A DNA stretch of 64,000 nucleotides, from assembly GCA_017481575.1 (NCBI GenBank), contig JAFUPA010000054.1, positions 25,914 to 89,913 on the forward strand, given 5' to 3'. Under the pieces are notes generated by a model. It ran no database searches. It saw nothing but the letters and a program-made list of their open reading frames with translations, and was not told where the DNA came from. The stretch is from Clostridia bacterium (lineage in GTDB: Bacteria; Bacillota; Clostridia; Oscillospirales; Acutalibacteraceae). The translations under genes were made by a program, and so were the position numbers. Positions 1 through 64,000 of the stretch are shown piece after piece (the first letter of the stretch is position 1; each line of letters starts with the position of its first letter).

Positions 1-201
1 TGGTCAATCGGTGCGATCACATATATGTGCGTGTTTGCTTATGCGATGTCACTCATCGTTTACCAGATTGGTGCATGGTTCATCGGTGCAGGTAATGTTA
101 TCGGAACAGTTGTTGCCGCCGCAGTTCTTGCTTTCATTCTCTATATGCTTTTCAGAAAGAACAAGTACAGCGAAAATACATTAACTGTTAAAACAAGATA
201 A
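1..201 (+). CDS. feoB: Ferrous iron transporter FeoB, C-terminal end (partial)
   Basis: The window opens inside this gene; the last 66 codons are present. They hold two hydrophobic helices separated by a short Gly-rich turn and a basic, Lys-rich cytoplasmic tail, which is how the membrane domain of FeoB ends. FeoB is a GTP-driven inner-membrane Fe(II) importer. The call also rests on the next gene, a small Cys-rich membrane protein of the kind that commonly follows feoB in Clostridia. The G domain lies outside the window, so only the membrane end is seen. Confidence 0.75.
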   Translation, partial: WSIGAITYMCVFAYAMSLIVYQIGAWFIGAGNVIGTVVAAAVLAFILYMLFRKNKYSENTLTVKTR

Positions 202-215
202 ATGGAGGTATTCTT

Positions 216-374
216 ATGAATGCACCTACAATTATAGTTGCCGCAATTGTCGCTGTGGTGTTTATTGCAATCATCATCAAGTCAGTTGTGGACAAAAAGA
301 AAGGCAAGTCCTCTTGCTCATGCGGATGTTCAGACTGTGCAATGAGCGACGTTTGCCACAGCAAAACAAAATAA
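216..374 (+). CDS. FeoB-associated Cys-rich membrane protein
   Basis: This 52-residue protein was found by reading the sequence directly. It starts at an ATG after a GGAGG site, 14 bp downstream of feoB, so the two are cotranscribed. It has one N-terminal transmembrane helix (about residues 5-25), a Lys-rich stop-transfer stretch, and a cytoplasmic tail with five cysteines (SCSCGCSDC followed by a later Cys). This is the layout of the FeoB-associated Cys-rich family, thought to assist Fe(II) transport. The exact role is unknown. Confidence 0.8.
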   Translation: MNAPTIIVAAIVAVVFIAIIIKSVVDKKKGKSSCSCGCSDCAMSDVCHSKTK

Positions 375-385
375 AACTAAACTAA

Positions 386-416
386 ACGCAAGTTGCTGTT
401 TTGCAACTTGCGTTTT
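386..416. terminator. Intrinsic terminator after the feo genes
   Basis: A perfect 11 bp stem (386-396 with 403-413) with a six-base loop is followed by a T-run. It sits 11 bp after the Cys-rich gene and just before the end of the convergent gene at 425, so it probably serves the feo operon and may also stop the opposite transcript. Confidence 0.85.
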
Positions 417-424
417 TACGTATG

Positions 425-1861
425 TTATTTAATTGTGCTGAAATTGTTTCTTATCTCATCTGTATCTCCGGTTGTGAGGTAGTAGTCATACTCAAACGGG
501 GCGTAGCTGTTCATTGTCATAACCCGAACAACTGCGATGTACGATGTTGCAACATCTTTTGACGGGTCAGTATTGGTGGATGTTTCTCTGTTGCAAACGC
601 CCGAAAGGAAGCGGGTCTCATTGGGAACATAAACGCCGATACCGAAGCTGTCGTCAAATTCACCGATGAAAGCTGACCAGTTTTCAAGCGAGTGGAAATT
701 CGGGTAACCTGCATCGGGCCAGAAGATAAGCTCGGGCTCGCAGGTAAGCTCGCCGCCCGTCCACGGCTCGTCACCGCCGTAATAAACAAAGCGGTTAAAC
801 GGCTCAATGCAATAAAAAGCAGGGAGTTCCTGGTCACGTGGCTGTGCCTCATAGCCCGAAAAATCAACAAATCTGCACGAAACATGAAGATTGTTGTTTT
901 CAATGGAGTAGGTCGCTTCCATATATGACGGAGTGATATGCTCTTTTTCCTTTGCCCAGTCAAGCGGCTGACACTTGATGTAAATTGAATTCTCGTCACA
1001 TTTCAGGTCAACAATTTTGCTGTTGTCGCCAAACTGGTTACCGCCTTGAACGGGGTTGTATGCCCAGGTGTTGCCCATAAATTCGCCGCATTCGTAATCG
1101 CCCGTCGCTGTTCCGTAATAGGACTGCTGAACAAGTCTGCCCGGGTCAAAACGGTTTATGAGGTTTACGTTCTCGTTCACAACCTTTGCGTTGTAACGCT
1201 CACCTGCGTTTGAGTCAACAAAAATTCTGCCGTCTTTTTTAACAGCCTCAACGTTAGAATTAAGGTCTTCCATATAGCTGAGTGCACCGCCCCAAAGGAG
1301 GTTAACACCGATTTTATAGTTTTCGGTCTGAATAAAGACATCTTCGTCGGGAATCTCACGGTTAAAAAGTGAAATGCCGTGAATTTTGATGCTTGCACTT
1401 TCAACATTCAATGCTTCAAACGAAATTGAATAAATCATATTTGCCTTTGTGCCGTCAAGCATATTGTCGATAAAGGAATAGAAGTCTTTATTTGTGCCCG
1501 GTTCAAGGAAGAAATTTTCGGTTTTATTCACAACACCGCAACGGTAGCTGAGTTCTCCTTTTATGTAAGCATCTGTCGTGTAAGAAATGCCGTAGTAGTT
1601 AAACCAGCCGTGAGTTGTGTCGTCAAAAGAAAAACTTGCGCTGTTCTCCAATTTAATCGCACCGTCTTGGAAGCTGACACCGTCGGCAAGGGTGATTTCT
1701 TCTTTTTCACCGTTAAGAATTACACTCTCTTGAGTAAATTCGCCTGTCAGAATGGCAAAGCTAATGTCGTTTGAGCAGGGGAGATAGCTTATCGGATAAG
1801 CCACAAAGCCGAAGATAAAGGAAAGCACCACGCTCAAAATCTTTTTAAGAAAAACAAACAA
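425..1861 (-). CDS. Secreted or membrane-anchored protein of unknown function (478 aa)
   Basis: I do not recognise the family with certainty. The start is a TTG at 1861, supported by a GAGAGGTG ribosome site 7 bp upstream; no closer ATG fits. Residues 1-28 are one hydrophobic segment after two lysines, a signal peptide or anchor without a lipobox. The rest is rich in Trp, Tyr, Asn and Asp, beta-strand-like, with motifs such as LLWGGALS and QQSYYG. This suggests a beta-sandwich or beta-helix carbohydrate-active fold. It converges on the feo operon and diverges from a secreted metallophosphoesterase at 1991. A glycan-related extracellular role is inference only. Confidence 0.6.
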   Translation of the reverse strand: MFVFLKKILSVVLSFIFGFVAYPISYLPCSNDISFAILTGEFTQESVILNGEKEEITLADGVSFQDGAIKLENSASFSFDDTTHGWFNYYGISYTTDAYIKGELSYRCGVVNKTENFFLEPGTNKDFYSFIDNMLDGTKANMIYSISFEALNVESASIKIHGISLFNREIPDEDVFIQTENYKIGVNLLWGGALSYMEDLNSNVEAVKKDGRIFVDSNAGERYNAKVVNENVNLINRFDPGRLVQQSYYGTATGDYECGEFMGNTWAYNPVQGGNQFGDNSKIVDLKCDENSIYIKCQPLDWAKEKEHITPSYMEATYSIENNNLHVSCRFVDFSGYEAQPRDQELPAFYCIEPFNRFVYYGGDEPWTGGELTCEPELIFWPDAGYPNFHSLENWSAFIGEFDDSFGIGVYVPNETRFLSGVCNRETSTNTDPSKDVATSYIAVVRVMTMNSYAPFEYDYYLTTGDTDEIRNNFSTIK

Positions 1862-1990
1862 AACAATGCACCTCTCAATTCAATTTGTTTTTTCTATATT
1901 ATCATATTTTTATTTCCAAAGCAATCTAAAATATTTCTTGCCAAATTGGCATTATTTTGCTATTATATCAGTCAAAGGAAGGTGTTTCTT

Positions 1991-2980
1991 ATGACAACAT
2001 TTATCACATTTATCAAAGGCTTGGTTTCGGTAATTCTGACCGTACTCAATGTTTTCACCGGTTTTATTTTCGGTGACTTTACAGCAGACACAAAACCGCT
2101 CTACGACGATTGCAGACTCAATTTTGCCGCCGTTTCGGACATTCATATGACAGACGAGCAGGCACGTGTTGATATGCTTAAATTCGGTCTTCAGGATATG
2201 CAGAATTCAGATTCTCCGCTTGACCTTATCATCGGTGCAGGCGACCTTACAGACCACGGTGAGCCCGAGGAGTGGGCAAACCTTGAAAAGGCATTTGCAG
2301 ACTACACTCCTGCAAAGAATATAATCCTTGCACAGGGCAACCACGACACATGGACGGGTGACGACGACTACACTCTGTCACGTGAGCTTTTCATCGAGTA
2401 TAACGAAAAAATCGCAGGCAGAGAAATTGACGAGGTTTATTATTCAACCAAGGTCAACGGCTATACATTCATTGTCCTTGGCAGTGAAGAGGACCATACA
2501 TATGCTTATTTTAGCGACACACAGCTCGACTGGCTTGCAAACGAAATGGCAATTGCATCACAGGACGGACTTCCGATTTTTGTGGTTTGCCATTGGCCGC
2601 TCAACCAGACACACGGACTTCCCGAAACATGGGGCGAGGACGATATGGAGCCCGATGACGGCGGTATTGGCGACCAGTCGGCAAGGGTTGAAGAAATACT
2701 TAAGTCTTACGAAAATGTTATTATGATTACGGGTCACATTCACAGCGGATTTTCAAACGACCGCCAGGAGGATATCAACGGCTATGTAAGCATTGAATCC
2801 GACGGCTCTTTCCACAGCGTAAACTTGCCGAGCTATATGTATATGACAATGCGTGGCAGAATTGCAAACGGCACAGGCTACACCTTTGAGGTCTATGACG
2901 ATACTGTCGAAATCCGTGCAAGAAGCTACTCGGCAGGGGTATGGTATACTGACTATAATTACACCATTGAACTTGTTTAA
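1991..2980 (+). CDS. Membrane-anchored metallophosphoesterase
   Basis: Calcineurin-like metallophosphoesterase of 329 residues. All metal-binding motifs are present in order: DxH (D50, H52), GD (D85), GNH (N117, H118), a CHWP histidine and a GHIHSG motif near the C-terminus. Residues 5-28 form one hydrophobic helix with no obvious cleavage site, so it is probably exported and anchored. The ATG at 1991 is preferred over an upstream in-frame start at 1946 because AAGGAAGGTG lies 6 bp before it. The substrate (phosphodiester, nucleotide or wall polymer) cannot be read from sequence. The secreted enzyme at 425 is divergently transcribed from the same intergenic region. Confidence 0.85.
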   Translation: MTTFITFIKGLVSVILTVLNVFTGFIFGDFTADTKPLYDDCRLNFAAVSDIHMTDEQARVDMLKFGLQDMQNSDSPLDLIIGAGDLTDHGEPEEWANLEKAFADYTPAKNIILAQGNHDTWTGDDDYTLSRELFIEYNEKIAGREIDEVYYSTKVNGYTFIVLGSEEDHTYAYFSDTQLDWLANEMAIASQDGLPIFVVCHWPLNQTHGLPETWGEDDMEPDDGGIGDQSARVEEILKSYENVIMITGHIHSGFSNDRQEDINGYVSIESDGSFHSVNLPSYMYMTMRGRIANGTGYTFEVYDDTVEIRARSYSAGVWYTDYNYTIELV

Positions 2981-3013
2981 AGCTTCCCCACAAGGCGAAT
3001 AAGCCGCCATCTA

Positions 3014-3069
3014 CGATAAAAATAAATCCCCTTGATTTCGGTTACAGCAACCTGAAAACAGGGGGATTA
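3014..3069 (-). terminator. Probable terminator of the small XRE regulator
   Basis: On the minus strand the stop codon of the 73 aa regulator runs into AATCCCC, paired about 30 bases later with GGGGATT and followed by an A/T-rich run with five T. The loop is long and the stem short, so this is a moderate call. Confidence 0.45.
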
Positions 3070-3288
3070 TTTCTTTCTCGGATATGGTTTATCTTCCGGT
3101 GTTATGCCCAAAAGGTAATCAATACTTGTGTCATAAAAATAAGCTAGTTTAATCAGAATATCTGTCGGTATGTCTCTTGTGCCGAGCTCATACCGTGAAT
3201 AACAGACCTGTGAGCAGTTGAGATAGTCTGCAAGATCTTTTTGCAAAAGGTCACGGTCTTCCCGAAGGTTTCTTATTTGTTCGTACAT
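3067..3288 (-). CDS. Small XRE-family HTH regulator (73 aa)
   Basis: A Cro/CI-type helix-turn-helix fills the whole protein: a recognition region around QKDLADYLNCSQ followed by SRYELGTRDIP, and the typical IDYLLG ending. The ATG at 3288 follows GGTGA; the longer reading to 3381 would run through the promoter. It is divergent from the membrane protein at 3401. Two palindromes in the intergenic region, one inside each promoter, suggest that it represses both itself and its neighbour. That regulation is inferred from site placement. Confidence 0.85.
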   Translation of the reverse strand: MYEQIRNLREDRDLLQKDLADYLNCSQVCYSRYELGTRDIPTDILIKLAYFYDTSIDYLLGITPEDKPYPRKK

Positions 3289-3303
3289 AAAATCACCAGA
3301 TTT

Positions 3304-3357
3304 ATTATACGCAAACCAAATTGGTATATTGACATATAAACCATTTTGGTTTATGAT
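3304..3357. promoter_or_regulatory. Divergent promoters with one operator in each spacer
   Basis: Plus strand: TTGACA (3329-3334), 17 bp, TATGAT (3352-3357). Minus strand: TCAATA (3327-3332), 17 bp, TATAAT (3304-3309). A palindrome of 7 bp arms (TAAACCA / TGGTTTA, 3337-3353) fills the plus spacer, and a second, shorter one (ACCA-AAT-TGGT, 3315-3325) lies in the minus spacer. The centres are 25 bp apart. The arrangement fits binding by the XRE protein at 3067. Confidence 0.75.
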
Positions 3358-3400
3358 AATTTCAGGAATTTGAAATTCCAATAATTTATGAGGTGATTTT

Positions 3401-3904
3401 ATGCCGCAAAGAAAAGAATATGATGTATATGCAGGTAATCAGAAGGTCGGCGAGGTCTGGGGACATTATGATGTCTTTACGGAAGCCGAAAGAGCGGAAA
3501 AAAGAGCGAAAATGGTGGCTGATTTGATTATGGATGATCTCGCAAAAGACCGCATCCGTGATACAGAACAATATAAAGCCAAAGAAGCCAAAGCTGAACG
3601 GAACTTCAAAATCAGAAAAACTATCGGTATGATTTGCGTTATTGCATCCATAGCCTTGGCGGTAATAAGCGTTGTTTTTAACAATGAGATAAAATCCGAC
3701 TCATTTTTATTAAGGTTCGTTGTTCCTTCAATCGTTTTTGGCTTGGGTATAGGCTTGAAATATACTGATGTTGAAGTTAATGTAAAAAAGAGAAAGCCTG
3801 TTATAAGTTGGGGTGACGCGTTTTATATGTTTGGAGGTTGTGGAATAGGTTTCTTTATTGCTGATTTTATCATCAGTTTCTTTATTGTTAAATTTGTTTT
3901 TTAA
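3401..3904 (+). CDS. Membrane protein of unknown function (167 aa)
   Basis: The family is not recognised. Residues 1-70 are soluble and highly charged (many Lys, Glu and Arg, probably helical). Three hydrophobic segments follow, at about residues 75-93, 104-122 and 142-166, so the N-terminus is probably cytoplasmic. The start has GAGGTG 7 bp upstream. It forms a regulatory pair with the divergent XRE gene through the operator-promoter region between them. The pairing recalls stress-responsive or phage-derived two-gene units, but nothing in the sequence fixes a role. Confidence 0.7.
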   Translation: MPQRKEYDVYAGNQKVGEVWGHYDVFTEAERAEKRAKMVADLIMDDLAKDRIRDTEQYKAKEAKAERNFKIRKTIGMICVIASIALAVISVVFNNEIKSDSFLLRFVVPSIVFGLGIGLKYTDVEVNVKKRKPVISWGDAFYMFGGCGIGFFIADFIISFFIVKFVF

Positions 3905-3992
3905 AAATCTATAAAGTCAAACAACGCTATTTTGCATTCCAAAAATCAAGATAATGTGTTTGATAAATTAAAATTTTTCTAACAAAAACATA

Positions 3993-4025
3993 ATGCGGCA
4001 GAGACTTCGCTCTACCGCATTTTTT
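3993..4025. terminator. Bidirectional terminator
   Basis: An 11 bp stem with one mismatch (3993-4003 with 4010-4020), a six-base loop and a T-run on the plus side. It separates the membrane protein at 3401 from the convergent ABC exporter operon ending at 4024. Confidence 0.75.
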
Positions 4026-5823
4026 ACTGCTCTTCTTTATATTTCTCTGCCTGGAGATTGAACATATAGGCATACTTGCCGTTCATCGCCATCAGCTCTT
4101 CGTGAGTTCCGCTTTCGACGATTTCGCCGTTTTCAAGCATATAAATAACGTCTGCCATAACAGTTGTTGAAAGACGGTGCGAAATGAATATAACCGTCTT
4201 GTCCTGTGCGGCACGTGACATTGCCTCGTTGAGCGAATATTCCGAAACGGGGTCAAGGTTTGCGCTCGGCTCGTCAAGGATTGCAAACGGGCAGTCCTTG
4301 TAAAAGGCTCGGGCAACGGCTACCTTTTGTGCCTCACCGCCCGAAAGCGAAAGTCCGTTGTCGTCAAATTCCCTCAACAGAATTGTGTCTGCTCCGTTTT
4401 CAACCTCTTTGTTAAAGCTGCTTTCTTTCAAAGCCTGCAAAACCTTTTGCTTGTCGGGCTTTTCATTCATTGCAACGTTTTCACCGAGAGTTGCACCGAA
4501 GAGTGAAAAGTCCTGAAAAACAGCGGCATAGTTGCTGTGATATGAGCGTACATTCCAATCCTTGATGTTTTTGCCGTCAACGGTAATCTGACCCTCGGTA
4601 ACGTCATAAAGACGAAGTATAAGGTTTGTAAGCGTTGTCTTTCCCGCTCCGTTGTAGCCGACAAGTGCAATCTTCTGGTATGGCTTGATTTCAAGGTTGA
4701 TGTTCTTTAAGGTCGGCTTGTCGTTACCGGGGTAGGTGAACGAAACGTTTTCAAGCTTAATCGGTACGGGCTTGTCAAATTTTTTGTCCATACCGCCGTC
4801 CTTGATTTTTTCTTCCGCCGCCATAAACTTTTTGTATTTTTCAACATAAAGTCCGTTTTCTCTAACTCGGATTGCAAACCAGCTTGTCATTGCAAAAACG
4901 CTGTTGCTGACGGAGCTTACACCGTTAAAGGTTGCGGCAAAGCTGCCGAGGCTGATTTCTTTTGTAACAATCGCCTTGTACCCCATATACAGAGTAACAC
5001 CGAGGCAGATAAGCAGAGTCATCGGTAAACTTTCCTGGCTGAAATAAAGCACCCATTGCTTTCTGAGAAACGGTGAAATTGTAAAAATACGATCAAGAAG
5101 ATTTTTATTGTACCGTCTTTCAATCATTTCGCCTGCGGGGTTGAGTCGCAGTTCCTTTGCATAGTCCTGCAAATAGAACACACGGGAGAAGTAGAGATTT
5201 TTTCTGTCAAGCGGAGTCATTGCGTTTTTCTTGTCGATGTTGACCTTTGCAATCAGTCTGCCGACAGGCACCATAATTCCCACGCACAATGCAATAAAAA
5301 TGAAGCAAACAGGGTCGATTGTGACAATAACCGCAGTTATTGAAATTATGGAAACCATGTGTGTGAAGAAATCCTGCGTGCTTGACATTATGCTGTCCAC
5401 ACGGTCGCTCATCGTGTTCATTGCGAGCACGAAATCGTTATAGAATTCGGGATTGTCGTAGGACTGGAAGTCCATTTTTGCCGCTTTTTCATAAATCTGT
5501 GAATACAGCTTGTAGTGCAGTTTTTCGGCCTGTCTCGGGCGGTAAACCTCGTAAAATAAAGTGTTGCCGAGGTTACCGATGACAACTACTACTGCAAAAA
5601 TAAGGCAAGCAATAACAATTCTGTAAAGGTCGGTTCCCTGCGTAACAACGTCAATAATGTACTTGAGCAGTACAACGTTGGACAAAAGCCACGGCAGGTT
5701 AGAAAGCACATCAAAGAAAAGGAGCGAAATCAGAAGCATCGGCGCATTTTTGATAACGAACTTCAGCATAAAAAGGTAATTTTTGAAGCTGTGCGCACTT
5801 TCTGCTTTTTTATTATTCTTCAT
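4024..5823 (-). CDS. ABC exporter half-transporter, second subunit
   Basis: A 599 aa fused transmembrane and nucleotide-binding half-transporter. Six membrane helices lie within residues 20-310 and the ATPase spans about 350-599: Walker A GYNGAGKT (389-396), signature LSGGE (about 493-497), Walker B ending in catalytic E518, and an H-loop in ISHRLS. The ATG at 5823 is chosen because GAGGAAAG precedes it and it overlaps the upstream subunit by only 11 bp; longer readings run far into that gene. With the 607 aa neighbour it should form a heterodimeric type IV exporter for a drug, lipid or peptide. Both subunits keep the Walker B glutamate, so neither ATP site looks degenerate. Confidence 0.9.
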   Translation of the reverse strand: MKNNKKAESAHSFKNYLFMLKFVIKNAPMLLISLLFFDVLSNLPWLLSNVVLLKYIIDVVTQGTDLYRIVIACLIFAVVVVIGNLGNTLFYEVYRPRQAEKLHYKLYSQIYEKAAKMDFQSYDNPEFYNDFVLAMNTMSDRVDSIMSSTQDFFTHMVSIISITAVIVTIDPVCFIFIALCVGIMVPVGRLIAKVNIDKKNAMTPLDRKNLYFSRVFYLQDYAKELRLNPAGEMIERRYNKNLLDRIFTISPFLRKQWVLYFSQESLPMTLLICLGVTLYMGYKAIVTKEISLGSFAATFNGVSSVSNSVFAMTSWFAIRVRENGLYVEKYKKFMAAEEKIKDGGMDKKFDKPVPIKLENVSFTYPGNDKPTLKNINLEIKPYQKIALVGYNGAGKTTLTNLILRLYDVTEGQITVDGKNIKDWNVRSYHSNYAAVFQDFSLFGATLGENVAMNEKPDKQKVLQALKESSFNKEVENGADTILLREFDDNGLSLSGGEAQKVAVARAFYKDCPFAILDEPSANLDPVSEYSLNEAMSRAAQDKTVIFISHRLSTTVMADVIYMLENGEIVESGTHEELMAMNGKYAYMFNLQAEKYKEEQ

Positions 5824-7636
5824 TTCCGCTTTCCTCCTCTCTGTAGCCCGAAGCCTGCAAGGTGAACATCTTGCAGTATTCACCGTCGAGAGTCATAAGC
5901 TCCTCGTGGTTGCCCTGTTCAATAAGCTCACCGTTTGCAAAAACAAGAATATTGTCGCTTCTTGTCGCACTCGAAAGTCGGTGAGATATGTAAATAACCG
6001 TCTTGTTCTTTGTGCCTTCCATAAGGCTGTCGTACATCTTGGACTCGGCAATCGGGTCAAGCGCACTCGACGGCTCGTCAAGAATTGCAAGGTCAAAATC
6101 CTTTGCAAACATTCTTGCAATGGTAACCTTCTGACTTTCACCGCCGGAGAGAAGCACGCCCTCCTCGTCAAATTCACGGGTGAGGATAGTGTTTTCTTTC
6201 TCGTCAAGGGAGCAGATTTTATCGTAAACACCGCTTTGCTTCAACGCTTTTTTCGCAAGGTCGATGTTGCTGTCGTCAACCTCTTTTATAAGCACGTTTT
6301 CCGCAACCGTCATTGCAAAAATTCTGTAATCCTGGAAAACACTTGCAAACTTTTCACGGTATTTTAAAAGGTCATATTCTTTGATATTGATGCCATTGTA
6401 AAGAATTTCACCCTCGTTAACGTCGTAAAGACGCATCATAAGCTTGGAAAGGGTTGTTTTGCCTGCACCGTTATGACCGACAACCGCAATGCTTTCACCC
6501 TTGTTGATTTTAAAGGAAACATTGGAAAGGGTATTCTTTTTGTTTCCGCTGTAGCAGAATGAAACATTTTTGAATTCAAGGCTCTCAAATTCACCCGGTT
6601 CAATTTCGCCGCCTGTGATTTTTGGCTCATAAGCAAGGAATTCACGCAGGTTCTGCACCCAGAGACAATGCTTTTGTTGCATAGTGAAGTAGAAAGCAAG
6701 CTGATTGAGCTTGTTTCGGCAGTTGGTGATTGCAGAAATAAGAACGGAGAAATCCGAAATCGGCAAATCCTCACGCACGATAAGTCGGTAACAGCCGTAG
6801 CCGAAACCGCCTGCAACGGGGATAACCTCGCCAAAAAAGTCGCTGAAAAGTTCAAGCATGGCTATCTTCCAGCCGTATTTGTTAATGGCTTTAATGTTGT
6901 TGTCGGTTGCCTCTTTGAAGCGACGTTTAACAACGGTAAAAATGTCTGTGGTTTTAATCTCTTTTGCAAAATCCTTTAAAAGAACAGTTCTTTTGGTGTA
7001 ATCCTTCTGTCTTTCAAAGGGCGTCATTTCTTTTTCTTTTTCGAATTCCACACCGTTTCGCTTGATGCGGAAAAGCATAACGATAACAGGGCAGATTACA
7101 ATTACAAGCAACAACGGGTCAAGCTCGTAAAGATACATAACAAGGAAAATTATGCTGACAATTGAGCCCAATGTCCAGGCCGAGCCTTCAATAATGCGCT
7201 TGTAAGCACCTTTTTCAATAACCCATGTTGCACGGTTGTAATTGTCAAAAAACTCGGGGGTTTCGTAGCAGGCGAGTTCAACCTGCTGTGCCTTTTCAAA
7301 AATCAGCCTGTTTATGTAGCCTTCGTATTTTATCTCATACTTTTCACGCACGGGATGAAAAACGATGTAACCAAAAAGGTCAACAGCGAGCTTGCCGAAA
7401 ACAATAAGTCCGATTTTGATTGCAAACTCCTTGAATGTGCCGTTACCTTCGATAATCGAGAGAGCTGTCTGCAAAAACATAACATTGAAAACGACGGCAT
7501 AATAAACGTTTTCGGAAATGTATGCAAGGTAAATCAGAATTGTTGCAATCGGTGCGCTTTTGAAACTGCACTTCAGCATAAAAGCAGTATTTTTAAAGAT
7601 ATGTGCCTTTGCTTTAAAGTCAACAGCACGTCTCAT
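5813..7636 (-). CDS. ABC exporter half-transporter, first subunit
   Basis: A 607 aa exporter half with the same plan as its partner: an N-terminal six-helix membrane domain, then an ATPase with Walker A GHNGAGKT, signature LLSGGES, Walker B ILDEP and H-loop ISHRLS. The ATG at 7636 has GAGGAGGG 8 bp upstream. It overlaps the following exporter gene and follows the FAD oxidoreductase by 24 bp, so the three form one operon. A gene-linked oxidoreductase suggests export of, or self-protection from, a modified small molecule. No biosynthetic genes are seen, so that remains open. Confidence 0.9.
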   Translation of the reverse strand: MRRAVDFKAKAHIFKNTAFMLKCSFKSAPIATILIYLAYISENVYYAVVFNVMFLQTALSIIEGNGTFKEFAIKIGLIVFGKLAVDLFGYIVFHPVREKYEIKYEGYINRLIFEKAQQVELACYETPEFFDNYNRATWVIEKGAYKRIIEGSAWTLGSIVSIIFLVMYLYELDPLLLVIVICPVIVMLFRIKRNGVEFEKEKEMTPFERQKDYTKRTVLLKDFAKEIKTTDIFTVVKRRFKEATDNNIKAINKYGWKIAMLELFSDFFGEVIPVAGGFGYGCYRLIVREDLPISDFSVLISAITNCRNKLNQLAFYFTMQQKHCLWVQNLREFLAYEPKITGGEIEPGEFESLEFKNVSFCYSGNKKNTLSNVSFKINKGESIAVVGHNGAGKTTLSKLMMRLYDVNEGEILYNGINIKEYDLLKYREKFASVFQDYRIFAMTVAENVLIKEVDDSNIDLAKKALKQSGVYDKICSLDEKENTILTREFDEEGVLLSGGESQKVTIARMFAKDFDLAILDEPSSALDPIAESKMYDSLMEGTKNKTVIYISHRLSSATRSDNILVFANGELIEQGNHEELMTLDGEYCKMFTLQASGYREEESGNEE

Positions 7637-7660
7637 TTTATCCCTCCTCGGGGGTTAAGT

Positions 7661-8986
7661 TTATTCAAAAGCCTTTGTATATGCCTTTGCCCAGATTTCA
7701 ACAAGACGTCTGTCCCATTTTCTCGGCATAGCAAGGCAGGCGGCAGTAACCGCAGTTATTCTGTTGCCTGCACCAAGCATTTTCTTAAGAAGCTCGGGGT
7801 CGGCACAAGCTTTTTGTGCTTTATTTATAAGCTCGGGAATGTCAAACTTGACAAGGTCAAAGATTTTGCCGAAGTCGGCAGTCATTGTAACATTGTCGTC
7901 GTTGAGAATACCTGAGTCAAAGCAGTAGTCAATTTCGTCAAAAGTGAATTTGAACAAGAGGTGCTTTATGCACTCGAGCGGAGCAAGACCCGAACCGATG
8001 TGCTTGTAAAAAAGCACCTGATATTTCCACAGACTTTCTACGCTGAATGCCTGTGCTTGGTCGTTGATAACCGTTTCTGCAAGAATTCTTGCGGCTTTGA
8101 GCGAGTTTGCAATGCCCGAGCCGATAAGCGGAACTGTCATAAATGCGCTGTCACCGATTGCGGCATAGCCGTCTGCAACCATAACGGAGAGGGGATGGCG
8201 GACGGGGATTTCAACAAACTGACCGCCACGCACAATTTCAGTACCAAGTCGAGGATTGGTCGGACGCAAGTATTCTGCAAACTCTTCAACGTCTTCCATA
8301 TCAAAATCATTGTCAAATCTGCCGATGAGTAGGTCAGTATGCTCGTCTTCGGAGGCAACCCAGCTTATACCCTGAACACCGCCGTTGCAGACCATAACCT
8401 TAAACTTTGCCTCAACCTCGCGGTCACTTGCCTTGTTGTAAAATGCACGGAAGATTGTGACTTTCTGGTCACGTCTTATTTCCTTTTCAATCATAAGACT
8501 CTTCGGGAGATTGCGGCGGATAGGGGAGTTCATACCGCAGGAGTCGATAACAAGGTCGCCAAAGAAGTCTCCGTTTGCGGTACGGATACCTGCAACACGG
8601 TTGCCGAGCATAATCGGCTTTTGTACCTCACAACCGTAAACGATTTTAACTCCCTTTTCTACAGCGTTTTTGATAAGCAAGTCATAAATGTCTTTGCGTT
8701 CCATTTTAATTTCGAGCTTGTCGTGCGGCACGTGCTGACGAAGCGGAGTGTTACCGCTCGGAGCAAAAAATGTCATATCCTCTTTGTATTCAAACTTGTC
8801 CTCGTCAGGCATCGGAATTTTTGCAATTTCGAGCGCCTTGGGCGCAAAAATATCTGTCCAGTCGTAGCCGAGCGTGCCTTCCTCTTTTTGTTCGTAAACA
8901 GTAACGTCATAGCCTGCCTCTGCAAGCAGAGCAGCAGCTGCAATACCGCCGTGACCGAGACCTGCAACAATAATTTTCTTTGCCAT
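7661..8986 (-). CDS. FAD-dependent oxidoreductase (geranylgeranyl-reductase/monooxygenase type)
   Basis: A 441 aa flavoprotein. The N-terminal dinucleotide-binding fold has G9xG11xG13G14 and ends its second strand in an acidic residue (VYEQ). A second FAD motif, GDSAFMTVPLIGSG, lies at about two thirds of the length, as in the PF01494/geranylgeranyl reductase group. The substrate is not readable. The ATG at 8986 follows GGAGGG; an upstream in-frame start at 9034 lacks a ribosome site. It is the first gene of an operon with the two ABC exporter subunits. Direct repeats AAAGTATA in the upstream region contain TATACT-type -10 elements. Confidence 0.8.
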   Translation of the reverse strand: MAKKIIVAGLGHGGIAAAALLAEAGYDVTVYEQKEEGTLGYDWTDIFAPKALEIAKIPMPDEDKFEYKEDMTFFAPSGNTPLRQHVPHDKLEIKMERKDIYDLLIKNAVEKGVKIVYGCEVQKPIMLGNRVAGIRTANGDFFGDLVIDSCGMNSPIRRNLPKSLMIEKEIRRDQKVTIFRAFYNKASDREVEAKFKVMVCNGGVQGISWVASEDEHTDLLIGRFDNDFDMEDVEEFAEYLRPTNPRLGTEIVRGGQFVEIPVRHPLSVMVADGYAAIGDSAFMTVPLIGSGIANSLKAARILAETVINDQAQAFSVESLWKYQVLFYKHIGSGLAPLECIKHLLFKFTFDEIDYCFDSGILNDDNVTMTADFGKIFDLVKFDIPELINKAQKACADPELLKKMLGAGNRITAVTAACLAMPRKWDRRLVEIWAKAYTKAFE

Positions 8987-9126
8987 AATAGAACCCTCCG
9001 AATTAAAGTATACAGTAAAGTATATCACCAACAAATTGCTTGTTCAAGACTTGCAACGGTAAAATTACAAAAAGGCAACAAAAAACGCCCCTGAGGGACG
9101 CAGTACATAAAAAGTGTTATAAAATT

Positions 9127-9520
9127 GAAATAACCCTTGACCGAATGTTTCTTTACACATTTGAGCCGGTCAAGGGTTATTTCTGTTCACTCTTAATATC
9201 TAACATCTTTTTATATACCTCTCTTTCTTAATTTAGAAAGCACTTTAATAATTTTGAAATCCTGATTAAAATGTTTTTACGGTTGTTGATTGTTTTCAAT
9301 TCTCCATTGGCATTTTAAAAATTCATTCTGATTATTAAAGGTTACCGCTCATTTTAATTTTAAAATCGGTTTTGATTTTACTTAAAATACTTTAAACCAC
9401 TTTCGTGTTGAGCTATCGTTTTGACCACCTTGGATTTTAAGTTAAATCAGGGAACTGAATTCAAATTTAAATTGAGCTTTGGTTGTTACCTGTTCATTGG
9501 TATCACCTGTTCCTTTCTGT
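9127..9520 (-). ncRNA. Candidate ~400 nt transcript without a clear gene
   Basis: The minus strand has a good promoter (TTGAAA at 9550-9555, 17 bp, TATATT at 9527-9532) and, about 390 bases downstream, a perfect 17 bp inverted repeat (9127-9143 with 9167-9183) followed by an A/T-rich stretch with T-runs. Between them are only tiny reading frames, one of 9 codons with an AGAGG site (about 9186-9215). The region is AT-rich, with many short complementary words such as TTTTAAAAT. It may be a structured RNA, a leader or a small-peptide transcript. No known RNA family was recognised. Confidence 0.4.
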
Positions 9521-9526
9521 GTCTAT

Positions 9527-9555
9527 AATATAACACATCTGCAAGCACTTTTCAA
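9527..9555 (-). promoter_or_regulatory. Sigma-A promoter of the orphan transcript
   Basis: Reads TTGAAA, 17 bp, TATATT on the minus strand, with a start expected near 9520. No coding gene follows within 500 bp. Confidence 0.6.
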
Positions 9556-9630
9556 TTCGCAATGTTCAATAAACTTAAAAGCCTCAAATTATGCAAAACA
9601 CAGAAATGTTCTGCCGGACCGCCAAAACCA

Positions 9631-9697
9631 TTGACACACAAGGGTTTGTTGTGATATTATAAATATGTTGGGCGGTTGAAAAACCGCCCGTTTTATC
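9631..9697 (+). promoter_or_regulatory. Promoter directly followed by a terminator-like hairpin
   Basis: TTGACA (9631-9636), 18 bp, TATTAT (9655-9660). Only about 3 bases after the expected start lies an 8 bp GC-rich stem (9670-9677 with 9682-9689), then GTTTTATCTTT. Any RNA would be roughly 30 nt unless the hairpin is read through into the acetyltransferase at 9784. This could be an attenuator or an isolated terminator. Confidence 0.45.
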
Positions 9698-9783
9698 TTT
9701 AAAATAAAAAATTAACTTTTATGTAGAATTTGCAGTTATTTTATGATAGAATACGAATAATCAATTCTGAAACGAGGTTATTT

Positions 9784-10383
9784 ATGAAAAGAGTAACTGA
9801 ACTTGACAGAGAAACGCTTAAATATTACGCACGTATGGCGGCGGAAAGCTTTGTTGACGACCCCGTGCATTGCTATGCGACAAAAGACGTTGAAAGGCGA
9901 AAGAAATTTGTCTATCATTTCCTGCTTGAAAGGCTTACTTCTTCAAACAAGTGCGACGTTTTTTACGTCGACGACGAGGGCAGAGCCTTGTGTGTCTGGA
10001 GAGATGCTCACAACGAGTACACAGTTCTGGACTTTTTAAAATGTCCTAACTGGGTGTTCCTTTGCTATTACATAACTTCAACCTTTAAAACCTTTATGGC
10101 GTACAGATACCTTGACTCAAAGGTTTTTGAAAAAAACACGCTCATAATTTCGCCTGTGTTTGTTGACCCGAAGCATCAGGGCAGGGGAATTGCGACCGAA
10201 ATGATTAAAAAGGGCATTGAGGAGTTTGTTCCGCAGGGCTACAAAATTGGTCTAGAAACCCAGAACCCCGACAATGTCGGTTTTTACGAAAAACTCGGCT
10301 TCAAAATAATCAAGCAGGAGTTTTACAAGAGAGAAAAAATCCATAATTACTATATGGTTTACGACCCGGAAAACAAGGAGTAA
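9784..10383 (+). CDS. GNAT-family N-acetyltransferase
   Basis: A 199 aa protein with the GNAT acetyl-CoA motif A around PVFVDPKHQGRGIATEM (Q/R-x-x-G-x-G/A pattern) and a C-terminal NVGFYEKLGFK stretch, both typical of the fold. The ATG at 9784 follows ACGAGG 7 bp upstream; the in-frame ATG at 9730 has no site. The substrate is unknown. It lies 3 bp upstream of a second acyltransferase-like gene, so the two are cotranslated. Confidence 0.85.
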   Translation: MKRVTELDRETLKYYARMAAESFVDDPVHCYATKDVERRKKFVYHFLLERLTSSNKCDVFYVDDEGRALCVWRDAHNEYTVLDFLKCPNWVFLCYYITSTFKTFMAYRYLDSKVFEKNTLIISPVFVDPKHQGRGIATEMIKKGIEEFVPQGYKIGLETQNPDNVGFYEKLGFKIIKQEFYKREKIHNYYMVYDPENKE

Positions 10384-10386
10384 TCT

Positions 10387-11334
10387 ATGAAAAACTACAA
10401 CCACGCACTTCTCGTTATGGAAAAGCAGGACTATCCTGCAGATGCAAGGGAAGTTATTGTCCGAACAGAGGAAAAAATCCTTGCAGACGAAAAGGCGAAT
10501 AAGCTTTACGAATCAATGTACCGTGCTTATTGGCTCAAAAAGAATAATTTTGACACCTTTGGGGATAAGGTCAAGGCTCTTGCCGAAATGATTGGCGAGC
10601 ACGAGCATACGGTTAAGCTCGTTCTTCTTCTCAACTGCACAAAGCCATTGCTTGCCGAATACAAAAAGCAGGGCATCAGCGAGGACATTTATTGGAATAC
10701 AATCATAGACCTTAAGGTCAAGATGCTTGAATGTATGGAAAACTACGGTGTTTACGGTACATTTGTTGAGGGCTGGTTTATTCAGTTCTACACCCTCCGC
10801 CGTTTCGGCATCGGAAGATTTCAGTATGAGCTTGCAGATTTCTGCGAGGATTACTACGAGGAGCACGGCGTTGTGCTCAAGGACAGCGAGTTCGTTCTCG
10901 GTCTTCACATTCCGTCACACCTCGGAAGTCTTGACTACGAAACAAGACTTGACTCCTACAAAAAGGCTTATGATTTCTTCAAAGATAAGTTTGACGGCCC
11001 TATGGTTGTCTGCTGTGGCTCGTGGCTTTTGTACCCCGACAACCTCAACATCCTGCCCGAAAAGTCAAAGGTAAGGGATTTCCTGCTTGACTTTGAGCCG
11101 CTTGATATCACAAGAACCTACGATTTCGGCGATGCGTGGAGAGTTTTCGGCGCACAGAACGCTCACAAGCGAGTACACGAGCTACCGAGAAACACAAGTA
11201 TGCAGAGAGCCTTTGCAGAATGGTTTGAACAGGGCAAAAAATGCGGTCACGCTTACTGTATTCTTATCTTTGACGGTGAGAAGCTTCTTACCCGTAACAC
11301 AAGAGAAGAATTCAAAGAGAAATTCGGTTATTGA
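10387..11334 (+). CDS. Acyltransferase-domain protein (GNAT-like, DUF5596 type)
   Basis: A 315 aa protein. The first ~140 residues are helical (N-terminal NAT_N-like region) and the remainder resembles the GNAT-like acyltransferase domain family: a central FVLGLHIPS strand, a PMVVCCGSWLLYP motif and a terminal GKKCGHAYCILIF element. I recognise this from general pattern only; the family role is poorly defined. It follows the GNAT at 9784 with a 3 bp gap, so both are probably made together. Termination occurs at the hairpin at 11391. Confidence 0.6.
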   Translation: MKNYNHALLVMEKQDYPADAREVIVRTEEKILADEKANKLYESMYRAYWLKKNNFDTFGDKVKALAEMIGEHEHTVKLVLLLNCTKPLLAEYKKQGISEDIYWNTIIDLKVKMLECMENYGVYGTFVEGWFIQFYTLRRFGIGRFQYELADFCEDYYEEHGVVLKDSEFVLGLHIPSHLGSLDYETRLDSYKKAYDFFKDKFDGPMVVCCGSWLLYPDNLNILPEKSKVRDFLLDFEPLDITRTYDFGDAWRVFGAQNAHKRVHELPRNTSMQRAFAEWFEQGKKCGHAYCILIFDGEKLLTRNTREEFKEKFGY

Positions 11335-11390
11335 CTTTTACGCACTCCAACGCTTTTGCGGCAGGATCGTAAGGAAGTATTTTATTTAGA

Positions 11391-11425
11391 AAATGGTGCA
11401 ACTACCAAAAGGAGTTGCACCATTT
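11391..11425. terminator. Bidirectional terminator
   Basis: A perfect 13 bp stem (11391-11403 with 11413-11425) between convergent genes. T-rich or A-rich flanks on both sides fit use by either strand. Confidence 0.8.
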
Positions 11426-11428
11426 CTG

Positions 11429-12166
11429 CTATAACGATTTAATTTTATCTCTGTACTTTTTAAGGTAAGCTTCATTTACGGCATCGCCGCCGTCAACGTT
11501 ACTGCTTGAAAATACCTCGGGGGTGAAGCCGTCTGCAAGCATCGTTTCAATCGTGCCTGCAACAACTGCGTTCAGAATTGCCGCACCCGTGCTTGTGGAG
11601 GTGGGGGAGGCGTTTCTGCCAAGCTCTTCAAAATAAACACTTGCATCACCCACACAGCCCATATTGTCAAGCACAATGTCTGCAAATTCGTAAAGCTTTT
11701 TGCCGCTCGGGTGTCTTGACGACATTGAGGTCGAGTGGTTGAGGTTTGTAAGCACAATTACCGTTAGCCCCTCGTCTTTTGCAAGCTGTGCCATATCAAC
11801 ACAAACTCCGTTTCGTCCCGAGTTGGAAATGATGACGATAACATCGTCCTTATGTATTTTATAATCTGCAAAAATCTTTTGGGCATAACCCTCAATCCGT
11901 TCCATTTCGGTGCTTTTTGAAGCCGACTCGTGAAGCATCAGCGGTGTTTCAAAAACAGGCTGAATTTTAACCAGTCCGCCTGCACGGTAAAAGACCTCCT
12001 CCGCAAGCATATGCGAGTGTCCTGTGCCGAAAAGGAAGATGTTGCGGTCGTTTTCAAGTGCTACGGCAAAAGCCTTTGCCGCCGCATCAATTGCATCTGC
12101 CTGATGCACGGTGATTTCTTCAAGAATTTTGCAAAGATTGTTTAAGTATTCAAGGGGTTTTTTCAT
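11429..12166 (-). CDS. SIS-domain phosphosugar isomerase/binding protein
   Basis: A 245 aa SIS-domain protein of the COG4821 type. Sugar-phosphate binding motifs are visible: FGTGHSH near residue 42, an ISNSGRNG loop around residue 113 and VLTNLNHSTS after it. An N-terminal helix precedes the SIS fold. Related proteins act on, or sense, phosphorylated amino sugars. It overlaps the upstream GlcNAc-kinase-like gene by 4 bp (ATGA type), which supports a shared job in handling phosphorylated hexosamines. Confidence 0.75.
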   Translation of the reverse strand: MKKPLEYLNNLCKILEEITVHQADAIDAAAKAFAVALENDRNIFLFGTGHSHMLAEEVFYRAGGLVKIQPVFETPLMLHESASKSTEMERIEGYAQKIFADYKIHKDDVIVIISNSGRNGVCVDMAQLAKDEGLTVIVLTNLNHSTSMSSRHPSGKKLYEFADIVLDNMGCVGDASVYFEELGRNASPTSTSTGAAILNAVVAGTIETMLADGFTPEVFSSSNVDGGDAVNEAYLKKYRDKIKSL

Positions 12167-13086
12167 AATATCCCTCCGATGTCTATTCCGTCCTCTTTCA
12201 TCGCCGCAAAAACTGCGCCGTACTCGGGCGGATATTTCAAAATCCCGATTTCGGTTTCGGGGTACTTTTCTTTTATAAGAGCGGTGAATTCGTTTCTGAA
12301 CTCATCACAGTTTATCATAATTCCGCCCCACAGCCCGAGCGGAGTTCCGCACGGCATCTTTTTAAGAAGTGCCGAAACTGTATTGGCAAGGAGCTTTGCG
12401 TGGCTTTTGCCAATGCTTTTTGCAACCGTGTCACCGTTTTTTGCACACTCAAAAACTGCGGGCGCAAACCTTGCGATTTCGCTGTTTGAAAGCGGAGGGT
12501 CGTAGAAAATATCGATAAGCGAAAGAATGTCGTTTACCTTGAAATGTTCAAGCATTTTTTGGGTGAGTGCGGTTTTTTCTGCACTTTCTTCTGCACCGCA
12601 GATTGCCGCCTTTATGCCGTCAAGTGCAATTGCATAGCCCGAGCCCTCGTCACCGAGAATGTAGCCCCAGCCTCCCGTGTGGATAACCGTTCCGTCATCA
12701 AGTCTGCCCACAGCCATTGAGCCCGTACCGCTCACAACCATAGCTGCTGAACCGCTTGGTTTCATCGCTTCAAGTCCGATGTAAACGTCGGAGTCCATTG
12801 TGATTTTCGGGCAGTCGATAATACCGCCGCAAAGCTTTGCGGTCAAAGCTTCGTCCGCACGCTCGGAGAGTGCAGGCATACCGATAAACGCACTGCTAAG
12901 GCAGATATCCTTGCCATCAAGCACGCCGTCAACTGTGTCTTTCAGGTTTTTGCGTGCGGTGTCTGTGCCCACTGCGTTGTAATTTATGCTGTTGCCGACA
13001 AATTTTGACACAAGCGTTCCTTTTTCGTCACAGATAACGGCAACCGTTTTTGTTCCGCCGCCGTCAATTCCGAGATAATACTTCAT
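12163..13086 (-). CDS. BadF/BadG-type N-acetylglucosamine kinase
   Basis: A 307 aa ASKHA-fold kinase. The phosphate-1 loop IDGGGTKT contains D8, the phosphate-2 region is VVSGTGS, and the adenosine region is LWGGIM, all as in the BadF/BadG/BcrA/BcrD and eukaryotic NAGK group. It should phosphorylate N-acetylglucosamine or a related amino sugar with ATP. The ATG at 13086 follows GGTTGGTG; the earlier in-frame start lacks a site. Its neighbours (GNAT, SIS protein, GH84 hexosaminidase) make a hexosamine salvage role the best reading. Confidence 0.8.
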   Translation of the reverse strand: MKYYLGIDGGGTKTVAVICDEKGTLVSKFVGNSINYNAVGTDTARKNLKDTVDGVLDGKDICLSSAFIGMPALSERADEALTAKLCGGIIDCPKITMDSDVYIGLEAMKPSGSAAMVVSGTGSMAVGRLDDGTVIHTGGWGYILGDEGSGYAIALDGIKAAICGAEESAEKTALTQKMLEHFKVNDILSLIDIFYDPPLSNSEIARFAPAVFECAKNGDTVAKSIGKSHAKLLANTVSALLKKMPCGTPLGLWGGIMINCDEFRNEFTALIKEKYPETEIGILKYPPEYGAVFAAMKEDGIDIGGIL

Positions 13087-13104
13087 AATTTTCACCAACC
13101 GCAA

Positions 13105-13671
13105 TCAAAATCTTAATCCGAATGCCACATCGTCGCCCTGCTGTTCAAGAAGCTCGAAGCCGTATTTTTTATAAAATTTCTGACCTCTTTCGTTTGCCGC
13201 ACCGACTGTCAGCATAATACCGCACACACCCTTGCGTTTAAGGTGTTCAGCCAGAGTGTCCACCAGCTTGTGTCCGATGCCCTGACGGTGATACTCGGGA
13301 AGTACGTCAATGTGCAGGTGAGCAGGGAAGTCCTTTTTATACTTTTCCTGCAGTTTAACAGAGCCTGCAGATGATTGCCTTGCATTACCGCCCCAGACAA
13401 AAACCTCTTCGGGAATTCTGGTTACATATTCTTTATCAAAAACTTCCTTGAAGCTGTCAAAATTTTCTGTGCAGATAATATATGCGATTGCCTTGTCGCT
13501 TTCGTCAGCGGCAACAAAGCAGTTTCTGCCCTCTTGCTCAATGTAGTAGTTGCAGTATGTAGTGAGGATAAAATGCTGCTCGTCGGCGGTCATTTTACAT
13601 TCTCCCTCGCTGTTAAGGCAGATAAATCGCACATTTTCCTTGTCTTTTTCCTCATAAGGTCTTATAATCAT
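13105..13671 (-). CDS. GNAT-family N-acetyltransferase
   Basis: A 188 aa acetyltransferase with acetyl-CoA motif LPEYHRQGIGHKLVDTL and the C-terminal GQKFYKKYGFEL element. A longer N-terminal half resembles GNATs found beside O-GlcNAcase genes. The ATG at 13671 follows GAGGT. It is first in a three-gene operon with the GlcNAc kinase (18 bp gap) and SIS protein and is divergent from the GH84 gene, so an amino-sugar substrate is plausible but not shown. Confidence 0.85.
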   Translation of the reverse strand: MIIRPYEEKDKENVRFICLNSEGECKMTADEQHFILTTYCNYYIEQEGRNCFVAADESDKAIAYIICTENFDSFKEVFDKEYVTRIPEEVFVWGGNARQSSAGSVKLQEKYKKDFPAHLHIDVLPEYHRQGIGHKLVDTLAEHLKRKGVCGIMLTVGAANERGQKFYKKYGFELLEQQGDDVAFGLRF

Positions 13672-13746
13672 TGTAATACCTCGCAAATTCTATATAGAAA
13701 ATTCTAACATCAAACCACACAAAAAGCAACACTCGGAGGTTAAATT

Positions 13747-15318
13747 ATGATTAACGGCTTTGTTCCTAACCCTTATTTTGACGATTTTTTCAGCTCTGCA
13801 CAGGTGACTGTTACAAAATCGGACACCCGAAAAGTCTGCTACTGTGAAAAAACTCACAGACTGACGGACGAAAAATATATTCTTAACATTTCGCACGAGG
13901 GCGACACACTTGTTGCAGACATTGAATGTTCAGGCGAAAAGAGTGCATTCTATGCTCTTTGCGACCTTCGATTGAGAGTTGAAAACGGCACGGTAGAGGA
14001 CGGCGAATATATCTGTTCACCCTCGTTTGCTGTCAGGGGTTATATCGAGGGCTTTTACGGCACACCTTGGACACACGAAAAAAGAAAGTCTGTTATGTCC
14101 CTTATGGCGAAAAACAGAATGAACTCCGTCTACTATGCACCAAAGGATGATGCTTACCACCGTGACCTCTGGCGTGAAAAGTACCCCGAAGCCGACCTTT
14201 TGAAGCTCAAGGAGCTTGTTGACCTTGCAAAAGAAAATTATATGGATTTTCACTTCTGCATTGCTCCGGGACTTTCGATGAAATATTCGTCTGATGAAGA
14301 GTTTAACACTCTTATGGAAAAGACAAAACAGCTTTACTCAATCGGCATCAGGCATTTCGGTTTGCTTCTTGACGACATTGATGAGGAGCTTTTCTACGAC
14401 GAGGACAAGGCTCTCTACGGTGAAACGGTAAATGCACACATCGACCTTATTGAAAAATATCACAACGCACTTCTTGCCATTGACAGCAAAATAAAAATTA
14501 CCGTCTGCCCGACACTCTACCACGGCAGAGGAGACGAATATTATATTTCAAAGCTCGGCAAAAACATTTCTCCGCTCATTTCACTTTTCTGGACGGGCAG
14601 AGACATCTGCTCCCGTGAGCTTACAAGCCTTGAAGCAATCCGCTTTGTTGGCGGCACTTACCACAAGCCGCTTTATTGGGACAATTACCCCGTCAATGAC
14701 GTTGCGATGTTCAACGAAATGCACATTTCACCGATTATCAATCGTGAGCCTGACTTGTGGAAATATTCCGAGGGTATAATTTCAAACTGTATGGAATATG
14801 CCGAGTGCTCAAAAATTCCGCTCATAACCTTTGCTGATTACCTCTGGGACAGCGAGAATTACAACCCCGATAAGTCGTGGGAAAACGCAATCCGTCAGGT
14901 TGCGGGCAAGGAGAATGCAGAGGACTTCATAGTTTTTGCAGACCACCTTTATATATCCTGCCTGAAGGACAGACCGTCAAAGCGTATGCAAAAGCATTTC
15001 TCGGTTGTAATGGATTTGCTCGGTAAGGGTGAAAACGAAAAAGCAATCGCACTCGCATACGAATACATCGAAAAAATGAACAGAAGCAGAGAATATCTCA
15101 AAAAGGATTTACCGATTTGTAACGAGCTTACAAAATGGTCGGAGAAGTTCTTTGTTGCCTGCGATATGTTCACAAAACTGCTTGAAACCTTGCAGAACAA
15201 AACCGAAGAAAACGTTGAAGAGCTTTACTCAATAATCGACAAGTACGAGTCGATGCCCGTTGTGCTTACAGAGGATATGAATATCCGCCAGGAGCTTCAT
15301 AATATGTTTGGCTTATAA
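13747..15318 (+). CDS. GH84 beta-N-acetylglucosaminidase (O-GlcNAcase/NagJ type)
   Basis: A 523 aa enzyme. A short N-terminal beta domain (about 1-90) is followed by the GH84 TIM barrel beginning with RGYIEGFYGTPW (97-108). The catalytic aspartate pair D209-D210 sits in GLLLDDID, and the downstream motifs LFWTGRD and YWDNYPVND match the active-site loops of the family. It removes terminal beta-GlcNAc by substrate-assisted catalysis. There is no signal peptide, so it should act on imported sugars in the cytoplasm, next to the GlcNAc kinase operon read in the opposite direction. The start follows TCGGAGG. A helical C-terminal domain covers about 400-523. Confidence 0.92.
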   Translation: MINGFVPNPYFDDFFSSAQVTVTKSDTRKVCYCEKTHRLTDEKYILNISHEGDTLVADIECSGEKSAFYALCDLRLRVENGTVEDGEYICSPSFAVRGYIEGFYGTPWTHEKRKSVMSLMAKNRMNSVYYAPKDDAYHRDLWREKYPEADLLKLKELVDLAKENYMDFHFCIAPGLSMKYSSDEEFNTLMEKTKQLYSIGIRHFGLLLDDIDEELFYDEDKALYGETVNAHIDLIEKYHNALLAIDSKIKITVCPTLYHGRGDEYYISKLGKNISPLISLFWTGRDICSRELTSLEAIRFVGGTYHKPLYWDNYPVNDVAMFNEMHISPIINREPDLWKYSEGIISNCMEYAECSKIPLITFADYLWDSENYNPDKSWENAIRQVAGKENAEDFIVFADHLYISCLKDRPSKRMQKHFSVVMDLLGKGENEKAIALAYEYIEKMNRSREYLKKDLPICNELTKWSEKFFVACDMFTKLLETLQNKTEENVEELYSIIDKYESMPVVLTEDMNIRQELHNMFGL

Positions 15319-15324
15319 TTCAGA

Positions 15325-15352
15325 AAGGACAGTTCGTTGGAACTGTCCTTTT
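15325..15352. terminator. Bidirectional terminator
   Basis: An 11 bp stem (15325-15335 with 15340-15350) between the convergent GH84 and ribokinase genes, with a T-run on the plus side. Confidence 0.8.
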
Positions 15353-15360
15353 ACTTATAT

Positions 15361-16275
15361 TTATATATTGAAATTTACAATATCCTCTATCGTCGGCATA
15401 GATGCGTCTGCACCCATACGGCTGACAGCAATTGCACCTACCTTGTTACCCATATCGCAGGCGGCATAAATGTCACCGCTTCGCTTGAATTCGAGTGCGA
15501 GTGCCGCCGTGAAGCTGTCGCCCGCCGCAGTTGTGTCCACAACCTTTGTCTTGTATGTCGGCATTATTTTAAGGCTTTCGCCGTCCCACACGGAACAGCC
15601 TCTTTCACCGAGCTTGAGGACAACAAACTGTGCTTTGCTTCTCTGCATAAGTTTTTTTGAAGCTTCAAGAACGGTGCTTTCAGCGTCGGGTGATATTCCC
15701 GTCAGAGCCTTTGTTTCGCTTTCGTTAGGGGAGATAATCGTCGCACCCTGCATTTTTTCGAGTGCAAAGTTTTTTGCCGGTCCGCAGTCGATAACCGTTG
15801 TAATTCCTTTCTCAATTGCACGGTTAACGCACTTTACAACAACCTCTTCTTTTGTTTCAAACTGAACAAGCAAAAGGTCGGTTTCATCGTCAATGCAATC
15901 GGCAGCTTCTTTCGGGTCGATTTCAGCATTCGCACCCTCATAAACGGTGATTCTGTTTCGTCCGTCGCCGTCAATTATAATAGCCGCAAGTCCTGTCTGT
16001 GTGCCTTCGGTCGAAACGCAGGAGTAATCAATTCCGTTTTTCTCAAGGTTTTCAATGAGCCTCTTGCCGTTTGTATCATCTGCAACCTTGCCGATCATCT
16101 TGGTTTTTGCACCCAAGCGTGCCAGTCCGATTGCCTGGTTTGCACCCTTGCCGCCGCAAGCATAGCCGTAGGTTGTGCCGAGCACGTTTTCACCGACCTC
16201 AGGCACCTTTTCCATATTGAGAACAATGTCCATATTTATACTGCCGACAACCGCCGCACGAATATTTTTATACAT
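15361..16275 (-). CDS. rbsK: Ribokinase (PfkB family)
   Basis: A 304 aa PfkB-fold sugar kinase. The N-terminal signature GGKGANQAIGLARLGA and the C-terminal signature DTTAAGDSFTAALA, with the catalytic Asp in AAGD, are both intact. It should make ribose 5-phosphate from ribose and ATP, although the family also covers other pentoses. The ATG at 16275 has GGAG 6 bp upstream; the TTG at 16287 is less likely. It starts 12 bp after the epimerase gene, with which it forms an operon linking ribose or an allulose-type sugar to the pentose phosphate pathway. Confidence 0.88.
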   Translation of the reverse strand: MYKNIRAAVVGSINMDIVLNMEKVPEVGENVLGTTYGYACGGKGANQAIGLARLGAKTKMIGKVADDTNGKRLIENLEKNGIDYSCVSTEGTQTGLAAIIIDGDGRNRITVYEGANAEIDPKEAADCIDDETDLLLVQFETKEEVVVKCVNRAIEKGITTVIDCGPAKNFALEKMQGATIISPNESETKALTGISPDAESTVLEASKKLMQRSKAQFVVLKLGERGCSVWDGESLKIMPTYKTKVVDTTAAGDSFTAALALEFKRSGDIYAACDMGNKVGAIAVSRMGADASMPTIEDIVNFNI

Positions 16276-16287
16276 ACTTTTCTCCAA

Positions 16288-16950
16288 TCAAAGACCTGCA
16301 CGGAAAGCGTTTGCCGATTCCGTCATATCCTTACCCTTAATAAACAAGCTGCTTGTGCCAAGCACAAAAATTTCTGCACCGCAACGGCTGAGTTTCGCAC
16401 CGTTTTCGGGGCTGATGTTTCCGTCAACCTCAATCGGAATACTTTTAAAGCCGGCGTCATCAAGGAATTTGCGTGTCTTTCTTACCTTATCCTCTGCACC
16501 AGCAAAAATCTTCTGTCCTGCAAAGCCGGGGCTTACCGTCATAACAAGTGCCATATCCATATAATCAAGCAGGTGCTCGTAGCAATTTACGGGTGTCTGC
16601 GGATTGAGTGCAAGTCCCGATTTACAGCCCTTTTCACGGATTTTTGCGAGCGTGCGCTGTGCGTGGATATCACCCTCATAATGTATGCAAAGGTAGTCGT
16701 CCTTGCCAAGGTTCATCAGGTCAAGAAAACGTGCAGGGTCGTTGACCATCATATGAATGTCAAACGGTATGTCGGTCAGCTTTTTAACAGCATTCACAAA
16801 ATCAAACCCGAGCGTGATGTTCGGCACAAAACTGCCGTCCATAAGGTCGATGTGCAGGTAGTCGATGTCTGCCTTTTCAAGGTCTTGAATTGATTTTTTC
16901 ATATTCATCAAATCCGCACACATAACAGAAGCGGAAAGCAGCTTTTTCAT
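16288..16950 (-). CDS. Ribulose-phosphate 3-epimerase family protein (Rpe or AlsE)
   Basis: A 220 aa TIM-barrel epimerase: LHIDLMDGSFVPNITLG (metal His and Asp), FDIHMMV, a TVSPGFAGQ loop and EVDGNI, all canonical. It interconverts ribulose 5-phosphate and xylulose 5-phosphate, or allulose 6-phosphate and fructose 6-phosphate. Location in an operon with a ribokinase rather than with housekeeping genes leaves AlsE-type activity open. The start follows AAAGGA, 7 bp upstream. Confidence 0.88.
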   Translation of the reverse strand: MKKLLSASVMCADLMNMKKSIQDLEKADIDYLHIDLMDGSFVPNITLGFDFVNAVKKLTDIPFDIHMMVNDPARFLDLMNLGKDDYLCIHYEGDIHAQRTLAKIREKGCKSGLALNPQTPVNCYEHLLDYMDMALVMTVSPGFAGQKIFAGAEDKVRKTRKFLDDAGFKSIPIEVDGNISPENGAKLSRCGAEIFVLGTSSLFIKGKDMTESANAFRAGL

Positions 16951-17035
16951 CGTGTCAGTCCTTTCAAAAGCGGTTTTATGAAATTATTGTATCATTTTTA
17001 CAAACAAAATCAAGACAATTCATAAAAATGCCGTA

Positions 17036-17064
17036 TCGACAAAAAAGAAAATATATGGTAAACT
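17036..17064 (+). promoter_or_regulatory. Sigma-A promoter of the propeller protein
   Basis: TCGACA, 17 bp, TAAACT, ending 42 bp before the start codon at 17106. Confidence 0.6.
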
Positions 17065-17105
17065 ATAGAAGTTAAAAAGCAAAACTTAACCAAGGATGGT
17101 GTATT

Positions 17106-19283
17106 ATGAAAAAACCTACATTTTATTTAGGCGAATTCACACAGCGTGACAAGGTGTTTATCACTGCGGACAACGGCATTGATGTCGAAAATGTTGCATC
17201 GATTGCTTTTGACGGTGAAACTCTTTATATCACCCAGCCCGACTGTCTTGTTGAATACGCAGACGGCAAAATCAAAAGAATTTCTGCTAATGTTTCAAAG
17301 CTCTTCACACGTCAGGGCAGACTTTTTGCGGCTGTTGATAATTGCCTTGCAGAAATTAAAAAAGGCAAGATTAAAAAGCTTAAGGAGTTCAGCTCTCCCG
17401 TTGTTGATATTTCTGTCGCACTCGACAAGTCAATCTGGCTTATCACCGAGACAGAGCTTTATCTTATGGAGAACGACGAGTATACAAAAATCGTTGACCT
17501 TCCCGAAGAAACTGTATGCCTTGCCGCACTCAACAACAAGGCAAAGTATGCCGAAACAGTATACATCGGCTCAACTGTAGAGGGACTTCTTTCAATGAAG
17601 GGCAAGCGCCGCCATTGGGCAGAGCTTGTTCCCGATATCACAGGTGTCCTCAGCAGAAAAATCAACTGCATTCAGATTGATGCTCTCGGTCACCTCTGGG
17701 TTGGCTCTGACGAGGGTCTTAACATCTACGACGGCAGAAATTACTGGCTCAACGGTAACGAATTCTATTCAGTTCCCGATGGTTCATTTAACGATATGTT
17801 CTTTGCCGCAGACGGCAAAAAGTATTTTGCAACCAACACAGGTATTGTAACTCTTATCGAGGGCAAGATTTCTTACTACTCCTTCGGTCCGTGGCTCATG
17901 CACCCGACAGTTACAAAAATCACTGTTTCAGATAACGGCACAATTGCCGCTGTTACCCCGAGAGGTATCAGCCTTATCACAGCAAAGGCTATGACACTCG
18001 GCGAGAAGGCTGGCTTGGTTGACGCACTCAGCGAGAAGTATTTTGTAAGAAACGAGGGCTACCACGTTTCAAGAAAGCTCCGCAAGTACGGTGACCTTGA
18101 TTCAGGCTGGCTTCCGAGTTCCGATAACGACGGTCTTTTCACAGGTCTTTACTGTGCAAGCCAGTGCTTCCGTTACAAAGCGACAGGTGACGAGCAGGCA
18201 AAGGCAAATGCAAAAAGAGCCGTTGAAGCTATGATTAAGCTCACCGAGGTTACAGGCAGAGAAGGCTTCACAGCAAGAGCAACACGCTACTCAACAGAAG
18301 AAAACTTCGGCACGGGTGTGCGTGAAGAGTGGCACTATTGTGAGGATAACCCCGACTGCGAGTGGCTCGGCGAAACCTCAAGTGACGAGATGACAGGTCA
18401 CTACTTCGCTTACGGCATCTATTTTGACCTTGTTGCAGACGAGGATGAAAAGAAGAAGATTGCCGAGGTTGTAAAGAAAATCACGGACCACATTCTCGAC
18501 CATAACTTCCACCTCACAGACGTTGACGGTGTGCCGACAACATGGGCAAACTGGGAACCAGACCTTCTTAACAACGACGACAGATGGTACTACGAGCGTG
18601 GTACAAACTCACTCGAAATTCTCTCTTTCCTCAAGACTACTTACCACGTAACAGGTGACGAGAAGTACGAGAAGGTTTTTGATATGCTTATCGAAAAGCA
18701 CCACTATGCAATGAACTGTATTCAGTACAAGTGCGAGGATGCTCACATTGCACACATCGACGACCAGCTTGACTTCGTTAACATCTATCCGCTTCTTGTT
18801 TATACCGATAACGAGGCACAGAAGGAAATCTTCAAAATGGGTCTCACACATCATTGGGCTTATGAAAGAGTTGAGCGTTCACCGTTCTTCAACATTGTTT
18901 ACGGTGCACTCACAAACAACTCTTGCGATATTGAAGAAGCCGCAAAGTCACTTTCAGAGATGAATCTTGACTTCGTAAGATGGCCTGTTTACAACAGCTA
19001 CCGTAAGGACATCGTTTGGGACACAGAGCAGGAGGAAACAGGCGTTCCCGCACAGCTCAAGTATCCCGTCGAGTATTGGTCAAGACTTCTTGTTCACTAC
19101 GACGGCAACCAGTTTATCTGTGACTCGGGCGCAGAGGAGTTTGTTGAAATCAACTCAAAGCGCACAAACAAGACACTCACACTCCCCGGCACATCGGGCG
19201 CAAACGCAATGAGCGCATCAATGCCGTATGTTTTCCTTCTTCCTTATTGGATGGGCAGATACTACGGACTTCTCGGTGATTGA
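17106..19283 (+). CDS. Cytoplasmic beta-propeller plus alpha/alpha-barrel protein
   Basis: A 725 aa protein of two parts. Residues ~20-300 contain repeated short strands like two-component-regulator propeller blades, including a blade HLWVGSDEGLNIYDG. Residues ~320-725 are helical with Trp/His/Tyr-rich motifs (GWLPSSDNDGLFTGLY, REEWHYCEDNPDCEWLGETSSD) that resemble alpha/alpha-toroid glycosidases or isomerases. There is no signal peptide, so it acts inside the cell, unlike most proteins with such propellers. It has its own promoter and terminator. I do not recognise the complete family; a carbohydrate-active enzyme is inferred from the fold and from neighbouring GH and sugar-transport genes. 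Confidence 0.6.
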   Translation: MKKPTFYLGEFTQRDKVFITADNGIDVENVASIAFDGETLYITQPDCLVEYADGKIKRISANVSKLFTRQGRLFAAVDNCLAEIKKGKIKKLKEFSSPVVDISVALDKSIWLITETELYLMENDEYTKIVDLPEETVCLAALNNKAKYAETVYIGSTVEGLLSMKGKRRHWAELVPDITGVLSRKINCIQIDALGHLWVGSDEGLNIYDGRNYWLNGNEFYSVPDGSFNDMFFAADGKKYFATNTGIVTLIEGKISYYSFGPWLMHPTVTKITVSDNGTIAAVTPRGISLITAKAMTLGEKAGLVDALSEKYFVRNEGYHVSRKLRKYGDLDSGWLPSSDNDGLFTGLYCASQCFRYKATGDEQAKANAKRAVEAMIKLTEVTGREGFTARATRYSTEENFGTGVREEWHYCEDNPDCEWLGETSSDEMTGHYFAYGIYFDLVADEDEKKKIAEVVKKITDHILDHNFHLTDVDGVPTTWANWEPDLLNNDDRWYYERGTNSLEILSFLKTTYHVTGDEKYEKVFDMLIEKHHYAMNCIQYKCEDAHIAHIDDQLDFVNIYPLLVYTDNEAQKEIFKMGLTHHWAYERVERSPFFNIVYGALTNNSCDIEEAAKSLSEMNLDFVRWPVYNSYRKDIVWDTEQEETGVPAQLKYPVEYWSRLLVHYDGNQFICDSGAEEFVEINSKRTNKTLTLPGTSGANAMSASMPYVFLLPYWMGRYYGLLGD

Positions 19284-19297
19284 TAAATAAAAGCACA

Positions 19298-19335
19298 ACC
19301 CTCATTCGTAATCGGCGAATGAGGGTATTTTTTTG
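19298..19335 (+). terminator. Intrinsic terminator
   Basis: An 11 bp perfect stem (19298-19308 with 19316-19326) followed by seven T, 15 bp after the propeller gene. Confidence 0.88.
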
Positions 19336-19342
19336 TGAAGCA

Positions 19343-19371
19343 TTGAAGATTTAATCAATTTATTGTATACT
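19343..19371 (+). promoter_or_regulatory. Sigma-A promoter of the GH71/99-like gene
   Basis: TTGAAG, 17 bp, TATACT, 32 bp before the GTG start at 19404. Confidence 0.6.
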
Positions 19372-19403
19372 CAATTTATAAAATACATTCAGGGAGTGGT
19401 TTT

Positions 19404-21278
19404 GTGTTGAGAATTTTTCAGGTATTTATATCAGTTTTAACAACGGTTTTTATGCTTCCGTCTATGATCGGTCTCGGTCTTTTCGGCACGGGTAACATAA
19501 ACGAAAACACTCACGGCGATGTGCGTCCCGACACTTGGGTTGCGGTTGACGGACTCGGCAGAACTTTACCTGCTTATGAAGAGGTAGGGGATAGGGATGA
19601 CGAAAAATTTGTCGGTTTGTTTTATTGGACATGGCACTATAATTTTGCTTCGGGCTATGAAGCTGACAATGTGACCGAAATTCTTGAAAAAAATCCCGAG
19701 GCTGTTCGTGATTTCTCGCATCCTGTATGGGAAAATACTCCCAGCGGCAAGCCGTACCATTGGAATGAGCCGCTTTTCGGCTATTATCAGAATCTTGATG
19801 AATATGTTGTAAGAAAGCACGCTGAAATGATTGCAGATGCAGGTGTGGACGTTATCATCTTCGATTGCACAAACGGAACTTACACATGGGAACCTGCCTA
19901 TGAAGTGCTTTTTAAGGTTTTTGACGAGGCAATCAACGATGGCGTTAATGTTCCGCAGATTGCGTTTTTGCTTCCGTTTTCTGCGTCCCAAGATGCAAAC
20001 ACATCTCTTCGTCAGCTTTATGAGGATATTTATTCACAGGGCAGATACAAGCATCTTTGGTTTATGTGGGACGGTAAGCCGCTCATAATGGCACGTGAGG
20101 GTTCACTCGATGAATCTGACCCTTATGAGAAAGAAATTATAGATTTCTTTACTTTCAGAGAAAACAGCGCAACATATTTTGATAAAGATAACAGTATAAC
20201 AAAAAATATATGGGGCTGGTGCAGTTCATATCCGCAGACGAAGTTCAGTACTTCTCTTTTCGGAGGCACGGAGCAGATGTGCGTTTCTGTTGCACAGAAT
20301 GCCGCTGACGGTCAGCTTGTTGCGATGAATAGCGGAGGCAATGTCCAGGGCAGAAGCTTCACTCACGGTGATTATTCATACAGCTATAAAAAGGGCGATG
20401 AAATTGTCACGGTAAACTCTTCAACCGAAAATGCGATGCTTTACGGTCTTAATTTCCAGCAACAATGGGACTATGCAATTGAATGTGACCCCGACTTCAT
20501 TTTTGTCACGGGTTGGAACGAGTGGATTGCAGGCAGACATGACACCTGGCAGGGTACGGAAAATGCTTTCCCTGACCAGTTTTGTGATGAGTACAGCCGT
20601 GATATTGAGCCGTCTGCAGGTGTGTTGAAAGACCACTATTATTATCAGCTTTGTGCAAATATCCGCCGTTTTAAGGGTGTTTCCGAGCCGATGAAGACTT
20701 CGGGCGGACAGACAATCAACATCTACGGTGCCGACAGTCAATGGAATTGGGTTGAGAATGAATATTTCCATTACACGGGCAGTACCCGAGACAGAGATGC
20801 TGACGGCTGGGTAGGTCTTCATTACGAAAACCACACAATGCGTAACGATTTTAAAAATGTCAAGGTTACATATGACAATAAAAACGTTTACTTCCGAATT
20901 GAAACGGCGGAAGATATCACACCTTACACCGATTCCGCTTGGATGAGAATTCTGCTTGACACCGATATGTCGGGCAAGAGTGCAAACTGGGAAGGTTTTG
21001 AGTACATAATCAACCGAGATTCTGCGGACAGCTCAACTCTGACGGTTGAAAAATCAACGGGCGGCTGGAGCTTTGAACAGACAGGAACGGCACTGTACCG
21101 AATTAACGGCAATGTTATGTATCTTTCTGTACCGAGAGCCGCACTCGGACTTTCTTCGGGTACGGAGATTCACTTTAATTTCAAGCTTTCTGACAATATG
21201 CAGGCAGACGGAGACATAATGGACTTCTATCAGAACGGCGACGTCGCACCCGGCGGCAGATTTATGTTTGCTGTTTAG
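19404..21278 (+). CDS. Exported GH71/GH99-like glycoside hydrolase with C-terminal sugar-binding domain
   Basis: A 624 aa protein. It starts at a GTG after GGGAGTGG. Residues 3-26 are a hydrophobic export helix without a lipobox. Residues ~60-430 show the GH71/99 (endo-mannosidase-like) barrel pattern: FYWTWHYN, ADAGVDVIIFDCTN, KPLIMAREG and VTGWNEWIAGRHDT with acidic residues in the predicted active site. Residues ~450-624 form a beta-rich CBM9/DOMON-like module with VTYDNKNVYFRIET. It is likely surface-located and acts on an exogenous glycan; the linkage is not predictable. The GPH-type symporter gene follows at 21392. Confidence 0.75.
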   Translation: MLRIFQVFISVLTTVFMLPSMIGLGLFGTGNINENTHGDVRPDTWVAVDGLGRTLPAYEEVGDRDDEKFVGLFYWTWHYNFASGYEADNVTEILEKNPEAVRDFSHPVWENTPSGKPYHWNEPLFGYYQNLDEYVVRKHAEMIADAGVDVIIFDCTNGTYTWEPAYEVLFKVFDEAINDGVNVPQIAFLLPFSASQDANTSLRQLYEDIYSQGRYKHLWFMWDGKPLIMAREGSLDESDPYEKEIIDFFTFRENSATYFDKDNSITKNIWGWCSSYPQTKFSTSLFGGTEQMCVSVAQNAADGQLVAMNSGGNVQGRSFTHGDYSYSYKKGDEIVTVNSSTENAMLYGLNFQQQWDYAIECDPDFIFVTGWNEWIAGRHDTWQGTENAFPDQFCDEYSRDIEPSAGVLKDHYYYQLCANIRRFKGVSEPMKTSGGQTINIYGADSQWNWVENEYFHYTGSTRDRDADGWVGLHYENHTMRNDFKNVKVTYDNKNVYFRIETAEDITPYTDSAWMRILLDTDMSGKSANWEGFEYIINRDSADSSTLTVEKSTGGWSFEQTGTALYRINGNVMYLSVPRAALGLSSGTEIHFNFKLSDNMQADGDIMDFYQNGDVAPGGRFMFAV

Positions 21279-21331
21279 GTTGTTGTGCAATTTGCATTAT
21301 CTTTAAAACAAAAAATCTACCTCTCGGTCAC

Positions 21332-21373
21332 TTGACGAAAAATTTGATATCAAGTACAATATATATGTATAAT
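21332..21373 (+). promoter_or_regulatory. Two overlapping promoters of the sugar symporter
   Basis: TTGACG (21332-21337), 17 bp, TACAAT (21355-21360), and TTGATA (21344-21349), 18 bp, TATAAT (21368-21373). Both point to the gene at 21392. Confidence 0.6.
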
Positions 21374-21391
21374 TGAACGAGGAGGCGAAGT

Positions 21392-22882
21392 ATGGCTATT
21401 GAGACTAAACAACCTCAGGTAGAGGAAAAGGCTCACCGTCCGTTACCGAAGGGCAGGCGATACGTCGGAGCGATGGAAACTGCGGCTTACATTGCGCAGG
21501 ACTTTGCAGACAGCTTTTCAATCGGTAAATACCAGAACCGATTTATCTGGGACGTTGTAGGAATTGATTTTAACATCAATGGCGTTGTAACTCTTTTTAC
21601 CGGTATATGGGATGTTTTTAACGACACCTTTATCAGTGCAATGGTTGACCGTACAAGAACACGTTGGGGTAAATTCAGACCATATCTCTTATGGATGAAA
21701 ATGCCGCTTACTTTGTTTGGTATGCTTTATTGGTTTATGCCGATATTCTTCCCGAACACATCAGCAACTTATCTTCCGAAGCTGATTTTCTATTTTGCAT
21801 TCAGCATTATTAACGAAACTGCAGGCACATTCATTTCAATTTCACAAACAGGCTTGCTTTCAACCATAACGCCAAACCCGGAAGAACGTGTGCGGCTTAT
21901 TTCGCAGGCAAAATTGTTCTCACGTTTTCTGGGTGAACAGATACCCGAATGGATTATGGGCATTTTCATTGACCTTATAAACTCAAATACAGTCAAGTGG
22001 AAAATGCAGAACCTGTTTATCGGAATGGGTGCGGCAACAAGCATAATTTCCGCATTGATGACCGTTTGGTTCTATATGGTTTCAAAAGAGCGAGTTATGC
22101 AGTCAGTTGAAAAGCCGAGCATCAAAGATGGCTTCAAAGCTATCTTTAATAACAAGCCTCTTCTGATTATTACTCTTTCGGATTTCTTTAGTGGCTTCAG
22201 TATCGGCCAAAGCCGTTCGGACTATTACATAGATGTTCTCGGTTCAGCATCGTTGCAGACTATTGTCGGCATTCCGGCTTATCCGATCCTGAACCTCAGC
22301 TACACGTGGGTTGCTCCGTTAAGAAGGCGGTTTACATCAAAAACCTTGTGGATTCTTGAAGATATTTGGACGGATATGTGTTGGTTGATTGTTTTCGGCC
22401 TCGGTTCGATTAACAAGAACTTTATGAGCCGAAAGTTTATGATACCGACAATGGCAATTGAAGAAGTCTTTGAAATGATGGTTTACGGTGTGCGCCACAC
22501 CATACCCGATGAGCTTTATAATGAATCAATGGACTATTGCGAATGGAAAAACGGTTACCGTGTTGAAGCGATGACAGGTGTTGCAAGAGGTCTTGTTAAG
22601 AAAATGCAGGGTGTCCTGATGAATTCGGTCAAGCAGTTTGTTCTTGCAAGAGTCGGCTATGTTCAGGGTGCGGCAATCGGTACACAGAGCGACAAGGCAA
22701 AATGGTGGCTCTTTGCACTCGGCACAGGTGTTCCGATTATCACAAGCAGTCTCGGCATTATCCCCAAGTTCTTCTATCCGATTAACAATAATGTACGTGA
22801 CACAATGTACGCAGAGCTTGCAGAGCGTCGCAGTGCAGTTGTAAAGCAGATGGAACAGCTCAGCGCAAGCATTGAGGCTTAA
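21392..22882 (+). CDS. GPH-family (MelB-like) sugar:cation symporter
   Basis: A 496 aa multi-helix transporter of the major facilitator superfamily. The GPH loop 2-3 signature is present (DTFISAMVDRTRTRWGKFRP), after an unusually long polar N-terminus (~35 residues). About 10-12 hydrophobic segments follow. It should import a glycoside or glucuronide with Na+ or H+. The start follows GAGGAGG. The gene is monocistronic, with a terminator at 22901, and sits after the exported GH71/99-like enzyme, whose product may be its substrate. That link is inferred from adjacency. Confidence 0.8.
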   Translation: MAIETKQPQVEEKAHRPLPKGRRYVGAMETAAYIAQDFADSFSIGKYQNRFIWDVVGIDFNINGVVTLFTGIWDVFNDTFISAMVDRTRTRWGKFRPYLLWMKMPLTLFGMLYWFMPIFFPNTSATYLPKLIFYFAFSIINETAGTFISISQTGLLSTITPNPEERVRLISQAKLFSRFLGEQIPEWIMGIFIDLINSNTVKWKMQNLFIGMGAATSIISALMTVWFYMVSKERVMQSVEKPSIKDGFKAIFNNKPLLIITLSDFFSGFSIGQSRSDYYIDVLGSASLQTIVGIPAYPILNLSYTWVAPLRRRFTSKTLWILEDIWTDMCWLIVFGLGSINKNFMSRKFMIPTMAIEEVFEMMVYGVRHTIPDELYNESMDYCEWKNGYRVEAMTGVARGLVKKMQGVLMNSVKQFVLARVGYVQGAAIGTQSDKAKWWLFALGTGVPIITSSLGIIPKFFYPINNNVRDTMYAELAERRSAVVKQMEQLSASIEA

Positions 22883-22900
22883 AATATTTACAAAACAAAA

Positions 22901-22936
22901 CGAGGTAATGCAGTTGCATTACCTCGAATTTCTTTT
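22901..22936. terminator. Terminator between symporter and GDPD genes
   Basis: A 12 bp perfect stem with a minimal loop (22901-22912 with 22915-22926), then a T-rich run. It lies between convergent genes. Confidence 0.85.
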
Positions 22937-22943
22937 TATATCA

Positions 22944-23792
22944 TCAGTTACAGAGAATGTCTGTTTCCATATATCTGACGCCCATATCATAGAGCATCTT
23001 TGCATCTTCAATAGTATTGACCGTCCAGAAAGAAACGCCGACACCTGCATCGATTGCAAGCTGCATGGAAGCCTTGTCGTTACGGCTGAAATTAGCTGAA
23101 AGCCATACGTTATCACCGAGAGCCTTGGCAGCAGCGATGTTTTCGTTTGTAATTTCATCTACAAGGTACCACAGCTCGATTGAGGGGTCAATTTCGTGGA
23201 TAACCTTGAGCTGTTCAAGGTCAAAGGAAATGATAATGGATTCTTCAGCAAGCCCTTTTTCGTGAACAGCCTCAACTACAGTATAAAGCAGGTCGTAGTT
23301 ATCTGCCTTAATTTCAATCTGCGGTCTTGTGTCTGTGCCGACAAAAACATCAAGATATTCGTCAAGGGTAGGGATTCTCATATCGGGGTATTTCCAGAGG
23401 TTGGCGCCCCACTTATAGCTGAAGGTTTTAAGCTCTTCAAGTGTATAATCGCTGACCTCGCCGTACTGGCAGAATTTTGCATCGGTAGAGCTGTTGTGAA
23501 TAACAACCCACTCGTTGTCTTTTGTAAGGTGTATATCACACTCGGCAGAATAGTAGTTGTGGTTTACCGCTTCTACAAAAGAGGGGAGAGAGTTTTCGGG
23601 AGCAAGAGCACTTACACCACGGTGTGCGGTAAGGTAAACGGGGTCGTCAGGCGAGCTGATACCGTTTTCAGAAATCGAAATAAGCTCCTGCGGCTGGTTA
23701 AAAAGTTTGACGATGTAGTAAGACGGTGACCATGCCGACAAATAAATCGGCACAAGAATCAATGTGATGATTTTGTTGATGAATGCAAGCAT
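22944..23792 (-). CDS. Membrane-anchored glycerophosphodiester phosphodiesterase
   Basis: A 282 aa GDPD-family enzyme. The conserved HRG (AHRGVSALAPENS), the metal-binding ECDIHLT and a second histidine in VVIHNSS are intact, followed by the TIM-barrel motifs PQIEIK and GVSFWTVNT. One N-terminal hydrophobic helix (residues 4-25) places it at the membrane outer face. It hydrolyses glycerophosphodiesters to glycerol 3-phosphate and an alcohol. The ATG at 23792 follows AAAGGA; the start at 23840 would add residues without a ribosome site. Confidence 0.9.
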   Translation of the reverse strand: MLAFINKIITLILVPIYLSAWSPSYYIVKLFNQPQELISISENGISSPDDPVYLTAHRGVSALAPENSLPSFVEAVNHNYYSAECDIHLTKDNEWVVIHNSSTDAKFCQYGEVSDYTLEELKTFSYKWGANLWKYPDMRIPTLDEYLDVFVGTDTRPQIEIKADNYDLLYTVVEAVHEKGLAEESIIISFDLEQLKVIHEIDPSIELWYLVDEITNENIAAAKALGDNVWLSANFSRNDKASMQLAIDAGVGVSFWTVNTIEDAKMLYDMGVRYMETDILCN

Positions 23793-23866
23793 TTGAACAT
23801 ATCCTTTCCTAAAAATTATTTTATAAGGGTATTGTAGCACTTATGTGCAAGAAAGGCAATGGATTT

Positions 23867-24781
23867 TTAAACTTTGGCAGGTACTTTTTCTTCCGCTGTT
23901 TTTGCCTCTTTTTTATCAAAAAACGATGTGAAATTGATTATGAATAACAGGGCATAAGCAACCCACATCGGCAAATTTTCAATGAACGCACTTTTGCCTA
24001 CCGTTACAAGAAGAACAAGCATAAGTACAAGCACCGCAACAAAAACTATTGTTGCAATCATGTATTTTTTATCCTTTTGTCTGAATTTATGTAAAAGGAA
24101 GATAATCACGCCAGCCGCACCTAAAAACGCAAAGATGAGAGCCGTTGCCCAGTGTGCCAGACAACGAGGTGTCATAACAAGGTCAAGCCCTGCGGACGGC
24201 ACGTTGATTGTGACAAAAATCGAAGCACAGCCGAGCGATGTGACAATCACACCCGCCTTACCCTTGTAGTTGTTTTTACGGTACATATAAAGCGTGTTTG
24301 TGAAAATAGACAGCGAAGCCAGCACGCCCCAAATCTTGAAATACCACGGATAACGCAGACCGAGCATACTTGCAGTAACATCGGTTAAAATATTGCCGAA
24401 CTGCTCGGGAAAGCTTAAAAATCCGTACCAAGTAATAAAGGCGAAGCCTGCAATAAGATTGGCAACACAAAAAACAGTTGTTGCCTTGGTGAGCTTTTCT
24501 GCAAACAGAATCTTCTTAATAAAGAAAGCGTAGAAAAACAGCAAAACGGTCGAAAAAATGACCCACAGCCAATAAACCGTTGCGTTGGCATATAAAGGCT
24601 CATAGAGCATACCGTCAAATTTTGCAACAAAATCTTCGGCAGGTAAGCTCATATCCGCCTCGGTCGGGATAATATACGGATACTGATTCCAGCTCATAAA
24701 GACAGACATCCATAATCCGTAAATTATTGCGACAAAACTCATAAGACCCGTATAAATTTTCATCATTTTATTATCGGTCAT
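23867..24781 (-). CDS. Polytopic membrane protein of unknown function (304 aa)
   Basis: Eight or so hydrophobic helices with short loops; no known transporter or enzyme motif was recognised. The ATG at 24781 is chosen because GGGAGG lies 9 bp upstream; two in-frame ATG codons further upstream fit worse. The C-terminus is charged (Lys, Glu). The gene is 74 bp upstream of the GDPD gene on the same strand and may be cotranscribed with it. Confidence 0.65.
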   Translation of the reverse strand: MTDNKMMKIYTGLMSFVAIIYGLWMSVFMSWNQYPYIIPTEADMSLPAEDFVAKFDGMLYEPLYANATVYWLWVIFSTVLLFFYAFFIKKILFAEKLTKATTVFCVANLIAGFAFITWYGFLSFPEQFGNILTDVTASMLGLRYPWYFKIWGVLASLSIFTNTLYMYRKNNYKGKAGVIVTSLGCASIFVTINVPSAGLDLVMTPRCLAHWATALIFAFLGAAGVIIFLLHKFRQKDKKYMIATIVFVAVLVLMLVLLVTVGKSAFIENLPMWVAYALLFIINFTSFFDKKEAKTAEEKVPAKV

Positions 24782-24865
24782 TATAATCATCCTCCCATAA
24801 TTCGATTTTAACACTAACCAATGCTAAAAGCAAGGAAAATGGGCGAAATTTGTTGTTTCAATCGG

Positions 24866-24894
24866 TTGAAATGTCAGTAAAAATGTGGTATTAT
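24866..24894 (+). promoter_or_regulatory. Sigma-A promoter of a small-protein transcript
   Basis: TTGAAA (24866-24871), 17 bp, TATTAT (24889-24894), 51 bp before a 29-codon reading frame. Confidence 0.65.
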
Positions 24895-24945
24895 ATCTCC
24901 CGGCTTTTGAAACAGGTATTATAAAAGGAGGAGCAGACAACGGTT

Positions 24946-25035
24946 ATGGATAACGGCATTATGGTATTGATATATGACTTAATAGCAATCGTTCAGAACA
25001 CTATTGAGTTTGTCCTTGCTTTGATAAACGGTTAA
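24946..25035 (+). CDS. 29-residue hydrophobic peptide
   Basis: A short frame read directly from the sequence: ATG at 24946, TAA at 25033. AAGGAGG lies 14 bp upstream, a slightly long spacing. The peptide is acidic-hydrophobic with no basic residue, and most of it (IMVLIYDLIAIVQNTIEF) could form an amphipathic or transmembrane helix. It has its own promoter (24866) and terminator (25134), so transcript and peptide form a self-contained unit of about 265 nt. It could be a membrane micropeptide, a signalling peptide or the visible part of a regulatory RNA. Confidence 0.5.
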   Translation: MDNGIMVLIYDLIAIVQNTIEFVLALING

Positions 25036-25133
25036 TTCAGATACAAAAAGAAGTTACCTCAAACTTTATTTAAGAATTATCGGTTAAAGAGCGAGAGATT
25101 GTATTTAACAAAATATAATATGTAAACAATTTT

Positions 25134-25166
25134 GAGATGGCAGGATTTATCTTGCCATCTCTTTTT
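25134..25166 (+). terminator. Intrinsic terminator of the small-protein unit
   Basis: A perfect 9 bp stem (25134-25142 with 25153-25161), a ten-base loop and a TTTTT tail. Confidence 0.85.
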
Positions 25167-25173
25167 ACAACTA

Positions 25174-25228
25174 TTGACATACTGACTCTTTAGGGATATA
25201 ATATAGATGAGATAACTCTTTGGAGATA
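25174..25228 (+). promoter_or_regulatory. Promoter with direct-repeat operators of the DUF3990/XRE pair
   Basis: TTGACA (25174-25179), 17 bp, TATAAT (25197-25202), a perfect consensus. Two 14 bp direct repeats, ACTCTTTAGGGATA (25185-25198) and ACTCTTTGGAGATA (25215-25228), differ at two positions and are 30 bp apart, one in the spacer and one over the expected start. This is the usual placement for autorepression by an antitoxin-type HTH protein. Confidence 0.7.
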
Positions 25229-25246
25229 GTGATTAGGAGGTTTATT

Positions 25247-25924
25247 ATGAATAAAATTATTTTATATCACGGTTCAAATGAAAAAATTGAAAAGCCTCTT
25301 TTCGGTAAAGGTAAGGTTTATAATGATTATGGTCAAGGTTTTTATTGCACTGAACACCTAGAACTTGCCAAGGAATGGTCTTGTAATGAGGGTGTTGACG
25401 GTTTCGCAAATAAGTATGAGATTGATTTAACGGGCTTGAAGATTTTAAATTTATCAGGGGAAGAATATACTATTCTTCATTGGCTTGCTCTGCTTATGGA
25501 GAATCGCCGTTTCCGTATATCAACTCCGGTTATGCGCAGAGGTGTTCAATGGTTGAAGGAGCACTTTTTGGTTGATATTGGTGAATATGATTTAATTATT
25601 GGTTATCGTGCAGATGATTCATATTTTTCGTTTGCAAGAGCTTTTATAAGCAACGAAATTTCTTTAAGCCAGTTAAACTATGCAATGCGACTTGGTAAGC
25701 TTGGCGAACAATATGTTTTAAAAACCGAGAAAGCATTTAATCAGATAGAGTTTAAGTCTGCTGAATTGGCAGATAATACTATTTACTATGCACGCAGAAA
25801 AATGCGAGATGATGAAGCTCGCAATGCTTTTTTTGCAGAGCTTGAAAAAGAAGATGTTAACGGTATTTATATGAGAGATATTATCAGAGAGGAAATGACA
25901 AGTGATGATGTACGCTTACGATGA
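25247..25924 (+). CDS. DUF3990 protein, probable ADP-ribosyltransferase-like toxin
   Basis: A 225 aa protein. The N-terminus ILYHGSNEKIEKP and the following DYGQGFYCTEHLELAKEW stretch match DUF3990, a family with an ADP-ribosyltransferase-like fold (H-G near residue 9, Y-x-T in the FYCT strand). The glutamate region lies toward the C-terminus (QIEFKS). It overlaps the downstream XRE gene by about 20 bp, the coupling typical of toxin-antitoxin pairs. The ATG at 25247 has AGGAGG 7 bp upstream. Toxicity is inferred, not shown. A type II module with autoregulation by the next gene is the best reading. Confidence 0.75.
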   Translation: MNKIILYHGSNEKIEKPLFGKGKVYNDYGQGFYCTEHLELAKEWSCNEGVDGFANKYEIDLTGLKILNLSGEEYTILHWLALLMENRRFRISTPVMRRGVQWLKEHFLVDIGEYDLIIGYRADDSYFSFARAFISNEISLSQLNYAMRLGKLGEQYVLKTEKAFNQIEFKSAELADNTIYYARRKMRDDEARNAFFAELEKEDVNGIYMRDIIREEMTSDDVRLR

Positions 25925-26540
25925 AATGTATCTGAATGATGCTATGAAAAATTTAGGTGAAGCCTTTGATTATTCGGCAACAGTCTTGAATATTCCTATG
26001 GATGATTTTCTTGATATGTTCATTATAAGCGGTATTGCAGAACAATTTGCCGGTGGTGTTCCAAAATTCGTTTCTGGTCTTTCGGGGACGGAGCTTGTAT
26101 GGGAGGTTTTAAATCGGACAAAAAAAAATACTGTTTTGCCTGCACCACAGACCGAATACGATTACTCACCTGAATATTGGTGCGGTTGGATACTTGCATT
26201 TTATCAATGGAATACAGGAAAAAGCTTCAAGGAAATAAGAAAATATATTCCGATGAGTGAAATTTATAAGTTATACTCTACCTTGCACGAAGCATCAGAG
26301 GAAAAGTTTGTTGATGTAGCAAATTCTATACTTGAGCGTAAAAATTTACCTACAAAATTACAGACAGTACGCAAGGCAATCGGGCTTTCACAAAAAGAGC
26401 TATCCGACAAATCCGGAGTTACATTAAGAATGATTCAGCAATACGAACAGCGAGCAAAAGATATAAACAAAGCGACTGCCAGCAGCTTGTTTGCATTAGC
26501 TCAAACGCTTGGTTGCAAAGCAGAGGATTTATTAGAATAA
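25905..26540 (+). CDS. XRE-family regulator, probable antitoxin of the DUF3990 protein
   Basis: A 211 aa protein. Residues ~1-150 form an uncharacterised helical domain (FIISGIAEQFAGG, then YSPEYWCGWILAFYQW), likely the partner-binding part. Residues ~150-211 are a Cro/CI helix-turn-helix (IGLSQKELSDKSGVTLRMIQQYEQ). Starts at 25902 (GTG), 25905 and 25908 (ATG) are all possible after GAGAGG; 25905 is used. The overlap with the toxin-like gene and the direct-repeat operators upstream indicate an autoregulated pair. Confidence 0.75.
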   Translation: MMYAYDEMYLNDAMKNLGEAFDYSATVLNIPMDDFLDMFIISGIAEQFAGGVPKFVSGLSGTELVWEVLNRTKKNTVLPAPQTEYDYSPEYWCGWILAFYQWNTGKSFKEIRKYIPMSEIYKLYSTLHEASEEKFVDVANSILERKNLPTKLQTVRKAIGLSQKELSDKSGVTLRMIQQYEQRAKDINKATASSLFALAQTLGCKAEDLLE

Positions 26541-26554
26541 CATAAGGAGAAAAT

Positions 26555-28216
26555 ATGAAGGTTATTATTTCTTGTCTAAATTCAAAATATGTTCACGCTT
26601 CACTTTCTCCTTGGTGCTTGCTTGCAGGAGTTCGTGAATTCTCAAAAAACACGTATGATGCTCTGGTTATGGAAAGCACAATCAACGGTGATACAGGGGA
26701 CTTTGCTCAAAAAATCATAAATGAAAAACCGGATGTTTTGGCTTTTTCGTGTTATATCTGGAACATTACCAAAACTCTCGAAATTTGCAGTATTATAAAA
26801 AGAAATCACGATTGCAAAATTGTTCTGGGCGGTCCCGAAGCAGCGTACCGTCCCAAAGATATTCTTGAAAAATATGAGTTTGCGGATTTTGTGCTGTCCG
26901 GTGAGGGAGAATGGACTTTCCCTGATTTTCTCGACAATATGAACGGTGATTTGTCGCTCGTTTCAGGTCTTACATACAGAAAAAACGACGAAATCATCAC
27001 AGTTCCCGAAAAGGAATATACAGATAGTCCGCCGTCACCGTTCTGTGACGAATTTTTTGAAAACATAAATGGCAGAATTGCTTATATTGAAACTGCCAGA
27101 GGATGTCCTTACCGCTGTGCTTTCTGCCTTTCGGGAAGATGCTCTCCGCTTCGTTTCTTTGATATCCAGCAGGTGAAAAAAGATATAATCCGACTTTCTC
27201 AAAGTGGCACACAAACGGTGAAATTTGTTGACCGCACGTTTAACGCAAATGCAGAAAGAGCCAACGAAATTTTGCTTTTTATCAAAGAAAATTACGGCAA
27301 AGAAATTCCGCAGAACGTGTGTTTTCATTTTGAAATTGCAGGCGATATTTTAAAGGAAAGCACACTTGAAATTTTATCGTCAATGCCTTATGGTGCTGTG
27401 CAGCTTGAAATAGGTATGCAGTCCTTTAACGAAGAAACCTTAAAGATAATTAACCGAAAAACCAACACAAAGAAGCTGATTGAAAACATCCGAAAGCTTA
27501 TAAGCTTCAACAATATGCACATTCACATTGACCTTATCGCAGGGCTTACGGGTGAAAACCTTGAAAGCTTCAAAAACGGTTTTAATGTCGGCTATTCGCT
27601 TAAAGCGCATATGCTTCAAATGGGATTTTTAAAACTTCTTTACGGTGCGGATATGCGTGAAAACAAGGAGAAATATCCCTGCACGTTTACCGATGAGCCG
27701 CCTTATGAGGTCAAATCAACTCCATGGCTTTCGCCTGATGAAATAAAAATGCTTAAAAATTGTGAAGATGCTGTTGATAGACTGTATAACAGCGGCCGTT
27801 TTCTGCTTACTCTTGACTATCTTACGGACGAAATCGGTATTTCTCCGTTTGACATTTTCAACGAATTCGGTAATGCCGTAAACGGCAACAAAATGCGGCT
27901 TAGTGACTATGCAGAAAATCTTTATAATTTCTTTTGCGACAGAAGTGACAAGGAAATATTAAGAGAAAAAATCCTTTGTGATTTGCTCTGTTGCTCATCA
28001 TCGGTGCAAATTCCTGATGTTTTGAAAATTAAAGACCCGTTTTATAAGAAAGTCAAAAAATATTTTATAGAAAATGTGGATAAAAATATAAAAATTGCAA
28101 TTCTTTATTCAAAAAATCAGGTCTTTGCAGTCAATCGGAGCAATGAAAAAAATCTTCATAACAGGTACGACGGCAGATTTTATAATATTGATGAAATAGA
28201 AGTCATAACACAATAA
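26555..28216 (+). CDS. B12-binding-domain radical SAM protein (DUF4080 type)
   Basis: A 553 aa protein of three parts. Residues 1-130 are a B12-binding-like Rossmann domain (IVLGGPEAAYRP, DFVLSGEGE). A radical SAM core follows, with the cluster motif C184xxxC188xxC191 in RGCPYRCAFC and the later EIGMQSFN and HIDLIAGLTGE strands. A C-terminal ~190-residue domain matches DUF4080. Enzymes of this group do radical methylations or rearrangements, but the substrate is unknown. The start follows AAGGAGA. Codon use is more like region 1 than the mobile regions. Confidence 0.85.
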   Translation: MKVIISCLNSKYVHASLSPWCLLAGVREFSKNTYDALVMESTINGDTGDFAQKIINEKPDVLAFSCYIWNITKTLEICSIIKRNHDCKIVLGGPEAAYRPKDILEKYEFADFVLSGEGEWTFPDFLDNMNGDLSLVSGLTYRKNDEIITVPEKEYTDSPPSPFCDEFFENINGRIAYIETARGCPYRCAFCLSGRCSPLRFFDIQQVKKDIIRLSQSGTQTVKFVDRTFNANAERANEILLFIKENYGKEIPQNVCFHFEIAGDILKESTLEILSSMPYGAVQLEIGMQSFNEETLKIINRKTNTKKLIENIRKLISFNNMHIHIDLIAGLTGENLESFKNGFNVGYSLKAHMLQMGFLKLLYGADMRENKEKYPCTFTDEPPYEVKSTPWLSPDEIKMLKNCEDAVDRLYNSGRFLLTLDYLTDEIGISPFDIFNEFGNAVNGNKMRLSDYAENLYNFFCDRSDKEILREKILCDLLCCSSSVQIPDVLKIKDPFYKKVKKYFIENVDKNIKIAILYSKNQVFAVNRSNEKNLHNRYDGRFYNIDEIEVITQ

Positions 28217-28220
28217 GTAA

Positions 28221-28294
28221 AGGCAGGGAATCCCTGCCTTAATATACAAATTATCAAGGCGACAGATTGTTATTTTCTGCCGCTTTTTTGTTTT
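28221..28294 (+). terminator. Terminator region after the radical SAM gene
   Basis: A perfect 10 bp palindromic stem (28221-28240) is followed by a second, imperfect hairpin (about 28260-28285) and seven T (28285-28291). The second is the more convincing terminator. Confidence 0.6.
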
Positions 28295-28295
28295 A

Positions 28296-28361
28296 TGGTC
28301 GGAGTGGCGGGATACGGCGTTGCGTTGCAACAGTACCCGTCTCAAACTTCGAATCCCGTAC
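28296..28361. repeat. Dispersed repeat with antisense tRNA-like 3-prime end (copy 1, short)
   Basis: Begins ATGGTCGGAGTGGCGGGATA and continues with GTTGC..GTACCCGTCTCA..ACTTCG, shared with the larger copy at 32522. The first 18 bases resemble the reverse complement of a tRNA acceptor/T-arm with CCA, while a later TTCGAATCCCG looks like a tRNA T-loop on the plus strand. No complete tRNA can be folded. Confidence 0.5.
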
Positions 28362-28404
28362 ATATCAAACCATAACCATCCGTCAAATGGGTAGTTAGTT
28401 ATGA

Positions 28405-29742
28405 TTATACTTCTTTTGATTTATAGTATTTTTTAACGATGAAATACACAGGCAAACCAATCAGTGTAGCTGCAATGCTTCCGATTGACAATTTTGTTTC
28501 TGCTGCGCCTGACCAGAAAATCTGACTCAAAACAACATAAACACCGCTGATAATTGCAAGAATCGGAATAACAGGATAGAAAGGTACTTTGTATTTTCTT
28601 TCGATTTCCGGATGCTTTTTTCTCCATGTCATAACTGCCGCAAAAGTAAGTGTATAGAAAATCCAACAAGAGAAGACTGCAAGATTTGTAAGCATATCAA
28701 ATGTTCCACCGATACAGAACAGACAACCCAGGAAGCCTATCAAAATGATTGAATTTGCAGGAACATGCTTTGAGTTGATTCTGCTGAGCGTTTTGCTGAA
28801 CGGAAGAGTTTTTTGCTCTGCTAACTGATAGCAAACACGGGAGCCTGACATCAAAAAGCCGTTTGCGGCGCCGATAACTGAAATAATTATACCTGTTTTT
28901 ATTAAAGTTCCACCAAAATTACCGAAGAGTTTTACTGCAATAGCGGCTGCAGGTGACTCTATATGCATAAGCTCGTCTGCAGGAAGAACCCAGATATATG
29001 CAATGTTGATTATGATGTATATAAGCATGATGATTGAAACACCGCCAACAATTGCACGAGGAAGATCACGACCGGGGTTTTTCATTTCGCCTGCTATTGC
29101 ACCAACGTTTGTCCATCCCTCAAAAGCGAATAAAACCGCCAAAAGTGTTGAACCAAAAACTGCACCTGCCTGCTTGTTCTCTGCGACCAGAGGTGTAATA
29201 ACAGGGTTTCCGCCCTCACCAAGGATAAACCCGAATATCATAAGTGTAAACAAAGGTATAAGCTTACAAATAGTGAAGACAATCTGGAATCTTGATGCTG
29301 ATTTTGAACCCGAAACATTAAATACAACCAGTATTATAATGGAAGTCATAGCAATAGGAAGAGCATATTGTTCGCCGACATAAGCGGAAAGCTCTTTGCC
29401 TACTGTAACACCGTAGCTTGCAAGAAATGCAGGGTAGAAAATTAAAGTTTGCATCCAACCTGCAAGGAAACCGACCTTTTCATTATAAACGTCAGTAAGA
29501 TAGGCTACCATACCACCTGTACGTGGGATAAGGATAGCGATTTCTGCAACGGTTAAAGCGGCAAAAATACTTGCCATACCGCCAATGACACAGGCTACCA
29601 TACCCATACCGGGTGCACCGCCGGTTGCCTGATAAATAGCGTACGGCTTGAAGAATACACCGGCACCGATTACGCAACCCACAACGATTGACATCGCAGA
29701 CATAACGCCCAGATTCTTTTTGAGTGTTCTTTTTGTTTCCAT
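28405..29742 (-). CDS. APC-family amino acid permease under a glycine riboswitch
   Basis: A 445 aa transporter with about 12 membrane helices. The APC N-terminal signature is clear (MSIVVGCVIGAGVFFKP, the G-rich broken first helix), and AFEGWTNVGAIAGEMKNP is the conserved helix 6 and following loop. The ATG at 29742 follows AGAGG and lies after the riboswitch terminator, which rules out the in-frame start at 29802. A tandem glycine riboswitch in the leader implies that the substrate or the physiological signal is glycine, so a glycine or small neutral amino acid transporter is likely. Direction of transport is not readable. Confidence 0.88.
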   Translation of the reverse strand: METKRTLKKNLGVMSAMSIVVGCVIGAGVFFKPYAIYQATGGAPGMGMVACVIGGMASIFAALTVAEIAILIPRTGGMVAYLTDVYNEKVGFLAGWMQTLIFYPAFLASYGVTVGKELSAYVGEQYALPIAMTSIIILVVFNVSGSKSASRFQIVFTICKLIPLFTLMIFGFILGEGGNPVITPLVAENKQAGAVFGSTLLAVLFAFEGWTNVGAIAGEMKNPGRDLPRAIVGGVSIIMLIYIIINIAYIWVLPADELMHIESPAAAIAVKLFGNFGGTLIKTGIIISVIGAANGFLMSGSRVCYQLAEQKTLPFSKTLSRINSKHVPANSIILIGFLGCLFCIGGTFDMLTNLAVFSCWIFYTLTFAAVMTWRKKHPEIERKYKVPFYPVIPILAIISGVYVVLSQIFWSGAAETKLSIGSIAATLIGLPVYFIVKKYYKSKEV

Positions 29743-29792
29743 GAAACAAACCTCTTTTCGTAATTTTGTTCTTTTAATATTGCCAAGTAAAG

Positions 29793-29819
29793 AAAAAAGC
29801 ATTGCGAAAAACGCAATGC
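29793..29819 (-). terminator. Riboswitch expression-platform terminator
   Basis: Minus strand: stem GCATTGCG / CGCAATGC (29812-29819 with 29799-29806), a five-T loop and a TTTTTT tail, between the glycine aptamers and the permease start. A partly complementary GTTGCG element just upstream could form the antiterminator. Confidence 0.8.
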
Positions 29820-29852
29820 AAAAGAACGCAACACAAAAAAGTGTCTTAATAG

Positions 29853-30008
29853 TTTCTGTCCTTTTGCCTGAGAGATTAGCGACAATGCGCTTTGCACCTT
29901 CGGCACCTGATTAAACAGGTTTCTCCAGAATGTTATCCGTTTGCAGTCTGTGTACCTGAGAGCGTTACTCCTTCGGAAAAGCCTGAAGCTTTATTTCCTG
30001 CAACCTTC
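29853..30008 (-). ncRNA. Tandem glycine riboswitch
   Basis: On the minus strand two aptamers follow each other. The second is near consensus: GTGCCGAAGGTGCAAA, then CTCTCAGGCAAAAGGACAG. The first is recognisable by TTCCGAAGGAGTAACGCTCT and a following CAGGTACACAGACTGC. The short linker is the normal tandem arrangement. It lies between a consensus promoter (30064) and a terminator (29819) before an APC permease, so glycine controls transcription of that gene; whether on or off cannot be settled by eye. Confidence 0.93.
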
Positions 30009-30035
30009 ACTTAACAAAATATTAACTTGAGTTTA

Positions 30036-30064
30036 ATGATACATAATTTAACATCGTTTGTCAA
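30036..30064 (-). promoter_or_regulatory. Promoter of the glycine riboswitch leader
   Basis: Minus strand TTGACA (30059-30064), 17 bp, TATCAT (30036-30041). Transcription would start near 30029, about 20 bases before the first aptamer. Confidence 0.75.
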
Positions 30065-30093
30065 CATTGCTTTTTTATTTGTATAATGTCTTT

Positions 30094-30130
30094 AAGAAAA
30101 AACACAACAGTTTCAATCAAACTGTTGTGT
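30094..30130 (-). terminator. Terminator of the YgjV-like gene
   Basis: A perfect 12 bp stem (30102-30113 with 30119-30130), then TTTTTTCTT on the minus strand. Confidence 0.85.
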
Positions 30131-30158
30131 CAGGCTGTTGCTTTGGAGTTTTGTTTTA

Positions 30159-30710
30159 TTAAGCTGCAAGTTGTTTTTCTGTTTTGCTGATTGGTATCGG
30201 CTGAATGTTTCTGTAACGGATGATACCGATTACAACCGAAATAAGCGATATAGATTCGCTTAACATACCGCTGTATGAATGTGCAAAGAGGTTGTAAATA
30301 AGAATAAGTGTTGATGAGATAAGTATTGTTTTTCGGAATTTCTTTGCATCGAAAATACCCATACAGACAGTGTTGACAACAAGTCCGAGAGTTATAAGCA
30401 ACGAGTGAATACCTTCCCATGAGAAGCAGCTTACTGTTGCCATAGCCACTGCAAAAAGAACGGGTGTTGTCAGGTCTGTTTTATTATTTTTTTCACGGTA
30501 GTAGAATGCAAAATTACGAATAATGCACACAACGTTTAAAGTGAAACCGGAAGTAGCGCCTATGAGCAGATACTGTACACAGCTTAAAGCTGTTGCAACA
30601 GTCTGAATAAGCATTATCTTGCTTTTTTTAGTGCGCTGGTAAGAGTAAAAGAATAAAACGACTGAAATAAAACCTATTGTGTGCCCGAGTAATTGAATGT
30701 AGTTTTGCAT
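30159..30710 (-). CDS. YgjV-like membrane protein
   Basis: A 183 aa protein with six or seven hydrophobic helices and the YgjV-family pattern: N-terminal HTIGFISVVLFFYSYQRTKK and a central LIGATSGFTLNVVCIIRN. The family has no established function. The ATG at 30710 follows AGAGGT; the longer reading from 30752 lacks a site. It ends with charged residues. The gene is monocistronic, with its own terminator. Confidence 0.75.
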   Translation of the reverse strand: MQNYIQLLGHTIGFISVVLFFYSYQRTKKSKIMLIQTVATALSCVQYLLIGATSGFTLNVVCIIRNFAFYYREKNNKTDLTTPVLFAVAMATVSCFSWEGIHSLLITLGLVVNTVCMGIFDAKKFRKTILISSTLILIYNLFAHSYSGMLSESISLISVVIGIIRYRNIQPIPISKTEKQLAA

Positions 30711-31002
30711 AAGTACCTCTGTGTATATTGCTATAAAATGTTCTGTTACCAAGAGTAAATTATACTTATTTTTGAACTAAAGTCAATTGGCGATGTGCAG
30801 ATATTGCACAAATAATGAGAAAAGAATTTAGTGATATTGACGAAATGCATTGAAGGCACTTTCATTTCGACCTCTTAGCTGTCGGTGTGTATATCTCTGA
30901 CGTCGTCTTTGCCGACGGTTCGCCGCTGTAAAGGTTATAGAGTGAACCGTCAATCCCAGAACATAGACAATTTTACGCAACTCCACAAACCCATACAGAA
31001 TA

Positions 31003-31070
31003 AAGAAAAATCTCCCGATGCCTGAAGGCATCAAGAGATTTTTGGTCGGAGCATTCATTAGGGATTATAT
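31003..31070. repeat. Hairpin repeat, copy A
   Basis: Bases 31003-31046 are identical to 32691-32734: a terminator-like hairpin (AAAAATCTC..GATGCC-TGAA-GGCATC..GAGATTTTT) followed by GGT. Similarity continues beyond as CGGAG..TTCATTAGGGATT versus GCGAG..TTCATAAGGGATT. The symmetrical A- and T-tails would let it terminate on either strand. Confidence 0.75.
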
Positions 31071-31094
31071 TATAATTCAGTCCTATAGTGTTGC

Positions 31095-31460
31095 TTAGTC
31101 ATTTCTGTAATCATATGTATCTGTTGTGACATTTAATTCAATACCATTTATTGTTACGGTGTCTTCATTATTCCATTCAATTACAGCTTCGGAACAGTGA
31201 TAATTCCAGTATATATTCTTTTCTTTTTTGGTATCATTGTTTCTGACCGAACATAACACGGCAAAATCTGTTGTTGTACCACCATTGTTTAAGTATGCTG
31301 AAACCGTATATTTACCATTAGGTGAAACTACTTCATTTAACAGTTCTTGCCCATCTATTCTTTGAATGTCAAAGAAAGCCCAATGAATAGCATAAACTCC
31401 AATAGCAATAACAAGTATAATAGGGATAATAACTTTCAGAAACTTCTTCAATAAAATCAC
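31095..31460 (-). CDS. DUF5412-like membrane-anchored protein (121 aa)
   Basis: One N-terminal transmembrane helix (about residues 8-26) follows a basic start; the rest is a small beta-rich extracellular domain with SPNGKYTVSAYLNNGGTTTD and an NIYWNYHCSEAVIEW pattern characteristic of DUF5412. The start is a GTG with only a weak ribosome site, so it is uncertain by a few codons. Function is unknown. It is isolated between two repeat-bearing intergenic regions. Confidence 0.65.
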   Translation of the reverse strand: MILLKKFLKVIIPIILVIAIGVYAIHWAFFDIQRIDGQELLNEVVSPNGKYTVSAYLNNGGTTTDFAVLCSVRNNDTKKEKNIYWNYHCSEAVIEWNNEDTVTINGIELNVTTDTYDYRND

Positions 31461-31686
31461 ATCTTTAATATTTGATAATTATATTATAACATGATTCTCC
31501 TCATAAAATCAACCCACTTGACATCTTTGCGGATAAACTGAAAGTGTCATAGTGGGTTATATGCTTTGAGTAAAAGATATAAAAAATTGAGTATTCACGG
31601 GTCAAATCCCTTATGAATTATAACGCAATTTATGATACGGGTTTCAAGCGGTTGCAAAGTTGCATTGAAATGCAACCGAAAGAAAA

Positions 31687-32205
31687 TTAGATTCGAACAA
31701 ATCGCTCCAAAATTAAAATATGTTGGTCAATAGTAGAATTTGTTCCAGTGGAAAAACCTCCAATGCCACCACTGGTGCTATTATGACCTAATTCATTAGT
31801 ATAAGCAGATACTAATTTCCAGCCATCTAATGCGTAGTCGTTCAAGAGTCGGGTTACTTGAGATGTTGTAAGTCCACCACCGTCATCGTCAACTAAACTT
31901 AAAGTGGTGTATTCATAATAACACTCGTATCCTCTTGCCTTTAATGAATTGATCCTATTTTCGAAGGCTTGTTTCTGTCGCTGGACTTCCCGTTCTCGCT
32001 CGGCCCGTTGTGCAGCCTCTGCTTCTATTTTTTCTTTTCTTGCTTGTTCTTCTGCTTCTAACTCAAGTGCGTTTTCAGGTCGAGATGAAAGTTCATCTCG
32101 TAATATTTTCAATTCCTCATCAGAATATAAATCAACTTGATCCTCAAGGATTAATAACAAATCTGCTGTTGATAATTCTTTGACCTCTTTTTTGAATTTA
32201 TCCAT
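31687..32205 (-). CDS. Coiled-coil protein with C-terminal DUF4177-like domain (172 aa)
   Basis: Residues ~1-45 are helical with acidic clusters, residues ~45-95 are a highly charged Glu/Arg/Lys coiled coil, and the last ~75 residues match the DUF4177 pattern (YEYTTLSL strand, LNDYALDGWKLVSAY, ILILERF). The ATG at 32205 follows GGGGGG; the frame opening at 32265 is not supported. It may be a cytoplasmic scaffold. Nothing links it to neighbouring genes except the surrounding repeats. Confidence 0.65.
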   Translation of the reverse strand: MDKFKKEVKELSTADLLLILEDQVDLYSDEELKILRDELSSRPENALELEAEEQARKEKIEAEAAQRAEREREVQRQKQAFENRINSLKARGYECYYEYTTLSLVDDDGGGLTTSQVTRLLNDYALDGWKLVSAYTNELGHNSTSGGIGGFSTGTNSTIDQHILILERFVRI

Positions 32206-32477
32206 AATAGTCCCCCCTTTTTTTTTACCAATTATACCACAAAATAGTCTTGTTTTCAATAACAATGAAGCTATTCTTTCTCACGATGAAACTTTTCTCC
32301 ACGATGAAACGAATCTTTTTGAAATAAATTTCATTATGATCAGCAAAGGTTAAAATTTGGTAGGTTTAAGTCCTCTCACTTCGACTTCCGTAGAGTTAAT
32401 TTTTATACAATGAAACTAATGTTTAGTAGCAAAGTGGAGAAATCCCTTATACCACAAGGCTTTTGAAATATAGAAAA

Positions 32478-32757
32478 AGCACGATAGTTGCAATACCAAT
32501 GGTATTATAACTATCGTGCTAATATGGTCGGAGCGGCGGGACACGGCTTTGCTTCGCAAATCCTGCGTCCTCGGCGACCGTTGCTTTGCAACAGTACCCG
32601 CCTCAGACTTCGGAGCTAAAAACAATTCACCGAATTGTTTTCTTAACGCTTCTCACCCTCTTAGGGTTCAAATCCCGCCCCCCAAAAAAAAAGAAAAATC
32701 TCCCGATGCCTGAAGGCATCAAGAGATTTTTGGTGCGAGTGTTCATAAGGGATTTAC
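32478..32757. repeat. Composite repeat element (long copy)
   Basis: Three parts in a row. First, a 12 bp-stem hairpin (32478-32489 with 32509-32520) with an inner AATACC/GGTATT stem. Second, from 32522, TGGTCGGAGCGGCGGGACAC and following bases homologous to 28296-28361, with tRNA-like words on both strands (later GGGTTCAAATCCCGCC). Third, the 44 bp hairpin unit (32691-32734) identical to 31003-31046. The DNA looks like a nested or eroded non-coding mobile element placed just before the frameshifted tnpV. Confidence 0.55.
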
Positions 32758-32844
32758 CAAAAATATAAGTAAAACCGCCTTCAAACATAGTATTCTACAC
32801 TCCCTACCTTGCTTAAACAGAGTAAAAAAGAAAGGACAAACACT

Positions 32845-33206
32845 ATGAAAACTAACAATATTACTTACAGACGAGTTGGCGATTACAGTATTCCTAATCT
32901 TACATTTCCACCCGAAGAAGCAAATATCACTCTTGGTAAATGGGGAATGTTACACAAGGATTATCTTTTGAAACACAAGAAAGTGGTGTTTGCAACCCTA
33001 CTCGCCGAAGGCAAACTGTATCAACACTGTTCTGAATGGAAAAGCAGGCACAGCAAATGTTTGATATTCTTGTTGAACAAATGAAAGAAACAGAGGACGT
33101 AACCGAACAGTTAAAAGAAGAGAATCAGATGGAATGGGTGCAGATAATGGAGAATATTCAGCAACGGTCAACGGAGATTGTGTGTGAAGAGTGGATTTGT
33201 ATTTAA
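32845..33206 (+). pseudogene. tnpV: tnpV-like protein, frameshifted copy
   Basis: The first ~55 codons match the intact TnpV at 37340 closely (YRRVGDYSIPN, PPEEANITLGKWGM, GKLYQHC). One A is missing after CACTGTTCTGA, and in the next frame the normal continuation resumes (EKQAQQMFDILVEQM, EEENQMEW-like) up to a stop at 33204-33206. As written it encodes an 80-residue truncated product. The start follows AAAGGA. TnpV proteins accompany Tn4451-type and other clostridial elements with unknown function. Confidence 0.8.
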
Positions 33207-33267
33207 TAGTGAAAAACAGGTGGCTTTAAAACCACCTGTTAAATCAATTTTTTATAATAAAATCATA

Positions 33268-35847
33268 TTAATACACAGAAAAAGTAGCTCTCTCGGTATA
33301 TTCTTGACTCCATTGTGCATTAGAAGAAACAATTTCATTATACTTCATTTCAGCCATTCTATCTGTCATTCCGGCTATGTAATCGGTTATAACTCTTAAT
33401 GTGATCACTCGCCTTATTTCTTCTGGACTAACACCGAAGTTCATTTTAAATGATTTTAAGCTTATAGAGTTGTTGAAATTAATGCCAAATTTTTTAGATT
33501 CTACGTTATTATTAATAACTTTAATTATTAAAACTTTGCGAAGAAATTCAACAACTTTTTTTCGCGCATCTTTATTACCTTTTGTTTCTTTTAACTTTAA
33601 ATAATAATACTCTAATAATGAATTTTGTAAACCATAACTATTTAAACTTGAAGCGGCAATCATGAACTCTTGTTCTATTCTATTTCGTTGCTTGAGGGGA
33701 AGCATACCAGGATTATTAGAATAGAATCTATAAAGTTCTTGAATTATCTGCTTAGCTGTATAATTCATGTTTGCTATTCGTGTACTTTTATTGTATTCGG
33801 CTTTGATAAAATCTGTTATGCCCTTTACGGCGCAAAAAACTTCTTTTTCAAAATTCACTAAAAATGATTCTTTTATGACTTCCTTTTTTTGATTTGAATT
33901 CATTTTTTTGTTCAATTTATTGTTTAGGACTTCGTTGGATACAGTTATAAATTCTTCTCTATCATAGCCATTTATATTGTTTTTACTCGTGTGTATAATT
34001 TTTTCAATAAGAGCTGGTGTTGTTGTATGTGGCAACAATTTGCAAAGATAGTTATAAATGATAAATATAGCATCCACTTTAGTTCCTATTTTATTAGGTG
34101 TCTCATCTGTTATAATAATCCAGGATTTGGCAACAGAAAAAAAGGAGTGTAGGGTTTTATATTGTTCTGTGGAGAAATAAAAGTTATTATTAGATTTAAA
34201 CTTTTGAATGCTAATATTTGGGCTAGAATAATCCTTGCCTAATCTTTTTTCTGTTTCCTTTATTATTTTATCAAGAACTGTAATTATACTATCCATTAAA
34301 GGAGAATCATTTTCGGTAAATAAAGCATTAAGCTCCGTAATTTGTTGAACAATATTATTGATTGATTCTTTTTCAGGTTTAGTATTGCATGTATCATAAA
34401 GAACTTCACAATATTTGTTTTTTTTATCCATTTGAAACATTTGTATTATTATCATATTAACCCTATTTAGCATTTTTTCCAAATAGCCCATACTAACAAA
34501 TTCTTCCCAATCGTGGCTCATATATGCTATTTTATCAGCCCAACAAACAATTTGAGTTTCAATACCTCCAAGTAAAACTCCGTTGTATTTGTTGCAGTTT
34601 TCATAACCTACTGGTACAAAAAGATCGGAGCAATCATATTGCAATTTATATGCAGCGTTAGATATGTCTTCACTAAATGAATCAGTATCATGTTTTAAAA
34701 CGCCCTCAAGTACATGCTTTGAAATGCCAAGTCCACGTATGCCAAGAGGTTTAAGGGTTCTGTGAGAGCAAAGAAAGTCTAATACTTTTACACCTTGTAT
34801 TGCGTGTGAAAAAGAACCAGCAAAATGCGCTTCAAGATAATCACGTATAGCATATTCACCTGCATGGCCAAATGGAGTATGTCCGATATCATGACCGATA
34901 GCAATTGTTTCTGCCAATTGACAGTTTGCACCTAAGGCCATCGCTATTTTTCTGCTTATTTTTTCAACCTCAAGAGAGTGCAATAGTCTTGTTCTTTGAT
35001 CATCTGATACAGAATTAACCATTACTTGGGTTTTATACTGTAATCGTCTGAAAGCTTCCGTGCTGATTATTCTTTCCTCTTCGCGTTGAAAGAGGGTTCT
35101 CTTATCATCAAAAAACGCTTTTGCAATGTCTATTTTGTTTTGAAGTGATATTTCTATGTTATGGTGATTATGAGTTTTAAGCCCATATGCATTATATACT
35201 TCTAAAAAGTCTTCGTTTTCTAAAGAGTCTTTATCATGTATGTGGACATTGTTTTTTATTAGAGGATAAGATAATCCGACAGGTTTGATTCTATAATTAA
35301 AATAAGTTTCAAGGTATGGAGCTGTTTTAGCATTGGCAAGATGTTTTGATATGTTTTTATTAGAAAATTCATCTTTGCCAGTAATCTCACCTTCTTTTTC
35401 CATTTCTATAAAAACTGGGATAATAGGCTCCTGATATTCATTTTCTAATTCAATTTCCATAATTGCTTTATTAAAAAAGAAACAACTATAGTTTTCAAAA
35501 TTCTTATAAACATCGATTTCTATTATCTTACCTTCATAAGGAAATGAAAATCGTTCTTTTTCTATTGTTGCATATGTAGGGTCTAACTCGTTTAAAAGAT
35601 TATAATATTCTTCTGCTGTAATCTTTTTTTCAAATTCATTTCGGGACATTGATGTTATTTTTGTTTTTTCAGTATATGTATATACTATATTTCCATTTAT
35701 ATCTATGTGTCTGATTCTGCGTTCGATATTACTATCACTTTTAAGATAGGTTTGTCTAATAAATTTAGTTTCACACCTAGGTATGCTTTTTATTAATTGT
35801 AAATCTGGATTTTTTATTAAATATTTTCGTTCAACTTCTATACCCAT
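33268..35847 (-). CDS. CYTH-dNTPase fusion: triphosphate tunnel domain plus dGTPase-family HD domain
   Basis: An 859 aa protein. Residues 1-~185 are a CYTH/triphosphate tunnel domain: ExExK (E4, E6, K8), RxR (R44, R46), a basic KTK strand and MEIELE (E131, E133). Residues ~225-859 are a dNTP triphosphohydrolase of the dGTPase type: TRLLHSLEV (H290), IAIGHDIGHTPFGH (H319, D320, with H323 and H328) and WADKIAY (D438), so the H..HD..D metal set is complete. dGTPases release inorganic triphosphate; CYTH proteins often hydrolyse it, so the fusion may couple the two steps. It follows a stand-alone dGTPase by 26 bp. An immune role by dNTP depletion is inferred. Confidence 0.85.
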   Translation of the reverse strand: MGIEVERKYLIKNPDLQLIKSIPRCETKFIRQTYLKSDSNIERRIRHIDINGNIVYTYTEKTKITSMSRNEFEKKITAEEYYNLLNELDPTYATIEKERFSFPYEGKIIEIDVYKNFENYSCFFFNKAIMEIELENEYQEPIIPVFIEMEKEGEITGKDEFSNKNISKHLANAKTAPYLETYFNYRIKPVGLSYPLIKNNVHIHDKDSLENEDFLEVYNAYGLKTHNHHNIEISLQNKIDIAKAFFDDKRTLFQREEERIISTEAFRRLQYKTQVMVNSVSDDQRTRLLHSLEVEKISRKIAMALGANCQLAETIAIGHDIGHTPFGHAGEYAIRDYLEAHFAGSFSHAIQGVKVLDFLCSHRTLKPLGIRGLGISKHVLEGVLKHDTDSFSEDISNAAYKLQYDCSDLFVPVGYENCNKYNGVLLGGIETQIVCWADKIAYMSHDWEEFVSMGYLEKMLNRVNMIIIQMFQMDKKNKYCEVLYDTCNTKPEKESINNIVQQITELNALFTENDSPLMDSIITVLDKIIKETEKRLGKDYSSPNISIQKFKSNNNFYFSTEQYKTLHSFFSVAKSWIIITDETPNKIGTKVDAIFIIYNYLCKLLPHTTTPALIEKIIHTSKNNINGYDREEFITVSNEVLNNKLNKKMNSNQKKEVIKESFLVNFEKEVFCAVKGITDFIKAEYNKSTRIANMNYTAKQIIQELYRFYSNNPGMLPLKQRNRIEQEFMIAASSLNSYGLQNSLLEYYYLKLKETKGNKDARKKVVEFLRKVLIIKVINNNVESKKFGINFNNSISLKSFKMNFGVSPEEIRRVITLRVITDYIAGMTDRMAEMKYNEIVSSNAQWSQEYTERATFSVY

Positions 35848-35873
35848 AATTGTTATACGTCCTTTCTTTTAAT

Positions 35874-37109
35874 TTAATAAGTAAGTAACTCATTAAATGC
35901 TTTTATGGCAAAGCTGTCTGTCATGCCGGAAATGTAGTCAAGAATAGCACGTATATATGTTTTTCTGTTTGGTATTTTTTTATATATTTTCTTGTTTTCA
36001 CATTTAAGAGCTATTTCTTTAAACTCACCATCAGGTACTATCGTGCTATCACAATACTTAGCTAACCAAACCTTGAAAGACTTCACTAACATTGGACAAG
36101 CCTTTTCTTTTTTATCTAAAGCAACCCAAGAATGACTACCATCAAAAGCATCGAGTAAAAATGCAAAAATCTGTGTAATTACTAACTCCGAATATTTTTT
36201 ATACGGTTCAAATCTTTCGTTTTTATAAATATAGTCATAATTGAATGCTTTTACTTCATTAAGTTGTTTTAAATATTTATCACTTAAGCAAATACCGTCA
36301 GCAGGAGAACTGTTGTTGCAAACATCAATAATCAGATTGTGCATAATAACAGTTGTATTCAAAACACTTTCGTCATTTATTCTTGCGAGTCTGAGTAATT
36401 TGCTTTTCTCTTCTTCACCAATAAAACCTAAGTTTATGGCGTCTTCAATATCTCTTCCTACATATGCAATTTTATCGGCTAACTTAACAACACACCCTTC
36501 CCACGTTGCAGGTTGATATTGCCCTGGAGTTTTAAAGTCAGAAAAATCAATCAAGTCATTTCTAGGTTTAAGCCCGTTTTCATCCACTTCACCACAATGA
36601 GAAATAATACCGTCTCTCACTGCGTAAGTTAAATCGAGATTTTTTGAAATCTTATAATTATCTTCCAGCAATTCAATATCATCGACAAAACGCAGTCCAT
36701 TTCTTTCGTGCCAAAATTCTTCTTTCAAATACTTTTTACAAAGCTTCTTAATTACAGTTTCGCCTTGATGTCCAAAAGGAGCGTGTCCAAGGTCATGACC
36801 TATAGCAATAGATTTGGTTAATTCACCGTTTAACCCCAAATAATTAGCTATTGTGCTACTTACGGATTCTACATGCGCAACATGTTCCATACGAGTGCAT
36901 ATATGGTCATTGTTAATATTAAAAAACACTTGTGTTTTGTGCTTTAATCTTCTGTAGGCCATTGAATGCAAAATTCTTGTATAATCACGTGCAAAAGGTG
37001 TCCTAATATCATCATTGCGAGAGTACAATGTCGAAGGACGTGCTGTTAGTTTGTCCCAATTTGGGTTATTTTCATTTGTTGCGTAATCTTGAAAAATACC
37101 TTTAGTCAT
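35874..37109 (-). CDS. dGTPase-like deoxynucleotide triphosphohydrolase
   Basis: A 411 aa HD-domain hydrolase. Metal-site residues are intact: CTRMEHVAHVE (H76), IAIGHDLGHAPFGHQGE (H105, D106) and KLADKIAYVGRD (D212). It should cleave dNTPs (dGTP or others) to deoxynucleoside plus triphosphate. The ATG at 37109 follows AAAGGA; an in-frame GTG at 37127 is less likely. It is first in a two-gene operon with the CYTH-fused paralogue; the duplication suggests a hetero-oligomer or division of substrates. Both genes are AT-rich and lie between two tnpV copies, which points to transfer. Confidence 0.88.
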   Translation of the reverse strand: MTKGIFQDYATNENNPNWDKLTARPSTLYSRNDDIRTPFARDYTRILHSMAYRRLKHKTQVFFNINNDHICTRMEHVAHVESVSSTIANYLGLNGELTKSIAIGHDLGHAPFGHQGETVIKKLCKKYLKEEFWHERNGLRFVDDIELLEDNYKISKNLDLTYAVRDGIISHCGEVDENGLKPRNDLIDFSDFKTPGQYQPATWEGCVVKLADKIAYVGRDIEDAINLGFIGEEEKSKLLRLARINDESVLNTTVIMHNLIIDVCNNSSPADGICLSDKYLKQLNEVKAFNYDYIYKNERFEPYKKYSELVITQIFAFLLDAFDGSHSWVALDKKEKACPMLVKSFKVWLAKYCDSTIVPDGEFKEIALKCENKKIYKKIPNRKTYIRAILDYISGMTDSFAIKAFNELLTY

Positions 37110-37280
37110 ACCAATCAATCCTTTCACAGATAGTTACATTATTAAAAAATAATCAACAAATAACTATATTTATACAGATTAACTGTATACAATTAACCAA
37201 CCAAGCACAATATGCCTTGCAAAAATGTGCCTTTTTTCGACAAAAATGCTTATTTTTTGACTGATTAGCAATCCACACAT

Positions 37281-37309
37281 TCGACAAGTCCTCCCTTAAT
37301 TTGTATAAT
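37281..37309 (+). promoter_or_regulatory. Promoter of intact tnpV
   Basis: TCGACA (37281-37286), 17 bp, TATAAT (37304-37309), 30 bp before the ATG at 37340. Confidence 0.6.
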
Positions 37310-37339
37310 TAAGTTGCAAAATTAAAGGAGGTTGTTATT

Positions 37340-37669
37340 ATGTCAAACAAAATTCAGTATCGCCGTGTGAGTGATTATCTAATTCCTAACCTCATCATAC
37401 CACCTGAAGAAGCAAGTGTAAGACTTGGCAAGTGGGGTATGATACACAAAACCTATCTTGAAAGATATAAGAAGGTGTTTTTTAATACACTTCTTATTCA
37501 AGGCAAACTTTATCAGCACTGTGCCGAGATAGAAAATCAGGCTCGTGAGATGTATGACACTCTCATTGAGCTAATGAAAGAAGCTGAAGGTGTAACCGAA
37601 CAACTAAAAGAAGAAAATCAGATGGAATGGGTATGTCGTATGCAAAATATTGAAGCAAGGGCAAGATAG
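37340..37669 (+). CDS. tnpV: TnpV transposon-associated protein (intact copy)
   Basis: A 109 aa protein: basic N-terminus with YRRVSDYLIPN, PPEEASVRLGKWGM and GKLYQHCAEIENQA, then a charged helical C-terminus ending EEENQMEW-like. It is about 65 % similar by eye to the broken copy at 32845 in the same orientation. The start follows AAAGGAGG. The function of TnpV is not known; it marks clostridial mobile DNA and here borders the dNTPase operon on one side and the attenuator-controlled gene run on the other. Confidence 0.8.
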   Translation: MSNKIQYRRVSDYLIPNLIIPPEEASVRLGKWGMIHKTYLERYKKVFFNTLLIQGKLYQHCAEIENQAREMYDTLIELMKEAEGVTEQLKEENQMEWVCRMQNIEARAR

Positions 37670-37715
37670 GTTGTTACAACAGAACTAGTTTATACATAAC
37701 ACCACTTTCAAAATA

Positions 37716-37744
37716 TTGACATTCTTGGTACAGAAGAGTATAAT
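37716..37744 (+). promoter_or_regulatory. Consensus promoter of the attenuator-controlled operon
   Basis: TTGACA (37716-37721), 17 bp, TATAAT (37739-37744): a perfect sigma-A promoter 26 bp before the leader-peptide site. Confidence 0.85.
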
Positions 37745-37776
37745 TATAAAAAATTACTGAAAGGCAGGTGGACAAA

Positions 37777-37833
37777 ATGACAATGACTATTATTTTACGA
37801 AATCGAAGTGCCGTTTTGTCCGTTTGTGATTGA
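37777..37833 (+). CDS. 18-residue leader peptide
   Basis: Sequence MTMTIILRNRSAVLSVCD, preceded by GGCAGGTGG. Its codons 9-12 (37801-37812) contain AATCGAAG, complementary to CTTCGATT in the 5-prime arm of the terminator at 37860-37888. A ribosome paused on the leader would change which hairpin forms, the standard logic of translation-dependent attenuation upstream of antibiotic-resistance genes. The inducing drug is not identifiable. Confidence 0.7.
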   Translation: MTMTIILRNRSAVLSVCD

Positions 37834-37859
37834 TGTAATACATATCTTTCTGAATTAGC

Positions 37860-37896
37860 AAGGCATCTTCGATTTTCGGAGGTGCCTTAATTTTTT
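37860..37896 (+). terminator. Attenuator terminator
   Basis: A 13 bp near-perfect stem (37860-37872 with 37876-37888) and six T (37891-37896), between the leader peptide and the double GNAT gene. Its left arm can instead pair with 37801-37808 inside the leader peptide. Confidence 0.82.
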
Positions 37897-37913
37897 CAGA
37901 AAGAGGTCATTTT

Positions 37914-38912
37914 ATGTATTATGCAAAGCCTTTAATGGCAGAAGATGTTCATTATGTTGCATCAATAATGTCGGAAATAAGCAATATTATAGCTCTTCAT
38001 TCAATAAATCATTCGTTGGCAGAATGGAAATGTATTTTTGATGAAAATGCTCGTGATGCGGATGAAGAAAACTTTTTGATTTGTGCTGATAACGATGTAT
38101 GTGCTTGGCTGAAACTGAACGGATTGCAAAACAAAGATACTGCTTGGATTTCGATGCTTGTTGTTGCAGATAATTATAAACATCAAGGTGTCGGGAAATT
38201 TGCTGTTGAATACGCTTTTAAATATCTGCATTCTAAAGGCTTTAATCAAATCGGAGTTCAGACAACAGAAGATAACGATGCGGCAAAAAGTTTGTATATG
38301 AGATGCGGTTTCAGTATTGCAGAAAGTAAAGAGTTCAGAACAGATGACGGCACAAACATCAATTCTTATGTTATGCTAAAAACTTTGGAAACAAAGAAAT
38401 ATTCACTTGTTCTTCCCGATGAAACTCATAAAGAAGCATATATTCAAATGATGGACAAATGGGAAGTAATAGAGAAAAACATTCAACCCGAATTATTAAG
38501 ACGGTACAGCAAAAGTTTAGGGGCAAATGTATCCTATTGGAAGTGGCTCCAATGGTGTGAGGATGACAGAACCACAGGTTCTATGTTATCAACAGGTGTG
38601 CCTTGTACATTATACTTTTTTGTTGATGATACAGGTGAAATATTAGGTGCAATTGAAATCAATCAAAGGAATACACACCGAGGTCATTTGCATGCAGGAA
38701 TAGTACCTTGGCACAGAGGCAAGGGGCTTGGTACAAAAATGCTTGAATCGTCCTTGGAAATTTGCAGGAATATGGGTATGACAAGTGTTGATATTGCCCC
38801 GTATAAATCCAACAAAATTGCTGTTAAAACTATTATTAAAAACGGTGGAGTTTTAAAGGATGAGTTCTTTGAAAACGGTAAATGGTCTCAAAGATATACA
38901 GTATCATTATGA
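37914..38912 (+). CDS. Double GNAT-domain acetyltransferase
   Basis: A 332 aa protein with two GNAT domains in tandem: residues ~1-155 (VADNYKHQGVGKFAVEYA, then AKSLYMRCGF) and ~160-332 (VPWHRGKGLGTKMLESSL, then IIKNGGVLKDEFFENGK). The start follows AGAGGTC. It is the first gene behind the leader-peptide attenuator, so it is probably induced by a ribosome-stalling condition. That makes antibiotic acetylation a reasonable guess, but the domains do not match a specific aminoglycoside or streptothricin enzyme that I can name. Confidence 0.8.
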   Translation: MYYAKPLMAEDVHYVASIMSEISNIIALHSINHSLAEWKCIFDENARDADEENFLICADNDVCAWLKLNGLQNKDTAWISMLVVADNYKHQGVGKFAVEYAFKYLHSKGFNQIGVQTTEDNDAAKSLYMRCGFSIAESKEFRTDDGTNINSYVMLKTLETKKYSLVLPDETHKEAYIQMMDKWEVIEKNIQPELLRRYSKSLGANVSYWKWLQWCEDDRTTGSMLSTGVPCTLYFFVDDTGEILGAIEINQRNTHRGHLHAGIVPWHRGKGLGTKMLESSLEICRNMGMTSVDIAPYKSNKIAVKTIIKNGGVLKDEFFENGKWSQRYTVSL

Positions 38913-38924
38913 AGAGGTGTGAAA

Positions 38925-39930
38925 ATGGCAAGGGTTATAGTTGTTTCGTATAGTGAACAATGGAAAACGGATTTTGAGACAATTAAACAATATCTTTTAA
39001 CAGCAATTAAAGATATTGTAATCAGCATTGAGCATATCGGTAGTACATCCGTTGAGGGACTTTCTGCGAAACCTATTATTGATATAGATATTGTTATCAA
39101 GGACTATTATGTGTTTGATACAATAGTTAAAAAGTTAGCATCTCTCGGATACATACACGAAGGAAATCTCGGAATAAAAGACAGAGAAGCTTTTGATTAC
39201 AAAGGCAATGTTGATTTGCCGAAACATCATTTATATGTTTGTCCTGAATTTTCTTTGGAACTTCACAGACATATTACTTTCAGAGATTATTTGAGGAACA
39301 ATTCTGATGCAGTGCAGAAATATAGCAAGGTGAAAGAAGAAGGTGCAAAGCTATTCTCCGACAGCATCGATGCTTATATTGCTTATAAATCACCTTGTAT
39401 TGCGGATATTTATAGAAAATGTGGAATTTATCCGGTAGTTGGTTTTGTTAAAATCAATAACAAGGAATTCAAACTGTTTGCAAAATGGTCTGTAAGAAAT
39501 TATGCTGATAATCTGATTAAATCAGGTGCAGAAAAATGCAGACTCAAAGCAATAAAAACAGCAAGAGATGAATTAAAAAATGTATTTCCCGATGGTGTGG
39601 ATTCCGCTGACAACTATCTGTATGTCATTACAAATGAGAACGGTAAAAAAATTGGTGTAATAGGATATCAGAAAAGTCCTTTTGAAGAAAATGCCGCATT
39701 TGTTACGGAGAACGTTATCAAAGAAGAATTTCGTGGCAAAGGCTATGGTAAGAGTGCATTTTTTAAAATTACAAAAAGATGCACAACAAAAAGGATTTTC
39801 AAAAATGGTATTAAATGTATTTACGCACAACATCGTTGCCTATTCAATGTATCGAAATTGCGGTTTTAATGCAATTGAAGATTACGGCGATAGTGTTATT
39901 ATGGAAAAGTTTATAAAAATGATTAATTAA
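38925..39930 (+). pseudogene. GrpB-GNAT fusion with a frameshift in a T-run
   Basis: Residues 1-~170 are a GrpB/UPF0157 nucleotidyltransferase-like domain (HIGSTSVEGLSAKPIIDIDIV with the D-x-D). Residues ~175-280 begin a GNAT domain (KEEFRGKGYGKSA). At 39759-39764 six T shift the frame; with five T the normal GNAT end follows (KLQKDAQQKGFSKMV, YSMYRNCGF, stop 39928-39930). As written the frame ends at 39869 with an unrelated tail. The ATG at 38925 follows GAGGTG. It may be a true pseudogene, a phase-variable tract or a sequencing error. Confidence 0.75.
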
Positions 39931-39941
39931 AAGGAGTTTCT

Positions 39942-40685
39942 ATGAGCAATCAGAATATTTATGACAACGATACTTTTTTCGAGGGTTATAAGACATTGCG
40001 CGCAGGTGAAACAAACTATAATGATTTGCTTGAGCAGCCCGCCATGGCAAAGATGCTTACTGATTTAACAGAAAAAGCTGTTCTTGACTTAGGCTGCGGA
40101 TATGGTCACAACTGTATTGATTTTGTTCATCGCGGTGCAAAGCGTGTTGTAGGTGTAGATATTTCCGAGAAGATGCTTGAAGTTGCGAAGAGCAAGTCTG
40201 CTAATGAAAAAATTGAATATGTAAATATGAGTATGACAGATATTGCAAAATTAGGTGAAACTTTTGATTTCATCTACAGTTCTCTTGCTTTTCATTACAT
40301 AAAAGATTTTGATGCATTTACAAAGGAAATGTATTCTGTTCTGAATGTTGGTGGACAACTGTTGTTTTCACAGGAGCATCCTATTATTACGGCTACCATT
40401 GATGGCAACGGTCATTTTAACAAAAACTTAAAAGGTAAAAGAGTATCCTATACATTTTCAAATTACAACGAACCCGGTGAAAGAAAAGTTCATTGGTATG
40501 TTGATGGTGTTATAAAATATCATCGTACATTCAGCGATGTTATAAATGCACTTGCAAAAGCAGGATTTGTAATTGAAGAAATTAATGAGCCAACACCTGA
40601 AGATTGGGCAGTTGAAAAACTTCCTACAATAGTTAAAGAATACATAAAACCGAACTTTTTGATTGTAAAAGCAAGAAAGGTATAA
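39942..40685 (+). CDS. SAM-dependent methyltransferase
   Basis: A 247 aa class I methyltransferase. SAM-binding motif I VLDLGCGYG is followed by VVGVDISEKML (acidic motif II) and SSLAFHYIKDF (motif IV region). The C-terminal half carries a substrate-cap region with an HW motif. The start follows AAAGGAG, 11 bp after the frameshifted gene. Small-molecule methylation is likely, but no substrate can be read. It is part of the same-strand run of resistance-like genes. Confidence 0.85.
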   Translation: MSNQNIYDNDTFFEGYKTLRAGETNYNDLLEQPAMAKMLTDLTEKAVLDLGCGYGHNCIDFVHRGAKRVVGVDISEKMLEVAKSKSANEKIEYVNMSMTDIAKLGETFDFIYSSLAFHYIKDFDAFTKEMYSVLNVGGQLLFSQEHPIITATIDGNGHFNKNLKGKRVSYTFSNYNEPGERKVHWYVDGVIKYHRTFSDVINALAKAGFVIEEINEPTPEDWAVEKLPTIVKEYIKPNFLIVKARKV

Positions 40686-40686
40686 T

Positions 40687-41196
40687 ATGAAAAAAGGTAA
40701 AATTATTATTCTTAATGGTGTTTCAAGTGCAGGGAAAACAACATTAGCGAAAACAATTCAAGACCGTTCTCGAATTCCGTTATATAGATTGGATATAGAT
40801 GATTTTATATTAATGTCTCCCGAAAAATTTAACGATTATGAAAATGGTGATTTTTCAGTACAGTATGCTTTTGCATCAAAGTTCTTTTATGTTGTAAAGC
40901 TATATTCGGATTTAGGATTTGATTTGATTGTTCCGTATATGTTCTTCAAAAATAGTGAGGCTTTACAAGATTTTAGAGTGTTATTGAAAGATTATCCTGT
41001 TCTTGTTGTAAATATATCTTGCTCTGTTGAAGAATTGAAAAGACGGGAAACTAAAAGAGAAAACAGAAAAATCGGTAGTGCAGAAGAACAGCTGAGTTTG
41101 TTGGAAACTGATTTCGAAAACAGTTTGACTATTGACAATTTTAAAAACACAAATGATGTATGTGCAGATAAAATCATAGAAATGTTTATAAAGTAA
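40687..41196 (+). CDS. Chloramphenicol phosphotransferase-like P-loop kinase
   Basis: A 169 aa protein with Walker A GVSSAGKT (11-18), a DIDDF acidic motif near residue 36, and the CPT-type pattern of a YRLDIDDF strand, a VPYMFF region and a C-terminal SCSVEELKRRETKRENRKIG lid with several arginines. CPT enzymes phosphorylate the 3-hydroxyl of chloramphenicol; distant members have other substrates. It begins 1 bp after the methyltransferase stop, hence translationally coupled. Confidence 0.7.
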   Translation: MKKGKIIILNGVSSAGKTTLAKTIQDRSRIPLYRLDIDDFILMSPEKFNDYENGDFSVQYAFASKFFYVVKLYSDLGFDLIVPYMFFKNSEALQDFRVLLKDYPVLVVNISCSVEELKRRETKRENRKIGSAEEQLSLLETDFENSLTIDNFKNTNDVCADKIIEMFIK

Positions 41197-41232
41197 ATCG
41201 ATTTATTGTTAGCAAGGAAGTGAGAAATTACA

Positions 41233-41991
41233 ATGATTGACTATACAAAAATTAATTCAGAAACGTGGGATTCGTGGGCGGAAGATGGCTGCGAATGGTC
41301 GTTGCCCATAAGCCACGAAGAATACGAAAAAACTACTGCCGATAATTTCGGTATTTATCTTACACCCTGCATCACCGTTCCTCACGAATGGTTTGGTGAA
41401 TTGAAAGGTAAAAAGGTGTTGGGACTTGCGAGCGGCGGAGATCAGCAGATGCCCGTGCTTTCTAAACTCGGTGCGGAATGTACCGTGTTCGATTATTCCG
41501 ACAGACAACTTGAGGCTGAAAGAATGGTGTCCGAAAGAGAAGGGTATGATATTAGAATTATCAAAGGAGATATGTCAAAAATACTTCCCTTTAAAGATGA
41601 AAGCTTTGATTTAATTTTTCATCCTGTTTCAAACAACTATGTTGAGGATGTATATCACGTTTGGAATGAGTGTTACCGTGTACTCAAAAAAGGCGGCAGA
41701 TTGCTTGCGGGTCTTGATAATGGCATAGACTATTTATTTTAAGAAAATGACCCTTTGAAAGTGGTTAACGCTTTACCGTTCAATCCCCTTAAAATGTCTG
41801 AAGAAAAACGTAATGCAATGATTGCAAACGGTGACGGCATACAGTTCAGCCATACATTAGATGAGCAGATCGGCGGTCAGTTAAAAGCAGGATTTACACT
41901 TAAAGCATTATATGAAGACCGTGACAGAGAAGGCGGAAATGAAATTGGCAAATACTATCCACAGTATTTTGCTACACTTGCTGTGAAATAA
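41233..41991 (+). pseudogene. SAM methyltransferase interrupted by an in-frame TAA
   Basis: The first 169 codons encode a class I methyltransferase core (VLGLASGGDQQMPVL motif I, TVFDYSDRQL motif II, DLIFHPVSN motif IV). At 41740-41742 a TAA interrupts it, and the same frame continues directly with ENDPLKVVNALPFNP and a complete C-terminal end to 41991. Homologues that I know of the type are continuous across this point. So it is either a nonsense pseudogene or makes a truncated protein. The start follows GGAAGTGAG. Confidence 0.75.
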
Positions 41992-42000
41992 GGTGATTTT

Positions 42001-42480
42001 GTGATAATCCAAGTTGAAAACAAGGAACAATTGAATATTTGTCTTGAAATAATCCGTAGCAGTTTTATAACAGTTGCGCGTGAGTTTGGATTGACTGAAA
42101 ATAACTGTCCTTCACATACCGCATTTATAACTATGGATAGACTTAAAATGCAGTTTGACGATGGCAGACCAATGTTTTTGTTTTATCAAGATGCTGTTCC
42201 TGTCGGTTACTTTTCTCTTGCAAAGTGCAGTGATGAAGAATGGGAATTAAACAACCTTGCAGTATTACCTAAATATCGCCATTTAGGTATCGGTAAAGCA
42301 ATGGTTGATTATGCTATTTCAATGGTTAAAAACTATGGTGGTAATAAAATATCAATCGGTATAATTGAAGAAAACAAAACACTAAAAATTTGGTATATGA
42401 AGCTCGGTTTCAAAAACATTTCAACACGCAAGTTTGAACATCTACCATTTACGGTTGGATTTATGGAGATGAACATATAA
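42001..42480 (+). CDS. GNAT-family N-acetyltransferase
   Basis: A 159 aa single-domain GNAT: NNLAVLPKYRHLGIGKAMVDYA is the acetyl-CoA motif and IWYMKLGFKNIS the C-terminal element. It starts at a GTG 7 bp after AAGGTG, 9 bp after the broken methyltransferase. The substrate is unknown. The position within the resistance-like run suggests small-molecule acetylation. Confidence 0.85.
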   Translation: MIIQVENKEQLNICLEIIRSSFITVAREFGLTENNCPSHTAFITMDRLKMQFDDGRPMFLFYQDAVPVGYFSLAKCSDEEWELNNLAVLPKYRHLGIGKAMVDYAISMVKNYGGNKISIGIIEENKTLKIWYMKLGFKNISTRKFEHLPFTVGFMEMNI

Positions 42481-42614
42481 ACCTAACCTCTATATTCTCC
42501 ACAACTTTCTCTCGGTTTTCGAGAGTTGTATCATTGTTTATGTGGTGGTATCAAAATCTGAAACAATTTACAATAATGCCATCAGCTGATAAACAAATAA
42601 ACGAGGTGAACAAT

Positions 42615-43538
42615 GTGGATTTTAATTTTGGTAATAATTTAAAAAGATTACGTCTTTCGAAAAAATACACACAAGAACAAGTTGCAGAAAAGTTAAATGT
42701 TTCTTCAAAGGCTGTTTCACGTTGGGAATGCGGTACGGCAATGCCTGATGTTATGCTGTTGCCCGAAATAGCAAGATTATATTGTGTAACAGTTGATGAA
42801 CTTTACAAAGATAAATCAATTGCATACGAAAACTATGCTCAAAAGTTAATGGCAGTTTATGAGGCTACCCAAAATCAAGATGATTTTATTGAAGCTGATA
42901 AGGAATTTGAACAGCTTATTCGAACAGGTAACTTCACAATGAACGATATGTGTATGTATGCCATCTTGTACCAACAACATATGTCATATTGTAAAAACAA
43001 AGATCTTGAACTTTTTGAAAAAGGTCTTAATATGGGCGAAAGCACTGATCCATATACATACCATTGGATTGAACGCCAAAAAATGACCTTGCTTGCAAAT
43101 ACCGGCAATAGTGAAAAGAATATCGAAACCTGTAAAAAAGAATTAACAGAAAGTTCTGAAGATGTATATAAACACATCAACCTTATATTCGCATACTTGA
43201 TTGCAGATAAAACGGAAAATGCATATAAAACATTTAAAAATGCTGAGAAAAAATTTAATGATTCAGCGTTGTTGTTTGCTTTTGGTGGAGATGTATGTAA
43301 AGAACTTCAAAAATATGATGAAGCCTTTGAGTGTTGGAACAAAGCAATAGAACTTAATTTGAATTTCACGGCAGCGTATGGTTCAAAAGCTCGTTGCTAT
43401 GAAGATTTAGGTGATTATGAAAATGTCTACAAAACATGGTGTGAAAAAGTTAATTGGTACGAAGTCAGAGGATATAAAATTGAAGCTGAAGAAACACGAA
43501 AATATGCAAAGAAACTAAAAGAAAAATATGGTATATAA
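42615..43538 (+). CDS. XRE-family HTH protein with TPR-like C-terminus
   Basis: A 307 aa protein. Residues ~4-62 are a Cro/CI HTH (KKYTQEQVAEKLNVSSKAVSRWECG) and the rest is all helical, with TPR-like repeats (ECWNKAIELNLNFTAAYGSKARCYEDLGDYE). Peptide- or ligand-sensing regulators have this layout. The GTG at 42615 follows AGGTG by 6 bp and begins exactly at the HTH; the frame opening at 42534 adds 27 unlikely residues. It may regulate the surrounding gene run. Confidence 0.78.
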   Translation: MDFNFGNNLKRLRLSKKYTQEQVAEKLNVSSKAVSRWECGTAMPDVMLLPEIARLYCVTVDELYKDKSIAYENYAQKLMAVYEATQNQDDFIEADKEFEQLIRTGNFTMNDMCMYAILYQQHMSYCKNKDLELFEKGLNMGESTDPYTYHWIERQKMTLLANTGNSEKNIETCKKELTESSEDVYKHINLIFAYLIADKTENAYKTFKNAEKKFNDSALLFAFGGDVCKELQKYDEAFECWNKAIELNLNFTAAYGSKARCYEDLGDYENVYKTWCEKVNWYEVRGYKIEAEETRKYAKKLKEKYGI

Positions 43539-43550
43539 CAAGGTGGCGCA

Positions 43551-44513
43551 ATGACTAAATTTGATTGCTTTTTACAAAATGCAAAAATGCTTAATGACAA
43601 ATTTAATATGGTTCCGTTGCTTTACGGCTCGTTGGGATTAGAGGTCTTAACAAATTCATCATTAAATGCAGATGATATTGATATCCTTATTCCACAGGTG
43701 CTTGTAACAGGTAACAAGTGGAAAGAATTTAAATTGTTTTTGGAAAGTCACGGATATAAATTAATCGATGAACACGAACACACATTTCGCAAAGATGGGG
43801 TTGATTTTTCTTATTCTTCTGTTGAAGGTCTGAAAGAATTTGCGGGTATTGATATTTGCGATATTGAAAGCAGAAATATGTCGAATACTAAGTTTATGCT
43901 TTTATCTTTGGAACAATATCTGAAAGTTTATCAAAAATCTTCTCAAGATGGTTATAGGATGAATGTGAAAGAAAAACAGGATAATCAGAAAATTGAGTTT
44001 ATAAGGAATCATATGAATACAAAGATACGCAAAGCCAAACTCGGTGATGAGAAAATACTTGCATATATTCAAACAGAATCGTGGAAGTCTGCATTTGCGG
44101 ATATTATTTCTGCTGAAGATATGGAAAGATGTACTGATATTGTAAAAGCCGAAGCAATGTATGAGAATGTTCTGAAATCCGGTTATGCAGAAATGTCAAT
44201 TCTTGAACTTGACCGTAAACCTCATTGTATTGCAGCTTGGAGTAAGGCAAGAAATCCTCAATTTTCGGATTGTGCAGAACTTATCTGTATTCATAGTTTG
44301 TGTGATAATTGGAGTAAAGGTTACGGCTCAATGATGATTAATCATATCATTGATGAAATTGAAAATTCAGGATATAACAGTGTGTTACTTTGGGTGTTTG
44401 AAAAGAACACTCGTGCTCGTGCCTTTTACGAAAAACATGGATTTGAGCTTACAGATAACAAACAGATTTCTTATGATGCGGTTGAAGTTATGTATCGAAA
44501 AGAATTAAGGTGA
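43551..44513 (+). CDS. Nucleotidyltransferase-like/GNAT fusion protein
   Basis: A 320 aa protein. Residues 1-~150 resemble small nucleotidyltransferases: LLYGSLGLEVLTNSS..ADDIDILIP with a G-S and a D-x-D. Residues ~155-320 are a GNAT domain (KIRKAKLGDEKILAYIQ, NWSKGYGSMMINHI, RARAFYEKHGFEL). The fusion may join two genes once separate: a methionine lies at the junction. It begins 12 bp after the XRE gene. Both domains fit small-molecule or drug modification. Confidence 0.72.
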   Translation: MTKFDCFLQNAKMLNDKFNMVPLLYGSLGLEVLTNSSLNADDIDILIPQVLVTGNKWKEFKLFLESHGYKLIDEHEHTFRKDGVDFSYSSVEGLKEFAGIDICDIESRNMSNTKFMLLSLEQYLKVYQKSSQDGYRMNVKEKQDNQKIEFIRNHMNTKIRKAKLGDEKILAYIQTESWKSAFADIISAEDMERCTDIVKAEAMYENVLKSGYAEMSILELDRKPHCIAAWSKARNPQFSDCAELICIHSLCDNWSKGYGSMMINHIIDEIENSGYNSVLLWVFEKNTRARAFYEKHGFELTDNKQISYDAVEVMYRKELR

Positions 44514-44519
44514 TTTTCA

Positions 44520-45083
44520 ATGACAAAAGTTTATTTCGTCAGGCATGCTGAACCGAATTATAATAATCGCGATGATATGCAAAGAGAACTGTCCGCAAAA
44601 GGAATGGCTGACAGAGAACTTGTTACACAGTTTTTGTCAGATAAAAACATTGAAATTGTTTTGTCAAGTCCCTATAAAAGAGCGATTGATACTGTCGCAC
44701 ACTTTGCCGACAATAAAGGTTTAAACATTGAAATTGTTGATGATTTCAGAGAACGCAAAGTGGATAGTATTTGGATTGAGGATTTTACATCTTTCAGCAA
44801 AGCTCAATGGGCTGATTTTGACTATAAATTATCTGATGGTGAAAGTTTAAATGAAGTTCAAAGTAGAAATATTTATGCATTAAAGAAAGTGCTTGAAAAA
44901 TATAAAGACAAAAACATTGCAATCGGCAGTCATGGTACAGCTTTAAGTACAATTATTAATTATTATGACAATTCTTTCGGGTATGAAGGATTTGAAAAAA
45001 TCCGTACAGTCATGCCTTGGATTGTTGAATTCACTTTTCAGAACGACAAATGCATTTCAATAAATATATTGATTTATATATAA
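44520..45083 (+). CDS. Histidine phosphatase family protein
   Basis: A 187 aa protein with the catalytic RHA motif (R8, H9), a conserved ELSAKGMADRE, the second arginine in SSPYKRAIDT and the second histidine in GSHGTALS. Members dephosphorylate sugar phosphates, nucleotides or proteins. It is the last gene of the run, 6 bp after the fusion gene, and is followed by a clear terminator. Confidence 0.85.
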   Translation: MTKVYFVRHAEPNYNNRDDMQRELSAKGMADRELVTQFLSDKNIEIVLSSPYKRAIDTVAHFADNKGLNIEIVDDFRERKVDSIWIEDFTSFSKAQWADFDYKLSDGESLNEVQSRNIYALKKVLEKYKDKNIAIGSHGTALSTIINYYDNSFGYEGFEKIRTVMPWIVEFTFQNDKCISINILIYI

Positions 45084-45092
45084 AATAAAAAC

Positions 45093-45130
45093 AAGGATAG
45101 CTCTTAACTCGGAGCTATCCTTTACTTTTA
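45093..45130 (+). terminator. Terminator closing the resistance-like run
   Basis: An 11 bp stem (45093-45103 with 45112-45122) followed by TTACTTTTA; it may also serve the convergent HTH gene at 45128. Confidence 0.78.
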
Positions 45131-45325
45131 TTCGCTATAGAATTCCATTGGGTCAACATTGAGGTGTTTGCAGATTTTGATGATAACATCAAACGAAGCT
45201 TCGCCTACATCACGGGAGAGTAATGTCATCAATGTGCTGTATGGAATATCAGTTTCAATTGCAAATTGCCTTAGACTCGGATATCTGTCTAAAATCAGAT
45301 TCCGCAGTTTTTGTTCCCTGCTCAT
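45128..45325 (-). CDS. Short XRE-type HTH protein (65 aa)
   Basis: A complete Cro/CI fold in 65 residues: SLRQFAIETDIPYSTLMTLLSRD is the helix-turn-helix, and VDPMEFY ends the domain. Its ATG overlaps the stop of the upstream DeoR gene by 4 bp (ATGA), so it is translated by coupling and belongs to the same transcript. A tandem DeoR-XRE pair is unusual; a combined regulator role is possible. Confidence 0.75.
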   Translation of the reverse strand: MSREQKLRNLILDRYPSLRQFAIETDIPYSTLMTLLSRDVGEASFDVIIKICKHLNVDPMEFYSE

Positions 45326-46098
45326 TTTGTTTCCTCTGCAACGATTACCTTGACACCTGTATCTTCAAGGGCAGTAATCTGTTCTTCGGCACAGTCCCAA
45401 TCGGTAATAACAGTATCAAATTCATTGGCATTACAGACCTTAACAAAAGAATTTACACCGATTTTGGAACTTGGTAACAAGAGATATTTCTTTCTGCTGT
45501 TTTTAAGAACTGTACGCTGAAATGTTGCAGTTTCATCTGAACCGTTAGAAAGTCCGAAATCTGCAGTTAATCCTGAGCCTGTGATAAAGCAAACATCAAA
45601 ATGTAGCTTGCTGACAAAATCTATTGCAAAAGTGTCAACCAAAGAACCACTTTTACGCATTTTTCCGCCTGCAATATAGACATCGATATTTTCAAAATCT
45701 CTGAGCTCTTTTGCAAAGTCAACAGAATTTACAACTGCGGTGAAATAAATGTTTTTCGGCAGAAGAGATATCACAATGTGCCCGAAAGAACCACTTGTTA
45801 TATAAACGATATCATTTTCCTTAATATTGCTTACGGCGATTTCTGCTATTGCTTTGTAATTATCAAAAATGTGCATAGTGTCATACTGACGGTTCAAGGG
45901 CGGTATTACACTGACCTGACCTAAAAGAATTGCACCGCCGTGTGTTCTTTTGCAAATGCCCTTTTGCTCAAGAAGTCGCAAATCACGTCTTGCGGATTCA
46001 TCTGAAATTCTGTATTTTGATGTTATTTCAGCAACAGTGATTTTGCCGTTTGTTTTGATTATATCTGCTATTTCCTGATGTCGTTCTTCCATAAACAT
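45322..46098 (-). CDS. DeoR/GlpR-family transcriptional regulator
   Basis: A 258 aa protein with the DeoR N-terminal winged HTH (RHQEIADIIKTNGKITVAEITSKY, SDESARRDLRLLEQKG, THGGAI) and a DeoR C-terminal sensor domain (FITGSGLTADFGLSNGSDE). Such regulators bind phosphorylated sugars, but no sugar operon is adjacent. The ATG at 46098 follows GGAGG. A palindrome over its own transcription start suggests autorepression. Confidence 0.85.
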   Translation of the reverse strand: MFMEERHQEIADIIKTNGKITVAEITSKYRISDESARRDLRLLEQKGICKRTHGGAILLGQVSVIPPLNRQYDTMHIFDNYKAIAEIAVSNIKENDIVYITSGSFGHIVISLLPKNIYFTAVVNSVDFAKELRDFENIDVYIAGGKMRKSGSLVDTFAIDFVSKLHFDVCFITGSGLTADFGLSNGSDETATFQRTVLKNSRKKYLLLPSSKIGVNSFVKVCNANEFDTVITDWDCAEEQITALEDTGVKVIVAEETK

Positions 46099-46125
46099 AA
46101 GAAAAACCTCCGTAATATTGATTTA

Positions 46126-46174
46126 ATATCGGCTCCAACGATATCATAATACAACACAATCGGAAATAAATCAA
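46126..46174 (-). promoter_or_regulatory. DeoR promoter and operator
   Basis: Minus strand TTGATT (46169-46174), 17 bp, TATTAT (46146-46151). An inverted repeat ATATCG-N7-CGATAT (46126-46144) covers the expected start site near 46139. The stretch from 46175 to 46470 shows no gene or other feature that I can support. Confidence 0.6.
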
Positions 46175-46470
46175 CGCTATCGGTAATCGGATTTGCGTAT
46201 ATTTAAATTTGCTCTCTTTATGAGAGCAGTTTTAATGTCTTATGACGTTGCATAGTTCGTAAGGGCTTAATCCAAAAAACTCAAAAAGAAAGTAACCATA
46301 CTTGTGAACCATAGATTAATCTTGCTCATTAACATAATTACTATTGATGAAGGTTTTAGAAAACAAAGTCGAAAATCAAGCATTTTTGTCAAAAAATGCA
46401 ACGTTTTTGCAAGTGGTCTTGAAGATGAAACTATAATGCGCTATTTTTAGAATGTATTGACATACATTTG

Positions 46471-47382
46471 TTACAGTTTATTTCTGTAATTATACTTATT
46501 AAGCACTTGTTTCTTTCGTTTTGTTGTTACCTCGGTGTATATCTCCGTTGTAGCAACACTGCTGTGTCCGAGAATTTCCTGAACGGAACGCAAATCTGCA
46601 CCGTTCGCAAGAAGATTGGTAGCAAATGTATGCCGCAAGTAGTGCGGTGTCGATTTTTTGTTAATTCCACAAGCTCTTTTTGCAGAATTATAGATGTATT
46701 CAATACCGTGAATACTCAGCTGTTCACCAAAACGGTTTACAAATATCTTGTCTGTATTGGTAGGTCTGCTTTTGCGAATTTTCAGCCACCGAGTAAGATT
46801 ATTCCACGTGTCGTTACAAGATATGTAAATGAGCCGCTGTTTTCTCCCCTTGCCGTGAATGAGAATTGTCCGTTCAGAAAAAATCACATCACTAAGTGCG
46901 ATGTTTGAAGCCTCGGCGATTCTTATGCCGGTACTGATTAAAACATCAATTAATGCAAGATTGCGGTAATTCTTCCAAGAATCAAAAACAGTTGTTTCCA
47001 TTTCGGCACACTTAGTTAAATATGCGAGTAGTTTTGAGGTTTCTTTGATTGCCAGCGTTTTTGGAAGTCTGCGTTCTTTCTTATATCGGAAATGATGATT
47101 CTGATAGTAGTTTATATCAGTATATCCTTGCTCGTAAAGAAAACTAAAAAACATTTTAAGTGTAATTAACTTTCGGCAAATTGTGTTATCTTTGAGTTCT
47201 CTCTCTTTGGATAACACTTGCACATATTTCAGGATAACTGTTTCATCAAGCACCTTGTCTTGCAGAAACACCTGAAAATCGTTTAAATCCGAACGGTAAG
47301 CTGTTATCGTTTTATCGGATAAGTTTTTTGTAGATTGGATGACTTGTATAAATTCATCACTTGCTGTTTTTATACTTTTCAT
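46471..47382 (-). CDS. Tyrosine recombinase, probable DNA invertase of the flanking segments
   Basis: A 303 aa phage-integrase-family protein. The N-terminal SAM-like core-binding domain (residues ~5-90) is followed by the catalytic domain with R154, K178, H247, R250, H273 and nucleophile Y282, all present. The size matches XerC/D and invertase-type recombinases rather than large integrases with arm-binding domains. It ends the run 74 bp left of repeat R1, and its promoter region overlaps R1. Four sites with inverted arms around a 7 bp spacer lie at the ends of two adjacent segments, so it is the likely catalyst of their inversion. Confidence 0.85.
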   Translation of the reverse strand: MKSIKTASDEFIQVIQSTKNLSDKTITAYRSDLNDFQVFLQDKVLDETVILKYVQVLSKERELKDNTICRKLITLKMFFSFLYEQGYTDINYYQNHHFRYKKERRLPKTLAIKETSKLLAYLTKCAEMETTVFDSWKNYRNLALIDVLISTGIRIAEASNIALSDVIFSERTILIHGKGRKQRLIYISCNDTWNNLTRWLKIRKSRPTNTDKIFVNRFGEQLSIHGIEYIYNSAKRACGINKKSTPHYLRHTFATNLLANGADLRSVQEILGHSSVATTEIYTEVTTKRKKQVLNKYNYRNKL

Positions 47383-47455
47383 TTGATCACTCCTCGAAAT
47401 TTTAAAAATGTGTTCGCAAAATCATTTTAACAGAATTTCGAGGAGAGTTGTCAAT

Positions 47456-47497
47456 AACTAACAATAACTTCTTATTATTGTATGTTCTTAAATAAAG
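47456..47497. repeat. Inversion site R1 (left end of segment A)
   Basis: Bases 47461-47497 are a perfect 37 bp inverted copy of 49470-49506. The core has arms AACTAACAATAA (47456-47467) and TTATTGTATGTT (47475-47486) around spacer CTTCTTA; the left arm differs from the ideal by two bases. TTGTCA at 47448-47453 and TATTAT at 47473-47478 (19 bp apart) could form a promoter reading into the segment. On the other strand TTGACA (47449-47454) may serve the recombinase. Confidence 0.85.
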
Positions 47498-47536
47498 TTA
47501 ATTATCATTATTCGTTACGAAAAAAAGGTATGGACT

Positions 47537-48223
47537 ATGATTAATCTTCCTAAAGATTTTGTTTTAATAATATCTGGAGTTTCATGTGTAGGCAAAACAA
47601 CCGCAGCATACAATCTTTTGAAGGAATATCCTGAATTCAAGAGAGTAACCGAACTAGATATTATAAGAATGATATTACGTTCAACAATTAAGGATGCTGC
47701 AAACAACATCTCTTGTTCTGAACGAAAAAAAATACAAGAGAAATTTGAGCATCTTTTTTCTTCATCAACAAGTGAAGACTTTTTTGTGCTAAAGGAACAA
47801 TCAAGAACGCTTGTAAAGTGTATAAAAGAAATAGTAAAAAGACAGCAAGAACGAAAAATACCAACAATAATTGAAGGGGTAAGTATTGTCCCAAGCGTGT
47901 TTTTCCAAGACGGTAAGCCTCTTAAAGGCTTTGAAAAAAATGTATTATTTATCAACCTTTTCCTGTCAGATGAGAATGAACATTATTCACGAAGAGAAAA
48001 AAGATGTTCCGAAAGAGAATATACAGACACGAAAGAATCCATACATAGAAGAGTTGAATGTATAAGGAACAATAAAAACAATATATTGCACAAAGAAACG
48101 GTTGAGTTGAGTTTATTTGTAAATAATGTTGTGAGCATTGACATTTCACATCTTGATGAAAAAATGGTAGTATGTAGAATTGCTAATATAATTCAGAATT
48201 ATTTAAATACTTGTAAAAACTAA
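47537..48223 (+). CDS. P-loop kinase, 2-phosphoglycerate-kinase-like (left unit of segment A)
   Basis: A 228 aa protein with Walker A SGVSCVGKTT (13-22), an ELD acidic switch near residue 39 and IIEGVSIVPS (about 119-128), which recalls the EGVHLVPG motif of 2-phosphoglycerate kinases; basic helices follow as a lid. It could also be a polynucleotide-kinase or zeta-like enzyme. The ATG follows AAAGGT. It is 40 bp inside R1 and overlaps the convergent TIR gene by 4 bp at their stops. In the present orientation it is the unit placed next to the outside promoter. Confidence 0.65.
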   Translation: MINLPKDFVLIISGVSCVGKTTAAYNLLKEYPEFKRVTELDIIRMILRSTIKDAANNISCSERKKIQEKFEHLFSSSTSEDFFVLKEQSRTLVKCIKEIVKRQQERKIPTIIEGVSIVPSVFFQDGKPLKGFEKNVLFINLFLSDENEHYSRREKRCSEREYTDTKESIHRRVECIRNNKNNILHKETVELSLFVNNVVSIDISHLDEKMVVCRIANIIQNYLNTCKN

Positions 48224-49428
48224 AAATTTTCACCGTAAAAATGAACTAAAAGTTCTTCGGTCAAAGGAACAGATCTCGCGTTATCACTCCAAATTTCTTC
48301 AAATTTTGTTATTGAGTTAAATCCTTTATTTTTTCTTTCGTCTTCGTTCTCTAGTGCACTGAATATCTCAAAATTAGAATTTGTATATGGCAAAGGGTAA
48401 CCTTCCGTATCACAAATAGTTTGCCGATATATTACAGCGTTGTCGCATCTAATAATAGATTCTTTCCTAGGCTCAATATATAGTCTAAATAACTTTTCTA
48501 CAGGTAACCCGAATTTGTTTTTTAATTTATATGCCTGTGTCAAAGATATCTGCATTTCATAGTTGAAAATTTTTTCTCTGTCTTTGCTGCTAGCCTTAAA
48601 GCTCGCATCACTCCCTGGGAGAGGAAATAGACAACGGAAATCTACTCCGTTATACAATCCCTCGTCTGCTAAATATTTGAAAAAATCATCATATTCACGA
48701 GATAATAATTTTTTGTTTTTTCTGCCATAAATCCACAAATATTTCCCTTCAAATTCAGTAATAGAATCGGTTAATATTTTCATCAAAGCATGTGTTGTAA
48801 AACCTTTATGAAAAATAATGTGTTCTTTAGAAATATCGGGGCTAACAATAGAAAAGCTATTATTATCATTCTCGAGCAACTTATTTACCAATTCTTTGCA
48901 TTCAATAGGAATAATTTGTTCTTTTTTTAATATTTGTTTTATTTCATACTCATACTTTTCCCAGTTGAGATTAAATTGCTTTAATTTGATATTAAGACTT
49001 TTGGCTGTTTGCTCAAGAAACTTTTTGAATTCTGTTTTTCCAGTTCCAAATTCATGGTTGTAATTTTGAATTTGAATAGGGACATATCTGTTTAACGGTT
49101 TATCTATCCAAGAAGACCATTCAGGTATTTCTTCGAATAAAATAGGAATTACAATTCCATCTTTTGTCTTTTGATGATTTGCTCCATATACGACTCCTGC
49201 TTCATACAAAAGCCACGGGTTTTTAAAGTTTTCTGAGGTTACACACACTAAACATTTAGAACTCTCTAACAAATTTTCATGAATTTCATGATCAACGCTA
49301 GTGCCTTTATACATTTCCGGCGAAAAGAAAAATTCAACAGAATTTCCAAGAGTTTTTTCAAGAAAATTCTTGGTTACTTCTGCTAATTGTCGGCTTTTGT
49401 TTTTTGACCAACTAATAAAGATCTTCAT
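48220..49428 (-). CDS. TIR-domain protein with unknown C-terminal domain (right unit of segment A)
   Basis: A 402 aa protein. Residues 1-~150 are a bacterial TIR domain: KIFISWSKN at the start, FFFSPEMYKGT, and PWLLYEAGVVYG with the catalytic glutamate E76, so NAD-cleaving activity is plausible. The remaining ~250 residues, with KYLWIYGRKNKK, GVDFRCLFPLPGSD and LRLYIEPR-like strands, are not recognised and may be the sensor. The ATG at 49428 is used; the ATG at 49440 is also possible. The start lies 41 bp inside R2. A terminator outside R2 faces it, so it is probably silent as drawn. Confidence 0.78.
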   Translation of the reverse strand: MKIFISWSKNKSRQLAEVTKNFLEKTLGNSVEFFFSPEMYKGTSVDHEIHENLLESSKCLVCVTSENFKNPWLLYEAGVVYGANHQKTKDGIVIPILFEEIPEWSSWIDKPLNRYVPIQIQNYNHEFGTGKTEFKKFLEQTAKSLNIKLKQFNLNWEKYEYEIKQILKKEQIIPIECKELVNKLLENDNNSFSIVSPDISKEHIIFHKGFTTHALMKILTDSITEFEGKYLWIYGRKNKKLLSREYDDFFKYLADEGLYNGVDFRCLFPLPGSDASFKASSKDREKIFNYEMQISLTQAYKLKNKFGLPVEKLFRLYIEPRKESIIRCDNAVIYRQTICDTEGYPLPYTNSNFEIFSALENEDERKNKGFNSITKFEEIWSDNARSVPLTEELLVHFYGENF

Positions 49429-49469
49429 GTCATACCACATTCTCTTTCTAATGATAATTAGATATTATC

Positions 49470-49511
49470 CTTTATTTAAGAACATACAATAATAAGAAGT
49501 TATTGTATGTT
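49470..49511. repeat. Inversion site R2 (right end of segment A)
   Basis: A perfect core: arms AACATACAATAA (49481-49492) and TTATTGTATGTT (49500-49511) around spacer TAAGAAG, the reverse complement of the R1 spacer. Bases 49470-49506 are the inverted copy of 47461-47497. R1 and R2 face each other, so recombination would invert about 2.0 kb. Confidence 0.88.
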
Positions 49512-49536
49512 AACGATTTTGAGGAAAGTTAGTTTT

Positions 49537-49571
49537 AATAAAAAATAAGCTCCCTTCTTAAAAAAGGGAGC
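49537..49571 (-). terminator. Inward-facing terminator outside R2
   Basis: Minus strand: stem GCTCCCTT / AAGGGAGC (49549-49556 with 49564-49571) and a T-rich tail over 49537-49548. It would stop leftward transcripts before they enter segment A, keeping the right-hand unit off. Confidence 0.7.
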
Positions 49572-49612
49572 CTGACAGAAAATATTTAGAACAAAAAAGG
49601 GAATACAAAAAT

Positions 49613-50317
49613 ATGGAATTGTTGTTGTATAGAAGTTATTTGAAATATTTAAAAGATAATAGAGTGCCTATGTCTAAAGCATTTAAGAAAATGCCAAAAA
49701 CAATGGTTGCATTGTTGATTATCTTATTGTTATCTGCAATTAGTGTTATTCTCGTTATTTGTATTGAAAAGATTCGTATATACTTTTATGCAGCTATCGC
49801 TATTGAAGTAATTATTGCTTTTATAGTTTTTTTATACGGTCAACATTATGAAATAAAAAATAGTGACCAAGATATGAAAGAATATGAAACCTATTGTAAC
49901 AATTTGTATGTGTGGTTAAAAAACACCTCTGTTTCTGTTGCAAGAAAAGATATTATTGAATTAAAAAGCCGTATGGTTTATCGATTAGAGATATATGAAC
50001 AAAAACAACAGAGAACGTATGATGTTGCAATAAAATTTATTCAAGTGTTGATAATACCTATTGTTTTAACGGTATTAACGGTTGTATTGAATAAACAAAT
50101 TGATATTAGTATGATTCTAGCACATGGTTTTATTACAATAATGATTTTATCTTTTTTAGCGGTTACATTGTTTGGTTTTATCTCTTTCGTTAATTTGATA
50201 AGAAAAAATGAGTTTGAAAAAATGAAAAGTTTTGTAAATGATTTGCAGGGAATATTAGATACACAATTTGATGAAGGAATATTTGCAAAGATCGCTACAG
50301 AAGATGAATGTACATAA
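49613..50317 (+). CDS. Four-helix membrane protein of unknown function
   Basis: A 234 aa protein with two hydrophobic helices at about residues 30-50 and 56-74, a ~70-residue charged helical stretch, then two more helices at about 140-160 and 168-195, and a soluble tail. It is not a known family to me. It is the first gene of a three-gene operon with the Kiwa-like pair (16 bp gap), so it may be an added component or an alternative effector. The start follows AAAAGGG. Confidence 0.65.
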   Translation: MELLLYRSYLKYLKDNRVPMSKAFKKMPKTMVALLIILLLSAISVILVICIEKIRIYFYAAIAIEVIIAFIVFLYGQHYEIKNSDQDMKEYETYCNNLYVWLKNTSVSVARKDIIELKSRMVYRLEIYEQKQQRTYDVAIKFIQVLIIPIVLTVLTVVLNKQIDISMILAHGFITIMILSFLAVTLFGFISFVNLIRKNEFEKMKSFVNDLQGILDTQFDEGIFAKIATEDECT

Positions 50318-50333
50318 TTAAGGAGGCAAGCAT

Positions 50334-50924
50334 ATGAAAATGAATAACGCTAAAACGCTATTAAAAGTTCGTTTTTATATTATTTCTTTGTGGTTGCTAT
50401 TCTTTTTGGTTGCGATATGCACTGTGGAAATTCCATCTTTTGTGGAATCACAAACAATTAAACAAAAAATCATTCTTGTTTTTGGTGAAAATATTCTCCC
50501 GATAATATCAATTATTTTATGTATTGTATGTTTTATTTTAATGTTATTTACAAGATATGAGTGGGAGGGTGCAAGCAATCCTGGGTATAAAATAAAAGAA
50601 ATCAAAAATGAGAATTATGAGTATTTAACATTTTTGACGACCTGCATTATTCCTCTTATTTGTATTGATTTTGATGATTTTAGGAATGTTATAGTTTTTA
50701 TCGTATTGTTGTTTATAATTGGTATAATTTTTGTAAAAATGGATTTATATTACGGTAATCCAACCTTGGCAATTATGGGTTATAAATTATACCGAGTTGA
50801 AATCGAAAACGTTAATGCACCTAATGGCATTATACTTATCACAAAAGATAACTTGCATAAAGGCAAGTCAATAAAATGGATGAAAATAGATGAATATGTT
50901 TGGGTTGCAAAGGAGATAGCTTAA
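50334..50924 (+). CDS. kwaA: Kiwa defence protein KwaA (membrane component)
   Basis: A 196 aa protein with four hydrophobic helices (about residues 14-33, 46-68, 96-112 and 118-135) and a soluble C-terminal part with a YGNPTLAIMGYKLYRVE strand. The size, topology and coupling to a DUF4868 gene match KwaA, the membrane subunit of Kiwa, an anti-phage complex at the inner membrane. The start follows AGGAGG. Its stop overlaps the next start by 1 base (TAATG). Recognition depends mostly on the neighbour. Confidence 0.75.
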   Translation: MKMNNAKTLLKVRFYIISLWLLFFLVAICTVEIPSFVESQTIKQKIILVFGENILPIISIILCIVCFILMLFTRYEWEGASNPGYKIKEIKNENYEYLTFLTTCIIPLICIDFDDFRNVIVFIVLLFIIGIIFVKMDLYYGNPTLAIMGYKLYRVEIENVNAPNGIILITKDNLHKGKSIKWMKIDEYVWVAKEIA

Positions 50925-51886
50925 TGGATGTTGAAAATTTTAGAGCAAGAATTGCAGATGTATTATCAGAATCAGTACTGGCTCAGGTTTATCTTTTGAT
51001 AAAACAAGATAATGAATATGTTGCAAAGCTTGCTGATTTGGAAAATGGAAAAACAGAGAGTGAAGTTACCAAGCTTTTCAAAAACTTTGTTGATGATACT
51101 GTTATGAAAAATGAAGATTTGCAGATGTGTGAATTGTCGGTTGCTGATGACCGAAGCAATGCGATATATCATTACGATTATGATGAGTGTCCGGAAGAAT
51201 TAAAAACTTTTAAAGATTTTGATATTAATTTTCGTGTTAATAATCCGGACAAGTTTGATTTTCATAATGATCATATTAATAATCTTTATGGGTACATAAT
51301 ATATCTTGGAACAATGGAAAATGGCATTGTTTTGTTCAAGAAACATTACCCTATATCTCTCATAAAAAGAGATAGTTTTTTGCTTGGATTGATAAAAGCA
51401 AATGAACGTTTTGAACTTATTCAGGGCGATGACATTTTAAGGCTTAATGGTGATGCTCAATTAATTCTTGTTGATGGAGAAATATATGTTTTTGACACAA
51501 AAATTTTGGAGCAAAGCATCAAATTTAATATGTTGATTAATAAAGCAGCAGATGAAACCATTGAAGCAATAGACAATCTTGGCTTGTTAGAGGATATTCA
51601 GGTTTTGAGAGATTCTGCTGAGGAAATAAGCTTTGCAAGAAAATTGTCAAAGGTCAAGAAAACCTCACCGATATTCAGTTTGAATATTCCGAAAGAAACA
51701 ATAGTTCAATTTACAAAGACAACTAAAGAGCTTGAAGGAAGATTTAAATACAGTGATGATGGTCAAACAATTCGTCTTGACACAAAAAAGTCAAAGGCTG
51801 CATTTCTAAAATTAATGAACGACTCTTTTTTGCGTTCAGAACTTACAAATCAGTATTATGAAACTTCAGCAAAAGATAAAATATAA
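50924..51886 (+). CDS. kwaB: Kiwa defence protein KwaB (DUF4868)
   Basis: A 320 aa protein with the DUF4868 pattern: an acidic helical N-terminus, GYIIYLGTMENGIVLFKKHYP, a RLNGDAQLILVDGEIYVFD strand pair and a helical C-terminal part. In Kiwa, KwaB works with KwaA against phage replication and transcription. The ATG at 50924 follows AAGGAG and is coupled to kwaA. Only 7 bases separate its stop from inversion site R3, with no terminator, so its transcript should run on into whichever unit of segment B is adjacent. Confidence 0.85.
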   Translation: MDVENFRARIADVLSESVLAQVYLLIKQDNEYVAKLADLENGKTESEVTKLFKNFVDDTVMKNEDLQMCELSVADDRSNAIYHYDYDECPEELKTFKDFDINFRVNNPDKFDFHNDHINNLYGYIIYLGTMENGIVLFKKHYPISLIKRDSFLLGLIKANERFELIQGDDILRLNGDAQLILVDGEIYVFDTKILEQSIKFNMLINKAADETIEAIDNLGLLEDIQVLRDSAEEISFARKLSKVKKTSPIFSLNIPKETIVQFTKTTKELEGRFKYSDDGQTIRLDTKKSKAAFLKLMNDSFLRSELTNQYYETSAKDKI

Positions 51887-51893
51887 AAATAAT

Positions 51894-51954
51894 CTTACAA
51901 TAATATCAAATTATTGTAAGTAAACTTGCAGGATAACTATTTGTTATCTATTAA
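51894..51954. repeat. Inversion site R3 (left end of segment B)
   Basis: A 61 bp sequence, perfectly repeated in inverted orientation at 57492-57552. The core has arms CTTACAATAA (51894-51903) and TTATTGTAAG (51911-51920) around spacer TATCAAA. Arms share the octamer TACAATAA with R2, but the spacer differs from segment A. The remaining 34 bp form the common 5-prime leader of both alternative units. Confidence 0.92.
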
Positions 51955-51969
51955 AAGGTGTTAAGTCAA

Positions 51970-54900
51970 ATGAGTTATAAACAATATAAAATTCTTAAAG
52001 AAATTGATTTCAGGAAATTGCAGTGGTTAGAATTTGAACAGATGTCCTTGGATTACATAAAGAAGATTTATAAAGAAAAAAACACAACTATAGAATTGAC
52101 ACCACCTTCTAAAGATGGGGGTAGGGATATTATTGTTTCTCATATTAGCAAAGTGGGAATTTATAAAGCATGGATTGAATGTAAAAACCACAAAGAAAAA
52201 CTAGGATTGTCGGACATATCAAAAAACATACTTTTAGTAATGTTTGAAGGAATAAATAAAATTATATTTATTTCAGCAAGTGAGATAACTGACAAAGCCA
52301 AACAATATCTTTCAGAATTTTCAACATCACATTCTTTTGATGTGCAATTTCTTGACGGAAACTCATTAAAGTTTGAATTAATGAATCATCCGGAAATATT
52401 AGAAAAATATTTTTCAATCAACAATTATAGAAAAATTAATACAGAGGATTTATTAATTGATTACTTTGTCTCTGAATTCAAAGATGACAGAATAGAAGGC
52501 GTTGAAGAAATTCAAGGCCAATTTTGTTTGTATAGAAAATTGGACTTTTATATATATTTAACCTTAATGAATAAATTTAATAAAAGTATATCAATTATTT
52601 CTATATCACCTAAATATGAAATTAGTGATTTTAAGGTAAACAAAATGAATTCAGTAGATGAAATTGCCATGAAGTCTGATAAAGTGGTAGGATTCTATTG
52701 TGAGGTATGGAATAAAAGTGATAATAAAAAATTACCTGATTTTGAAATCAAATACAGAATAGGCAATAAAGAAAAAACTAAAATAATCGAAACAGGAATT
52801 GTTAATACTCAAAAGGTTAAACACATCCCATTTATCGGTCCCAAAAGGACTGTTTTTGTAAATGATACCGTCAATGAAATAATCCAAAAAATTGAAGGCG
52901 GTTACTACCAACTTATCTATTTGTATGGAGAATCGGGTGTTGGTAAAAGTCGTATGATGGAGGAAATAGAGCGAAAATTTGAAAAAAGGATGTTTATAAT
53001 TAAACACATTAATTGCTTGAACTCAGGAACAAATAAAGTAATAAAGACACTCCTTACCACACTTATGCAAATTCCTTTTGAGGTATCTGAAATTCAAATA
53101 AGCAATGAAAGCCTCGCAAAACACATAAACTTTATAAGCTTAAGTGAACATGAAGTCGATATGATCAAAGATTTTTTGATAAATGCAAAAATGGATTCTC
53201 ATTCATGGCAGTTTATAAAGAAATTAATAATTGAGCTAATGAACGAAAAAGGCACAAAACATAAGTTTTTGTTCAGCTTTGATAACATTCAAAAAATGGA
53301 TACTTTATTGTATGAACTTATTTGTGAGGTTAATGATTCGTTTTTAGACAGATATTCTAATACATGTTTAGTAGTGGCAGAAAACACAGATTATGAAAGT
53401 GAAGATTCTTCTAAATTGCGCAGCGATGTTATTGCATTAAGTTCCTCAAAAAGTGAAATTTGCAATATGTTCAAAATAGAAGAAATGACAGAAGGTGAAA
53501 AAAAGTTAATAATAGATAATTGTTTTCCAAACATCAAAAAAAATGAATTTATTTATCATAGTCTTTTGTCTAAATCCGGAACAAAAGCATACGACATTAT
53601 TATGATGTGTGAGCACATAAGAGAAAATAAGTTAATTAAGCCCATTGGTAAGGAAAATTGGATAGTTAACGATTCTGGAAAATTCAATCAGTTTATTTCG
53701 TCCATCTCTGATAAACATATGGATTACACAGAATTTAGACTTAAACATATTGAAAATACTATTTCTGACGACATTTGGTATGAATACAAAAAAATCTTCA
53801 TGTGTTTGGTTGCTTTCGATGGAATAATGCCTAATAAAATAACTGAAGTTTTAAATGTTAAAGATAACATATTGTCAAAACTGTTTGGTTCAAAGCTTAT
53901 AAAGTTTGATTATTATTCTGATAATATTACTTTCTATCATGATAATCTGTTTAGATATTATAAAAAGCATGTATGCAGTTATACAATGATGAAAATTTCT
54001 TCTTTGATATACCCTTGGTTAAATGAAGATAAGAACATTACTAACCCCAATTGGTATATTGTTCGTTTTTATTTACTCGTACATTCATTTAAAATCAAAG
54101 AAGCTCTTGAGTATGGTTTGTTCTTAATTCAGAATTTAAAGCAACGTTATGAAATGAAAAAAGCTCTTGAGATTGTAAATCTATTGTTAGACGATAAATA
54201 CCATTCAGACGATAATACAATCAAATTCGATCTGTTCAATTTAGGTGCTGAATGTTTATGGGAAACGGTAGACACAAATTTAGCTTTGAATTATTACAAA
54301 AATGCCCACAATATAATTCCTTGTATTATTGACAACGAATCAAGAATTCAAGTATGTAAATTTTATCACAGATACATAAATGTATTATTTCATCTTGGAA
54401 TGAATAAAGAAGCATATCAACTTCTTAAAGAGTATGAAAGTGTGAAAAGCAAAAGTGATTATGAGGAATTCATTTTAAACAATCGTTTTTCAGTTTATTA
54501 TTATAGAAAAGGCGACTTTGAAAAGGCTGAAAAGAGAATTCAGAAATCTATTGAATATGCAAAAAAATTAAAGAGTAGTTTTTGGGAAAGTACTGCCTAT
54601 TCAGAATCCGCATATAATTTTTTGCGTAACAAGAAAGATGTTGAAAAAGCAAAGCATTATTTTCAAAAAGCTATAGATTTATATGATCAAAGCGATGATG
54701 AAACATATTACAGGATACTTGAAATTTGCAATCAAAAGGCTACTGTTCATTATTTCAGTAGTGATTATGAAGAAGCATTAGATGAAATTAATATCTCTAT
54801 AGAAAAATGTAAAAGTATCAATAATGTATATATGGAAATAAAAGCTCTCAATATTAAAGGAATCATTTTAGCAAACTCTAACATGGATATAAACAATTCT

Positions 54901-55284
54901 ATTGAAGTATGGAAAGAGGCATTGCATAAAAGCAGTACTATAGGTACAGATATGTATTCATGCAAACTATGTTTTAACATAGCAGCAGCTTATATAACTA
55001 AAGATGATACACAAATAGCCAAGAGCTATTTGCATAATGCATTATCTTTATTGGAAAAATCAAATTATTCAAAAAACAGAGAGGAAGAGTTAGTTACAAT
55101 TTATTTTGCCTATGTTTTACTTTGTGAGAATGACACACAATCGTATTTGCCATTTAAAAACTCATCAAAAGTAAAAAAGCACATAACTGCAATGAAAAAA
55201 ACAATAGATCCAAAGAAATATATTGAGAGCTTTTGTGAAGGTATATTTACCTACAAAGGTGTTGATTTCTTGTATAGCACATAA
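51970..55284 (+). CDS. Mrr-like nuclease/STAND ATPase/TPR protein (Avs-like; left unit of segment B)
   Basis: A 1104 aa protein. Residues ~15-145 are an Mrr-type PD-(D/E)XK nuclease: GGRD (D53) and ECK (E70, K72). Residues ~290-600 are a STAND/AAA-type ATPase with Walker A YGESGVGKS (K326) and Walker B FLFSFDN (D438). Residues ~690-1100 are TPR-like helical repeats (DFEKAEKRIQKSIEYAKK, DVEKAKHYFQKAIDLYD), the likely sensor. This order is that of antiviral STAND proteins. The ATG at 51970 follows AAAAGG. It begins 15 bp inside R3 and ends 1 base before the convergent glycosyltransferase. It is probably cotranscribed with Kiwa now. Confidence 0.82.
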   Translation: MSYKQYKILKEIDFRKLQWLEFEQMSLDYIKKIYKEKNTTIELTPPSKDGGRDIIVSHISKVGIYKAWIECKNHKEKLGLSDISKNILLVMFEGINKIIFISASEITDKAKQYLSEFSTSHSFDVQFLDGNSLKFELMNHPEILEKYFSINNYRKINTEDLLIDYFVSEFKDDRIEGVEEIQGQFCLYRKLDFYIYLTLMNKFNKSISIISISPKYEISDFKVNKMNSVDEIAMKSDKVVGFYCEVWNKSDNKKLPDFEIKYRIGNKEKTKIIETGIVNTQKVKHIPFIGPKRTVFVNDTVNEIIQKIEGGYYQLIYLYGESGVGKSRMMEEIERKFEKRMFIIKHINCLNSGTNKVIKTLLTTLMQIPFEVSEIQISNESLAKHINFISLSEHEVDMIKDFLINAKMDSHSWQFIKKLIIELMNEKGTKHKFLFSFDNIQKMDTLLYELICEVNDSFLDRYSNTCLVVAENTDYESEDSSKLRSDVIALSSSKSEICNMFKIEEMTEGEKKLIIDNCFPNIKKNEFIYHSLLSKSGTKAYDIIMMCEHIRENKLIKPIGKENWIVNDSGKFNQFISSISDKHMDYTEFRLKHIENTISDDIWYEYKKIFMCLVAFDGIMPNKITEVLNVKDNILSKLFGSKLIKFDYYSDNITFYHDNLFRYYKKHVCSYTMMKISSLIYPWLNEDKNITNPNWYIVRFYLLVHSFKIKEALEYGLFLIQNLKQRYEMKKALEIVNLLLDDKYHSDDNTIKFDLFNLGAECLWETVDTNLALNYYKNAHNIIPCIIDNESRIQVCKFYHRYINVLFHLGMNKEAYQLLKEYESVKSKSDYEEFILNNRFSVYYYRKGDFEKAEKRIQKSIEYAKKLKSSFWESTAYSESAYNFLRNKKDVEKAKHYFQKAIDLYDQSDDETYYRILEICNQKATVHYFSSDYEEALDEINISIEKCKSINNVYMEIKALNIKGIILANSNMDINNSIEVWKEALHKSSTIGTDMYSCKLCFNIAAAYITKDDTQIAKSYLHNALSLLEKSNYSKNREEELVTIYFAYVLLCENDTQSYLPFKNSSKVKKHITAMKKTIDPKKYIESFCEGIFTYKGVDFLYST

Positions 55285-55285
55285 T

Positions 55286-56401
55286 TTAAAAAGAGTTATT
55301 TTCCAACAAGTTTTTTGCTAAAACAAAATTTCCGTTCATATCACAAACAATATCATTTTTATTACATCTGTTTTGTGACCAGAAATAATTGTTGTTAGCA
55401 TAGGTGAATCTTTTGAAAAAAAGAATAAGAGGATAAGTCTGCATACAAAGTTCAACACCTAACACATCATCAAAAATCACAGGTTTGTCTGATAGATTTT
55501 TAAAATTGAATATATCAATCACCTTTATTCCTAATTCTTTTGATATTGTAGAAATATAGTCATCCAAATATAATGTGTTGGAAAAATTAATAAAAATATA
55601 CTCTTTTTCAATAGGAGTAACTTGGGAAAAATTTTTACACTCTTGTGCAAAAAACTTTAGCCCATTATTAACTTCTTTGTTGCCCCATTCTTTAAAAAAT
55701 AGTGCTTTCGTGTCCATTACAGATAGTGACCTCATCTCTCCGCCAATATTCCCTCTATGGTAAACTATTGCTTTTGTACAAACATAGTTATTGTATCCCA
55801 ATTCAAATATTTTACCACTTAGATCCATATCACCATAGGCATTGAAATACACCGGATTGAAACCATTAATCTTTTTAAAGGTTTCTCTTTTTAACATAAA
55901 ACATCCAGAGGGAGTGAATGTATAGCTCCTGTCACCGTCTATATTTAGATTGTCAACAAATTGTTCCCTGTAAGGTTTAAGACAATCTACTCCATGTAAT
56001 TCAATGCCTGTAATGGTGATTCTATTGGTAGACATATCAACAACGGTTGCGGAAACAGAACCTACATTATTATTCTGGGTGAATGATTTTTGCATTTCAT
56101 CAAGCCAACCACTAGTGGGGAATATATCACAGTCCATAAATATCAAATAGTCACTATTTGCCGCATTTGCGCCAATATTACATGCCATAGGATGTCCACC
56201 GTTTTTGTCAACATTGATTAATTTGATAGATATATCAGAATTATACTTGTTAATGATGTTATCAATCGAAATTTGTGGGTTGTCATTTACAACTATAATT
56301 TCAACATCTGATTTGTTGCTTATAGTTGATATTGTGTGATAAAGGCAGGAATCAAGGATGTTTTTTCCATTATAAAATGTTATGATAATTGTATATTTCA
56401 T
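55286..56401 (-). CDS. Family 2 glycosyltransferase (right unit of segment B)
   Basis: A 371 aa GT-A fold enzyme: TIIITFYNGKNILDSCL start, an EIIVVNDN strand, NGGHPMACNIGANAA and the metal-binding FMDCDIFP (D-x-D), followed by CFMLKRETFKKINGF. No membrane helix is seen. It probably adds a sugar to a surface polysaccharide. Its start overlaps the stop of the mutase gene by 1 base, so the pair is coupled; galactofuranose transfer is inferred from this. Confidence 0.85.
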   Translation of the reverse strand: MKYTIIITFYNGKNILDSCLYHTISTISNKSDVEIIVVNDNPQISIDNIINKYNSDISIKLINVDKNGGHPMACNIGANAANSDYLIFMDCDIFPTSGWLDEMQKSFTQNNNVGSVSATVVDMSTNRITITGIELHGVDCLKPYREQFVDNLNIDGDRSYTFTPSGCFMLKRETFKKINGFNPVYFNAYGDMDLSGKIFELGYNNYVCTKAIVYHRGNIGGEMRSLSVMDTKALFFKEWGNKEVNNGLKFFAQECKNFSQVTPIEKEYIFINFSNTLYLDDYISTISKELGIKVIDIFNFKNLSDKPVIFDDVLGVELCMQTYPLILFFKRFTYANNNYFWSQNRCNKNDIVCDMNGNFVLAKNLLENNSF

Positions 56402-57477
56402 TATTGTACTCCTTCACATATTTTTATTGCTTCATAAACACATTGTCCCATTGACAAATTTTTGTATGTGGCTAATCTACCTATTAACTTAATGTTTTCT
56501 GGAAGTTCAGAAACTAATTTATCATATCTTTCTTTTATTATTTGATTTTTGAAATCTGGTACGGCATATAATGGTTCTCCTTCTTTTAGAGAGTACTCAG
56601 TTCCAATAATATGAACTTTAAAATCAGATTCCATAAAATAGTTATAGTCCGTTCGTCTTATATAATCATAATCATTGGGATAATTAACTACTGCAGAAGG
56701 TAAGGTTGTTCCATATGTTTTTTCTAATTCAAAACGAACTGAATGGTATTCAAGCTCACCTTCAGATTTATCAAAAAAATCATCAAGTCTGCCTGTAAAC
56801 ACGAGCCAATTGTAGGAAACATGATTTCGTATCTCTTTATAATCAGTATTTAAAAGAACTTTTATGTTGTTATGTGCTAACATTTGGTTCAGCATATAGA
56901 AATACCCTTTTTCTGGTATTCCTTGATACGTATCACTAAAATATCTACCATCAATGCTTTCTCTTATAGGGATTATTGCTGCTGTTTGTGGAATCAAATT
57001 AAATGGTTCTGTTAACCATTGCTTTATGGAATAATTTTTATAAAAAAGTGAATAAAGGTCGTCACCTATTTTGTTTTTTAGAATTTCCTCAAAATTTTCG
57101 CCTTCAGTAGAGAAATTTCTCAATTTATCTAAAACATTGCCTACAGTATGTTTATTAAAAAGTTTATTCAATGTATTTAGATTTATAGGGAATTCGCAAT
57201 AGTTTCCAAGCACATAACTTGTAACCCTGTGCTGATAGTTACTGAATTTTGCAAACCTTGAAACAAAATCAAATACAAATTTATTACTTGTTCTAAAGAT
57301 ATGAGGTCCATACAAATGAATATTTATACCCTCTTCAGAAAATTCATCTCTACAGGCTCCGCCTATAACAGATTTTTTTTCTATAAGTAAAACCTTTTTT
57401 CCTTTTTCAGCTAATATACGTGCTGCAGTTATTCCACTTATACCAGCTCCTACTACAAGAATATCCGTATTAACCAT
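56401..57477 (-). CDS. glf: UDP-galactopyranose mutase (right unit of segment B)
   Basis: A 358 aa flavoenzyme: FAD motif VVGAGISGITAA, an acidic VLLIEKK, GGACRDEF, YGPHIFRTS and the QWL and RRTDYNYF regions of Glf. It converts UDP-galactopyranose to UDP-galactofuranose for surface glycans. The ATG at 57477 follows AAGGGATG; a GTG at 57486 is possible. The start lies 15 bp inside R4. With the adjacent terminator (57571-57616) it is likely silent in this orientation and would replace the Avs-like gene after inversion. Confidence 0.92.
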   Translation of the reverse strand: MVNTDILVVGAGISGITAARILAEKGKKVLLIEKKSVIGGACRDEFSEEGINIHLYGPHIFRTSNKFVFDFVSRFAKFSNYQHRVTSYVLGNYCEFPINLNTLNKLFNKHTVGNVLDKLRNFSTEGENFEEILKNKIGDDLYSLFYKNYSIKQWLTEPFNLIPQTAAIIPIRESIDGRYFSDTYQGIPEKGYFYMLNQMLAHNNIKVLLNTDYKEIRNHVSYNWLVFTGRLDDFFDKSEGELEYHSVRFELEKTYGTTLPSAVVNYPNDYDYIRRTDYNYFMESDFKVHIIGTEYSLKEGEPLYAVPDFKNQIIKERYDKLVSELPENIKLIGRLATYKNLSMGQCVYEAIKICEGVQ

Positions 57478-57491
57478 TTTATTCACATCCC

Positions 57492-57552
57492 TTAATAGAT
57501 AACAAATAGTTATCCTGCAAGTTTACTTACAATAATTTGATATTATTGTAAG
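57492..57552. repeat. Inversion site R4 (right end of segment B)
   Basis: A perfect inverted copy of the 61 bp R3: arms CTTACAATAA (57526-57535) and TTATTGTAAG (57543-57552) around spacer TTTGATA. Recombination between R3 and R4 would invert about 5.6 kb. Confidence 0.92.
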
Positions 57553-57570
57553 GTATTGCTTCAAGTAGTA

Positions 57571-57616
57571 TGAAAAAACATAACAAAGCCAGCTCGTGTT
57601 AAATGCAAGTTGGCTT
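57571..57616 (-). terminator. Inward-facing terminator outside R4
   Basis: Minus strand stem AAGCCAACT / AGCTGGCTT with one mismatch (57608-57616 with 57586-57594), then a tail with six T (57573-57578). It would stop leftward transcripts before segment B. Confidence 0.6.
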
Positions 57617-57661
57617 AAATCATATTCAAAAAAATTTTTACATATAATGATTTTTCTATAT

Positions 57662-57698
57662 GGTGTCGGCGAAAACCGACACCATCTTTTCTTTTTCG
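57662..57698 (+). terminator. Plus-strand terminator
   Basis: A perfect 8 bp GC-rich stem (57662-57669 with 57676-57683) and ATCTTTTCTTTTT. It insulates the mobile-element leader at 57708 from upstream transcription. Confidence 0.7.
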
Positions 57699-57707
57699 AA
57701 AAATTTC

Positions 57708-57950
57708 TTGACAAATAAACAAATGTTCTGTATAATAGTAAATTGGTAAATATGTATTTGCCCTATAACTCAATACAAACTGAAACACATATTATCTGAC
57801 TGAAGAAAGTATAGTCCGATACTCGGTCAGCAACATACGGACAATCAGAGCTTAAATTTTAAGCCGTTACATAGTTTCAGTACAAACTGTGCGAGAGGAT
57901 GAAATGTCTTCCCGCTATTTGTGCTATCTATGTGACGGCTTTTTTGTTTT
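57708..57950 (+). ncRNA. Structured RNA candidate with own promoter and terminator
   Basis: TTGACA (57708-57713), 17 bp, TATAAT (57731-57736) give a start near 57743. About 200 bases follow with several stems: CTGAC..GTAT/GATAC..GTCAG (about 57798-57826), GCGAGAGGA/TCTTCCCGC (about 57891-57915), and a closing stem GCCGT-ACATAG / CTATGTGACGGC that ends in TTTTTTG (57940-57946). There is no reading frame of note. Not matched to a known family. It precedes the replication region, so copy control or a riboregulator is possible. Confidence 0.55.
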
Positions 57951-57995
57951 ATTTTTCAAAATTGCTTAATTCTGGTCCTCTCCCAAAGTCCCCAA

Positions 57996-58250
57996 TTGAG
58001 GGGTAAAAATAACCGAATACTGAAAGCAAGTTTTGTAAAAAGTTAGAAATTTTCAGTTTTCTCAAAAAAGTTTCAGAAAACCCCGTCATTTTGGGCTCTC
58101 TAAATGCTTACCACTTGAGGGGCAAAAACAACTGAATACTAAAAGCGGCTTTTGTGTAAAGTTACGAAATTCCTAATTTGCGAAAATTTTTCCGTATTTA
58201 GGGGTGTGAAAAAGCCGTTTTATGTCCTAACAAGTGAGGGGTATTTTTTC
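57996..58250 (+). repeat. Iteron-like direct repeats before repA
   Basis: TTGAGGGG(T/C)AAAAA(T/C)AAC and then (C/T)GAATACT(G/A)AAAGC occur at 57996-58027 and 58115-58146, exactly 119 bp apart, and a shorter third GTGAGGGGTA is at about 58234. The spacing DNA is also partly repeated. The region up to 58480 holds no gene; it may be the replication origin of the element. No iteron family was identified. Confidence 0.5.
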
Positions 58251-58497
58251 TCTCGTGCACCTTGACAACTGAATGACCGTCCGAAAGTGATACGACCTTG
58301 CGATGATATGAGCGAGGCAACGTTCCGGTGAGATTCCGAAGCAGGAACTATTTCGGGTAAAACGGCAAAAAGAGGCTTTTGATATGCAGTTAATGAAATT
58401 ACCCTACCAACGAAATAAAACTCATTACAGACGAAAAAGTCATTGAAAATCAACCCGAAAAGCTACAGTAAAAAGGAGTGTGAAAGTTATTCCAAGA

Positions 58498-58665
58498 ATG
58501 ACAAAAAGTAAAAAATCAGAATGGAGCTTGTTCCTGAATGAACGAAACAGAATCTGTTATAACCATCTTTGCAGAAGATGTGTGAACAGCTGTAAGCAGA
58601 GTTTCAGAGCTGTGGTTATATCCTGCAATTATGTATCAAAAAGGAGCGTGAAAGAAAGTGGATAA
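58498..58665 (+). CDS. Small Cys-rich mobile-element protein (55 aa)
   Basis: A basic 55-residue protein with a zinc-finger-like pattern CxxxxCRRCxxxC. This resembles a small protein often found just before repA in Tn1549-like elements. The ATG at 58498 is used, but the ribosome site (AAAAGGAG) lies 19 bp upstream, so a non-ATG start near 58489 may be real. It overlaps repA by 8 bp. Confidence 0.55.
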   Translation: MTKSKKSEWSLFLNERNRICYNHLCRRCVNSCKQSFRAVVISCNYVSKRSVKESG

Positions 58666-58990
58666 TGAATCCTTCTTCAAAATGCCGAAGGTGTTATTTA
58701 CGGATAAATACAAAGACCTATCTGCAGAAGCAAAGCTTTTATACGGCTTAATGCTCGACAGAATGCAGCTGTCAGCAATTAATGGTTGGTGCGATAAAAA
58801 CGGAGAGGTCTTTATCTTTTACACCATTGCCGAAACAAGTGAAACGCTCGGCTGCGGACACGATAAAGCCACAAGATTACAGCGTGAGCTTGAAAAACAT
58901 AATCTGCTCTGTCGCAAATATCAGGGGAAGGGTAAGCCTGCCAAGCTATATGTTTTAACCATGCCGAAAATAAGCACTGAGGCTCCGTAA
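58658..58990 (+). CDS. Replication initiator protein A, N-terminal domain (RepA_N)
   Basis: A 110 aa protein matching the RepA_N winged-helix domain: FFKMPKVLFTDKYKDLSAEAKLLYGLMLDRM, NGEVFIFYTIAE and LGCGHDKATRLQRELE. It lacks the long C-terminal region of plasmid initiators, as is common in conjugative transposons of this class. It starts at a GTG 11 bp after AGGAG. The 280 bp after it hold only small hairpins. Confidence 0.85.
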   Translation: MDNESFFKMPKVLFTDKYKDLSAEAKLLYGLMLDRMQLSAINGWCDKNGEVFIFYTIAETSETLGCGHDKATRLQRELEKHNLLCRKYQGKGKPAKLYVLTMPKISTEAP

Positions 58991-59270
58991 AACTCGCAAG
59001 TAATAATACTGAATAGAGTAAGACTGAAAGTTTTATACTAGCCGAAAAAAGAAAATATACCTTTAATTAAGTTAGTAGTAAGTTTAAGTATATAAGGCGG
59101 CTTAGTTTAAAGCGAAATGCTAATGAAACATTGCATTTCTTCTTCGGCTCGTAAAATATTTCAAAAATCAGGAACATTTTTGGAGTGCTTATTCCCATTG
59201 CTATTAGGGCGGTTTTGATATGTAAAAACTGCCCCCACAATGTGGGAGCAAAGGGCTTGAAAATGTGAAA

Positions 59271-59813
59271 TTAGAGAGTAATCCAAAATCTCTTCAAATT
59301 GCGCTTTCTGTCTTGTTCATATACGGTGGTTTCATAAATACCACCATTGTTAAGTATTGTTTTTTCGCTTCCGAGATTGCCATCAATACAAGATATAAGT
59401 ATTTTATCAAGACCGATTTCTTTGCAATAAGGAAGAACAGCTTTCAACATTGATGTTGCATAACCTTTTCTTCTTTCGTCAGGTTTTATTGAATACCCGA
59501 TATGCCCACCAAATTTTGAAAGCCAATCATTGAAATAATGGCGCACCTGTATCATACCCACAAGTCGATTATCAGCCTTGCGGATGTAGAAAAATTGCGT
59601 TGTTAAAACCCACCCGTCAGGAAGTGTTTCCTGCGATGTGTATTTTCTGCAATCAGAAATATATGCAAGTGAATCCTCACATCTGCGGAGAGGACCGCAA
59701 CCATCCATGGATGAGTCTGCATCCAGAAAAGCCTGCTTATATTCAGCAATCTGCTCTGCATATTCTTCACTCGGCTCAACCAAGAAGAATTCTCCATTAT
59801 CTATTTTTATCAT
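59271..59813 (-). CDS. GNAT-family N-acetyltransferase
   Basis: A 180 aa protein with GHIGYSIKPDERRKGYATSMLKAVL (acetyl-CoA motif) and a long N-terminal half typical of larger GNATs. The substrate is unknown. It lies 29 bp downstream of the nucleosidase gene on the same strand; the two look like cargo inserted between repA and the mobilization genes. Confidence 0.85.
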   Translation of the reverse strand: MIKIDNGEFFLVEPSEEYAEQIAEYKQAFLDADSSMDGCGPLRRCEDSLAYISDCRKYTSQETLPDGWVLTTQFFYIRKADNRLVGMIQVRHYFNDWLSKFGGHIGYSIKPDERRKGYATSMLKAVLPYCKEIGLDKILISCIDGNLGSEKTILNNGGIYETTVYEQDRKRNLKRFWITL

Positions 59814-59842
59814 ATCTATCTCACCTTACTTATATAAAAAGT

Positions 59843-60529
59843 TTAACAGTCTATATATTTTACGGATGACTGCAAAGCAAGTGATAAATACTCATCAATA
59901 ATTTTGTTCATTATAATTGGAACATTGGTTAAAAATGAATTCAACTGTTCTTCATTTGGTGAGTTTTGTGCATCAGTGGGGAAATCTGATATGCCTTTTA
60001 TTATAATGCATTCAACACTGTTTGCCTTGCAAATATAAGCGATAGCTGCTGCTTCTGTATCTGCAACAGTTATTCCGTTTTCTTTTAATTCTAAATAATC
60101 TTTCCACATAACAACAGCTTTATCTGCAGTTCCTATTGTACCTGTCAGTATATCAAAACCTAACAAATCTAAATCAAAAGAAATAGTAAAACTATCCTTA
60201 ATCAACGGCTCCTGTTCTTTTACTGTACAATCATATTGTACTGCTTTATCCGGAATAAATATATCCAAGTTTTTAAATCTATCATCTATACCTGCACAGG
60301 TTCCTGCAACTATTATTTTCTTTAAATCAAAATGGTCTATTATATATTGTGTAGCTGCAGAGCAGTTAACTTTTCTAACGCCACACCTATAAAAAAGCAC
60401 ATTTTCGCCATTTATTTCAGTTGTAAAATACTCTCCAAATGGATACTTGATACAACAATCTACATTCATTTGAAATCTATCTAAAATAGCTTTCCATTCT
60501 CTTTTAGATGCTATACTTATGCCTATCAT
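59843..60529 (-). CDS. Nucleoside phosphorylase-superfamily protein
   Basis: A 228 aa protein of the PNP/UDP family: VAGTCAGIDDRFKNLDIFIPDKAVQ, a GTIGTADKAV strand and the catalytic DTEAAAIAYICK with the ribose-binding Glu and acid Asp, close to MTA/SAH nucleosidases. It would cleave a nucleoside or modified nucleoside. It may be a defence or salvage cargo gene, transcribed with the GNAT at 59271. Confidence 0.8.
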   Translation of the reverse strand: MIGISIASKREWKAILDRFQMNVDCCIKYPFGEYFTTEINGENVLFYRCGVRKVNCSAATQYIIDHFDLKKIIVAGTCAGIDDRFKNLDIFIPDKAVQYDCTVKEQEPLIKDSFTISFDLDLLGFDILTGTIGTADKAVVMWKDYLELKENGITVADTEAAAIAYICKANSVECIIIKGISDFPTDAQNSPNEEQLNSFLTNVPIIMNKIIDEYLSLALQSSVKYIDC

Positions 60530-60630
60530 AATATTACTCCTATATTAAACTGCAGTTTTTATAAAACCTAAATTCTAAATTATGAGTTTATTATACCACA
60601 CCCACACCAAACAAATCAACCTGAATACAT

Positions 60631-60667
60631 ATCCTCGTGCTTACAGTTCAAGTACGAGGATTTTTTA
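60631..60667 (+). terminator. Terminator before the mobilization region
   Basis: A 12 bp stem (60631-60642 with 60650-60661) with one mismatch and seven-base loop, followed by six T. Confidence 0.75.
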
Positions 60668-60748
60668 ATGAAAAAATCCAAGTAAAGGAAGTGAAAAAAT
60701 GCTTTAGCAAACCGACCGAAAAAACAGTGAAAAAACGTGGCATAAGTC

Positions 60749-60806
60749 TTAGCAAGCATTGGATTTGTGCATACAAATCCCACTTGTTAGGGACTACCCC
60801 TAAAAC
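60749..60806 (+). other. Candidate origin of transfer
   Basis: Two adjacent inverted repeats, GGATTTGT-GCAT-ACAAATCC (60761-60780) and TTAGGG-ACTAC-CCCTAA (60787-60803), lie just upstream of two MobC/RHH-type genes, where oriT is normally found in such elements. No nick site can be assigned by eye. Confidence 0.45.
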
Positions 60807-60828
60807 CCGAAAGACAGGAGGTGAAAAA

Positions 60829-61179
60829 TTGAAGCTCACAAAAACCATATTTTTGTATCTGAATGAAAAAGAATTTGAAATGCTGACAAAGGACGCCGAA
60901 AGAGCAAATATGAGCAGGTCAAAGTTTATCAGGCGTCAGATTGATAATGCAAAAATGAAACCGACCTTGGGTATGGACTATGAGAAATATATCAATCTGC
61001 TTGAGCCCATATGTGACAAATTAAGCATTGTTTCAAAAAGAGTGTGGCAAACAAAAATGCTTGATACGGTAATGCTTCGTGAGGCTCTTAAAAGCACAAA
61101 TGAAATTATGCCCGAAATCATAAAAGCAAAGGAGGTGGCACAGTGCGTACAAGAGCAAGAAGAATCGCAGTTAGAGTAA
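60829..61179 (+). CDS. MobC-like relaxosome protein (first)
   Basis: A 116 aa protein starting at a TTG after AGGAGGTG. The N-terminal strand TKTIFLYLNEKEFEMLTKDAERANMSRSKFIRRQ region is a ribbon-helix-helix motif; the C-terminal half is helical, as in MobC proteins that bind oriT. The frame extends upstream to 60637 but without support. It overlaps the next gene by 37 bp. Confidence 0.75.
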   Translation: MKLTKTIFLYLNEKEFEMLTKDAERANMSRSKFIRRQIDNAKMKPTLGMDYEKYINLLEPICDKLSIVSKRVWQTKMLDTVMLREALKSTNEIMPEIIKAKEVAQCVQEQEESQLE

Positions 61180-61481
61180 GTGAAGAACAATACAATAAAA
61201 TCAACCGTTTGACAAAGCGTAGCTTTTTTACAAAGGAACAAGTGTTGCGGGATATTATTCTTGGCTATCCCATTCAGGAAGACAGGTCATCTGAATGTAT
61301 GGAGTTTATTCTGAAGCTCCGTGGAATTGCAAGCACCTTAAACAATCTTTTCAGAAACTACGGTTTATCAGATTTACCCATCGGCAAGGAAATGGAACAG
61401 ACCGCTGATGCGGTTGTTGAAACAAACAGTTTGATTGAAGACTGTGTTTTTATTACAAGAATGAAAAGGAGAATTAAATGA
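61143..61481 (+). CDS. MobC-like relaxosome protein (second)
   Basis: A 112 aa protein starting at a GTG after AAAGGAGGTG. Basic N-terminus RTRARRIAVRVSEEQYNKINRLTK and a helical LRGIASTLNNLFRNYG stretch fit the MobC/RHH family. It overlaps the previous gene by 37 bp and the ParB gene by 4 bp, so all are translationally coupled. Confidence 0.75.
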   Translation: MRTRARRIAVRVSEEQYNKINRLTKRSFFTKEQVLRDIILGYPIQEDRSSECMEFILKLRGIASTLNNLFRNYGLSDLPIGKEMEQTADAVVETNSLIEDCVFITRMKRRIK

Positions 61482-62404
61482 ATAAAGAAGATAATTTTAT
61501 TAACACCCTGTTTGAGGAAACAGATGAAACCAAAGAAACTGAGGCTGTAGAGCCTCAGAAAACCGAAATCGTAAATATGTCAGTCGGGAACATTGTCCCT
61601 AATCTCAAAAATCCGTACAAGTGCCGTGAGGAAGATATGAAGCCGTTGGAGGACAGTATCCGTGAAAACGGTATTATTCAGCCTCTTATGGTGCGAAAGG
61701 ATGATAAGGCGAATGTGTTTGAAATCGTATCAGGTCACAGAAGATACCTTGCAGCAACAAGACTTGAAATGACAGAGGTGCCGGTGGTAGTTCTGTCTAT
61801 TAGCAAGGAAGAAGCAGATATTATCCTTGTTGACAGTAATCTGCACCGAGAGCATATTCTTCCCTCGGAAAAAGCCTTTGCATACAAGATGAAAATGGAT
61901 GCTCTTAAAAAGCAGGGCAAACGCACAGATTTAACTTCGGACCGAGTCGGACCGAAGTTGTCTGCAGATGAAATTTCCGACACCGACAGTGCTTCTCAGT
62001 TGAAAAGATATATCCGTCTTACTAACCTGATTCCAAGGTTCCTTGCTTTGGTAGATAGCGGTAAAATCGCACTTGGTCCTGCTGTTGAGTTTTCATATCT
62101 CAGCCAAGGTCATCAGAACTTTTTATCTGAAGCTATTGAGAAAGAGCTTGCTACACCATCCCTTGCACAAGCTCAGAAATTAAAGAAGCTGGAACAAGAG
62201 GGAAAGCTTGATGTCGGTACAATTCTTAGTATGGTTAAACAGCCTAAGCCCAATCAGGTTGTTACAGTTAAAATCCCCGAGGATAAAATCAGCAAATATA
62301 TGAAACCTACTGCTACCGTAAAGGAAAAGGAAGATTTTCTTGCAAGGGCGGTTGAATATTATGGTAAGCATCTTATGCGACAGAAAGACAGAGGTGCGAG
62401 ATAA
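61478..62404 (+). CDS. ParB/Spo0J-family partition protein
   Basis: A 308 aa protein. The ParB nuclease-like N-terminal domain has ENGIIQPLMVRK, VSGHRRYLAAT and SNLHREHILPSEKAFAY; the HTH-bearing middle carries SASQLKRYIRLTNLI; the C-terminus is charged. There is no ParA in the window. Such ParB-like proteins are standard in Tn1549-type elements. It shares its stop region with the next start (1-base overlap). Confidence 0.88.
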   Translation: MNKEDNFINTLFEETDETKETEAVEPQKTEIVNMSVGNIVPNLKNPYKCREEDMKPLEDSIRENGIIQPLMVRKDDKANVFEIVSGHRRYLAATRLEMTEVPVVVLSISKEEADIILVDSNLHREHILPSEKAFAYKMKMDALKKQGKRTDLTSDRVGPKLSADEISDTDSASQLKRYIRLTNLIPRFLALVDSGKIALGPAVEFSYLSQGHQNFLSEAIEKELATPSLAQAQKLKKLEQEGKLDVGTILSMVKQPKPNQVVTVKIPEDKISKYMKPTATVKEKEDFLARAVEYYGKHLMRQKDRGAR

Positions 62405-62640
62405 TGAAAAAAATAAAGGATTTTTACGGTCTCGGTTGTGACAGTGAATATATTATCGACGGTGTATGTTACAAGGTTTCATCCAAGTTTGCACCCGTTA
62501 ATATATGTAAGATAGAAAACACCATAAGTGACAAAGCACAAAAATATGTGGGCAGTGATTTTGCACATTTGACAAATGCTGATGATAAAAATACAATGAA
62601 TGCAGAATATGTATGTTTGACTGCCGGGAAGGAGGATTAA
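62404..62640 (+). CDS. Small conserved element protein (78 aa)
   Basis: An unknown 78-residue protein, without membrane segments, with three spread cysteines and a YIIDGVCYKVSSKFAP strand pair. It is coupled to parB upstream and to the serine recombinase downstream by 1-base overlaps, so it belongs to the same operon. No function can be given. Confidence 0.6.
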   Translation: MKKIKDFYGLGCDSEYIIDGVCYKVSSKFAPVNICKIENTISDKAQKYVGSDFAHLTNADDKNTMNAEYVCLTAGKED

Positions 62641-64000
62641 TGCAGTCTGAAGCAAACATCGGAATTACTGCTATCTACTGCCGATTATCAAGAGATGACG
62701 GTACAGAAACAGAGAGTAATTCAATCGGCAACCAAAAGAAAATGCTGACACAAAAGGCTAAGGAATTAGGTTTAACCAATACCAAGTATTATGTTGATGA
62801 CGGCTTTACGGGTACGAACTTCAATAGACCTGCTTTTCAGGAACTTCTTGATGACATTGATATTGGATATATCTCAGTTGTAATGGTGAAAGACCTTTCC
62901 CGATTAGGACGAGATTATGTTTCGGTAGGTCATTATACAGATAACTATTTTCCTGAGCATAACGTAAGGTTTATTGCTGTTAATGATATGGTTGACAGTG
63001 ATGAGGGTGAGAACGAAATCGCACCCTTCAAGAATGTTATGAATGAAATGTATGCGAGAGATATTTCAAGAAAAGTACGCTCTGCACACAGAATCAGAGG
63101 TAATATGGGAGAACCGCTTTCACAGCCACCTTACGGGTATATGAAAAGTCCTGAGAACAAGAAGAAGTGGATAATTGATACCGAAGCTGCAGAAGTGGTC
63201 AGAGACATTTACAGAATGTGTCTTGAGGGTATGGGTAACGAGTCAATCGCAAGAGAATTGCAGAACAGACAAGTTCTTATTCCTATGGCATATTGGCAAA
63301 GCAAAGGTTTAAACCGTGGCGGTAAGAAAACGCAACCGAATCCGTACAAGTGGTGTAAAACTACTGTTCAGAAAATACTCTGTCAACAGGAATACTGCGG
63401 TGACGTTATCAACTTCAAAACCTATTCCAAAAACTTCAAGAACAAAACCCGTATTGATAACCCTGTAGTGAATTGGAAAATCTTCAAGGATGTTCACGAG
63501 CCTATCATTGACCGAGATACTTGGGAAACGGTACAGAAGCTTGTTGCAAGAACAAAACGCAGAGCACCTAAGAAAGAGAATGCAAGAAAGCATATCTTCA
63601 GCGGTCTTATCCGTTGTGCAAATTGCGGAAGTAATATGAGGTATCATACAAATACCGTCAACAAGGATATTCACTATTTCAGTTGCGGTAATTATGTAAA
63701 GGATACCCGTGGTACTTGCCCTGAACGGCACTATATCCGTGCTGATGCACTTGAACAGATAGTAATCCTTGAACTGAAACGCCTTGCGATAATGCTTCAA
63801 CAGGATGAAAAGCTTCTTGCAGAAATCCTTGAAAAGAAAACCAATAAGGATTTCTATGATGAGAAGAAATATCTTGAGGGTGAGTTGCAGAAAGCCATAT
63901 CACGTCAACAGACAGTTGCAAATCTATATGAGAAACTGTATGAGGACAATGCAACGGGCAAAGTTACTGATGAATGGTTTACCCACATGTCCCACAAGTA
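62640..64000 (+). CDS. Large serine recombinase (partial, runs off the window)
   Basis: 453 codons are visible, open at the right end. The N-terminal resolvase domain has the nucleophile serine in YCRLSRDD (S17) and the RLGRDYV active-site arginines. It is followed by the recombinase domain (PPYGYMKSPENK, KWCKTTVQKILCQQEYCGD) and a zinc ribbon (RCANCGSNMRY with a later C). A coiled coil follows. It starts at an ATG after GGAGG, overlapping the previous stop by 1 base. It is the integrase of Tn1549/Tn4451-type elements, expected to excise and insert the region 5 element. Confidence 0.92.
   Translation, partial: MQSEANIGITAIYCRLSRDDGTETESNSIGNQKKMLTQKAKELGLTNTKYYVDDGFTGTNFNRPAFQELLDDIDIGYISVVMVKDLSRLGRDYVSVGHYTDNYFPEHNVRFIAVNDMVDSDEGENEIAPFKNVMNEMYARDISRKVRSAHRIRGNMGEPLSQPPYGYMKSPENKKKWIIDTEAAEVVRDIYRMCLEGMGNESIARELQNRQVLIPMAYWQSKGLNRGGKKTQPNPYKWCKTTVQKILCQQEYCGDVINFKTYSKNFKNKTRIDNPVVNWKIFKDVHEPIIDRDTWETVQKLVARTKRRAPKKENARKHIFSGLIRCANCGSNMRYHTNTVNKDIHYFSCGNYVKDTRGTCPERHYIRADALEQIVILELKRLAIMLQQDEKLLAEILEKKTNKDFYDEKKYLEGELQKAISRQQTVANLYEKLYEDNATGKVTDEWFTHMSHK

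Follow-up and report, generated by a model that had tools for sequence, protein, structure and literature searches.

What a single tyrosine recombinase does beside two stretches of convergent genes, with a Kiwa operon between them, is the question raised by this locus in a gut Clostridia bacterium, which we studied in a stretch of 64,000 nucleotides (here called the window). A preliminary description had placed the recombinase at the border of two segments limited by perfect inverted repeats of 37 and 61 bp with recombinase-type cores, and had proposed that inversion of each segment switches the cell between alternative defence or surface programmes, with four possible states. On the evidence below, we consider it quite probable that the Kiwa operon is flanked by two copies of a portable two-way cassette system driven by the recombinase, in which flipping exchanges the expressed module (Table 1).

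Table 1. Features of the island, in window coordinates
Feature	Position	Strand	Basis
Xer-type tyrosine recombinase, 303 aa	46471..47382	-	PF00589 6.5e-37, PF02899 1.6e-13
12-bp inverted repeat CTCCTCGAAATT / AATTTCGAGGAG around recombinase promoter region	47390..47445	.	read in sequence
Segment 1	47461..49506		repeat arms 47455-47506 / 49461-49512, perfect core 37 bp
Crossover site, segment 1 left end, ACAATAA-CTTCTTA-TTATTGT	47461..47481	.	dyad search
Segment 1 left arm, P-loop kinase resembling 2-phosphoglycerate kinase	47537..48223	+	NF003259 5.4e-11, AAA_33 3.2e-4, both below cut-off
Segment 1 right arm, TIR protein, 406 aa	48220..49440	-	PF13676 2.9e-08; PADLOC TIR-TM 4e-18, residues 5-118
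Crossover site, segment 1 right end, same CTTCTTA spacer inverted	49486..49506	.	dyad search
Terminator pointing into segment 1, outside right end	49547..49573	-	hairpin scan
Membrane protein preceding KwaA	49613..50317	+	no match above curated cut-off
KwaA	50334..50924	+	PADLOC 1.4e-61
KwaB	50924..51886	+	PADLOC 4.3e-87; PF16162 2.9e-33
Segment 2	51897..57549		repeat arms 51894-51964 / 57482-57552, perfect core 61 bp
Crossover site, segment 2 left end, ACAATAA-TATCAAA-TTATTGT	51897..51917	.	dyad search
Segment 2 left arm, Mrr_cat nuclease - P-loop (STAND-like) - TPR, ~1100 aa	51958..55284	+	PF04471 1.7e-13 and TPR_12 2.4e-09 above cut-off, AAA_16 4.6e-06 below
Segment 2 right arm, second gene, family 2 glycosyltransferase	55286..56401	-	PF00535 3.8e-21
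Segment 2 right arm, first gene, UDP-galactopyranose mutase	56401..57486	-	PF03275 1.8e-48
Crossover site, segment 2 right end, same TATCAAA spacer inverted	57529..57549	.	dyad search
Terminator-like hairpin pointing into segment 2, outside right end	57586..57616 (about)	-	flank hairpin test

Both segments are bounded by perfect inverted repeats, and the dyad ACAATAA-N7-TTATTGT occurs with 0 mismatches at all four of their ends, which bears out the proposed recombinase-type cores. These ends are the sole 0-mismatch dyads with 6- to 8-bp spacers in the 64-kb window and four of the five perfect dyads in the whole 2.1-Mb assembly; when up to one mismatch is allowed, there are seven sites genome-wide versus one for a backwards control pattern. 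The fifth perfect dyad (C43:12922) lies within a coding region that we read as a mobilisation gene, and none of the other perfect hits shares its spacer, so it was rejected as part of a third segment. The left dyad copy of segment 1 is imperfect beyond its 7-bp arms, and the left site of segment 2 starts 10 bp past the kwaB stop. Each segment has two inverted sites with the same asymmetric spacer; since the arms are the same and the 7-bp spacers differ between segments, each should recombine only with itself. A shufflon, with at least three sites of one crossover type, does not match the two sites per spacer found in the window and the genome.

The recombinase adjoining both segments is an intact, full-looking open reading frame, and its profile matches confirm the enzyme type that had been proposed. 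R154, K178, H247, R250, H273, and Y282, which we take to be the catalytic positions of a tyrosine recombinase and which an inversion switch of this type should retain, are invariant by alignment in all seven relatives aligned. The 12-bp inverted repeat near its promoter region recurs in slightly changed versions in relatives of the same sub-clade.

The related recombinases form one clade from Bacillota, Campylobacterota, and a faecal scaffold, and border mostly convergent gene pairs. Among 29 recombinase rows including the window, a dyad (0 to 2 mismatches) lies 73 to 187 bp upstream of 22/22 whose alignment reaches the first 11 residues; the remaining 7 rows (6 distinct loci, one counted twice) have no dyad; their alignments begin no earlier than residue 27, or a contig end truncates them. 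One of the recombinases (L042) has a full-length open frame with an unrelated N-terminal part. In the window's clade, spacers are identical and inverted in all 12 segments with both ends in hand, and they differ between segments in all three two-segment islands (the window, L029, and L033, in the last of which the second segment is represented by a site that lies 29 bp short of the contig end). The order recombinase-segment-defence-segment recurs in L029, with a degraded Kiwa, and in L033, with AbiE and cut by the contig end. Bounding repeats were found in 10/10 outlying element loci, which were already known to have them, versus 1/12 other hits; these twelve (L099, L104, L105, and L112 to L120), several on short scaffolds, were rejected as members, 11 of them lacking the repeats. 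Two, L113 and L114, belong to the recombinase clade yet have no repeat pair, so the clade is not perfectly predictive. In class and phylum samples, the window's own genome alone matched (1/391 at 1e-80; 1/398 at 1e-55), which indicates that the close family is sparse. A virus origin was rejected, as viral_contigs held no relative of the recombinase or the TIR protein in a seed search and no exact long dyad.

With regard to inversion itself, the window was assembled in one orientation, with no further copy of either site pair. However, a single Streptococcus equinus plasmid record (CP020439.2) holds both orientations: its head and tail copies match over two blocks (26.3 and 20.2 kb; 0 mismatches; 84 and 127 gap openings), and between them 2,069 bp are inverted at 39-bp repeats. 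Assembly forks in metagenome relatives agree with inversion. In one (G876:C47), the far end of the segment repeats 123 bp that start at the site and extend 18 bp into the recombinase gene, and in another (G880:C4), the segment is a separate contig with exactly 141 bp in common with the recombinase contig; in 9/21 loci, versus 0.07 expected, the recombinase-side site has a contig end no more than 120 bp away. Homologous arm pairs are also oppositely oriented in L025 and L038. The proposed inversion of each segment thus holds to the extent that invertible segments served by one recombinase are supported in the family, with shared arms and both orientations or forks in relatives; in the window strain, found in one orientation only, we infer inversion, and by the window recombinase.

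As had been proposed, each segment comprises two convergent units, the outermost genes pointing inward in both and those of segment 2 starting at the inner edge of the arms or just inside them. In segment 1, the profile matches of the TIR protein cover its TIR part, and no family was assigned to its C-terminal part. The left arm of segment 2 has a Walker A motif GESGVGKS and starts at 51958 (GTG) or 51970 (ATG); the mutase facing it starts at 57486 (GTG) or 57477 (ATG). Kiwa was correctly placed between the segments: kwaA and kwaB are adjacent, as is usual, and the operon is distinguished by running towards an invertible segment and by an extra preceding membrane gene, which is matched at 45% identity by a gene similarly located in L029. 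Phase-variable type I restriction involves inversion of hsdS, which changes the defence function; in contrast, the window would exchange whole genes and not target-recognition parts, and none of the ten window proteins scanned belongs to the HsdS family, leaving no hsdS at the repeats.

The inward terminators that had been noted outside the right repeats were recovered for both segments; that of segment 2 is absent from a terminator list made with a stricter rule and was found by the flank test, with a similar hairpin at the same position in G873 and G876. Across the family, such terminators occur in 0/26 left flanks and, counting both of those in the window, in 6/14 right flanks (0.2 and 0.1 in shuffles), the other eight right flanks having none by the same test. 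Leaders are common to both inner segment ends, and terminators stand on one side. In the sister sub-clade, a sigma-70-like TTGAWT-17-TATRAT ends 16 to 17 bp before the site in 6/13 left flanks, and -10-like boxes were seen by eye on both flanks in Streptococcus. A single promoter rule for all members was rejected, since only 9/26 left flanks reach a score of 10 versus 3.7 in simple shuffles. No convincing sigma-70 promoter was found in the left flank of segment 1, where the best candidate (TTGTCA-19-TATTAT) overlaps the site, and none stands out before Kiwa, whose operon seems to read into segment 2.

Taken together, these features suggest a mechanism in which the Xer-type recombinase would bind the ACAATAA/TTATTGT arms at all four ends, and recombination would join ends with matching 7-bp spacers, CTTCTTA in segment 1 and TATCAAA in segment 2, with no cross-reaction. 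Each segment would consist of two modules reading inward from opposite ends, of which the left flank would drive one, by the Kiwa operon running into segment 2 and from the recombinase-side flank in segment 1, while the right flank would be shielded by the inward terminator. With drive from the left and a terminator on the right, a flip should exchange the expressed module, presumably exclusively: the kinase or the TIR protein in segment 1, and the Mrr-STAND-TPR protein or the Glf-glycosyltransferase pair in segment 2. A benefit against phages is likewise presumed.

The cargo of the relatives bears on what is being exchanged. In 12/20 distinct segments, an enzyme lies opposite a P-loop, TIR, or pentapeptide protein, and defence-type genes occupy at most one side of most cassettes, the opposite side usually being an enzyme. 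In the window, too, each cassette couples a gene of immune type to a biosynthetic one. The proposal of alternative defence programmes therefore calls for a broader form, the more so as Kiwa itself does not invert. Counting against the mechanism suggested above, the left end has an outward-reading gene in L028 and in the second segment of L029, and some loci have a single site. A 349-aa arm of L026, L028, and L029, which by eye alone resembles an ATP-grasp enzyme, is not assigned to that family (hhalign probability 5.9 against the L040 ATP-grasp; no convincing PDB match); its 561-aa partner has TPR-like stretches only. A 756-aa arm of L040 is likewise not assigned as an NTPase, having no Walker A by pattern and weak Pfam hits only.

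An alternative is that capture and swapping of cassettes at a fixed site is the main function and inversion a by-product, which we regard as possible if somewhat unlikely. Single-site loci with an intact recombinase (L024, L034, and L041) would fit it, as would Streptococcus salivarius plasmids carrying different cassettes at one locus, but inverted sites like those of completed segments cannot excise by one crossover, exchange needs neither leaders at both inner ends nor one-sided terminators, and one isolate has both orientations. One gene pair of S. salivarius recurs in Aliarcobacter faecis (phmmer 2.2e-32 and 3.6e-52), which exchange would also explain and which indicates that some pairs travel as units between phyla, so that alternative defence programmes are not the sole reading.

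Conserved pairs also suit the notion, in our view doubtful, that the two arms are partners of one system barred from coexpression and that a flip briefly leaves both products in the cell; however, block inheritance conserves pairs as well. Thoeris requires ThsA and a TIR protein, and on one scaffold ThsA (PADLOC 2.7e-97) faces a TIR protein in what appears by sequence to be a Thoeris-like pair, although the latter matches ThsB only at 3.1e-07. Mutually related ATP-grasp enzymes in Paenibacillus and Aliarcobacter cryaerophilus face P-loop proteins without detectable mutual similarity, which this notion would accommodate. A broader version, offered tentatively and itself unlikely, is that a hitherto unnamed family of mobile two-headed invertible cassettes, found in at least two phyla, holds an immune-type sensor or effector and a partner enzyme head to head, one site-specific recombinase letting a single one be transcribed at a time; either competence would last only a short time after each flip, or the population would consist of two complementary castes.

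That the island no longer inverts in the window genome, its repeats being left over from earlier inversions, is improbable: the single assembled orientation and the degradation of the L029 Kiwa and of some relatives' recombinases point that way, whereas the window recombinase, sites, and arms are open and full-looking and the 37- and 61-bp repeat identity is kept. Chance repeats beside an ordinary housekeeping XerC/XerD, or an assembly artefact, can be dismissed, since the recombinase, despite resembling XerD/XerA (best 8.9e-31), separates from three XerD rows when the tree is rooted at its midpoint and has private inverted sites, with the four perfect spacer-matched dyads, the genome-wide count, the dyads upstream of the relatives, and the bounding repeats all against it.

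Judged by title and start of abstract, no paper listed in our literature searches, mainly on inversion and defence or on the plasmids, describes such cassettes, though some of the loci could figure in Milman et al. 2023, reportedly a survey of gene-altering programmed inversions. Among known systems, Clostridioides difficile RecV reversibly inverts a switch in a genome with several invertible sequences, a likeness to the recombinase-driven cassettes; as described in the portions of these papers available, RecV switches lie upstream of genes or operons, whereas the window segments would invert whole convergent modules, each have their own spacer, and adjoin a recombinase and a defence operon (PMC7446863, PMC9286219). 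Inversion of the Escherichia coli P segment by PinQ alters phage susceptibility, and the available text of the same 2025 study states that recombinases often lie beside anti-phage genes, yet with unknown function in phage defence; DNA inversion would be common to both cases, but PinQ is a serine recombinase of a cryptic prophage and the window enzyme a tyrosine recombinase (PMC12529663). Gut bacteria likewise achieve phase variation by site-specific inversion of invertible promoters, intragenic invertons, and shufflons (PMC10939037, PMC11892184). The available text of these two papers makes no mention of two-ended cassettes next to defence operons; "defense" occurs 0 times in PMC11892184, and in PMC10939037 neither "defense system" nor "phage defense" occurs and "restriction modification" is found once.

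For the function of recombinases beside anti-phage genes, this family offers a candidate answer: in one clade, a recombinase would flip two-module cassettes, some of which carry defence-type genes (TIR, ThsA, and P-loop proteins). Three islands (the window, L029, and L033) have a Kiwa or AbiE defence operon directly ahead of a cassette or of a cassette's site. The combination of recombinase, dyad, and convergent pair may thus serve as a marker for finding new defence or surface-chemistry genes, and the complete S. salivarius plasmids make the mechanism testable in culture.

The preliminary description placed two perfect inverted-repeat pairs around the island's segments, of 37 bp (segment 1) and 61 bp (segment 2). 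Our analysis bears this out, as it does the Xer-like recombinase (an open frame of 303 aa) and Kiwa, for which both KwaA and KwaB are clear. Scanning the window for perfect ACAATAA-N(6-8)-TTATTGT matches returned four, which are precisely the four segment ends, each with a 7-bp spacer. The assembly as a whole (2.1 Mb, 72.9% complete) contains five perfect dyads; the fifth has no same-spacer partner, lies within a coding region, and was rejected as a third segment. Within each segment, one spacer occurs at the two ends in inverted orientation: CTTCTTA in segment 1 and TATCAAA in segment 2. Since the dyad arms are symmetric, the spacer alone determines direction, and the differing spacers should let the two segments act independently.

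Coordinates of the features in the window and in other records
Sequence	Positions	Feature
Window	46471-47382 (-)	Recombinase
Window	47390-47445	12-bp inverted repeat bracketing the recombinase promoter region
Window	47461-49506	Segment 1
Window	49613-50317	Membrane gene preceding KwaA, family not assigned
Window	51897-57549	Segment 2
Window	51932-51948; 57498-57514	Hairpin GATAAC-N5-GTTATC in the common leader inside the segment 2 repeats
Window	57708-57736	Consensus promoter TTGACA-17-TATAAT immediately right of the island
MT835475.1 (L098)	5552-7717	ThsA-like SIR2-STALD gene opposite a TIR gene
Scaffold of L113	1920-4174	Clade recombinase beside a UDP-galactopyranose mutase-like gene (by eye)
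CP020439.2	1-50000	Plasmid record head
CP020439.2	187000-236564	Plasmid record tail, a copy of the head

The 12-bp repeat, also present in relatives of the same sub-clade, could pair with the recombinase ribosome-binding site in read-through RNA. Leader hairpins similar to those of segment 2, if less perfect, occur in two related loci, L025 and L033. The promoter right of the island reads toward genes resembling mobilisation and ParB genes, and a similar flank follows the segment of genome G876, which suggests that a conjugative element may carry the island.

The recombinase is rare, being found, with the window's genome included each time, in 6 of 198 close relatives (E-value limit 1e-60), 5 of 394 genomes sampled from the order and 1 of 391 from the class (both 1e-80), and 1 of 398 from the phylum (1e-55). 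A contig scan yielded 25 loci, of which many belong to gut metagenome assemblies, those of ruminants among them. We checked for the dyad in 29 rows, made up of these 25, the window, two further loci supplied by the order search, and a duplicate. It lies upstream of the recombinase, with 0 to 2 mismatches, in all 22 rows aligning into the first 11 residues, at a distance of 73-103 bp in 21 and 187 bp in one. It is absent from the remaining seven rows (six distinct loci), where the alignment begins at residue 27 or later or a contig end intervenes; in L042, one of these, the N-terminal part of a full-length frame is unrelated.

Both ends are available for 12 segments (the window's two, two in L029, and one each in L025, L026, L028, L030, L033, L038, L040, and genome G880), and in all 12 the spacer is identical and inverted between them. 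Disregarding an 83-aa ORF in L030, 10 of the 12 have inward-reading outermost genes on both sides; the exceptions, L028 and the second segment of L029, carry at their left end a gene that reads outward. The order recombinase-segment-defence operon-segment recurs in L029 and L033. Between its segments, L029 carries a counterpart (45%) of the window's membrane gene, preceding shortened kwaA and kwaB frames, and its segment genes differ from the window's. In L033, AbiEi/AbiEii has segment 1 on one side and a second site on the other, that site lying 29 bp from where the contig stops. The L028 segment is followed by a TIR gene that matches SpbK (PADLOC, 2.9e-71), and the available stretch of that locus has no second site. 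For L024, L034, and L041, the analysis found a recombinase and a single site and no segment; that site is followed within about 50 bp by a terminator-like hairpin in L024 and L041. At L092 (contig C1 of genome G016), a KwaB relative (63%) broken by a stop sits among apparent defence genes, in a stretch with no recombinase match and no perfect sites.

Protein queries against plasmid and phage records recovered the same arrangement in distant hosts. A Paenibacillus plasmid (30-bp repeats) opposes a P-loop protein to an ATP-grasp. Three Aliarcobacter plasmids (17-19 bp) oppose an AAA protein to an ATP-grasp and a tRNA-editing-like protein, a GNAT to a methyltransferase (A. faecis), and an ATP-grasp to a family-less and an AAA-like protein. 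Streptococcus salivarius plasmid cassettes (26-39 bp) pair a P-loop-TPR protein with an SHMT-type PLP enzyme, a polyprenyl synthetase with a family-less protein, and a family-less protein with a methyltransferase. In L098, a scaffold from human faeces with the record name Bacteriophage sp., 19-bp inverted repeats adjoin the recombinase, and a Thoeris-like pair is split across a possible invertible segment. Repeats of at least 16 bp lie within 250 bp of the recombinase in 10 of 10 wider-family loci, all already known to have repeats and five of them one Streptococcus plasmid locus, versus 1 of 12 other matches, several of them short. A maximum-likelihood tree with 34 rows places the 22 element recombinases in one clade of 24 (support 100/98). 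The other members, L113 and L114, show no repeat pair, the L113 scaffold being short.

One line of evidence for inversion comes from the S. equinus FDAARGOS_251 plasmid record CP020439.2 (236,564 bp; four S. salivarius relatives are shorter, at 164-190 kb). Its head and tail match over blocks of 26.3 and 20.2 kb with 0 mismatches (84 and 127 gap openings), and the 2,069 bp between the blocks, bounded by 39-bp repeats, align in reverse complement (1 mismatch, 1 gap). In our reading, a single isolate had one circular plasmid, whose ends were left unmerged as head and tail of the record, so that both orientations were present in that isolate; less probably, the record holds two real copies. Assemblies of relatives are consistent with inversion. 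In G876, the stretch that begins at the site and ends 18 bp inside the recombinase gene recurs at the segment's far end, where a contig stops, and the contig of the right flank starts at the site. In G880, the segment stands alone as a contig of 4,389 bp; its first 141 bp (141 being a common assembler word length) are identical to the beginning of the recombinase contig, the pattern of a fork in the assembly graph. In 9 of 21 loci a contig end lies no more than 120 bp from the recombinase-side site, versus 0.07 expected for random ends, and L025 and L038 carry homologous arm pairs (62% and 38% identity) in opposite orientations. The window itself shows no second orientation, repeated site flank, or assembly fork.

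Of 13 left flanks in a sister sub-clade, 6 have a sigma-70-like promoter that ends 16-17 bp ahead of the site (L032, L034, L037, L038, L040, and L054), and a similar one lies 6 bp ahead of the second site of L033. In the window, kwaB ends 10 bp ahead of segment 2, making read-through from Kiwa likely; no good promoter was found for segment 1. Inward-facing terminators stand outside 6 of 14 right ends, including both of the window's, versus 0 of 26 left ends. In the simplest model, which is probably correct, one end would be driven and the other shielded, and inversion would select which module is expressed. The two arms of a segment may be alternatives or may be halves of a single system.

We counted 20 distinct segments (the 12 two-ended, the Paenibacillus, three Aliarcobacter, faecal scaffold, and three different Streptococcus ones). 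In 12, a P-loop, TIR, or pentapeptide protein stands opposite an enzyme; several of the P-loop assignments rely on a Walker A motif together with sub-cut-off Pfam scores. Among the enzymes are UDP-galactopyranose mutase, glycosyltransferases, D-Ala-D-Ala ligase-type ATP-grasp, PLP enzymes, PhnM, radical SAM proteins, and a kinase. Outside the 12 are L026, L028, and L029 segment 1 (one arm pair, no family assigned), L040 (a family-less arm versus an ATP-grasp), the faecal scaffold, A. faecis, and two Streptococcus cassettes with one arm lacking an assigned family. Only three arms match PADLOC strongly, namely the TIR protein of the window and ThsA and TIR of the faecal scaffold; some P-loop arms score 6.5e-05 to 0.005, and most scanned arms have no match, so we only infer a defence role for many of them.

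DNA-inversion switching is well known, including several inverting sequences per genome. In our searches of the literature on inversion, defence, and the plasmids, a comparison that excludes the main programmed-inversion survey, we did not find two-ended cassettes with private spacers behind defence operons, occurring in more than one phylum, and we regard these as a new variant of such switching. Some arm pairs are kept together across species and phyla, which suggests either partnership or transfer as a block.
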